Below are positions 1 to 26,683 of a stretch of DNA of 26,683 bases, piece after piece. This DNA is from a virus. Position 1 is the stretch's first letter. Each line of letters begins with the position of its first letter. The notes under the pieces are model-generated. The model saw nothing but the letters and a program-made list of their open reading frames with translations, ran no database searches and was not told the DNA's origin. Location of the stretch: positions 1 to 26,683 of IMG/VR virus record IMGVR_UViG_3300012925_000014. One strand, written 5' to 3'. The position numbers and the translations under genes are program-made.

Positions 1-177
1 CATCAGCTTGGTGCCGTGCTGCTCCATCGCGGGGAACACCTTGCGCGGTACCAGCTCGTAAATCTTCGCGTCGTCCACAAGGGCGTGCTGGATCGCGCGC
101 AGAGCTAGGCCCTCATTGCGGACGCTTTGGGTAAGCATCCAAATCGACCGCGTCGCGTTCCATACATTCCAAGGCAC
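1..177 (-). CDS. Partial phage protein, 5' end only
   Basis: An open frame runs from a GTG at 175-177 to the left edge of the window (59 codons, no stop), so the 3' part is missing. The GTG is preceded by GGAG with a 6-base gap, a good ribosome binding site, and the translation begins MPWNVWNATRSIWML. The peptide is mixed helical with no motif I recognise. It lies downstream of the DUF932 gene on the same strand, behind a strong inverted repeat, so it may be read through from that gene or separately expressed. Function unknown. Confidence 0.55.
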   Translation of the reverse strand, partial: MPWNVWNATRSIWMLTQSVRNEGLALRAIQHALVDDAKIYELVPRKVFPAMEQHGTKLM

Positions 178-197
178 GGCCTTCTCCAATGATGGGG

Positions 198-236
198 CCC
201 GGGAGGGCCGCAGGGCTGGGGTTAAGCCCTCCCGGG
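198..236 (-). terminator. Perfect 11-bp inverted repeat between two minus-strand genes
   Basis: Arms at 198-208 and 226-236 are perfectly complementary (CCCGGGAGGGC and its complement) around a 17-base loop. It lies just after the stop of the DUF932 gene at 244. No T-run follows on either strand, so it could be a weak terminator, an RNA processing or stabilising hairpin, or an operator. The next ribosome binding site follows soon after it. Confidence 0.5.
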
Positions 237-243
237 GTTTGCG

Positions 244-1344
244 TCAGGCCGCCTCGGCGAGAACCCGCCAGTCGTCCTTCGGCAACTCGATGACTTGCGC
301 GCCGACACGCTCAAGCTCGCTGGCGCGGTCGTAGCTCTCGACATCCGCCGACATGCGTGTGATCGCGTTCAGCATCCCGAAGCGCGACAGCTCGCCGCCC
401 TCGATCAGATGACGTAACACGCTCTTGCCCTCGGTCTCGTTCAGGCCGAGCCTCTTGGCGGTGACGTCGACCACCTTCGGCACATCTCCGGTGATCTTGT
501 CGGAGCGCGTCTCCTCGATCTTGTCGATCAGGGTATCGAACTTGACTCGATCGAACACACCGCGGACGACGTCGACCAGCTTGGAGTAGAGCGCCGCGCT
601 GTCAAGCCGCTTGGAGCGGTCCGAGAGCATGGCATACAGTTCGCCCTCAGCGATGGTGTGCTTGCCGCCAAGGTGCGCCTGCTGCATCGAGCGCTCGCCA
701 AAGAAGGCGAGGTTCGAGCAAAAGCCGTCGTAGTAGCCGCCGCGCACGCCCCACGCACCGTGACCGACCTCAGAGTTGGAGATGGTGATCGCCGGGGAGG
801 CGACACGCACGATGGTGTGGCCGCCGTCGCCGAACCGGGCGCCGGCCTTGGCCAACTCACGGCACACCTTGGGATCGACCGCCTTGATGTACATGCGGCG
901 ATCGGTGATCTCGGCCGACATTACCTCCAGACCCAGTTCGCCGATGATCGGCAGCAGGGCGTTGGCAAGGTCCTCGTTCTCCATGTCGGTACGGTACTTG
1001 TCCGACAGGAAGGCCCTGGCGTTGCCATCCAACGTGCGAACCATGCGCGGAGCCGGGTATTTCCGGAACCACGTATTGACGTTGTTCGCCAGCAGGCCGG
1101 GCTCGGCCAGCATCTTGTCGTAGTAAACCTTCGGGATGCCGGTGTGGTCGCCGATCTGAGAGTGGGCGATCAAGTTGATGCCGACCACTTGGCTGCCAGC
1201 GACCGAAAGCGCGATGCCATCGGAGGAGGCTTCATCAGGGGTCAGCATCTGCAGGTGCTGGGTACCGACCACGAGGTCGCGCTTGTTATTGGCGCGGCGC
1301 TCGATCTCGGTCGCCAGTTCGATCAGAGTACGTCCGGTCTTCAT
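244..1344 (-). CDS. DUF932 / TIGR03299-type phage-plasmid protein
   Basis: A 366-residue soluble protein. The central stretch around residues 110-125 (ARAFLSDKYRTDMEN), followed by LANALLPII, matches the pattern of the DUF932 (TIGR03299, phage/plasmid-like) family, in which a conserved AxLSxxY segment precedes a helix of the same type. The length is near the family norm. The start is fixed by AAGGAG nine bases upstream. The family is widespread in phages and conjugative plasmids and its biochemical role is not established. The gene is flanked on both sides by GC-rich inverted repeats (198-236 and 1382-1414), so it may be a separately controlled, strongly expressed unit. No membrane segment or signal peptide is visible. 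Confidence 0.82.
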   Translation of the reverse strand: MKTGRTLIELATEIERRANNKRDLVVGTQHLQMLTPDEASSDGIALSVAGSQVVGINLIAHSQIGDHTGIPKVYYDKMLAEPGLLANNVNTWFRKYPAPRMVRTLDGNARAFLSDKYRTDMENEDLANALLPIIGELGLEVMSAEITDRRMYIKAVDPKVCRELAKAGARFGDGGHTIVRVASPAITISNSEVGHGAWGVRGGYYDGFCSNLAFFGERSMQQAHLGGKHTIAEGELYAMLSDRSKRLDSAALYSKLVDVVRGVFDRVKFDTLIDKIEETRSDKITGDVPKVVDVTAKRLGLNETEGKSVLRHLIEGGELSRFGMLNAITRMSADVESYDRASELERVGAQVIELPKDDWRVLAEAA

Positions 1345-1381
1345 GAGTGATGCTCCTTGAGCCCTATGGCTCGGTTGGTTG

Positions 1382-1420
1382 TCAGCCCCGGGTTATGGCA
1401 GGCCCGGGGGCTGATGTCAA
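1382..1420 (-). promoter_or_regulatory. Inverted repeat overlapping a possible promoter upstream of the DUF932 gene
   Basis: On the minus strand TTGACA (1415-1420) is followed after 17 bases by CATAAC (1392-1397), a plausible sigma-70-type promoter for the DUF932 gene. The same stretch carries arms 1382-1392 and 1403-1414 that pair with one bulged G (TCAGCCCCGGG against its complement). The element can therefore be read either as a terminator of the metallohydrolase gene or as an operator over the promoter. No U-run follows the stem, which slightly favours a regulatory reading. Confidence 0.4.
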
Positions 1421-1431
1421 CTGTATGCTTA

Positions 1432-1959
1432 CTATGCGGCCTCGGTCGCCGCCGTCCCGTTGTAGACCGAGAGGCGGGCGATCAGGGCAGCCCGCGCCTC
1501 GGGCGACAGCGGCTTTCGCTTGCGCGGCGCGGTGTACCGAACCTTGTGCGCCTTGAAGGACGCCTTCAGTTCGTCGTGGATGGCCCGGCCCATGAAGATC
1601 AGGACCAGCCGTAGGTAGACCGCGCAGAATTGCCAGCCGTGACCCGCGATATCGCTGCCCAGCTCGCGCCACACGATGCAGTGGGCGATCTCGTGGATCA
1701 CGACATCGCTCCGGCGTGACCAGAGCGGCATTGTAATGCCACCATCCCAACCTCCGGCACACGACCGGCCGCGCCCGTCAAAGACCTTGGGGACGCCGCG
1801 GGCATGAGCCTTCGGCCAACTCGCCGCCACCCGCTTCGACGCCCACATTTTGCGGACGAAGGCCTGCATGTCATCGACTGCGGGCAGTGGCTTGGCGTGC
1901 TTTCTGAGCACGTCGTCGGCCGCGTAAAGACGGGCGCGTTGAGTGTCTCGTTCTCTCAT
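1432..1959 (-). CDS. HExxH metallohydrolase (TIGR04338-like)
   Basis: A 175-residue protein. A zinc-binding HEIAH motif is at residues 89-93, with a likely third ligand in GHGWQF (H107) about 14 residues later, the arrangement of zincin-type peptidases. The N-terminus (MRERDTQRARLYAADD) and the overall plan resemble the TIGR04338 putative metallohydrolase family known from actinobacteria and phages. I chose the ATG at 1959 because AGGAG lies eight bases upstream; the frame stays open a further 34 codons upstream but without a ribosome site. The C-terminus is basic. Substrate unknown; a protease role is inferred from the motif only. Confidence 0.72.
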   Translation of the reverse strand: MRERDTQRARLYAADDVLRKHAKPLPAVDDMQAFVRKMWASKRVAASWPKAHARGVPKVFDGRGRSCAGGWDGGITMPLWSRRSDVVIHEIAHCIVWRELGSDIAGHGWQFCAVYLRLVLIFMGRAIHDELKASFKAHKVRYTAPRKRKPLSPEARAALIARLSVYNGTAATEAA

Positions 1960-1992
1960 TGTGATGCTCCTAACGATGTCAAATAGCCCGAT

Positions 1993-2105
1993 GCGCACCA
2001 TGCGCGTCGTGAGGATCAGTATAGCAAATCGACTTTCGTCAAATCGGCAATTTTGCCGCATTCACTGCGTGATCCGCTATGACGTCGCGTAAAAATCGAC
2101 GTCGA
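1993..2105 (-). promoter_or_regulatory. Promoter/operator region upstream of the metallohydrolase
   Basis: The minus strand shows an extended -10 (TGC followed by TATACT at 2018-2023) with no good -35. Around it lie a short hairpin (1993-1997 with 2001-2005), an inverted repeat CGGCAA/TTGCCG (2045-2050 with 2053-2058), a 10-bp palindrome TCGACGTCGA (2096-2105) and a second GACGTC about 16 bases away. This density of dyads suggests regulator binding. The rest of the gene-free stretch 2106-2202 shows nothing further that I can identify. Confidence 0.4.
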
Positions 2106-2195
2106 ATATTTCTCTTGCCTCGGGAATCGTAGTGGTAGAGGCGCTTTGGATCGCATGTCACACAGCCGCAAACATCGTTGGTTGACCTGCAACAA

Positions 2196-2209
2196 TAGTT
2201 GATCAACTA
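2196..2209. repeat. Perfect 14-bp palindrome at the end of the initiator gene
   Basis: TAGTTGATCAACTA reads the same on both strands and contains the stop codon of the winged-helix initiator gene. It could be a protein-binding dyad or a weak AT-rich terminator stem; no long T-run follows on the minus strand. Confidence 0.45.
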
Positions 2210-3132
2210 GCTTTTTGGTGGCTGTCGACGATGCCCTGAAACTCAGCCAATTGGTCCGCCGAGAACATAAAAGTGCGGTGCTTCAGGTTGTGCGCAGCGA
2301 CCATATCAGCCGGCACGCTGCAACCGGGCTTCCCTGGCTCCGGTCCCCACGATGCGCGCCAGTCGTTGGTGCCCGACCAGATCATCAAAACCTTCTCCCA
2401 CTGCTCTCGGGTCGCGGTTTTATGCCAGTCGGCCTTGACGACGTTGGAGCCGGCAGCACTGCCAGCCGGTGCCGACACGGTTTCCCACACCCGCTCGCTC
2501 ATGAAAAACTGGAAGTGCTTGATCTTGTCCGAGGTGCGACCCTCGCGCTTCATCGTGGCGGCGAACACCGGGATCGCAGCGCGCACGCGCTCCCGATTCT
2601 CCTCGTTCAGCATACGCCAATGGTCAAACGCCTTCTTTTTTGAAGTATGGCTAGTTCGAGGTGCACCGAGCCCAGCAGCAAGTTTCCAAACTTCTTCGAA
2701 GTCCTCGCTGTATGGCCCGTCCTGCTGATTGGCAGGACGAAGATTCTTCTGTGGTTTTGTATCTGTGGTTTGAAGGGTGGCACCAGATGCCACCCCGGGT
2801 GGCACGTCGTGCGACGGGGGGGTGGCACCAGATGCCACCCCATCTACCACGATCGGACGGCTTTCAAGATCGATGTAAACTGTCGGATTGTTCTCGCTGC
2901 CATTGGCTCGGAACTCCCTAATTCTAGTCACGACGCCCCAATCCACCAGTTTTTTTAGATTGTTCTGCACTGCTCGCTTTGAAAGCCCGGTAACGCGAGC
3001 AATATCATCGTGGGACGGCCATGCTTTGTCGTTGGCATCAGCATAATTGCAAATCGCGACCAAAACGAATTTTGCCGTGGGGTCATCCATTTGGACCTTA
3101 CGGAAGGCCCAACCTACAGCTTCTCCACTCAT
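2203..3132 (-). CDS. Winged-helix replication initiator / helicase-loading protein
   Basis: A 309-residue protein. Residues about 20-75 form a helix-turn-helix of the HTH_36 kind: WPSHDDIARVTGLSKRAVQN, then KLVDWGVVTR as the wing. A polar linker (about 85-140) has a repeated GVASGAT at 98-104 and 113-119. The C-terminal part (EDFEEVWK..., KKKAFDHWRML..., HFQFFMSERVWE) resembles the helicase-interaction half of phage replisome organisers. Its ATG overlaps the stop of the DnaB gene by ATGA, the classic initiator-helicase pairing. The repeated linker DNA (2775-2842) looks like iterons, so the gene may contain the replication origin, as the lambda O gene does. Function is inferred from domain order and neighbours. 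Confidence 0.75.
   Translation of the reverse strand: MSGEAVGWAFRKVQMDDPTAKFVLVAICNYADANDKAWPSHDDIARVTGLSKRAVQNNLKKLVDWGVVTRIREFRANGSENNPTVYIDLESRPIVVDGVASGATPPSHDVPPGVASGATLQTTDTKPQKNLRPANQQDGPYSEDFEEVWKLAAGLGAPRTSHTSKKKAFDHWRMLNEENRERVRAAIPVFAATMKREGRTSDKIKHFQFFMSERVWETVSAPAGSAAGSNVVKADWHKTATREQWEKVLMIWSGTNDWRASWGPEPGKPGCSVPADMVAAHNLKHRTFMFSADQLAEFQGIVDSHQKAS
2775..2842. repeat. Three iteron-like repeats inside the initiator gene (candidate replication origin)
   Basis: Three units beginning GGGTGGCAC start at 2775, 2797 and 2820, a period of 22-23 bases or about two helical turns. Units 1 and 3 are identical over 22 bases and each is an inverted repeat (GGGTGGCA, five-base centre, TGCCACCC). 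The middle unit is diverged but has its own GCACG-T-CGTGC dyad. They encode the GVASGAT linker repeats. Tracts rich in A and T lie on both sides (about 2740-2775 and 2865-2960). Confidence 0.6.
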
Positions 3133-4535
3133 TGGTTTCCTGCTCCTAGGTCACGCACAGCGTTGTTAGAAATGTCGCAAAAAAGTTCGATGCTGCAGGT
3201 GGGTCCCATCCGCTGCTTCGCGATGATGGCGAACAGCTTGTTGTGGGCGTCACGGACCTTGTTCTGCCACTCCAAATGCTCGGGAGTGCCCTCGGTGGGC
3301 TCGGCGCCGAGCAGGTAGTAGGAGGGCCGGTAGAGGAACACGACCATGTCGGCATCCTGCTCGATCGAGCCCGAATCTCGCAGATCGGCCAGCATCGGCC
3401 GCTTGTCCTCGCGGCTCTCGACCTGACGAGAAAGCTGGGACAGCAGCACCACGACGCAGTCCAGCTCCTTGGCGAGCGCCTTGGCGGCTCCGGTGATCTC
3501 GGTGATCTCGTTATTGCGGTTGCCTTGATAGCGAACGGTGGGCTTCACGAGCCCGAGGTGGTCGATCGCCACGAGATCGAGCCGCCCGTGCTTGCGCTTG
3601 TAGCGGCGCGCGCGGGTGGCGATCTGGGACATGGTAAGCCCCGGCTGCTCCTCGACGTCGATCGGCAGTTCGCTGTTTGCTTCAGCGGCCTCCCGCACGT
3701 AGTCGAACAGCTTCTCGTGGAAATTCCCGGTGCGCAGCGAGGTGTACGGCAGCCGCGTGATCGGAGTGTCGAAAATGGTGTCGCTGATCATGCGCTCACC
3801 GAGTTCCTCCGCCGACATCTCCTTGGAGAAGAACAGCGACCGGTAGCCCTTGCGGGCGGCCTGACGCATCCAATTCAGGATCACCGCGGATTTTCCCATG
3901 CCGGGGCGGCCGGCCAAGACAACGAGGTTCCCCGGAGCGAGTCCGCCGGTTTTCGAATCGATATCCCTGAGCCCGGTGGGGACCCCAACGATCCGACCGT
4001 CGTTCTGGTAAGCCATCGCCACCTTCTCGACCGACCGGGCCATCACTTCGGCCATGGAGGCCGCTGGGAGGCCTCCTGATGCGCCCGACGTCACGATGGT
4101 GTCCAAGGCCTCGATTGCCTCGGCGGCGAGCTGGCCGGCGTCCGTAGCCGCGTCAGGGGCCATCTGCTGGGCGATCTCGGCGATCCGGCGCCGGTCGGAC
4201 ATCTCCCGGACGTGCTTTGCGTACTCGAAGGCGATCTGCGGCGGGACCGCCTCGACCACCAGCCGGGCGAGGTATGCCTTAGTTGTGATATCGAGGTTGT
4301 CGACCCGGTCTGGCAGAAAGGATGGAACGGTCCGGATGCTCGCGACCTTCCCCATCGCGGTGAGTGTCGTGGTCACCTCGAAGATAGTCCGGTGGAAAGG
4401 ATCGAAAAAGTGCTGCGGTTCCAGCACCATAGATACTTTCACGAGAACGTCATTGTTGAGGAGAACTGCGCCAAGCACGCTCTGCTCGGCCTCGATCGCT
4501 ACGGGGACCCATGCTTGCTGCTGATGGATGGTCAT
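3129..4535 (-). CDS. dnaB: Replicative DNA helicase, DnaB family
   Basis: A 468-residue ring helicase that unwinds duplex DNA ahead of the replisome. The N-terminal DnaB domain (EAEQSVLGAVLLNNDVL at 15-31, then FFDPFHRTIFE) is followed by a RecA-like ATPase core. That core has Walker A GRPGMGKSA (209-217), Walker B LDLVAIDHLGL (319-329) and the conserved LLSQLSR...RPMLADLRDSGSIEQDADMV segment with its arginine-rich signature. The length is normal for the family. The start has AAGGG five to six bases upstream. It overlaps the initiator gene by ATGA, so the two are probably co-translated. Confidence 0.95.
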   Translation of the reverse strand: MTIHQQQAWVPVAIEAEQSVLGAVLLNNDVLVKVSMVLEPQHFFDPFHRTIFEVTTTLTAMGKVASIRTVPSFLPDRVDNLDITTKAYLARLVVEAVPPQIAFEYAKHVREMSDRRRIAEIAQQMAPDAATDAGQLAAEAIEALDTIVTSGASGGLPAASMAEVMARSVEKVAMAYQNDGRIVGVPTGLRDIDSKTGGLAPGNLVVLAGRPGMGKSAVILNWMRQAARKGYRSLFFSKEMSAEELGERMISDTIFDTPITRLPYTSLRTGNFHEKLFDYVREAAEANSELPIDVEEQPGLTMSQIATRARRYKRKHGRLDLVAIDHLGLVKPTVRYQGNRNNEITEITGAAKALAKELDCVVVLLSQLSRQVESREDKRPMLADLRDSGSIEQDADMVVFLYRPSYYLLGAEPTEGTPEHLEWQNKVRDAHNKLFAIIAKQRMGPTCSIELFCDISNNAVRDLGAGNQ

Positions 4536-4635
4536 AGAGCCCTTTCCGGAAACGGATCAGGGCTGTTGACTGGCAGGGATCGAGGCCCTATTTTGCGCCA
4601 GTAGACGACCCCAATCGAGCACACGATTGGTTTTT
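4536..4635 (-). CDS. Possible small leader ORF upstream of dnaB
   Basis: In the minus frame an uninterrupted reading from a GTG at 4624 would give a 30-residue peptide (VVYWRKIGPRSLPVNS within it) whose TGA overlaps the dnaB ATG by ATGA. The frame is open even further upstream but has no better start. There is no ribosome binding site in front of the GTG. The overlap and the polar composition are the only support. The same DNA could instead be a plus-strand RNA gene (4566-4676). Confidence 0.25.
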
Positions 4636-4676
4636 CAAAGGCCTCGGAGTTGTCGCTCTGGGGCCTTTTACTTTTT
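4566..4676 (+). ncRNA. Candidate small RNA with its own promoter and two terminator-like hairpins
   Basis: On the plus strand TTGACT (4566-4571), a 17-base spacer and TATTTT (4589-4594) form a good promoter. About 15 bases after the expected start is a perfect 7-bp stem (4611-4617 with 4624-4630) followed by TTTTT. A second, 13-bp stem with G-U pairs (4637-4649 with 4656-4668) is followed by TTTTACTTTTT. The G-U pairs would be mismatches on the minus strand, so the structure favours a plus-strand transcript. It would be antisense to the dnaB leader. No coding sequence lies in it on this strand. Confidence 0.45.
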
Positions 4677-4718
4677 CTGCCGATCTCGACGCTGAGTCAA
4701 TGGCTACCAGTAGCGGTC

Positions 4719-5303
4719 CTATTTCCAGTTGATCCTATGGATAGTGGCCGGGCCGGAATGATCCGCGTCAAATACGAACCACGCATAGGCCACGTTACTC
4801 GACGCCTTCGGTCCATCCCATCCATCGCGGTGCATCATGGGCAATCTCGACCGGAACACCAGCACCCGCGCGAGGTGGCCTTTGTCGAGACACCATAGCC
4901 GCGCGCGGCCCAGCTCGGTGATCTCGTTGCCAGCCTCCAAGAATGCCAACGGGAGGAGCGCCACAACGTAGGGGCAAAGCTGGAGCGCATGCCGAACATG
5001 CAGCGCAGCCCACGCGAACGGCGGGTTCATGACGATGCCGTCGACACCAGCCGAGCACCGCGTCGCCTTGAGAAAGTTTCCGGTGGCCGCCTGATGCGGA
5101 TAGCCGCGATCGACGATGTCAGTGCAGTAGACGGCGTGGCCAGCGTCGAGCAGTACCTCGACGATTGCTCCTTTCCCGCAACTCGGTTCCCAAAGTCCAT
5201 GCGGTAGTTTCTCATGCGTCAGCAGCGCTCTGGTGGCGTCCGGTGCGGTCTCGTAAAGCTGGAGCCCGCGATCCTCGGCGCTATGTCTCGACCTTACCCT
5301 CAC
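4719..5303 (-). CDS. Phage DNA (amino-)methyltransferase-like protein
   Basis: A 194-residue Rossmann-type methyltransferase. A SAM-binding motif I variant EPSCGKG is at 39-45, an acidic residue after the second strand (TDIVDRG) and the catalytic NPPF at 93-96 as in N6-adenine/N4-cytosine enzymes. I chose the GTG at 5303 because it overlaps the upstream stop by GTGA; an upstream ATG at 5357 would cost a 58-base overlap. No target-recognition domain is visible, which is typical of small orphan phage methyltransferases that modify phage DNA. It lies in the replication operon between RusA and DnaB. Confidence 0.8.
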   Translation of the reverse strand: MRVRSRHSAEDRGLQLYETAPDATRALLTHEKLPHGLWEPSCGKGAIVEVLLDAGHAVYCTDIVDRGYPHQAATGNFLKATRCSAGVDGIVMNPPFAWAALHVRHALQLCPYVVALLPLAFLEAGNEITELGRARLWCLDKGHLARVLVFRSRLPMMHRDGWDGPKASSNVAYAWFVFDADHSGPATIHRINWK

Positions 5304-5497
5304 GAGAGCACAAGATATTCCTGCGTCGGCTTGTCCGGTCGGGGGCAGGCCACCCAACCATCATTGCGCGCAAGGCAAAGATGGTCGACGGTGACGTCGC
5401 TGGTTTCCAGGAGGCAGTATTCGGAGTATTTCGAACAGACCACCGGGAGGTCCTGCGGAAATTTTTGCAACAGCTCGGTCAAATCCTTGACGGTCAT
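5300..5497 (-). CDS. Small conserved phage protein
   Basis: A 65-residue protein starting MTVKDLTELLQKFPQDLPVV, a pattern seen in many small phage proteins of unknown function. The ATG at 5497 overlaps the RusA stop (ATGA) and has GGGAGG just upstream; the 3' end overlaps the methyltransferase start (GTGA). Mostly acidic, single compact domain, no membrane segment. Role unknown. Confidence 0.7.
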   Translation of the reverse strand: MTVKDLTELLQKFPQDLPVVCSKYSEYCLLETSDVTVDHLCLARNDGWVACPRPDKPTQEYLVLS

Positions 5498-5964
5498 TTT
5501 CCCTCCCATCTCCAAACATCGACCACCAGCCTCGGCCGGTCGCTGTAGGTCTTGATCGCTTGCATCGCAACGATCTGCGAATCATTACACCAGATGATTG
5601 GGACCTTGATCCGATCCCCCTTGTAGGCCGGCGGGTGATGGTTCAACCCATCGAGCATTTTGACGATGTTGTCCAAGTCGATGCCGCTGATCGGCATGAT
5701 GTCGCCAGCGATCGCCGCGACCTTCTTCGCGCGGCTCCAGCGATCCGGGATCGGCATGAAGGCGCGGATCACGACCGACAGCGCGCAATCCAGCGCTGGC
5801 CGCCCAGCCATCGCACTGATCCCCGCCGCCTTCAGCATGTCCTCGTATTCCCGGGTCTTGCTGTCGGTGAAGATCGTAGCGAATGATCCTATCACACGCG
5901 TGCGGGGTCGCCCCTTTCCTCTCGGGGACCCCGCCAGCGTAATGCTTGCTACCAGTTCGGACAC
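5494..5964 (-). CDS. rusA: RusA-family Holliday junction resolvase
   Basis: A 156-residue endonuclease that cuts Holliday junctions formed during phage replication and recombination. RusA hallmarks are an early GKGRPRTR basic segment, the acidic cluster GIDLDNIVKMLDGL (D96, D98, K102) and the later CNDSQIV (D128), with K138 near the end of the core strand. The length is near that of E. coli RusA with a short extension. It is followed by the ATGA-overlapping small gene in the replication operon. A second, more divergent RusA-like gene lies in the tRNA cluster at 17325. Confidence 0.88.
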   Translation of the reverse strand: MSELVASITLAGSPRGKGRPRTRVIGSFATIFTDSKTREYEDMLKAAGISAMAGRPALDCALSVVIRAFMPIPDRWSRAKKVAAIAGDIMPISGIDLDNIVKMLDGLNHHPPAYKGDRIKVPIIWCNDSQIVAMQAIKTYSDRPRLVVDVWRWEGK

Positions 5965-5965
5965 G

Positions 5966-6703
5966 TCAGTTCGGCTTGGCCTGCTGCTGCTTCTGGGCCT
6001 CGAACTCCGATCGCTTCATCGCGACCCCCGAGGCCGGCGCGTCGAACACGGCGGCATCCTTGGCCTGCTCAGCTTCGCGCTCGGCTTTCTTTGCCGCCTT
6101 GTCCGCCTCGTCCTTCTCGACTTCGGGGTGGAGCTTCTTGAAGCCCTTGGAGAGGATAGCCTGACCCTCATGCCAGCCCTCGGCAAACTTGCGGTACTGC
6201 TCTGTCTCCTGTGCGTAGTCACACTTCAGGGAGATGCCGAGCATGGCCTGCGACTTGCCCTCCTCGAATGCGCGGTCGACGGCGGGGACGCGGTCCGGCT
6301 GCTCGAACATGTCGAGTTGCGCACCAAGACCGAGACCAAGCCAGCGAGCGACGCGCAGGCTGCGCGCGATCGAGGCCTTCTTGACCTTCTCACCCTCGGC
6401 GCCCTGCATCTTGATGGCTTCATCGAAGTCCACCTTGAGCATGCCGTCTGCCTTGGCTTGCTTGTAGAGCGTGCGGATCGCATTGGTAGCGTCCGCGATT
6501 GCCTTCTTGGCGGCTGCGACTTTCGGCAGGTAGTCGAGGAACAGGGCGCGGTCCTGATCGTCGGTATTGCCCTTCTGGGGCGCCCCCTTCGCGGCGACCA
6601 CCTTCGGCGTGGTGTCGGCCTTCGGCGTCTTCGGTGAGCGCTTCTCGGCCTTGTCGGCCTTCTCCTTGATGGTCTCGGAGGTCGGTTTCTTGCGAGGTGC
6701 CAT
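5966..6703 (-). CDS. Phage protein with GapR-like and Rmf/CrpP-like segments
   Basis: A 245-residue charged protein. The first 50 residues are a Lys/Pro/Ala-rich tail. The middle (KKAIADATNAIRTLYKQAKADGM, within about 66-88) resembles the helical core of GapR/DUF2312 nucleoid proteins. Later FAEGWHEGQ resembles the Rmf/CrpP fold seen in many phage proteins. The C-terminus is a charged coiled-coil-like helix. The start has GGAG about six bases upstream. It lies first in the minus-strand replication operon after the regulator. Both domain calls are by resemblance only. Confidence 0.55.
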   Translation of the reverse strand: MAPRKKPTSETIKEKADKAEKRSPKTPKADTTPKVVAAKGAPQKGNTDDQDRALFLDYLPKVAAAKKAIADATNAIRTLYKQAKADGMLKVDFDEAIKMQGAEGEKVKKASIARSLRVARWLGLGLGAQLDMFEQPDRVPAVDRAFEEGKSQAMLGISLKCDYAQETEQYRKFAEGWHEGQAILSKGFKKLHPEVEKDEADKAAKKAEREAEQAKDAAVFDAPASGVAMKRSEFEAQKQQQAKPN

Positions 6704-6736
6704 GCTGGCTCCGTTGAGGGTTGAAGATAAGGAAAT

Positions 6737-6768
6737 GCCCGGCGGGACGCATTACCAGTCCGCCGGGC
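6737..6768 (-). terminator. Hairpin after the regulator gene
   Basis: Perfect 9-bp GC stem (6737-6745 with 6760-6768; GCCCGGCGG and its complement) with a 14-base loop. On the minus strand it is followed by ATTTCCTTAT. It sits between the HTH regulator and the next gene, so it probably attenuates regulator transcripts before the replication operon. Confidence 0.55.
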
Positions 6769-6805
6769 ACGCATTGACCGCCCCGCTCGGATACGGAGCG
6801 GCCGA

Positions 6806-7006
6806 TTACGCAAACAATGAAGGCGAAATATACTCGCGGGGCAACCCGGTCAGCCGGGCCACCTCGGCGATATGATGCGGAGGAACCCTTTTCCACCGCG
6901 TTAGGCTTTGCCGCTTGACGCCCAGATGGTTGGCGATTTGCGATTTGGTGGTCTTGGTGAGGACAAGGGCGTACCCCTCCTCGTCGGTCTTCGGTTTCTT
7001 GCTCAT
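6806..7006 (-). CDS. Small HTH regulator (Cro/YdaS-like)
   Basis: A 66-residue protein. KTTKSQIANHLGVKRQSLTRWKRVPPHHIAEVARLTG is a compact helix-turn-helix of the Cro/YdaS kind, with the PPHHIAEVARLTGLPREYISP tail typical of those repressors. It is divergent from the plus-strand early operon and sits at the head of the minus-strand arm, the position of a lambdoid Cro/CI switch gene. The ATG at 7006 has no ribosome binding site, and a possible promoter (TTGCAT, 16 bases, TTACTG on the minus strand) would start transcription very near it, suggesting a leaderless message. Confidence 0.75.
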   Translation of the reverse strand: MSKKPKTDEEGYALVLTKTTKSQIANHLGVKRQSLTRWKRVPPHHIAEVARLTGLPREYISPSLFA

Positions 7007-7029
7007 GGAGCGGCACAGTAAGCCACGTG

Positions 7030-7058
7030 TTGACTTAATGCAAGCGGCCCGGTATAAG
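7030..7058 (+). promoter_or_regulatory. Promoter for the plus-strand early operon
   Basis: TTGACT (7030-7035), exactly 17 bases, then TATAAG (7053-7058): a near-consensus sigma-70 promoter. Expected start about 7065, 37 bases before the first gene at 7102. It overlaps the putative minus-strand promoter of the regulator, and a CACGTG palindrome (7024-7029) abuts it, so this is a likely regulator target. Confidence 0.7.
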
Positions 7059-7101
7059 CCGAACACTGACACGAGCCATTGGGGCTCGATGGGAGCATCA
7101 C

Positions 7102-7293
7102 ATGGCCAAACAACGAATCCACAAATTCACCGTCACAGTGACCTTCAACAAGAAGGTCCTGCGCCGCGTCGCCCTGCGCGAGGTGCGCGACAACATCCAC
7201 GGCGAGCATTATTGCACTGAACTGGATGATGGCGACCCCGAGACCTTCCGTATCCGCTCGGTCGTCAACGCACCGAAAGGTCGTGGCCAATGA
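7102..7293 (+). CDS. Small conserved phage protein
   Basis: A 63-residue protein, first gene of the plus-strand operon, with GGGAG seven bases before ATG. Basic N-terminus followed by beta-like FTVTVTFNKKV and ALREVRDNIHGEHYCTEL. I recognise this pattern from small hypothetical proteins of rhizobial phages but know no function. Its stop overlaps the next ATG by ATGA. Confidence 0.7.
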   Translation: MAKQRIHKFTVTVTFNKKVLRRVALREVRDNIHGEHYCTELDDGDPETFRIRSVVNAPKGRGQ

Positions 7294-7583
7294 CCCGCAC
7301 CAACACCACCAGCATCCTTCAGCGTCGGGATCACTATGCGGCCGACTATTCGTTGGTCGTCAGGCAGGAAAACCCCAAACCGGGCCGGGCCGGATTACTG
7401 GAGGACGCCACCACCCTGCAAATCCGTCGCGTTCAACACCCCGATGGGACCGAGGAGCTGCAGATAGAGATCAACATCGATCGCTTCCACGACAAACGCA
7501 CGATCTCCTCGCACAGCTCCTTCATCGCCACCCCAGAGATCGCCGACGCAATCGGCAAGGCCTGTCTTGAGGTGCGGAAATGA
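7290..7583 (+). CDS. Hypothetical phage protein
   Basis: A 97-residue protein with alternating strands (TLQIRRVQHPDGTEELQIEINIDRF), likely a small beta-rich fold. It overlaps both neighbours by ATGA, so it is translationally coupled in the early operon. No motif recognised. Confidence 0.65.
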   Translation: MTRTNTTSILQRRDHYAADYSLVVRQENPKPGRAGLLEDATTLQIRRVQHPDGTEELQIEINIDRFHDKRTISSHSSFIATPEIADAIGKACLEVRK

Positions 7584-7684
7584 ACCGATTCTTCGAGGAC
7601 AAATACGAGCGCAACGAGTGGCTGTTTTGCGTCGGCGTCTCGCTAGTCTGGGTTTTTGCTGCAGCCACGGCGCTGCTGTCATGA
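7580..7684 (+). CDS. 34-residue single-span membrane protein
   Basis: A very short gene with ATGA overlaps at both ends. A charged N-terminus (MNRFFEDKYERNEW) is followed by one hydrophobic stretch (LFCVGVSLVWVFAAATALL), the shape of a small inner-membrane protein with its charged end in the cytoplasm. The double overlap and clear amphipathic-to-hydrophobic layout argue that it is real. Function unknown; such phage micropeptides often modify host envelope or exclusion functions. Confidence 0.6.
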   Translation: MNRFFEDKYERNEWLFCVGVSLVWVFAAATALLS

Positions 7685-7884
7685 AAACCCCCCACTGCAT
7701 CGGCGTGTGGAAGCCATCGCTACAGGCGGCGATCAAATTCGTGAGCGACAACCGCCTTGGCGACAACATCATTCAGTTTGCCCCCGATGACCTAGTCAAG
7801 GGCGGGCACTGGGCAATCCTTCGGGTAACTAGAGACGAATGCAATGCCATTGTCGCCTCGCCCAACACTACAAAGGTAATCTGA
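7681..7884 (+). CDS. Hypothetical phage protein
   Basis: A 67-residue protein starting MKTPHCIGVWKPSLQAAIKF at an ATG that overlaps the previous stop. Mixed alpha/beta, ends VASPNTTKVI. No family recognised. A longer reading in the same frame from 7567 would overlap the membrane micropeptide entirely and is less likely. Confidence 0.55.
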   Translation: MKTPHCIGVWKPSLQAAIKFVSDNRLGDNIIQFAPDDLVKGGHWAILRVTRDECNAIVASPNTTKVI

Positions 7885-7886
7885 CC

Positions 7887-8771
7887 ATGCCCATCACCGA
7901 ACCCATGAATCCGCGCGCGGTCCCCGGCTCCAATGAGGCCCCGGACTACGCCCAGCAGGTCACCGACCGGATCGCGGCCGAATACGCCGAGGTCACCACG
8001 ACGCTTGACACTCTGCTCGCCGAAGCCCGCGAGATGCCGAAGGAGGTCAAATCCGACGCCGACGCGCTGATGCTGGGCGCCCTGATCAAGCGACTGCGCG
8101 ATCTCGACAACCGCTGCGAGAGTATCCGCGGGCTGGAGGGCGAGCCATATCTGCGCGGCAAGAACGCCGTCGACAGCTTCTTCTTCACCATGCGCGACAA
8201 GATCGGCCGCCGGAACAAGAACGACCGCAAGTCCGCGGCCGGCGCCACCGACATCCTGCAGGCCCGAATCAACTCCTACCAGGAGCAGCGGCTGGCCGAA
8301 GAGACTGCCCGCCGCGAGGCCGAGGCGAGGGAGACCGCCAGAATAGCCCGTGAGGCCGCGGCTGCCGAGGCTGCCCGACTGGCTGCCGAGCGTGCGCGCC
8401 TCCCAGAGACCTCCGTAGCGAAGCAGGCGGTGGCCGACCAGCGGATGCAGGCCGCCACCATTGCCGGCGTCGAGGCCCAGACTGCTCTCGACCGTGCCGA
8501 GGACGCCCGGATCGCCACCTTGGCGAAGCCTGCCGATATGACCCGGCTCCGGGGCAACGATCAGTCCGGCGCTGGCGTCACCCTCACCACGGCGCAGGAA
8601 CCCTATGCGCTGCTGACCGACCGCGCCTTGGTCGACATGAACATGCTGCGCCCGTTCTTCACGGACGCGGAGATCGAGAAGGCACTCCGTGGCTGGGCCA
8701 AGACGACCGGCCACCGGGTGAAGATGCCGGGGGCCGAGATCGGTCACCGCAACAAGGGGGTAACGCGATGA
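7887..8771 (+). CDS. Coiled-coil phage protein of the recombination module
   Basis: A 294-residue protein. The first 110 residues (VTTTLDTLLAEAREMP..., LRDLDNRCESIRGLEGEPYLRG..., VDSFFFTMRDKIGR) match a phage protein type found next to recombination proteins. Residues about 125-190 are a long Ala/Glu/Arg-rich coiled coil, and the end (RPFFTDAEIEKALRGWAK) is a small globular part. I start at the ATG at 7887 rather than 7839, because AAAGG lies 11 bases upstream and the earlier start overlaps the previous gene. Probably a nucleic-acid-associated accessory of the ERF/YqaJ system; the role is inferred from position. Confidence 0.65.
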   Translation: MPITEPMNPRAVPGSNEAPDYAQQVTDRIAAEYAEVTTTLDTLLAEAREMPKEVKSDADALMLGALIKRLRDLDNRCESIRGLEGEPYLRGKNAVDSFFFTMRDKIGRRNKNDRKSAAGATDILQARINSYQEQRLAEETARREAEARETARIAREAAAAEAARLAAERARLPETSVAKQAVADQRMQAATIAGVEAQTALDRAEDARIATLAKPADMTRLRGNDQSGAGVTLTTAQEPYALLTDRALVDMNMLRPFFTDAEIEKALRGWAKTTGHRVKMPGAEIGHRNKGVTR

Positions 8772-8822
8772 CCCCCTCGCAAGAACGCAGATTTAACCCA
8801 CGACACAGATTGGAGATTCCAT

Positions 8823-9164
8823 ATGCGAGTTTATGAAGTTCGGCTCCTCGTCAAAGCGGAGAGCATCACCACCGTCCTCGACGTCGTCAAGGACAGCGCG
8901 GACCTGATCAGCATGACCCAGGTGTCCGAACCGGAAGGAGCCAAGCGGAAGAGGGCGACGGCGAAGCGGCACCGGGCCAAGGGCCTCAAGGCCAGCGAAG
9001 TCATCCTCCAGCGCCTGAAGGCCGGGCCGGCCGCGATCTCCGGCCTTGAGAAGGAGATGCGTGATGGCGGGTTCTCCATCACCAGCGCCCGCGTCGCCGC
9101 CAATGATCTGATCCGCGGCGGCAAGGTCAAAAAGAGCGAGAACGGAATCTACGAGCTGGCATGA
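8823..9164 (+). CDS. Hypothetical protein with winged-helix-like C-terminus
   Basis: A 113-residue protein. The N-terminus is a short alpha/beta unit (MRVYEVRLLVKAESITTVLDVV), then a basic KRKRATAKRHR linker. The C-terminal part (VILQRLKAGPAAISGLEKEMRDGGFSITSARVAANDLIRGGKVKK) resembles a winged helix that could bind DNA. GGAG is eight bases upstream. It overlaps the next gene by ATGA. Confidence 0.6.
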   Translation: MRVYEVRLLVKAESITTVLDVVKDSADLISMTQVSEPEGAKRKRATAKRHRAKGLKASEVILQRLKAGPAAISGLEKEMRDGGFSITSARVAANDLIRGGKVKKSENGIYELA

Positions 9165-9634
9165 TGGTTCGGCCGCGTCCCTATATCCCGCTCGCCATCC
9201 GCGTCGAGGTCGCTGAACGCGACGCCGACAAAGGTCTCTGGTGGCCGCTTTACCGCTCGGCCGTGGAGGCCGGCGGGATGTCTATGGGGCGGCGGCTCAC
9301 AATCCTGCTGGGGCACCTGCCGAAGGGTTCCCAGATCGATCACGACCCCGCGTTGATCCTGCGCAAGTTCAGCGAGAAGACGGGGCTCTATACCCCAGAT
9401 GCGAACGACCCGGCCCACCTGATATACCGGGCCCCCCGCGAGCATCTGCAGAAGACCATCGGCCGACGCGCCGACGCGGAGAAGACCGTTACAACCAAGG
9501 GAAGTGACATATGGCTCAAGAGCAAGTTCAGGCGGCTGGAGAACCCCAGCAAAAGGCCCCGCGCAAAAATCGCAAGCCGACCCTTTCCAAAGGGAAGGCC
9601 GTTTCCAAAGCGAAGGCACCCGGCCGTCAGGTAG
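9161..9634 (+). CDS. HNH-endonuclease-like protein
   Basis: A 157-residue protein. SQIDHDPALILRKF ... YTPDANDPAHLIYRAPREHLQKTIGRRADAEKT keeps the layout of a divergent HNH nuclease: an Asp-His in the first strand, an Asn-Asp turn, and a His-x3-Lys-Thr final helix. The tail ends GSDIWLKSKFRRLE, then a very basic segment. The last 124 bases overlap the start of the ERF gene in another frame. Nicking/cutting activity is inferred; the motif is degenerate compared with classical HNH. Confidence 0.6.
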   Translation: MMVRPRPYIPLAIRVEVAERDADKGLWWPLYRSAVEAGGMSMGRRLTILLGHLPKGSQIDHDPALILRKFSEKTGLYTPDANDPAHLIYRAPREHLQKTIGRRADAEKTVTTKGSDIWLKSKFRRLENPSKRPRAKIASRPFPKGRPFPKRRHPAVR

Positions 9635-10407
9635 CGATCCACCAGCCGCGGCCCGCGCCTGCGCCAGCCAATTTCCTCCAGATCGTCGCCATGGCGGCGA
9701 GCGACCCGCGCTGTGACACCGGCAAGATGCAGGCTCTGCTCGACATGCAGGAGCGCATCGAGGACCGTGACGCGCAGAAGGCGTGGACGATCGCCTTCAA
9801 CGCCATGCAGGGCGAACTGCCGACCATCGACAAGGACGGCAAGATCGATCACGGCGACGGTGTCACAGCCAAGGGCAATGCGAGGCTAAAGACCCGGTTC
9901 TCGACATTCTCGAACCTGATGGAAGTGTGCAAGCCGATCATGCACCGGCATGGCTTCACCCTGTCCAGCCTGATCGAACCGGGCTCTGACGGCAAGATCA
10001 ACGTCATCAGCATGCTGGATCATATCGCCGGCAAGTCCCGCCTCTCACGCTTTCCGATGGGCGCCGATGCCACCGGCGGCAAGAACAACCAGCAGGGCTG
10101 GGGCTCCTCTCAGCAATACGGCATGCGATACAATATGCTCGCGCTGTTGCAGATCGTCACCAAGGCACGCGAGGATGTCGACAATGACGGCTTCAAGGTC
10201 GACGATCCGATCACCCAGGTCCAACTGGTCGAGCTGATCGCGCTTGCCGACAAGGCCGGCGCCGACAAGGCCAAATTCTGCGTCGTCATGAATGTGGAGG
10301 CCTTTGCTGATATCCGCCAGAGCCGGTTCGAGGAGGCCAAGAAGCAACTTAACCGCAAATTGGCAGCGAAGCGAAAGCGGGATGACACGTTCCCTGGAGA
10401 CCGATAA
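9511..10407 (+). CDS. erf: ERF-family single-strand DNA annealing protein
   Basis: A 298-residue recombinase that anneals complementary single strands during phage recombination. After a basic, Pro-rich head (1-50) the ERF core is clear: AWTIAFNAMQGELPTIDKDG, LKTRFSTFSNLMEVCKPIMHRHGFTLSSLI, then GKSRLSRF and the GSSQQYGMRYNMLALLQIV helix near residue 200. GGGAAG lies about eight bases before the ATG, so this start is real despite the 124-base overlap with the HNH-like gene. It is followed at once (TAATG) by the YqaJ exonuclease, forming a two-component recombination pair. Confidence 0.9.
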   Translation: MAQEQVQAAGEPQQKAPRKNRKPTLSKGKAVSKAKAPGRQVAIHQPRPAPAPANFLQIVAMAASDPRCDTGKMQALLDMQERIEDRDAQKAWTIAFNAMQGELPTIDKDGKIDHGDGVTAKGNARLKTRFSTFSNLMEVCKPIMHRHGFTLSSLIEPGSDGKINVISMLDHIAGKSRLSRFPMGADATGGKNNQQGWGSSQQYGMRYNMLALLQIVTKAREDVDNDGFKVDDPITQVQLVELIALADKAGADKAKFCVVMNVEAFADIRQSRFEEAKKQLNRKLAAKRKRDDTFPGDR

Positions 10408-11018
10408 TGCCGATCGAGATCATCGACTGCGAGCAGCGCTCCGAGGAATGGTTTAAGGTCCGCATGGGCATACCAACTGCATCCATGTTCGGAGTAATTC
10501 TCGCGCAGAGCGACGAGCGCAAGGGTCGCGCCTCCTACATGCGCAAGCTGGCCGGCGAGATCATCACCAAGATTCCAATGGAGAGCTACACCAACGACGA
10601 CATGGAGCGCGGAAACCAGCAGGAACCGGAAATCTTGGCGCGCTATCAATTCGAGCAGGATACCGAGGTGCACCACGTTGGCTTCATCAAGAACGGCAAC
10701 AAGGGATGCTCCCCGGACGGGCTGCTCGGCGATGACGGTATGGTTCAGATTAAGTCGGCCGCGCCGCACGTCATGATCGACATCCTGCTCGGGCGCGACT
10801 TCGGGCCGCCAAAGAAACACCTCACGCAATGCATGGGCGAGCTGTGGGTGGCTGAACGCCAGTGGACCGATCTGGTGGTCGGCTCGTCACCGGCGCTGCC
10901 GTTGGCTCGCTGGCGCATCCATCGCGATACCCGGTATATCAACGATATCGAGGTCGCAGTGCACCACTTCAACCGAGAATTGCGTGAAATGGTGAAGAAG
11001 ATCGAGACTATGACATGA
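10407..11018 (+). CDS. YqaJ-type phage exonuclease
   Basis: A 203-residue PD-(D/E)xK nuclease that would resect double-strand ends for ERF. CEQRSEEWFKVRMGIPTAS (8-26) is the N-terminal signature, ERGNQQEP an early acidic motif, and CSPDGLL (D104) with VQIKSA (114-116) the catalytic core. The usual glutamate of the ExK is a glutamine here (Q114), which could weaken activity or reflect a family variant. It shares TAATG with the ERF stop, typical of a coupled annealase-exonuclease pair. Confidence 0.87.
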   Translation: MPIEIIDCEQRSEEWFKVRMGIPTASMFGVILAQSDERKGRASYMRKLAGEIITKIPMESYTNDDMERGNQQEPEILARYQFEQDTEVHHVGFIKNGNKGCSPDGLLGDDGMVQIKSAAPHVMIDILLGRDFGPPKKHLTQCMGELWVAERQWTDLVVGSSPALPLARWRIHRDTRYINDIEVAVHHFNRELREMVKKIETMT

Positions 11019-11533
11019 GCAGCCAGTCCCCACGCCTGTTCCGGTTCATGTGGCGCGACGGCGTGTTCGTGCCTGATGGTCGCACCGCGACGTTTTGTGA
11101 CGACGAGTTCGGCGAGGGCGAGATCGTGACGTTTGAGCGCCACGAGGAGCGCTCGACCGCCAGCCACAACCACTACTTCGCCTGTATCGCCGAGGCGTGG
11201 AACAATCTGCCTGAGACCGACGAACGTTTCCCAACAGCGGAATCGCTGCGGAAGTGGGCACTTATTCGCTCCGGCTATTGCACCGAGAACACGATCGCCG
11301 CCGACAGCCCCGAGCAGGCTCGCACCATCGCCGCCTTCATGGGTAACCAAGAGGGCGTGATCATCGTGGTGCGCGACAATGTCGTGAAGCGCTACACCGC
11401 CAAATCACAGTCGATGAAGGCGATGAACAAGGCTGAGTTTGGCCGGTCCAAACAAGATGTTTTGGACACGATCTCCGAGTTGATTCAGGTCAAGAGAAAA
11501 CGCCTTGAGGAATTTGCGGGGAAGTCGGCGTGA
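11015..11533 (+). CDS. Conserved phage protein (DUF1367-like)
   Basis: A 172-residue protein. SHNHYFACIAEAWNNLPE...FPTAESLRKWALIRSGYC resembles the core of DUF1367-type phage proteins, which lie in recombination regions next to ERF or Beta genes. The end is a charged helix (LDTISELIQVKRKRLEE). It overlaps both neighbours (ATGA, GTGA). Biochemical function not established. Confidence 0.65.
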   Translation: MSSQSPRLFRFMWRDGVFVPDGRTATFCDDEFGEGEIVTFERHEERSTASHNHYFACIAEAWNNLPETDERFPTAESLRKWALIRSGYCTENTIAADSPEQARTIAAFMGNQEGVIIVVRDNVVKRYTAKSQSMKAMNKAEFGRSKQDVLDTISELIQVKRKRLEEFAGKSA

Positions 11534-12126
11534 TCTGCACCGTCGCCAATTGTAAGAACGAGACATGGGCGCGAGGCTGGTGCCGAAAGCACTATATGCG
11601 CTGGTGGTCTCACGGCTCGGCCGACATTGTCAAAAAACCAATGCCGCCGACCGGCGCTGTGGCCGCATATTTTGAATTTGCGGCCTCCTATGCAGGCAAT
11701 GATTGCCTGATGTGGGCATATAGCGACAATGGGTCTGGCTACGGCCTGATGCAGGTAGATGGAGAACGGCGCCTAGTCCACCGCTGTATTTGCGAAAGGG
11801 TAAATGGACCGGCTCCATCCGAGAACCATCACGCAGCGCACGGCTGCGGCAACGGACATCTCGGCTGCATCACCCCAGGGCATCTGCGCTGGGCAACCGC
11901 CGAAGAAAACAGCTTCGACATGATCAAGCACGGGACCCGTATCCGGGGAGAGAATCATCCGAACGCGAAACTAGACGTCGGTCAAGTGGTTGATATTTTC
12001 GAAAGACCCGGACCACAGACGGAGATCGCCGCGGTTTTTGGCGTGAGCCAGACCTTGGTTGGCATGATTAAGCGCGGTAAACGCTGGGCGTGGCTCACTC
12101 ATCCGAATGCAGGGAGCGACGCATGA
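11530..12126 (+). CDS. HNH homing-type endonuclease
   Basis: A 198-residue protein starting at GTG. It begins with a small zinc-binding unit (CTVANCKNETWARGWCRKHYMRWW), followed by the HNH core: VHRCICERVNG, ENHHAAHGCGNGHLGCITPGHLRWATAEENSFD with the His-His and Asn. It ends with a NUMOD-like/HTH segment (LDVGQVVDIFERPGPQTEIAAVFGVSQTLVGMIKRG). This is the plan of free-standing phage homing endonucleases. It sits in the recombination operon between two conserved genes and may be a mobile insertion. Confidence 0.85.
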   Translation: MICTVANCKNETWARGWCRKHYMRWWSHGSADIVKKPMPPTGAVAAYFEFAASYAGNDCLMWAYSDNGSGYGLMQVDGERRLVHRCICERVNGPAPSENHHAAHGCGNGHLGCITPGHLRWATAEENSFDMIKHGTRIRGENHPNAKLDVGQVVDIFERPGPQTEIAAVFGVSQTLVGMIKRGKRWAWLTHPNAGSDA

Positions 12127-12293
12127 CGCGCTGGGAGTACAAATCGTACCTATTTGAGAGCGGAGACAAGCTGCTTGAGCGCCTCAACTCGATGGGCAAC
12201 GAAGGCTGGGAAGCCTTCCACTTCATGCATCTGGATGCGGGCCAACTCCGCGTCTTTTTCAAGCGACAGCACCCACCGGAGAAGCCATCATGA
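12123..12293 (+). CDS. DUF4177-like small protein
   Basis: A 56-residue protein. MTRWEYKSYLFESGDKLLERLNSMGNEGWEAFHF has the WEYK ... LN..G.EGWE pattern of the DUF4177 family. The ATG at 12123 overlaps the HNH stop by ATGA; it overlaps the next gene likewise. Function of the family unknown. Confidence 0.7.
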   Translation: MTRWEYKSYLFESGDKLLERLNSMGNEGWEAFHFMHLDAGQLRVFFKRQHPPEKPS

Positions 12294-13003
12294 ACTACGC
12301 GATAGTCGATACCGAAGGCAGCGGTATTTTTGATTATAAGAAACCAGCCGATGCGCCCGGCCAGCCCCGCATGGCGGCCCTCGGCCTGATCCTGGTGAAC
12401 GAGGTTTTGGAGATCGAGGCCGAGCACGGCTTCCTGATTCGCCCTGACGGCTGGACCTTCGACGACAACAGCGACGCCGCCAAGCTCAATGGCTTGACAC
12501 ACCGGCTGCTGATGGAGGAGGGCGTCGACGTCCGCGAGGCGCTGCGGCTCTATGGCGACGCGATCGACCATCGGCGCATCGTCGCTGGCTTCAACGTCCT
12601 GCACGACGTCAAGCAACTGCGCGCCGAACTGCGTCACGTCGGCTACCCGGACCGCTTCATGCAGACACGTACTATCTGCGCGATGCAAGGCTGTCGGCGC
12701 ATCGTCGACGCCCGCACCGCAGACGGCAAGAAGAAGGCCCCGAAGTTGGAGGAGGCCGTCAAGTATTTCGGCATCGAGGTTCCCGGTGGCACCCACACCG
12801 CGTTGCCTGACGCGCACAAGGCACTTGCGATTCTGCGCAGGTTGCGTGATGCCGGCGAGTTCCCGTCCTATTACGACCCCTACGACAAGGGGCCAAAGAA
12901 GCAGCCGACACCTCGCGCATCCCAGCGACTTCAGGACGGGCGCCCCGATGCCGAGCAGGAGATACCCGGTTTCATCGACGTCGCGACCGGAGACCAGAAA
13001 TAG
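12290..13003 (+). CDS. DEDD-family 3'-5' exonuclease
   Basis: A 237-residue exonuclease of the DnaQ-like fold. Exo I is IVDTEGSG (D7, E9), Exo II VAGFNVLHDVKQL (D106) and Exo III HTALPDAHKAL (H169, D174), so it is of the DEDDh kind. The C-terminal 40 residues are a disordered polar tail. The length fits phage proofreading-type exonucleases. It is coupled to its neighbour by ATGA and probably trims 3' ends in recombination or repair. Confidence 0.85.
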   Translation: MNYAIVDTEGSGIFDYKKPADAPGQPRMAALGLILVNEVLEIEAEHGFLIRPDGWTFDDNSDAAKLNGLTHRLLMEEGVDVREALRLYGDAIDHRRIVAGFNVLHDVKQLRAELRHVGYPDRFMQTRTICAMQGCRRIVDARTADGKKKAPKLEEAVKYFGIEVPGGTHTALPDAHKALAILRRLRDAGEFPSYYDPYDKGPKKQPTPRASQRLQDGRPDAEQEIPGFIDVATGDQK

Positions 13004-13004
13004 G

Positions 13005-13415
13005 ATGGCCTACGCTGAGTACACAAAGGTCCCGGTCGAGCAAACGAGAGCAGAGATCGAACGCACCCTGAAGCGGTACGGGGCCGACCGGTTCATGTAC
13101 TTCGGCGAGGACCAGCGCGCGGTTATCGTCTTTGAAGCAAACCAGCGCCGGATCAGGTTCGATCTTCCCCTCCCCGGAGAGAAGATCGACAAAACCGGTC
13201 GCCTAACGCGCCAGCGCTGGCGAGCCCTCGGCCTATGCATCAAGGCCAAACTCGAAGCCGTCGACAGTAAGATCGAGACTTTTGAGGAGGCCTTCCTCGC
13301 TCACGTCGTCATGCCAGACGGCAAGACCGTTGCAGAGCACACCGCCGAACGTATTGAGCAGGCTTACAGCGGCGGGTCGATGGTCCCGCTCCTGTCCGCA
13401 CCAGTGGGGCAGTGA
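13005..13415 (+). CDS. Conserved phage protein
   Basis: A 136-residue protein starting two bases after the exonuclease stop. RFMYFGEDQRAVIVFEANQRRIRFDLPLPG is a beta-rich core and RLTRQRWRALGLCIKAKLEAVDSKIETFEEAFLAHVVMPDG a helical part. I recognise this as a recurrent phage hypothetical protein without known function. Earlier starts in the frame lie inside the exonuclease gene and are unlikely. Confidence 0.65.
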   Translation: MAYAEYTKVPVEQTRAEIERTLKRYGADRFMYFGEDQRAVIVFEANQRRIRFDLPLPGEKIDKTGRLTRQRWRALGLCIKAKLEAVDSKIETFEEAFLAHVVMPDGKTVAEHTAERIEQAYSGGSMVPLLSAPVGQ

Positions 13416-13708
13416 TGACCAAGACGCTCGAACGGCACGTATACGACTTCATCCCGCGCCCGGGCCGCTATGTCAGCGACATCCGGGTGCACTTCGCACT
13501 CACGGCCGATCTCGACCTCCTCCAGGAGGCGCTCGACGAACTCACCGTGCGCGGCTTCATCCGCCGCGCCGGCTGCCATCTGCGGCCGATGTACGTCCGC
13601 ATGAAATCCCCCACGGTCTTCTATCAGACCACCACCCAGGAGAACCGCGATGGCCGACCGAGCATCCAGCCTGCGCATGGAGCCGAACCCGCTCCAGCAG
13701 GCGTTTGA
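13415..13708 (+). CDS. Small winged-helix-like phage protein
   Basis: A 97-residue protein. YDFIPRPGRYVSDIRVHFALTADLDLLQEALDELTVRGFIRR looks like a winged helix (two helices then a wing). The last 20 residues are a disordered tail overlapping the next gene. I chose the ATG at 13415, overlapping the previous TGA, over the GTG three bases earlier. Possibly a DNA-binding regulator; not established. Confidence 0.55.
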   Translation: MTKTLERHVYDFIPRPGRYVSDIRVHFALTADLDLLQEALDELTVRGFIRRAGCHLRPMYVRMKSPTVFYQTTTQENRDGRPSIQPAHGAEPAPAGV

Positions 13709-14114
13709 CAATTACCAGATACTGGAGCGGGAGCTGCAGATCACAAAAGCGCAAAATGCGGAGCTGCGCGCGGCCCACGCCGGCCTGATCGCCGAGAACG
13801 GGGTGCTCCGCGAGCACATGCAATCGGCCGAGAACGACCGGGTGCGGCTCCAAGCGGTGGCTTCGACCCTCCTCGGCCGCCTCCTCTCGATCAACGACGT
13901 GATCGGCGGCGCTGTGAAAGCCTCGATCCGTGAGGGCATCGACGCGTCAGCCTCCCACGAGCAGGCCCATGACCACGAGGGAGCCTCAGCCAGCCTCACC
14001 CATGGCGATGCAGCGGATGCCCGGGGCCAAGAGGCCTTGGTTCATGACCCCGCCCCAGCGCCTTCCCAGACGCCTACAGGGGCCATGCTGGCCGCCGTCG
14101 AGTTCCGGCGGTAG
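13650..14114 (+). CDS. Coiled-coil phage protein
   Basis: A 154-residue protein. Residues about 14-70 form a continuous coiled coil (ILERELQITKAQNAELRAAHAGLIAENGVLREHM); the rest is a low-complexity Ala/His/Glu tail. AGGAG lies about seven bases upstream, so the start is good even though it overlaps the preceding gene by 59 bases. No function recognised. Confidence 0.6.
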   Translation: MADRASSLRMEPNPLQQAFDNYQILERELQITKAQNAELRAAHAGLIAENGVLREHMQSAENDRVRLQAVASTLLGRLLSINDVIGGAVKASIREGIDASASHEQAHDHEGASASLTHGDAADARGQEALVHDPAPAPSQTPTGAMLAAVEFRR

Positions 14115-14129
14115 GCAAGGAGGATAGAA

Positions 14130-14396
14130 ATGAGCGTTATCTGGAAGACCACTCTCTACAGTCTCGTCGATCAGCAAATTATGGTTCCTGAGGGTGCCGA
14201 GATGCTTTGCGCACGGGATCAGATGAACCATATCTGCGTGTGGTACCGCTGCAACCCAGCTGCCAAGTTGGTTCCAAGAACGCTGATCGTTGTTGGCACT
14301 GGAGACGTGGCGCCGGGCAGCGACGCCCGCTATCTCGGCACAGCCGGTTGCGGAGGGCAGCTAATTGTCCACGTCTTCGAGCAGACGAGAGCCTGA
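14130..14396 (+). CDS. DUF7352-like phage protein
   Basis: An 88-residue protein. The pattern MSVIWKTTLYSLVDQQIMVPEGAEML...VWYRCNP...RTLIVVGTGDV...YLGTAGCGGQLIVHVFE follows the DUF7352 plan seen across many phages (short strands, mid MPEGA turn, late GTG and HVFE). A strong AAGGAGG precedes the ATG. It is the last gene of the plus-strand operon, just before the convergent terminator. Role unknown. Confidence 0.75.
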   Translation: MSVIWKTTLYSLVDQQIMVPEGAEMLCARDQMNHICVWYRCNPAAKLVPRTLIVVGTGDVAPGSDARYLGTAGCGGQLIVHVFEQTRA

Positions 14397-14405
14397 CCCG
14401 AAAAC

Positions 14406-14443
14406 GAAAAAGCCCGCCGCGGCGATTTAACGCCGGGCGGGCT
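14406..14443 (-). terminator. Rho-independent terminator of the tRNA operon (convergent)
   Basis: A long GC stem (14411-14425 with 14431-14443, one bulged G, six-base AU loop) is followed on the minus strand by TTTTTCGTTTTC. This is a textbook intrinsic terminator ending the minus-strand tRNA operon just after tRNA-Trp. From the plus strand it lies after the DUF7352 gene but has no U-run, so it mainly serves the tRNA side. Confidence 0.88.
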
Positions 14444-14454
14444 GGATCGATAAT

Positions 14455-14528
14455 TGGCAGGAGCTGTAGGAATCAAACCCACGCCAGCGGAGTTGGAGGC
14501 CGCTGTGCTTTCATTACACCAAACTCCC
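14455..14528 (-). tRNA. tRNA-Trp(CCA)
   Basis: 74 bases with encoded CCA. Acceptor GGGAGTT pairs with AGCTCCT (two G-U). Anticodon loop CTCCAAC has T33 and A37; the bottom stem pair is a C-T mismatch. The D-loop (AATGAAA) lacks the usual GG and the T-loop is TTTGATT. Last tRNA of the operon. Confidence 0.85.
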
Positions 14529-14573
14529 AAATTTTGGTACTTGTCATCTTGACTGTGAAATGCAAAATGTGAC

Positions 14574-15167
14574 ATGGGAAAGAAAATATACGACTGGCCA
14601 GTCATTGCCATCGACTATAATGCAGGCATGTCATGGGATGATCTCGGGGCCAAATATGGTTGCTCCCATGAAGGTATTCAGAAAGCTCTCGCTACAGGAC
14701 GACTCATCCAGCGCTCACGCATCAAACCCAAGCGCAGGCCACGCAAGATTAAGACCAAAGAGCAGAACAGCGAATACTGCCGAAATCATTATCAAAAGAA
14801 CAAGGCCCGCTATAAGTCAAAAGCTAGGGCCAATTCTCTTGTCCGAGCCGAAAAAAGCCGGGCCATAATTTTGGAAAGATTCGCGCACGGCTGTGTGGAT
14901 TGCGGGGAGACGGATTTACTTGTTCTTGAATTTGATCACAGAGATCGAGTGGACAAAGAATACCAGATTTCCTTCCTCTGCAATCCGCGCGGCGCAAACG
15001 TGAAGAAACTCGAAACAGAACTCAAGAAATGTGACGTGAGATGCGCAAACTGTCACCGCCGTAAGACCGCCGTCGAATGCGGCTCGTGGCGTACAAAATT
15101 GGCACTGGGCACAGGTGTCGAACCTGTGATTCCGAGTCCACAGCCCGGCGGTTTACCGTTAGCCTAG
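14574..15167 (+). CDS. HNH endonuclease, antisense to the tRNA operon
   Basis: A 197-residue reading. A helical, HTH-like head (IDYNAGMSWDDLGAKYGCSHEGIQKAL) and a basic linker precede an HNH core: HGCVDCGETDLLVLEFDHRDRVDKEYQIS, then LETELKKCDVRCANCHRRKTAVECGSWR, with two Cys pairs for zinc and the H-N-H set. It is the only gene on the plus strand in the tRNA cluster, inserted between tRNA-His and tRNA-Trp. The last about 22 residues (LALGTGVEPVIP...) are an antisense reading of tRNA-His, so the stop lies inside that tRNA. No good ribosome site precedes ATG. Probably a mobile homing-type nuclease. Confidence 0.85.
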   Translation: MGKKIYDWPVIAIDYNAGMSWDDLGAKYGCSHEGIQKALATGRLIQRSRIKPKRRPRKIKTKEQNSEYCRNHYQKNKARYKSKARANSLVRAEKSRAIILERFAHGCVDCGETDLLVLEFDHRDRVDKEYQISFLCNPRGANVKKLETELKKCDVRCANCHRRKTAVECGSWRTKLALGTGVEPVIPSPQPGGLPLA

Positions 15168-15173
15168 CCCAGC
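15100..15173 (-). tRNA. tRNA-His(GTG)
   Basis: 74 bases with CCA. Acceptor GCTGGGC with GCCCAGT. Anticodon loop CTGTGGA (GTG, G37). Canonical T-loop TTCGACA. The 3' portion is overlapped on the other strand by the HNH reading. Confidence 0.92.
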
Positions 15174-15174
15174 A

Positions 15175-15245
15175 TGGTCCCGAAGGGCGGTGTCGACCCG
15201 CCCTGACAGCCGTATGAAAGCCATTTCCTCGCCGGAGGCATCGGG
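15175..15245 (-). tRNA. tRNA-Met-type (CAT), atypical D arm
   Basis: 71 bases with CCA. Acceptor CCCGATG with CTTCGGG (one T-T mismatch). Anticodon loop TTCATAC gives CAT; its stem is rich in G-U pairs. The D arm is shrunken (CCTC, CGGC loop, GAGG). T-loop GTCGACA lacks T54. It could serve as Met, fMet or Ile2 depending on modification. Confidence 0.72.
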
Positions 15246-15249
15246 ATGT

Positions 15250-15320
15250 TGGCTGGGGCTCCGAGTGTCGATCTCGATCGCCGAGCTTCAAAGGCCCAGG
15301 CCGGCGCCGGCCGCGCCCCA
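15250..15320 (-). tRNA. tRNA-Gln(TTG)
   Basis: 71 bases with CCA. Acceptor TGGGGCG with AGCCCCA (T1-A72 as usual for Gln; the seventh pair is G-A). Anticodon loop CTTTGAA. T-loop ATCGACA (A54). The D arm is GC-rich and compact. Confidence 0.82.
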
Positions 15321-15325
15321 TCAAA

Positions 15326-15401
15326 TGGTAGACCATGACGGTACTGACCCGTCGTCTCCGGGGTGAAGGCCCGGGATGCTATGCCTTTGCACCAATGGTC
15401 C
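15326..15401 (-). tRNA. tRNA-Glu(TTC) with C33
   Basis: 76 bases with CCA. Perfect acceptor GGACCAT with ATGGTCT (one G-U). Anticodon stem CCGGG/CCCGG holds loop CCTTCAC: anticodon TTC but C instead of the near-universal T at position 33. T-loop GTCAGTA lacks T54, T55 and C56. Confidence 0.82.
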
Positions 15402-15402
15402 A

Positions 15403-15477
15403 TGGAGCGGGCACCGAGTAACGATCTCGGCTCCTCAGTTTGGAAGACTGGTGGACATCCATCTATCCCATACCCGC
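15403..15477 (-). tRNA. tRNA-Gly(TCC)
   Basis: 75 bases with CCA and T73 as usual for Gly. Acceptor GCGGGTA with TGCCCGC. Anticodon loop CTTCCAA. T-loop ATCGTTA (A54). Confidence 0.9.
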
Positions 15478-15488
15478 ATGTTAATTTT

Positions 15489-15576
15489 TGGCGGAAGGTC
15501 GGAGACACGATCACCACACCGTTGCCAGTGCCACATCCTTAGCAGGGAGTGCCGGCGCCTCGCCGGTTGACCTTCC
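15489..15576 (-). tRNA. tRNA-Ser(GCT)
   Basis: 88 bases with CCA and a long variable arm as expected for Ser. Acceptor GGAAGGT with ACCTTCC is perfect. Anticodon loop CTGCTAA. T-loop ATCGTGT (A54). Confidence 0.9.
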
Positions 15577-15582
15577 GTGAAT

Positions 15583-15659
15583 TGGTCTCGCCGCGGCGAT
15601 TCGAACGCCGACACATCCGTTTAGGAGACGAAGGCCCTTTCCAGTTGGGCGACGGCGAG
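15583..15659 (-). tRNA. tRNA-Arg(CCT)
   Basis: 77 bases with CCA. Perfect acceptor CTCGCCG with CGGCGAG. Anticodon loop CTCCTAA in a TTCGT/ACGGA stem. Canonical T-loop TTCGAAT. One base separates it from the next tRNA-like gene. Confidence 0.93.
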
Positions 15660-15660
15660 A

Positions 15661-15742
15661 TGGAGCCCAGAGCGTGATTCGAACACGCGATTTCAGTTCC
15701 ACTACCGTTCGCGATTTAGAAGATCGCTCGGACTACCTGGGC
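15661..15742 (-). tRNA. Atypical tRNA-Arg-like (TCT) with displaced D-like element
   Basis: 82 bases with CCA, T73, acceptor GCCCAGG with TCTGGGC, and a canonical T arm (GCGTG, TTCGAAT, CACGC). A perfect anticodon arm GCGAT-CTTCTAA-ATCGC follows the acceptor after only eight bases, leaving no room for a D arm. A 22-base segment containing ACGGTAGTGGAAC, which looks like a D-loop, lies between anticodon and T arms instead. Confidence 0.6.
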
Positions 15743-15744
15743 AT

Positions 15745-15820
15745 TGGAGATGCAGGCGAGATTCGAACTCGCGTATCCAGGCTTTGCAGGCCCGGCCGTA
15801 ACCACTCCGGTCACTGCATC
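15745..15820 (-). tRNA. tRNA-Cys(GCA)
   Basis: 76 bases with CCA and T73. Perfect acceptor GATGCAG with CTGCATC. Anticodon loop CTGCAAA. Normal D arm and T-loop TTCGAAT. Confidence 0.95.
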
Positions 15821-15824
15821 ATAT

Positions 15825-15894
15825 TGGCTGCGGAGGAGGGACTTGAACCCGCGTCATCCGATTCAGAGTCGGACTTACCGCCTTGGTCTCCGCA
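15825..15894 (-). tRNA. tRNA-Gln(CTG)
   Basis: 70 bases with CCA. Perfect acceptor TGCGGAG with CTCCGCA (T1-A72). Perfect anticodon stem TCCGA/TCGGA with loop CTCTGAA. Short D arm. T-loop TTCAAGT. Confidence 0.92.
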
Positions 15895-15897
15895 AAA

Positions 15898-15973
15898 TGG
15901 TCAGGGTGGGTGGTCACGATCCACCGGCCTCTCGCTTCCGAAGCGAGCACTCTTCCTACTGAGCTACACCCTG
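15898..15973 (-). tRNA. tRNA-Pro(CGG)
   Basis: 76 bases with CCA. Perfect acceptor CAGGGTG with CACCCTG. Perfect anticodon stem CTCGC/GCGAG with loop TTCGGAA. Canonical D arm (TAGCTCAGTAGG). T-loop ATCGTGA (A54). Confidence 0.95.
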
Positions 15974-15978
15974 TTGAT

Positions 15979-16062
15979 TGGCGTCGGCGGCAGGAGTCGA
16001 ACCCGCATCTTCCGTTTCCAGTTACCTTTGTCCTGATTCGTAGTCAGGGGGGCTACGCCGAC
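15979..16062 (-). tRNA. Atypical tRNA-Arg-like (ACG) with displaced D-like element
   Basis: 84 bases with CCA. Perfect acceptor GTCGGCG with CGCCGAC and canonical T arm (loop TTCGACT). A perfect anticodon arm CCTGA-CTACGAA-TCAGG follows the acceptor after only seven bases. A 25-base segment with AAGGTAACTGGAAAC sits before the T arm. This is the same rearranged order as the TCT gene at 15661. The 5' ten bases overlap the end of the upstream HNH gene. Confidence 0.6.
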
Positions 16063-16445
16063 AATCTATCTAGATAGTCTTTTTTCCACTTTCTGCAGGC
16101 CTCGTTCCAAGCGATTCGACAAGGCTCACATCGACATCGGTTATTGCGATAGCAGGATGCTGTGCCGTGCTTGGGAGCATGTATTTCCTTATGATGCTCG
16201 ACGCACCGCAATTCACATTTCTCAAGCTCCTTCAAAAGAACCGCCCATGGCCAAGAGTGGAATGTCGATATCGTAAATTCTTTAGCCTGCGGGTCGATAT
16301 GATGGGTTTGCAGGCCATCGATGGCACCGCAGACGACACAACTCCCACCAAGATGGGCGATCACCTTGGCCATCCTCTTCTTGTAACGCTCGCGAGAGTA
16401 GGCGGCCTGCCACTCTCTTCGCTCGTCATCATTCTTCCATTTCAT
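16053..16445 (-). CDS. HNH endonuclease inserted between tRNA-Glu and tRNA-Arg
   Basis: A 130-residue protein. The zinc/HNH core is GGSCVVCGAIDGLQTHHIDPQAKEFTIS, then LEKCELRCVEHHKEIHAPKHG; a later CYRNNRCRCEPC adds more Cys. The ATG starts directly after the CCA of tRNA-Glu (CCAATG) and the TAG lies ten bases into the next tRNA, so the gene fills the gap exactly. No Shine-Dalgarno is present ahead of the ATG, since that DNA is tRNA acceptor stem. Probably a free-standing homing nuclease co-transcribed with the tRNAs. Confidence 0.85.
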   Translation of the reverse strand: MKWKNDDERREWQAAYSRERYKKRMAKVIAHLGGSCVVCGAIDGLQTHHIDPQAKEFTISTFHSWPWAVLLKELEKCELRCVEHHKEIHAPKHGTASCYRNNRCRCEPCRIAWNEACRKWKKDYLDRLSA

Positions 16446-16520
16446 TGGCAGACCTGCGGGGGATCGAACCCCGTTCCCCGGATTGAGAATCCAGCTATCC
16501 TACCAATAGACGACAGGTCC
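16446..16520 (-). tRNA. tRNA-Glu(CTC)
   Basis: 75 bases with CCA. Acceptor GGACCTG with CAGGTCT (one G-U). Anticodon stem CTGGA/TCCGG, loop TTCTCAA. T-loop TTCGATC. The HNH gene starts at its 3' end. Confidence 0.92.
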
Positions 16521-16525
16521 GTAAA

Positions 16526-16602
16526 TGGCTTCGGAGGTGGGTTACGATCCCACATCGACACGTGTTAACAGCACGCCGTCCTTCCCATTTGACTACTCCG
16601 AA
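16526..16602 (-). tRNA. tRNA-Asn(GTT)
   Basis: 77 bases with CCA. Perfect acceptor TTCGGAG with CTCCGAA. Anticodon loop CTGTTAA. T-loop ATCGTAA (A54). Confidence 0.93.
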
Positions 16603-16604
16603 CT

Positions 16605-16676
16605 TGGTGGAGAGCAGGGGTGTCGATCCCCTCCGGCCAATCTTGCAAGGATCGGCAGCGCCCCGGCGCGCTCCCC
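16605..16676 (-). tRNA. tRNA-Ala(TGC)
   Basis: 72 bases with CCA and A73. Acceptor GGGGAGC with GCTCTCC (one G-U). Anticodon loop CTTGCAA. T-loop ATCGACA (A54). Confidence 0.92.
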
Positions 16677-16680
16677 GTAT

Positions 16681-16756
16681 TGGTGCCCTGCGCCTGATTC
16701 GAACAGGCCTACTCCGCCTTTCACGCGGCCGCAATCACCAGATTTGCTAACAGGGC
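16681..16756 (-). tRNA. tRNA-Phe(GAA)
   Basis: 76 bases with CCA. Acceptor GCCCTGT with GCAGGGC (one G-U). Anticodon loop GTGAAAG. Canonical T-loop TTCGAAT. Confidence 0.93.
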
Positions 16757-16760
16757 GAAT

Positions 16761-16834
16761 TGGCGCGGACACCGAGAGTCGAACTCGGGCCACCTCGTTG
16801 GCAACGAGGGAGACTGCCGTAATCCTTTGTCCGC
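16761..16834 (-). tRNA. tRNA-Gly(GCC)
   Basis: 74 bases with CCA. Perfect acceptor GCGGACA with TGTCCGC. Perfect anticodon stem CCTCG/CGAGG, loop TTGCCAA. G73 rather than the usual T73 of Gly. T-loop TTCGACT. Confidence 0.88.
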
Positions 16835-16835
16835 A

Positions 16836-16921
16836 TGGTGCCCCACCCAGGGAACGATCCTGGCCAGCCCGAAGGCGTCCGTTTTACAGACGGCGCTGCG
16901 TCCTTAGCAGCCTACTGAGGC
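16836..16921 (-). tRNA. tRNA-Tyr(GTA)
   Basis: 86 bases with CCA and a long variable arm (GCC-TTCG-GGC), as in bacterial Tyr. Acceptor GCCTCAG with GTGGGGC (one G-U, one G-G mismatch). Anticodon loop CTGTAAA. T-loop ATCGTTC (A54). Confidence 0.88.
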
Positions 16922-16925
16922 AAAA

Positions 16926-16979
16926 TGTACAGGCGAGCGGTCACACCGCAGTTCAAAGACCTTCTTTCGGTCTACCTGT
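16926..16979 (-). other. T-shaped structured insert between tRNA-Met and tRNA-Tyr
   Basis: The stretch folds into a closing stem (16929-16933 with 16975-16979), an arm AGACC/GGTCT (16957-16961 with 16969-16973) with a seven-base loop, and an arm GCGGT/ACCGC (16937-16941 with 16945-16949) with a three-base loop. There is no CCA and no usable anticodon. It could be a processing spacer, a tRNA remnant or a small RNA. Confidence 0.45.
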
Positions 16980-16980
16980 T

Positions 16981-17062
16981 TGGTTGCGGGACACGGGAGT
17001 CGAACCCGCTATCCTCACGTTATGAGCGTGAGATGGTCAAGTGTCCGTTCCACTCGCCCGCA
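16981..17062 (-). tRNA. tRNA-Met-type (CAT)
   Basis: 82 bases with CCA. Acceptor TGCGGGC with TCCCGCA (last pair mismatched). Anticodon stem TCACG/CGTGA with loop CTCATAA. The D region is long (24 bases) and one extra base lies before the acceptor 3' strand. T-loop TTCGACT. It may decode Met or, if lysidine-modified, ATA. Confidence 0.82.
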
Positions 17063-17064
17063 AT

Positions 17065-17155
17065 TGGTGCGCCGCTTGAACTCGGTCGCATATCGTCGAG
17101 TACATCCGTCGATCGATAGGAACCCGCTCGCGCGACATGCGCGCTCACGAGGATA
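17065..17155 (-). other. tRNA-like remnant with CCA end and strong hairpin
   Basis: The 3' side ends GGCGCACCA with a GTTCAA just before, like a T-loop and acceptor, but no matching 5' acceptor strand can be found. A GCGCG/CGCGC hairpin (17130-17134 with 17140-17144) occupies the 5' half. Probably a decayed tRNA or structured spacer. Confidence 0.35.
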
Positions 17156-17244
17156 TGGCGGGTGAGGGGTAGTACCGCCCTCCATGCCCGAAGGCACCTT
17201 TGGTTTTCGAGACCAAGCTAGGGACTTCCCTAGTTCTCTCACCC
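17156..17244 (-). tRNA. tRNA-Ser(CGA)
   Basis: 89 bases with CCA and a long variable arm. Perfect acceptor GGGTGAG with CTCACCC. Perfect anticodon stem TTGGT/ACCAA with loop CTCGAAA. The T-loop (GGTACTA) lacks the TTC signature. Confidence 0.9.
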
Positions 17245-17247
17245 GAT

Positions 17248-17323
17248 TGGTGATCCCCCGGTGATTCGAACACCGTATCTCAACTTTCGGAGAGTTGCGT
17301 CTTTTCCATCCGACTCGGGGACC
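17248..17323 (-). tRNA. tRNA-Arg(CCG)
   Basis: 76 bases with CCA. Acceptor GGTCCCC with GGGGATC (one G-U). Perfect anticodon stem CAACT/AGTTG, loop CTCCGAA. T-loop TTCGAAT. The RusA-like stop codon ends one base before its 5' end. Confidence 0.94.
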
Positions 17324-17324
17324 G

Positions 17325-17696
17325 TTATTTTCCCTTACGCCTTACCTTGCCGCGCTCGAAGGCACCGTTCGGCCAGAAGCAATCCATCGTTACCTTAGCA
17401 ATCAGGCCATCGTCGGTGAACACCGCCGGTCCCTTCAGCGTCATACCGTCCACCGCCTGCTCGAATGCAAGGTAGCTTCCACCGCGGTCCGGAGACGCTG
17501 GATTGACGAAAAACAGATCGAGGTCTGTTGGCTCGTCCAGCGGCACAGGCACTCCAGCGGTCATGCAGGCCGCGTACAGCGCCTCCCGGTAGCGCTGGAT
17601 CACCGCGAGGTGCATGCGCCGGTGCGGGGCGTCATGGATCGACATCCGCAGCAAAGCTGGAAACCGGTCTGGGAAGTATTTGACGATGATCTTCAT
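17325..17696 (-). CDS. Second RusA-like resolvase gene within the tRNA cluster
   Basis: A 123-residue protein. LDEPTDLDLFFVNPASPDRGGSYLAFEQAVDGMTLKGPAVFTDDGLIAKVTM follows the RusA plan: a strand, Asp followed by a helix, then DDGLIAKV as the later acidic motif. It is shorter and more divergent than the RusA at 5494, with Asp-Arg-Gly replacing Asp-x-Asp-Asn. The ATG shares its A with the final A of the tRNA-Met CCA (CCATG), and the TAA ends one base before tRNA-Arg(CCG), so the gene exactly fills the space between two tRNAs. No separate ribosome site is visible. Confidence 0.65.
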   Translation of the reverse strand: MKIIVKYFPDRFPALLRMSIHDAPHRRMHLAVIQRYREALYAACMTAGVPVPLDEPTDLDLFFVNPASPDRGGSYLAFEQAVDGMTLKGPAVFTDDGLIAKVTMDCFWPNGAFERGKVRRKGK

Positions 17697-17771
17697 GGTG
17701 CACGTTCGGAGGATCGAACTCCGTCCTCTTGCTGTTATGAGCAGCCGGCCGTCCCATCTGGCTCAGCGTGC
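17696..17771 (-). tRNA. tRNA-Met-type (CAT)
   Basis: 76 bases with CCA. Acceptor GCACGCT with AACGTGC (one mismatch). Anticodon stem GCTG/CAGC with loop CTCATAA. T-loop TTCGATC. The last A of CCA is also the A of the RusA-like ATG. Confidence 0.88.
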
Positions 17772-17775
17772 GAAT

Positions 17776-17849
17776 TGGTCAGGGTACGCAGAGTCGAACT
17801 GCGGCTGCATGCTTCCAAAGCACACCGACTACCGTAATCTTTCACCCTG
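17776..17849 (-). tRNA. tRNA-Pro(TGG)
   Basis: 74 bases with CCA. Acceptor CAGGGTG with TACCCTG (one G-U). Anticodon loop TTTGGAA. T-loop TTCGACT. Confidence 0.93.
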
Positions 17850-17853
17850 TCGC

Positions 17854-17916
17854 GAGAGGCCGGATGGCTCCGTTATCCTTGCGACCAAAGCCGTTTGGTC
17901 ACTCAGTACGCCTCTC
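17854..17916 (-). other. tRNA-like element with perfect acceptor-like stem but no CCA
   Basis: A perfect 7-bp closing stem GAGAGGC/GCCTCTC (17910-17916 with 17854-17860) encloses a strong arm GACCAAA/TTTGGTC and a weaker GGAT/ATCC arm. The 3' end is GCGA, not CCA, and no anticodon with T33 exists. At 63 bases it mimics a tRNA in shape and position. Confidence 0.45.
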
Positions 17917-17921
17917 AGAAT

Positions 17922-17996
17922 TGGCGACCGCTGCGGGGAATGATCCCGCCTCACGTCATGGACAGTGACGCTGCCTCACCTGATGCATAAGCGGCC
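17922..17996 (-). tRNA. tRNA-Asp(GTC)
   Basis: 75 bases with CCA and G73. Acceptor GGCCGCT with AGCGGTC (one G-U). Perfect anticodon stem CGTCA/TGACG, loop CTGTCCA. T-loop ATCATTC (A54). Confidence 0.94.
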
Positions 17997-17997
17997 A

Positions 17998-18073
17998 TGG
18001 TGTGCACAGGGAGATTCGAACTCCCACTGAACGCGATCTCAACGCGATCCCTCTGCCGTTGGGGTACGTGCAC
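17998..18073 (-). tRNA. tRNA-Leu(GAG), short variable loop
   Basis: 76 bases with CCA. Acceptor GTGCACG with TGTGCAC (one G-U). Anticodon loop TTGAGAT gives GAG. The variable loop is only about five bases, unlike normal bacterial Leu tRNAs with a long variable arm. T-loop TTCGAAT. Identity is by anticodon only. Confidence 0.8.
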
Positions 18074-18078
18074 ATGAT

Positions 18079-18152
18079 TGGTCAACCGCCACGGTAACGA
18101 TCCGTGTTCCCGGGGTTAAGAGGCCCGTGCATCACCTTAATGCTTGCGGTCG
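18079..18152 (-). tRNA. tRNA-Lys(CTT)
   Basis: 74 bases with CCA. Acceptor CGACCGC with GCGGTTG (one G-U). Anticodon loop CTCTTAA with a C-C mismatch at the base of the loop. T-loop ATCGTTA (A54). Confidence 0.9.
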
Positions 18153-18156
18153 ATGA

Positions 18157-18231
18157 TGGTGGATCACCCCGGTACTGCCCCGGGTTCGCATGGGTTAAAA
18201 GGCCAGCGTGCTACTTTCCTACTCGTGATCC
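18157..18231 (-). tRNA. tRNA-Lys(TTT)
   Basis: 75 bases with CCA. Perfect acceptor GGATCAC with GTGATCC. Anticodon loop CTTTTAA with a C-C mismatch at the loop base, shared with Lys(CTT). T-loop GGCAGTA lacks the TTC signature. Confidence 0.88.
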
Positions 18232-18236
18232 GGTGA

Positions 18237-18356
18237 TCACGAGCATTTCAGATTGCGCTCCTCGCACACCACGATCGTGCCGGTGTCCGCGAAGTGATGG
18301 ACCCAGCGTCGCCGCAGGCGCACGGGCTGGAGACCGAACTGACAATGGACGCACAT
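18237..18356 (-). CDS. 39-residue zinc-ribbon-like protein in the tRNA cluster
   Basis: A tiny gene starting MCVHCQFGLQ with AGGAGG six bases ahead of the ATG, a much better ribosome site than most genes here. A CxxC pair at residues 2-5, His residues in RRRWVHHFADTG and two later Cys (VVCEERNLKC) suggest a single zinc ribbon or treble-clef-like fold. A stop follows six bases before tRNA-Lys(TTT). Small phage zinc proteins of this kind often bind nucleic acid or host enzymes, but no function can be assigned. Confidence 0.62.
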   Translation of the reverse strand: MCVHCQFGLQPVRLRRRWVHHFADTGTIVVCEERNLKCS

Positions 18357-18371
18357 GGGCGACCTCCTGGT

Positions 18372-18441
18372 TGGTGCTCGGTGACGGCTCGCACCATCGC
18401 ACGGTGTATACGTCGCGCGCCGTGCCTTGCGAAGACCGAGC
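18372..18441 (-). tRNA. tRNA-like gene, anticodon not assignable
   Basis: 70 bases with CCA. Perfect acceptor GCTCGGT with ACCGAGC and a T-like arm GATGG/CCGTC with a six-base loop. Where the anticodon arm should be there is a 6-bp stem GCACGG/CCGTGC with a 15-base loop containing GTATAC, so no standard anticodon. It may be an altered Val-type tRNA or an inactive one. Confidence 0.45.
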
Positions 18442-18445
18442 ATGA

Positions 18446-18520
18446 TGGTAGTCCCTGCAGGTTTCGATCCTGCTTTCCGCGGGTATCGACCGCGTGCCTT
18501 AGCCACTAGACGAAGGGACC
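18446..18520 (-). tRNA. tRNA-Ile(GAT) with C33
   Basis: 75 bases with CCA. Acceptor GGTCCCT with AGGGACT (one G-U). Perfect anticodon stem CGCGG/CCGCG holds loop TCGATAC: GAT with C instead of T at 33. D arm GTCT/AGGC normal; body resembles Glu tRNAs. T-loop ATCGAAA (A54). Confidence 0.82.
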
Positions 18521-18525
18521 GTTGA

Positions 18526-18600
18526 TGGTGCGCGCTGCAGGGGATGATCCTGCCGCCTCCGGCGTGTCATACCGGCGCTCTACCGCTGAGCTAAGCGCGC
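18526..18600 (-). tRNA. tRNA-Val(GAC)
   Basis: 75 bases with CCA. Perfect acceptor GCGCGCT with AGCGCGC. Anticodon stem CCGGT/GCCGG, loop ATGACAC. Canonical D arm (TAGCTCAGCGG). T-loop ATCATCC (A54). Confidence 0.94.
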
Positions 18601-18609
18601 TTGAATTTA

Positions 18610-18655
18610 CGCCGCTGCAGCGGCGGGTGAACTCTGGGCTGCAGGCCCGCTTCAC
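18610..18655 (-). other. Structured insert: 16-bp palindrome plus hairpin
   Basis: 18610-18625 is a perfect 16-bp palindrome (CGCCGCTG and its complement). Next to it GTGAA/TTCAC (18627-18631 with 18651-18655) encloses GGGC/GCCC. It lies between the two Val tRNAs and has no tRNA or coding features. Confidence 0.4.
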
Positions 18656-18660
18656 CGTGC

Positions 18661-18735
18661 TGGTACTCCCTCCCGGGATCGAGCCGGGTCATGCCGCGGT
18701 GTAGGCGCGGTGCCTTCCCATCTGGCGCAGGGAGC
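18661..18735 (-). tRNA. tRNA-Val(TAC) with C33
   Basis: 75 bases with CCA. Acceptor GCTCCCT with AGGGAGT (one G-U). Perfect anticodon stem CCGCG/CGCGG, loop CCTACAC: TAC with C at 33. T-loop CTCGATC (C54). Confidence 0.85.
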
Positions 18736-18832
18736 GTGAATTGTGCCCGGGTCTCCGTAGAGCATAAATTCGGGTATTCGGCCCGAACCACCGCATCGTC
18801 TCTCCGCCGATGCCCCGGTTCCTTGTGTGTCG
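18736..18832 (-). other. Structured spacer without a clear tRNA
   Basis: About 97 bases between tRNA-Val and tRNA-Leu. On the minus strand there are strong hairpins: GCATCG/CGATGC, and TTCGGG/CCCGAA with a seven-base loop CCGAATA that resembles an anticodon arm (GAA, C33). The 3' side reads CCCGGGCACA, close to a discriminator plus a broken CCA. Possibly a decayed Phe-type tRNA; nothing coding is evident. Confidence 0.35.
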
Positions 18833-18912
18833 TGGTACCCCGAGCAGGACTCGAACCCGCAAGAACAAACTGCCTTTGAAGCAGCGGCGTCTACCAATTC
18901 CGCCATCGGGGC
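18833..18912 (-). tRNA. tRNA-Leu(CAA)
   Basis: 80 bases with CCA. Acceptor GCCCCGA with TCGGGGT (one G-U). The D region (TGGCGGAATTGGTAGACGC) is Leu-like. Anticodon loop TTCAAAG. Variable region shorter than usual for Leu. T-loop TTCGAGT. Confidence 0.93.
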
Positions 18913-18915
18913 AAA

Positions 18916-19002
18916 TGGTGCGTAAGGGGAGAATCGAACTCCCATGGCTGCTAACCGCTGGTGTCTGAAGCCAGTGCGTCTACCAAATTCCGCCACTCAC
19001 GC
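18916..19002 (-). tRNA. tRNA-Leu(CAG)
   Basis: 87 bases with CCA and long variable arm, as for Leu. Acceptor GCGTGAG with CTTACGC (one G-U). Anticodon loop TTCAGAC. D arm Leu-like. T-loop TTCGATT. Confidence 0.95.
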
Positions 19003-19003
19003 A

Positions 19004-19080
19004 TGGAGCCCGGCCGGGGTTTCGATCCCCGTCCTCGCGCTTACCAAGCGCGCGTGCTGGCCATTGATCACTAGCCGGGC
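19004..19080 (-). tRNA. tRNA-Thr(GGT)
   Basis: 77 bases with CCA and T73. Perfect acceptor GCCCGGC with GCCGGGC. Perfect anticodon stem CGCGC/GCGCG, loop TTGGTAA. T-loop ATCGAAA (A54). Confidence 0.94.
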
Positions 19081-19230
19081 ATTTCGCCGTTGTAGGCGCA
19101 GCGCGGCGCCTCGTTGTTTCCGGAATGCGCGGGCGGCTGGGCATCTCATCCCAACGTTTCCAGCCGAAGCTGGCGTGAGTGCTTCACTACGCCCGTCTCT
19201 GCGAGACCATCTTCCGGCTCTTGTCGAACT
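19081..19230 (-). other. Hairpin-rich spacer between Thr tRNAs
   Basis: About 150 bases with no tRNA or convincing gene. On the minus strand it holds a C(UUCG)G tetraloop hairpin CCAGC/GCTGG (19160-19164 with 19169-19173), a longer GGCGT-AGTG/CACT-ACGCC hairpin (19172-19193) that overlaps its last two bases and would compete with it, and GTCTC/GAGAC (19195-19199 with 19203-19207). A GGCGC/GCGCC stem lies nearer 19081. Likely an RNA processing spacer or small structured RNA. Confidence 0.4.
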
Positions 19231-19304
19231 TGGAGCCCCTGCGATGAATCGAACATCGCTCACTGCGCTACGAGGGCAGTGCATCGTCACAATGCTTCAG
19301 GGGC
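19231..19304 (-). tRNA. tRNA-Thr(CGT)
   Basis: 74 bases with CCA and T73. Perfect acceptor GCCCCTG with CAGGGGC. Anticodon loop CTCGTAG with a C-C mismatch at the loop base. T-loop TTCGATT. Confidence 0.9.
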
Positions 19305-19314
19305 AATCTGGTCT

Positions 19315-19389
19315 TGGTGCTGGCTCGGTGAATCGAACACCGGTCATTCGCTGTACAAAGGCGACGGTCTGCCACTGGCCTAAGCCAGC
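19315..19389 (-). tRNA. tRNA-Thr(TGT)
   Basis: 75 bases with CCA. Perfect acceptor GCTGGCT with AGCCAGC. Anticodon loop TTTGTAC. T-loop TTCGATT. It is the first tRNA of the operon, 99 bases after the end of the upstream HNH gene; that gap shows no clear element. Confidence 0.92.
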
Positions 19390-19488
19390 ACGAAGAACAG
19401 TTTTTCGACCCTGTGAAACCACGAACGGCAATCTGGCCGCCCATACACGCCCGGGTCTAGCTGTCGGGACGCGCGTACGCGGCGACGA

Positions 19489-19983
19489 TCAGCGGTTGTC
19501 TTTTCGCTCCACAATGGCCTGAGCCACCATGAACATCTCTTCTTCGGTGCCCCACCCTTTGAGCATATTTACTGCCATCAAAACAAAACGACAGTTACTC
19601 TGCAGGTAGCCCGCCTTTGGATCGATGCGGTCAACACTCGCAGAAAGCATTGACCGCATCGCACCGGGCTTAAATTCAATTCCAGAAACCTCACACCGAC
19701 CGGTCCATCTAGCTTTCGCCCAGTCATTCGTAAGGTCACACACCTTTCCTTTTTTCTTGGCCCTGCGTTGAACCTCTCGAACTATACTGCGCCACGGGTG
19801 AACCGCCCGAAGCCGCTGCTCACTAGCCTTCATCTTTGCCCTGCGATTTACTTTATCGCGGGACGCTTCACTCGCCTTCACCTTGTTAGGGTTTTGGCGA
19901 CGATATTCTTTTTGGTAGTCCCGCAGCCGCGTTCGGTTGCGTGAATGCCATGTTCCGGAGGAGGTGGGTTCTTGGGCGTCCAT
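19489..19983 (-). CDS. HNH endonuclease heading the tRNA operon
   Basis: A 164-residue protein. The N-terminal half is a highly basic helix (KEYRRQNPNKVKASEASRDKVNRRAKMK). The core RCEVSGIEFKPGAMRSMLSASVDRIDPKAGYLQSNCRFVLMAVNMLKG has the Cys, SxDRID, GY and SNCRFV..N pattern of phage HNH nucleases. GGAGG lies six bases upstream of ATG. It is the first gene after the operon promoter, so it is co-transcribed with the tRNAs. It is the third HNH gene in this cluster, consistent with repeated mobile-nuclease colonisation. Confidence 0.85.
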   Translation of the reverse strand: MDAQEPTSSGTWHSRNRTRLRDYQKEYRRQNPNKVKASEASRDKVNRRAKMKASEQRLRAVHPWRSIVREVQRRAKKKGKVCDLTNDWAKARWTGRCEVSGIEFKPGAMRSMLSASVDRIDPKAGYLQSNCRFVLMAVNMLKGWGTEEEMFMVAQAIVERKDNR

Positions 19984-20001
19984 TCTGCCTCCGGTCTTTC
20001 G

Positions 20002-20026
20002 ACGGGGCTATGGAGAAAGGCCCCGT
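20002..20026 (-). promoter_or_regulatory. Leader hairpin upstream of the tRNA-operon HNH gene
   Basis: A 7-bp stem ACGGGGC/GCCCCGT (20002-20008 with 20020-20026) lies in the leader, and a GCCCC/GGGGC dyad is adjacent at 20038-20049. On the plus strand it is followed by TTTAGTCTTT, so it could also stop plus-strand transcription. On the minus strand it may act as a leader attenuator or processing site. Confidence 0.4.
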
Positions 20027-20171
20027 TTAGTCTTTGCGCCCCTTGGGGCTGTCGATGCCGGATTCGCATACGGCAAACGACCACGTCCGCTGATTGAGCG
20101 GCATGGCGGCTGGCGTATATGTGCGTAGATGTTGCACGGCGGAATCCTAGTTGGTCGAAGTGTAGCCGAGG

Positions 20172-20201
20172 CTTATAGGGCCACGGTAAGCACGATGTCA
20201 A
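20172..20201 (-). promoter_or_regulatory. Promoter of the tRNA operon
   Basis: On the minus strand TTGACA (20196-20201) is followed by an 18-base spacer and TATAAG (20172-20177), a near-consensus sigma-70 promoter. Expected start about 20165, giving a leader of about 180 bases before the HNH gene and then the tRNAs to the terminator at 14406. It lies just after the lysis cassette, so it could add to or insulate from late transcription. Confidence 0.7.
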
Positions 20202-20226
20202 CACCATGCTGCGAATTTTGTTCCGG

Positions 20227-20649
20227 TCACTCCAGCCGGAGCACCGCCCACAGCAGATAAAACGAGCAACAGACGATGCAGCTCACCCATGGCCAATGCC
20301 CCAACATCGGCCTCGTGGTGACGCGCAGGATGCACAGAAAACCTGCGAGCCCCACAAAGACCCCCAACGAGAAGAACGTGGTCTCAATGTCGTCGAGCTG
20401 CAGGAAGCCGTCGTTGGAATATCTGGCGGTCCAAACCACCGCACGCGTCATCAATACGCCAGCGCATGCGATCCAGGTGCCGACCGCGAGCTGCATCGAG
20501 AGCGGCAGAGTGAGCCATCCGCTGACTTTGATGCGCCGCTGGGCGCCGACGACGAAGAGGTGATACGCGAGAAAGACAACGAGATATGCCGACACGATTG
20601 TCCAGAGGCCGTTTCCGATCTCCAGAACGTGACGCCAGTCCATGTTCAC
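20227..20649 (-). CDS. Polytopic membrane protein of the lysis region
   Basis: A 140-residue protein with about four membrane segments (VSAYLVVFLAYHLFVVG, LTLPLSMQLAVGTWIACAGVL, FFSLGVFVGLAGFLCIL, SCIVCCSFYLLWAVL). The GTG at 20649 overlaps the previous stop (GTGA); an ATG two codons later is also possible. It is last in the lysis cassette. It could be a holin, antiholin or envelope-modifying protein; topology alone cannot decide. Confidence 0.65.
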   Translation of the reverse strand: MNMDWRHVLEIGNGLWTIVSAYLVVFLAYHLFVVGAQRRIKVSGWLTLPLSMQLAVGTWIACAGVLMTRAVVWTARYSNDGFLQLDDIETTFFSLGVFVGLAGFLCILRVTTRPMLGHWPWVSCIVCCSFYLLWAVLRLE

Positions 20650-20870
20650 CGATCCGGACCTCGATGGATGCGCGACAGCTGATCGCGGTTGTAGAGATCG
20701 GCCATCAATGCGGCAAATGGGTCGCTCGCGCGATGATACTTTTGGAGGCTCTCGTTGAGCTGATCCGCACGCTCGCTGATGCGGCGAGCGATCTCCCGGG
20801 ACTGCGCGATCTCCGACGGATCGGAGCGCCTAGGAATGAGCATTCCCATGATCCGTGCCCACAATGTCAT
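20646..20870 (-). CDS. Small hypothetical protein of the lysis cassette
   Basis: A 74-residue protein. A short hydrophobic head (MTLWARIMGMLIP) is followed by a long charged helix (SEIAQSREIARRISERADQLNESLQKYHRA). The ATG at 20870 overlaps the upstream stop (ATGA). Similar small proteins occur in lysis regions of rhizobial phages; function unknown. Confidence 0.55.
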   Translation of the reverse strand: MTLWARIMGMLIPRRSDPSEIAQSREIARRISERADQLNESLQKYHRASDPFAALMADLYNRDQLSRIHRGPDR

Positions 20871-21082
20871 TCGCCGAGCTTCCCGCCCGTGAAAATTTTC
20901 CCGAGTGTCGCGAGTGTCGCCTCGGTCTTGACCATCGCGGTGATCATGTCCCTGGCGACGGTCTTGTGCTCCTCGCGCTCCTTGAGCCGCTCGGAACGCT
21001 CCAGCCACCACAAGATGGCGAGAAACGGCGTAATAGCCGCTCCACCGGCCTTGAGCGCTTCGAACAATTCCGGGGGGAGCAT
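20867..21082 (-). CDS. Single-span membrane protein of the lysis cassette
   Basis: A 71-residue protein. One membrane helix (AAITPFLAILWWLE) lies near the N-terminus, followed by a charged helix (RSERLKEREEHKTVARDMITAMVKTEATLATLGKIF). AGGA is about eight bases ahead of ATG. The layout resembles small holin-associated or inner-membrane spanin-like proteins. It overlaps the next gene by ATGA. Confidence 0.58.
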   Translation of the reverse strand: MLPPELFEALKAGGAAITPFLAILWWLERSERLKEREEHKTVARDMITAMVKTEATLATLGKIFTGGKLGE

Positions 21083-21091
21083 CGCTCATTC

Positions 21092-21328
21092 CTACGTCTT
21101 CTTCAAGGCGGGGCAGACCTGATGGAACAGCTTCTCGTTCACCAGCAGCCGCTTCTTGACCGCCAGCGGCGCCTTGATCTGCTCGTCACCCTTGTTGACC
21201 ACGACGCGCGTGTAGAGATCGCAGAAGCTGTCGATCTCGGCCGGAGTGCACTGCTCAGGGCTTACCGCCAGCAGGAGGATCAACGAGGCCGCCAAGTTCG
21301 CTATCGACTTGATCCTCAGACATGCCAT
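21092..21328 (-). CDS. Secreted spanin-like protein overlapping the upstream membrane gene
   Basis: A 78-residue protein with a signal-peptide-like head (MACLRIKSIANLAASLILLLAVS), then a mature part with Cys (QCTPAEIDSFCDLY). I start at the ATG at 21328, with AAGGA eight bases upstream, rather than earlier codons. The start lies inside the 21255-21500 gene in another frame, like the Rz/Rz1 pair. There is no canonical lipobox before the Cys, so a lipoprotein nature is unproven. Confidence 0.55.
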   Translation of the reverse strand: MACLRIKSIANLAASLILLLAVSPEQCTPAEIDSFCDLYTRVVVNKGDEQIKAPLAVKKRLLVNEKLFHQVCPALKKT

Positions 21329-21500
21329 CGACTTCATCCTTGATCTGGTCCCGGACCTTGCTCTTGGCCGCGATGTTGGCCGCCAGCTCGGCAAGAACCT
21401 GCCGGCGCCCCTCGTTGATCATCCCGTTGTCGTGCGCCCAGCTGACGATCGCGTTCACCAGCTTGAGCAGCGCGATAGCGAGGGTGAGCCAGTCGAACAT
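21255..21500 (-). CDS. N-terminal-anchored helical protein (possible inner-membrane spanin)
   Basis: An 81-residue protein. A membrane helix (FDWLTLAIALLKLVNAIVSW) is followed by a charged helix (RRQVLAELAANIAAKSKVRDQIKDEVDGMSEDQVDSEL). The 3' quarter overlaps the secreted protein gene in another frame. Topology and overlap fit an i-spanin, but the helix is short and I cannot prove the role. Confidence 0.58.
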   Translation of the reverse strand: MFDWLTLAIALLKLVNAIVSWAHDNGMINEGRRQVLAELAANIAAKSKVRDQIKDEVDGMSEDQVDSELGGLVDPPAGGKP

Positions 21501-21503
21501 CGG

Positions 21504-21815
21504 CTACTTCGCGGCGCTGACGGCCTTGGCGATCTCCGGCGTCGCCGCGATGACGTCAGGGTTCGCAGGCAGTGCCGCGGCGTTGGCCGGCGTGGTGACG
21601 ACGGTGGTACCCGGCTGGCTGCCAACGGTGTCCATCAGGCTCGTGGTCTTGTTGAAGAACCCGAGGATGATCGTCACGACGCCGAAGCCGACGCTGGAAA
21701 CGATCGTGTTCCAGGTCGCCTGATCGACACCGAAGCTGTTGAGCTTGGTGGCGAGCCACGTTGCGATGAGACCGAAAATCGGGGTGAGGATGTTTTTGAT
21801 CTGCGTGCTGTTCAC
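21504..21815 (-). CDS. Holin-like protein
   Basis: A 103-residue protein with two membrane segments (ILTPIFGLIATWLATKL and VSSVGFGVVTIILGFF) and an Ala/Pro/Thr-rich tail (TTPANAAALPANPD). It starts at GTG with AGGAG about six bases upstream and lies directly downstream of the endolysin, the usual holin position. The small size and two spans fit a class II holin. No family signature confirmed. Confidence 0.68.
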   Translation of the reverse strand: MNSTQIKNILTPIFGLIATWLATKLNSFGVDQATWNTIVSSVGFGVVTIILGFFNKTTSLMDTVGSQPGTTVVTTPANAAALPANPDVIAATPEIAKAVSAAK

Positions 21816-21816
21816 T

Positions 21817-22476
21817 TCAGGCTCCTGTTACATTGAGCATTTTCCAGCTGGCCGGGCCGCACACACCATCGTTGTTGAGACCATGCGTGAACTGGGCGGC
21901 CTTCAGCGCGATCTGGGTGTTGATTCCAAAGTCGCCGTCAACGTCATTACCAGTGAACCCGAGAGCAGTCTGTAGTTTTTTCACAACCTCCCCGCGATCT
22001 CCCCTGCGAACAGTCACCAGCTTCAACGGAGCCGGAGGCATGACAGGCGCCGTCGCTCCACCGAATACCATCTTCTGCGCCTGCTGCCATTCGGCATCCG
22101 TCATCGGGATCGGCTTGCCGGCCTCCCAACGCGATTGCGCCTTCAGCAACTTCCATCCTGCGTCACTGGCGAGCAGCGCGCGCGTCACGACGGTGTTGAT
22201 GCTGATGCCGGTCGCCTTCTCCAGATAGGCCACATAACTTGCAGGACTGTTGTGGCCTGACCACTTGTCGATCGCAGCCTTCAACGTCATGCCGGTGTAG
22301 TTCGTGGCCCAAAGATCGAACTGCGCCGCGGCGCCATCCACAAACGTCGGGAATACAGCGATCTTGTTCCTCTGTGCATCATTGAGCGTGACATACGTGG
22401 TCGAGCCCCATTTCGTGGCGCGGGCTCCGGGCCACATCGCTCCTGGATTTTTATAGCGAATCGATGCGGGCTCCAT
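21817..22476 (-). CDS. Endolysin with C-terminal peptidoglycan-binding domain
   Basis: A 219-residue lysis enzyme. The N-terminal catalytic part (IRYKNPGAMWPGARATKWGS, DAQRNKIAVFPTFVDGAAAQFDLW, LKAAIDKWSGHNSPASYVAYLEK) resembles phage endolysins of lysozyme/chitosanase-like folds; the active-site acid cannot be fixed by eye. Residues about 155-215 (VRRGDRGEVVKKLQTALGFTGNDVDGDFGINTQIALKAAQ) are a clear PG_binding_1 repeat that targets the cell wall. GAGGGAGAAG precedes the ATG. No signal peptide is present, so export depends on the holin. Confidence 0.82.
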   Translation of the reverse strand: MEPASIRYKNPGAMWPGARATKWGSTTYVTLNDAQRNKIAVFPTFVDGAAAQFDLWATNYTGMTLKAAIDKWSGHNSPASYVAYLEKATGISINTVVTRALLASDAGWKLLKAQSRWEAGKPIPMTDAEWQQAQKMVFGGATAPVMPPAPLKLVTVRRGDRGEVVKKLQTALGFTGNDVDGDFGINTQIALKAAQFTHGLNNDGVCGPASWKMLNVTGA

Positions 22477-22495
22477 CCATCTTCTCCCTCGTGCT

Positions 22496-22513
22496 AGCAG
22501 CCGCGTGGCTGCT
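22496..22513 (-). terminator. Hairpin between the polyvalent protein and the endolysin
   Basis: Perfect 7-bp stem AGCAGCC/GGCTGCT with a four-base loop lies in the 50-base gap ahead of the endolysin. No T-run follows on the minus strand (the endolysin ribosome site does), so it is more likely a partial terminator or mRNA-processing hairpin between late and lysis genes. Confidence 0.4.
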
Positions 22514-22526
22514 GATTCCGTTCCCG

Positions 22527-25241
22527 CTAGGGCTGCTGCTGGTCTTGGCCGGCGGCTGCACCCACTGGGCCCTGAAGCGCCCGGACGCCCCGCGTCACTG
22601 GCTCACGAGCCGTCGTCGACCCCAGCACACCGATCCGGTTCGCCATCGCTTTGAGGCGGTTCATGATGGCCGTGCTCCCGGCGGCCATCTGGTAGCCGGC
22701 GCGGAGTTGGCGCGGATCATTCGAGGTGAGTAGTTCGGCGACACGGCGCGCGGTCCTAGCGTCGACCGAACCGATCAGATGCTTGGCACCGACCTTGATC
22801 TCGTCAGACAGAAGCCTGCCGGCGCCCGCCCGCGCGCCGGTACCATAGATGGCGCCCTGCCCAATCGACATCGGGTCCCAACCGCTGGCAAAACCGCCGA
22901 TCGCGCCACCAGCGAGGCCAGCCTCGATCAACTGGCGTGCGGTGGTCGAGTTGCCCATTGCTTGGCGTGCGCCATCCATGATGCGCTCCATGTGCATGCG
23001 CGCCTCCAACTGCGCGGCGCCGCCGGGACCGAAGATCGCGGTCGCCATGCGCCGCTCATTCGGCGACGCCATGATGCCGCGGCCCTTGGTGATGTTGGTG
23101 GTATCGGCCATGCTGCCGATGACGCGGTTGGCGAAGTCGGAGGCGTAGCCCTCCTGGAACAGCGCACGTTCGTCAGGCTTCATCTTGCGCATGATCGCCT
23201 CGACGTCCTCGACCGGCATCTTCTTGCCAGCCAATTTCTGACCGGCCTCCAGCGCGTTACTCTCACCGAAGTACCGCTCAGCGACACCACGCGCGTTGGA
23301 ATAGGTCGGGACCTGCTGATCGAGTTCCCCGCGGAGAATCTTCGACATCTGGCCAGCGACGTCGGCGCGCTCGTTGTCCCCGGAGCGCTTTCCCATGTTC
23401 GCGACAGCGTCCAATTCTCGCTTCACCTGATCCCAATACTGCAGGTTCGGGTAAGTCGGCGCGCCGTTGGCGCCCTTGTTGAAAACGATGCGGCCATCTT
23501 GGGTGACGTTGACCATCGGATTGAAGCCGCCGAGCCCCATCACCGCATCGCGGTCCTTGCCGCTGGAGATCGCGCGCTTCATGGCACCGACGAACGTGTC
23601 GCTGCTCATGAGACGCTCCATGGCCGGGGACATCAACGGCCGGTCGCCCTGCTGGTAGGCGGCCTGATAGGCCGGCGTGCGCGCCTTGTCGTATTCGGCC
23701 ACAAGCTGATCGCCGCTCTTGCGTGCGTTCGCCTGACCACCTGGGAGCGCACTGCGAACTGTCTGCGCCACGCGAGGCCCCTGCTCCAGAAAACGCTGCT
23801 CCAGTACCTGCTCCAACATAGCGCGGCCTTCCGGAGAGGTGTTCGCAGCGGACCGCAGCAGCGCTTGGGTGCGCGTCGACCCGAGATCGGCCAGCGTCAC
23901 CGGCTCACCATTGGCACGCGCCGCAGCCCACTGCTGCGGTGTCATACCCTGCGCACGGCCAGCAGAGATCAGTTCTTGGTCGGAGCGCAGTGCGCTAGCA
24001 AGCCTCCGTGACGCCTCTCCGCTCGGGTCCCACCAGCCACGTACGGTTTGGACCGCAGGGGACAGATAGCGTGACCCGATCGCGCCAGCCGCCTCCCCCA
24101 GCGCATGGCCGCCGGCGCCGCCGACGATGCCGCTCACAAGACCCGTCGCGGCATCGACCGCGCGGGAAGCTGTGTCCTTGCCTTCACCGGCGCCAGAGAG
24201 CATGCCGTACTGCCCACCAGCGACCGCCGAATCGAGCGCCCGCGCGCCGAACCGCGCGATGCCGCGCGCCGCCGGGGCCAAGGCCCGCGCAGCTCCAGCC
24301 TCCGGCAGCGCCGCCATCGCCGGGATAGCGCCAGCGAGTTCCGAACCGGCGTAGATATAGGGGTGATTCGCTTGGGCGCCTTCATCGGCCTTGCGTTCGA
24401 CATCACGGGCTGCCTCGTAGGGGTCAGTGATGCTCTTGTCACCAGTGAGATAGCCATAACCAGTGCGCGCAGCACCAGCGATGGTGCGCGCTGGGACCGG
24501 ACCGACAAATTCAGGGACATCGATGCCGAGCCCGGGCACCTTCGGCGCGTTGGCGCGCGCGGCGCTGATCTCGTCGCCGAAATTCATCGACACTCCAGCT
24601 CGTGCGCCGCGCATCGCTGCATCCATGCCGCCGGCATCTGGCACGGTTTCCTTTGCCGGACCGAAGACATCAGCGTCGCTCAGCACTTTCGGTCCAGTGC
24701 CGAAGACCTCGTCATCGCTCAGTACTTTGCCGCCTTCTGCCCGGCGCTTGATCGCACGCAGCGTGTTGCCGTTCTGCAACCAGTCCTTGAACTCCGCGAT
24801 CGATAGATGCGCGACATGACCGATTCGCTGCCGTCCCTTCACGTCCGAGAACGCACGAACATAGGCGGCCTTCGCCTGCCCCACAGAGCCAAAGCCGATT
24901 AGGACTTTATGCTCATTGAATTCGCGGCCGCCGTGCAGATTATGCTGGTCGATCACGAAGACATGCGGGCTCTTGAGGTGCGGCCCGAGGAAGACGTCGA
25001 CATGATCACCATCGGCGCCGGTCGTACGCTTGATGTAGCCGTAGTGATTCGGCAGCTGCGAGCGCCATTCCTTGCCGCCCGGAGACTTGCCAGAGCGCCA
25101 AGAACCCTTCGGGTTCTCGATTGTGATGTCGAGACCGTGCACGCGCACGTGGCCCTTCTGGTAGTTGCCGGCGATCTTCTGCCCGTTGGTCGGGCGCACA
25201 TTGACGCGTCGCGCTTGCTCATTGATGCGGGCGATGTTCAT
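22527..25241 (-). CDS. Large polyvalent phage protein with pyrophosphatase-like domain
   Basis: A 904-residue protein. Residues about 30-157 form an inorganic-pyrophosphatase-like (InPase) domain known from phage polyvalent proteins: VHGLDITIENPKGS, HYGYIKRTTGADGDHVDVFLGP with D77, D79, H80 and D82, and FNEHKVLIGF. A tandem KVLSDDEVFG / KVLSDADVFG follows near 170-195. The rest is a long Gly/Ala-rich and helical region without recognised catalytic motifs, probably structural. The ATG at 25241 overlaps the upstream stop (ATGA). Such proteins are often ejected into the host cell; the InPase may act on nucleotides or pyrophosphate there. Function inferred. Confidence 0.78.
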   Translation of the reverse strand: MNIARINEQARRVNVRPTNGQKIAGNYQKGHVRVHGLDITIENPKGSWRSGKSPGGKEWRSQLPNHYGYIKRTTGADGDHVDVFLGPHLKSPHVFVIDQHNLHGGREFNEHKVLIGFGSVGQAKAAYVRAFSDVKGRQRIGHVAHLSIAEFKDWLQNGNTLRAIKRRAEGGKVLSDDEVFGTGPKVLSDADVFGPAKETVPDAGGMDAAMRGARAGVSMNFGDEISAARANAPKVPGLGIDVPEFVGPVPARTIAGAARTGYGYLTGDKSITDPYEAARDVERKADEGAQANHPYIYAGSELAGAIPAMAALPEAGAARALAPAARGIARFGARALDSAVAGGQYGMLSGAGEGKDTASRAVDAATGLVSGIVGGAGGHALGEAAGAIGSRYLSPAVQTVRGWWDPSGEASRRLASALRSDQELISAGRAQGMTPQQWAAARANGEPVTLADLGSTRTQALLRSAANTSPEGRAMLEQVLEQRFLEQGPRVAQTVRSALPGGQANARKSGDQLVAEYDKARTPAYQAAYQQGDRPLMSPAMERLMSSDTFVGAMKRAISSGKDRDAVMGLGGFNPMVNVTQDGRIVFNKGANGAPTYPNLQYWDQVKRELDAVANMGKRSGDNERADVAGQMSKILRGELDQQVPTYSNARGVAERYFGESNALEAGQKLAGKKMPVEDVEAIMRKMKPDERALFQEGYASDFANRVIGSMADTTNITKGRGIMASPNERRMATAIFGPGGAAQLEARMHMERIMDGARQAMGNSTTARQLIEAGLAGGAIGGFASGWDPMSIGQGAIYGTGARAGAGRLLSDEIKVGAKHLIGSVDARTARRVAELLTSNDPRQLRAGYQMAAGSTAIMNRLKAMANRIGVLGSTTAREPVTRGVRALQGPVGAAAGQDQQQP

Positions 25242-26683
25242 GGCGCCACCCATCCGGTGCCGTTCCACTTCAGTTTACCCCGAGGGGTGTCGTAGATCAT
25301 GCCAACTTGCCGCTGACCCACTGGGGGAGCGGTCGCGCCGGTGACTGGGGCTGCTCCGGCGCTCCCCGCCCCCTCAGAAACCGACTTCGGACCGTAGTGC
25401 TCGCGATAATACTGCTGCATGCGGGCCGGCGAGCCCTTCGCCATATTGATCTCGTTCAACATGGTGTCCAGCACGCGGTTGAACGTCACAGGATCGTAGG
25501 CGGTGTTGAGCAATTCGGCCGCATGGTGGCGTGACGAATCGGTGGTGACGTTCGCGCCGCGCGACATGACGGCCGAATAGGTATTGACAATCGCCTGCGC
25601 GCGCGCCGCCAGCTCGGCTTGATCCGGATTGAGGGTCTTGCGGCTATAGCCCTCCATGAGCTGGTTGAACGGCAGGAACGACGTCCGTGGCAGCCGCTCC
25701 ACGACGCCGCGGACGAGACCGATCGCCCCTTCGGCTTCCATCGCGGCAGCGCCCATGCGGGCCTCCATCGTGCCCAGCGTGCGGGACCCGGCCTTGCGCC
25801 CCTCGAACTCGACGGTGCGCTGCGCCATGTCCTCGGGACTGATCTTCTCCTCATCCATGATTTTCTGGATGGCCCGATTGACCTTGATCTTCGCGGCCCC
25901 GGATTGGCCGAGCCCCTGAAGGATGGTCTTGTCCCCAGACTTCACATACCGCTGAGCGATGCCCTTGGCGTCGTCTTCGGTGAAGCCGCCGTCTTTGCCG
26001 GACCCCTTCAGCTCGACCTTGGCGTCGGATGCTACGGTCTGCCCGCTCGACATATCGATTAGGCGGCCCGTCGACTGATCCATGGCTACCGGCCGATAGA
26101 TGCCATCGGCACCCATGTACTGCCCGGCCGGCACATATTTGGTTCGATCCAAATTCTTCTGTGCGGTACTTTCGGTGGCCACATTGTGCCGCTCGGCCTC
26201 GTTCTGCTTGCGGGTCGACAGGCCTTGGTCGAAGTTCAGCTTCTGCGCCTCGCGACGTAGCTTGTCTGCCTCCTGCACCGCCTTGCGATCGTTCTCCTCG
26301 GCCGCACCGTAGGCGCCGAAGCCGGCCAGCCCACCTTCACCTATCGCATTGCCCAAGAACGGCGACCGGGATGCCATCATGCTGAGGCCGGCCGTGAGGA
26401 GCCCGGTCTGTGCGTTGCGCGACAGCAACCCGAGCCCAAATCCTGGTTCGGAACCTCGCGGCTGCGTGATCGCCGGTGGCAGACCGGCACCACCGAGGCC
26501 GCCTTCCGGCTGGAAGGCCATTGCGCGGCCCTGCGGAGCCCGCCCAGAGGTCGGCGTCGCCGAGGCCGGGGTTTCATCGTCGTCATCGTCCGAGGCCACC
26601 ACGGACGGCCCTGCGGCGCCGGGGCGGGGCTGTGGCGTCGGGACAAGACCGGCATTCGCCGCCTGCATCCCCGGGGTTCCCTC
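25238..26683 (-). CDS. Probable virion/ejection protein, 5' end outside the window
   Basis: The frame is open from the right edge to the TGA at 25238 (481 codons). The first ATG in view (26668) is unlikely to be the start, since the frame continues past it. The N-terminal part is Pro/Ala-rich and disordered, then a Gly-rich segment (LSRNAQTGLLTAGLSMMASRSPFLG) resembling a membrane-associated or core region. The later half is helical (TLGTMEARMGAAAMEAEGAIGLV, LNEINMAKGSPARMQQYYREHYGP). It precedes the polyvalent protein with a four-base overlap, the order seen for internal or ejected virion proteins. Assigned by position and character only. Confidence 0.5.
   Translation of the reverse strand, partial: EGTPGMQAANAGLVPTPQPRPGAAGPSVVASDDDDDETPASATPTSGRAPQGRAMAFQPEGGLGGAGLPPAITQPRGSEPGFGLGLLSRNAQTGLLTAGLSMMASRSPFLGNAIGEGGLAGFGAYGAAEENDRKAVQEADKLRREAQKLNFDQGLSTRKQNEAERHNVATESTAQKNLDRTKYVPAGQYMGADGIYRPVAMDQSTGRLIDMSSGQTVASDAKVELKGSGKDGGFTEDDAKGIAQRYVKSGDKTILQGLGQSGAAKIKVNRAIQKIMDEEKISPEDMAQRTVEFEGRKAGSRTLGTMEARMGAAAMEAEGAIGLVRGVVERLPRTSFLPFNQLMEGYSRKTLNPDQAELAARAQAIVNTYSAVMSRGANVTTDSSRHHAAELLNTAYDPVTFNRVLDTMLNEINMAKGSPARMQQYYREHYGPKSVSEGAGSAGAAPVTGATAPPVGQRQVGMIYDTPRGKLKWNGTGWVAP

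Follow-up and report, generated by a model that had tools for sequence, protein, structure and literature searches.

The canonical tRNA chain runs in the order acceptor, D-stem 5′ strand, D-loop, D-stem 3′ strand, anticodon arm, variable loop, and T arm, and its core is held together by the contacts 8-14-21, 9-12-23, 13-22-46, 10-25-45, and 15-48. To our knowledge, the cloverleaf has been regarded as the single invariant secondary structure of translation, with even the reduced tRNAs of mitochondria keeping the order of the arms. Among natural departures, the D-armless tRNAs of mitochondria have no D hairpin between the acceptor and anticodon arms; the circularly permuted tRNA genes of algae and archaea place the 3′ half before the 5′ half, with RNA processing restoring a normal molecule; and allo-tRNAs, nonstandard cloverleaves found by mining, have an 8/4 or 9/3 acceptor branch. 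The 9/3 form is named in PMC7590224. Dense tRNA arrays have been described in the C1 mycobacteriophage Rizal, which carries 36 tRNAs (PMC10264068), and in the tRNA array units of bacteria and plasmids, which hold 26 to 27 tRNAs for 19 to 20 amino acids and have divergent D and anticodon domains (PMC12803027).

Here we analyzed a window of 26,683 nucleotides, the whole stretch of viral DNA under study. The window, a 26.7-kb fragment, has a 71-kb contig as its closest relative. Its phage nature is indicated by the virus record and by PHROGs for a DnaB helicase, a replication initiator, Erf, a RecE-like exonuclease, and an endolysin; a search of its relatives with the terminase profile phrog_2 found no match. 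The first-pass annotation had placed about 37 tRNA genes in a minus-strand cluster, and this cluster is indeed a real phage tRNA operon at that position and on that single strand, although the count is 36 (Table 1). By anticodon, the 36 genes cover all 20 amino acids, as had been claimed, and the earlier isoacceptor tally was exact: four Arg, three Thr, three Leu, and three CAT genes, and pairs for Gln, Glu, Gly, Lys, Pro, Ser, and Val. Ala, Asn, Asp, Cys, His, Ile, Phe, Trp, and Tyr each have one gene. An encoded CCA, previously ascribed to nearly all of the genes, terminates 36 of 36. Gene finders called fewer at their default settings (20 to 25 of the 36). Specifically, ARAGORN called 25 tRNAs by default and 28 to 35 at lowered thresholds, and the Rfam model RF00005, run on the stretch alone, returned 20 at or above its gathering score and 2 below it. 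The remaining genes are backed by relaxed scans and by syntenic orthologs; the tRNA gene order is the same in the related phage contigs L009 and L011, where many genes that are weak in the window are default calls. ARAGORN calls at 65 to 75% threshold were mostly noise. A further candidate tRNA at 17850-17918 was rejected because the relatives show no consistent fold there.

A promoter-like site and a terminator hairpin flank the set where the first-pass annotation had placed a promoter and a terminator, and both have equivalents in L009 and L011. The promoter-like site was missing from the promoter-scan matches because the scan rule needs T at position 6. A hairpin and U-run follow tRNA-Trp in all three contigs, with different sequences and the same structure. 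These signals suggest that the array is read as one transcript. The array does not consist purely of tRNAs, since it is interrupted by ORFs for HNH-type endonucleases and a conserved 123-aa protein. The plus-strand HNH ORF has a matching stretch in L011 at about 20030-20555; the 123-aa ORF found no Pfam or PHROG match.

Table 1. Coordinates of the tRNA operon and associated features in the window
Feature	Position	Strand	Details
tRNA genes 1-12, 5′ to 3′	14455..19389	-	Thr-TGT, Thr-CGT, Thr-GGT, Leu-CAG, Leu-CAA, Val-TAC, Val-GAC, Ile-GAT, Lys-TTT, Lys-CTT, Leu-GAG, Asp-GTC
tRNA genes 13-24, 5′ to 3′	14455..19389	-	Pro-TGG, Met-CAT, Arg-CCG, Ser-CGA, Met-CAT, Tyr-GTA, Gly-GCC, Phe-GAA, Ala-TGC, Asn-GTT, Glu-CTC, Arg-ACG
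tRNA genes 25-36, 5′ to 3′	14455..19389	-	Pro-CGG, Gln-CTG, Cys-GCA, Arg-TCT, Arg-CCT, Ser-GCT, Gly-TCC, Glu-TTC, Gln-TTG, CAT (Met or Ile2), His-GTG, Trp-CCA
D-transposed tRNA-Arg(ACG)	15979..16062	-	Acceptor 16056-16062; linker TAGCCCC 16049-16055; anticodon arm 16032-16048
D-transposed tRNA-Arg(ACG), 3′ part		-	D-loop-like TAACTGGA 16017-16024; T arm 15990-16006; acceptor 3′ 15983-15989; GCCA 15979-15982
D-transposed tRNA-Arg(TCT)	15661..15742	-	Linker TAGTCCGA 15728-15735; anticodon arm 15711-15727; D-loop-like TAGTGGA 15698-15704
Promoter-like TTGACA-18-TATAAG, upstream of array	20172..20201	-	Both hexamers identical in L009; TTGACA kept in L011
Intrinsic terminator, hairpin and U-run after tRNA-Trp	14406..14443	-	Fold -31 kcal/mol
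Endonuclease VII/HNH-type ORF, leader	19489..19983	-	PHROG 3322, E 5e-23
HNH endonuclease ORF, between Glu-CTC and Arg-ACG	16053..16445	-	PHROG 4234, E 4e-24
HNH endonuclease ORF, between His-GTG and Trp-CCA, opposite strand	14574..15167	+	PHROG 2255, E 4e-22
123-aa ORF, between Met-CAT and Arg-CCG	17325..17696	-	Location conserved in L009, L011, and Bradyrhizobium L143

Two of the Arg genes, Arg-ACG and Arg-TCT, are not cloverleaves, as their D-loop lies after the anticodon arm and not before it. Their order is acceptor, 7 to 8 nt, anticodon arm, a D-loop-like TARNNGGA, and T arm. Both genes and their relatives have a 7-bp acceptor, a 5-bp anticodon stem with a 7-nt loop, and a 5-bp T stem with its T loop, and between the acceptor and the anticodon arm the D hairpin is replaced by 7 to 8 nt. 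The minimum-energy fold of Arg-ACG contains GCC:GGU flanking the anticodon arm. In Arg-TCT the proposed pairings are P2b CCG:CGG, P2a GT:AC, and a G-C Levitt pair; its single-sequence minimum-energy fold departs from this structure, so the assignment rests on covariation. The Arg-TCT slot holds a transposed ortholog in L011 (19377-19458) and a canonical cloverleaf in L009 (18639-18713), and blastn with the window Arg-TCT as query returned no matches.

A pattern scan of viral contigs for such D-transposed genes yielded at least 119 stretches, and full acceptor, anticodon, and T stems were present in 112 of 127 pattern matches. A structural descriptor recovered 211 unique genes from 258 fetched loci and none from Markov-shuffled loci, and a stricter descriptor recovered 261 D-transposed genes at 200 loci, nearly all phage, with the isotypes Arg, Ile, and one Lys. 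Conservation of G18 G19, T33, A20, and GGTA is partly imposed, since the search patterns required G18 G19 and T33, the Arg scans A20 as well, and one scan a fixed GGTA; no position-20 requirement applied to 7 CCT and 14 TAT/CAT genes. Isolated phages of alphaproteobacteria, gammaproteobacteria, and actinobacteria carry D-transposed genes, and none of eight copies in named phages is annotated. Rhizobium phage RHph_I1_18, Stenotrophomonas phage DLP6, and Microbacterium phage Zooman are among the isolates with unannotated copies. ARAGORN overlooks 189 of 202 and Rfam 16 of 18 (12 loci). Three sets of candidates were rejected: 5 of 10 pattern matches in genome contigs (L137, L139, L144, L145, and L146), which failed the structural test; the T5/BF23 rnaX gene ("stable RNA with unknown functions"), a BLAST lead with a canonical-looking D arm and without a recognizable Arg anticodon arm; and matches in Streptomyces phage Mildred21, which are ordinary tRNA-Phe. 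Literature searches of open-access papers turned up no account of this architecture, and PMC12803027, whose full text was queried for the D-arm, does not describe transposition of the D element. The class is widespread and apparently undescribed.

Covariation was assessed on 158 representatives of no more than 85% identity, which are phylogenetically nonindependent. All 158 have Watson-Crick pairs at D-stem positions 12-23 and 11-24, the latter as 73 G-C, 61 C-G, 16 A-T, and 8 T-A (shuffled mean 59, maximum 78). The 15-48 Levitt pair is A-T in 134, G-C in 18, mixed in 2, and other in 4 (p=2.7e-21). Among 61 aligned genes, 96.8% of paired cells were formed, compared to 63.5% on shuffling and 35 to 44% on sliding, and covariation was 0.937 versus 0.246. 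Pairs were counted on the 8-nt-linker group because MAFFT misplaced the 7-nt and 8-nt groups relative to each other. Across these sequences the predicted acceptor, anticodon, T, and transposed-D helices and the 15-48 pair covary. Only about half of the representatives form the 10-25 pair, ACG/TCG members have only two firm D-stem pairs, and the 2-bp P2a helix is confined to the 8-nt-linker group. The case for the proposed helix rests on covariation, as it is absent from the minimum-energy folds of the window Arg-TCT, the L009 Arg-ACG, and the L062 Ile gene. That standard finders overlook these genes would suit decaying pseudogenes or chance matches, but covariation at every helix in dissimilar representatives, the empty shuffled loci, and carriage by isolated phages make such an origin extremely improbable.

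Position 20 is A in 177 of 178 D-transposed Arg genes (A20 being partly imposed, as above) and T in 22 of 24 with NAT anticodons. PMC9976931 gives A20 as the chief Arg determinant in bacteria and lists U20 under Ile. Position 20 thus appears, at least in part, to track amino-acid identity. This bears on whether the genes encode tRNAs that lack a D arm and have a long variable loop, in which the GG stretch would be incidental and not a relocated D-loop. D-armless tRNAs do exist in mitochondria, and the Rfam model deletes the D arm of the window Arg-ACG and inserts 22 nt after its anticodon arm. However, a random insert would show neither the strong covariation of the 15-48 pair and of the helix between the linker and the post-anticodon segment nor a position 20 that follows identity, and we regard a D-armless origin as improbable. 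A canonical ACG gene is found at only 4 of 84 loci with a transposed ACG gene and at 11 of 31 loci without one (p=7e-5). The transposed genes therefore occupy an isoacceptor slot that is otherwise the canonical gene's, which argues against a role outside translation as decoys or sponges for tRNA nucleases or synthetases of the host, as do the retained aminoacylation identity positions and the CCA encoded in the window and many relatives. A decoy role would fit their location in arrays thought to counter tRNA-targeting defense (PMC10264068, PMC11555353) and their textbook Arg/Ile anticodon loops, normal cleavage targets, yet it seems very improbable.

In the architecture that we propose, the D 5′ strand and D-loop (positions 10 to 20) would be relocated to a site 3′ of the anticodon arm. 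The 3′ strand of the D stem would still abut the anticodon stem and pair, around the anticodon arm, with the moved strand. A single long hairpin would thus comprise both the anticodon arm and the D stem, and the D-loop would bulge from its 3′ side. Three new junctions would result (9 to 22, 44/45 to 10, and 21 to 46/48), and since these would connect positions already in contact in the canonical core, a normal L-shape is expected. The molecules would then be charged by ArgRS or IleRS and used in translation. Based on sequence evidence, we put at roughly 80% the probability that the window carries one operon for all 20 amino acids in which Arg-ACG and Arg-TCT are working tRNAs of a distinct D-transposed architecture with a normal L-shape. 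It is also probable that phages and a few bacterial arrays use working Arg and Ile (perhaps Lys) tRNAs with an inner permutation that keeps the L-shape and identity contacts; as part of this reading, their core backbone connectivity may differ from that of every described tRNA.

Under ordinary wobble rules the window set could read about 52 to 54 of the 61 sense codons, with GCC and CCC needing extended U34 wobble; UCU/UCC/UCA, CUA, and UUA, which make up about 2.3% of the codons of 14 window ORFs, have no phage tRNA. Replacement of the host tRNAs was suggested earlier; full replacement is unsupported because codon coverage is incomplete. Large phage tRNA sets have been assigned a role against tRNA-cleaving defenses (PMC10264068, PMC11555353), and such a role for the window operon would fit this published work. 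It would also fit the RtcB RNA-repair ligase, which adjoins a syntenic array in Bradyrhizobium and, in Microbacterium phages Zooman and Pumpernickel, lies near the tRNA arrays; RtcB was not found in the window, L009, and L011 records, which are possibly fragments. Codon compensation, the classical reading of phage tRNA sets (PMC10264068), would attribute the whole operon to codon usage and not defense evasion. This is unlikely, given that all 20 amino acids are served, with tRNAs for very common codons among the set, while UCU/UCC/UCA are left out, and that a repair ligase sits beside related arrays. As to why phages favor the transposed form, escape from tRNA-cutting defenses is our leading but tentative guess.

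If the proposed architecture is true, selection keeps the three-dimensional L and not the order of the chain. Since finders overlook hundreds of phage tRNA genes, published analyses of phage codon coverage would undercount Arg and Ile tRNAs. Orthogonal tRNA design could take the class as a natural scaffold, and the class could also be a test case for phages altering tRNA bodies, and not only anticodon loops, against tRNA-cutting defenses. Compared to phage clusters of the Rizal type, the window has a dense single-strand array of about the same size, but it belongs to a different phage lineage and holds D-transposed tRNAs that standard finders overlook. Among bacterial and plasmid array units, the Bradyrhizobium chromosomal array L143 resembles it, with gene order, the 123-aa ORF, and a transposed Arg-ACG in common. 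The window genes share with D-armless mitochondrial tRNAs the absence of a D hairpin before the anticodon arm, but have a D-loop with Levitt and position-20 signatures downstream of it. Like circularly permuted tRNA genes they have a noncanonical segment order, but the acceptor 5′ strand comes first and the acceptor 3′ strand and CCA last, the reordered inner segment being part of the predicted mature RNA. Finally, like allo-tRNAs they are nonstandard natural tRNAs found by mining, whereas their acceptor and T stems are 7+5 bp, not 8+4 or 9+3, and it is the predicted core connectivity that differs.

Two arginine tRNA genes of the window appear to have an unusual plan, in which the D-stem 5′ strand and D loop lie 3′ of the anticodon arm (D-transposed). 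Specifically, the Arg-ACG gene reads gtcggcg TAGCCCC cctga CTACGAA tcagg ACAAAGGTAACTGGAAACGGAAGAT gcggg TTCGACT cctgc cgccgac GCCA, with perfectly paired acceptor, anticodon and T stems, only a seven-base linker leading from the acceptor strand to the anticodon arm, and a D-loop-like AACTGGA 3′ of that arm. Rfam aligns this gene with the D arm deleted and 22 nt inserted, and in its minimum-energy fold the linker GCC pairs with a GGU located beyond the anticodon arm. The plan recurs in Arg-TCT, whose linker has eight bases. The minimum-energy fold of Arg-TCT alone differs from the structure proposed; thus, its assignment depends on relatives. Its slot holds a transposed gene in the window and the related phage contig L011 and a canonical gene in a second relative, L009.

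Pairing was counted in 158 representatives (≤85% identity, related by descent), the search patterns having fixed G18 G19, T33 and some other bases. The linker pairs with the trinucleotide preceding TAR: all 158 have Watson-Crick pairs at 12-23 and 11-24, and 83 have one at 10-25; the pairing is lost in slid registers. Position 11-24 is G-C in 73, C-G in 61, A-T in 16 and T-A in 8, whereas shuffles gave a mean of 59 pairs and a maximum of 78. Position 15 (after TA) covaries with position 48, immediately 5′ of the T stem (A-T 134, G-C 18, A-C 1, G-T 1, G-G 4; Fisher p=2.7e-21, A/G by T/C table). When 61 genes with eight-base linkers were aligned, 96.8% of cells in the whole structure were paired, compared to 63.5% when shuffled and 35-44% when slid. 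An extra 2-bp helix, P2a, joins bases 10-11 of the linker to the dinucleotide that follows GGA; it was 98.4% paired in this alignment, and at fixed offset both pairs formed in 60/72 (shuffled mean 33). P2a is not clear in the seven-base-linker group.

At least 119 IMG/VR stretches match a pattern derived from the window Arg genes, and 112 of 127 matches across these and further loci have full stems. A structural descriptor free of anticodon constraint then recovered Arg genes with ACG, TCG, TCT, CCT and GCG anticodons, NAT-anticodon genes, read here as Ile, and one Lys; Markov-shuffled loci gave zero matches. After further scans the class comprises at least 261 genes in 200 loci. Among 84,980 genomes of bacteria and archaea, a comparable pattern matched at 10 places, of which 5 passed the structural test and 5 failed it. 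Isolates with copies include Rhizobium phage RHph_I1_18, Xanthomonas phages X1 and XacN1, Stenotrophomonas phages DLP6 and RAS14, Microbacterium phages Zooman and Pumpernickel, and Mesorhizobium phage Cp1R7A-A1; none of these eight has its copy annotated. ARAGORN misses 189/202 D-transposed genes and Rfam recovers 2/18 (twelve loci). The median locus with such genes has 10 ordinary tRNA calls. No description of this architecture was found in the open-access literature searched, against which it appears to be new. The tRNA regions of Cp1R7A-A1 and X1 (L152 and L147) also contain GOLLD RNA (RF02032) matches, with transposed Arg genes nearby. A GTAACTGGTGGAAGAT-T-arm like that of the transposed class also occurs in the 5′ part of rnaX, a functionally uncharacterised stable RNA of T5 and BF23; its D arm, however, looks canonical, and it lacks a clear anticodon arm.

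Position 20 is A in 177/178 Arg genes and T in 22/24 NAT genes; A20 was imposed by the Arg scans, but the 7 CCT and 14 TAT/CAT genes came from searches free of that constraint. Bacterial arginylation depends chiefly on A20, and U20 is among the elements listed for Ile in bacteria (PMC9976931). Of the 115 loci that have 8 or more canonical tRNA calls, 84 carry transposed ACG, with canonical ACG alongside in 4, compared to 11 of the 31 loci lacking transposed ACG (p=7e-5). TCT shows the same, weaker trend (p=0.06).

In the proposed architecture, positions 10-20 would have moved behind the anticodon arm, requiring three new joints (9 to 22, 44/45 to 10, and 21 to 46/48). The canonical tRNA core has contacts 9-12-23, 10-25-45, 8-14-21, 13-22-46 and 15-48. 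Because the joined positions are already in contact there, the same L could be built with other wiring. RNase P, EF-Tu and TadA recognise chiefly the acceptor/T half or the anticodon hairpin; we infer that they should tolerate the transposed plan. Speculatively, the inner segment may have been duplicated in tandem and the outer pieces then lost.

Coordinates of features in the window and related loci
Feature	Locus	Position	Strand
tRNA array	window	14455-19389	minus
Arg-TCT, D-transposed	window	15661-15742	minus
Arg-ACG, D-transposed	window	15979-16062	minus
tRNA-3′-end-like GCGACCGAGTTCAAGCGGCGCACCA	window	17066-17092	minus
GCGACCGAGTTCAAGCGGCGCACCA-type counterpart	L009	about 17675-17729	
GCGACCGAGTTCAAGCGGCGCACCA-type counterpart	L011	about 17840-17896	
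Val-TAC	window	18661-18735	minus
Putative promoter TTGACA-18-TATAAG, 813 nt upstream of first tRNA	window	20172-20201	
913-aa protein	window	22527-25268	minus
Chromosomal tRNA array	L143 (Bradyrhizobium sp. BR13661)	3865-7943	
GOLLD RNA	L152	3102-3564	
GOLLD RNA	L147	4548-4977	
rnaX	L134 (BF23)	71-854	
rnaX	L135 (T5)	about 2455-2545	

The first-pass annotation had counted about 37 tRNA genes; the dense set stands, and reading the window against two related contigs resolved 36, which do represent all 20 amino acids. tRNA-model scans of the kind it had proposed bear out the array but return fewer than 36: ARAGORN called 25 by default, and 28-35 at lowered thresholds, where false calls begin in the remaining window; Rfam RF00005 gave 12 at gathering over the whole window and 20 at or above gathering score, plus 2 below, with the tRNA region searched alone. 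Encoded CCA, first given for nearly all genes, is present in all 36, read directly at 32 ends and from the sequence at those of Lys-TTT, Ser-CGA, Met 16985 and Gln-CTG. The Val-TAC anticodon loop, CCTACAC, has C instead of U33; its L009 and L011 orthologues retain T33. Several further tRNAs of the array have D arms that are short or lack GG (Gln-TTG, third CAT) or T loops beginning with A (ATCGAAA type), features kept in relatives. The conserved GCGACCGAGTTCAAGCGGCGCACCA stretch lies between Ser-CGA and Met-CAT; no complete tRNA surrounds it, and the short region folds no better than shuffles.

The relatives were fetched by the 913-aa protein, which is 81% identical in L009 (71-kb contig), followed by L010 and L011 (65%). 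Its N-terminal domain is InPase (PF18823) by Pfam, which occurs within many large phage proteins. The tRNA order is identical in the window, L009 and L011. Bracketing by a putative promoter and terminator, as previously annotated, held up: L009 has the same promoter hexamers 354 nt upstream, L011 has TTGACA and a similar downstream leader, and a GC-rich hairpin with U-run, differing in sequence, follows tRNA-Trp in all three. HNH or endonuclease-VII-type genes lie within and ahead of the array at positions that vary between relatives.

Standard wobble lets the set decode 52-54 of the 61 sense codons. No window tRNA reads UCU, UCC, UCA, CUA or UUA, about 2.3% of the 4525 codons in 14 window ORFs, and GCC and CCC decoding depends on U34. 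Thus, although all 20 amino acids are served, the replacement of host tRNAs that was first suggested does not follow for the complete pool. Published work shows that tRNAs carried by phages can protect them against tRNA-cutting defences (PMC11555353), a role also proposed for 36-tRNA mycobacteriophages (PMC10264068). The RtcB repair ligase lies near the arrays of Zooman and Pumpernickel and follows a chromosomal array in Bradyrhizobium (L143); the records of the window, L009 and L011 yielded none. Together, these observations make evasion of such defences a plausible role for the array. The Bradyrhizobium array adjoins metabolic genes (PdxA, Fe-ADH) and has the window's tRNA order, synteny suggesting that whole arrays are exchanged between phages and hosts; like the window, it includes a 123-aa ORF and a transposed Arg-ACG.
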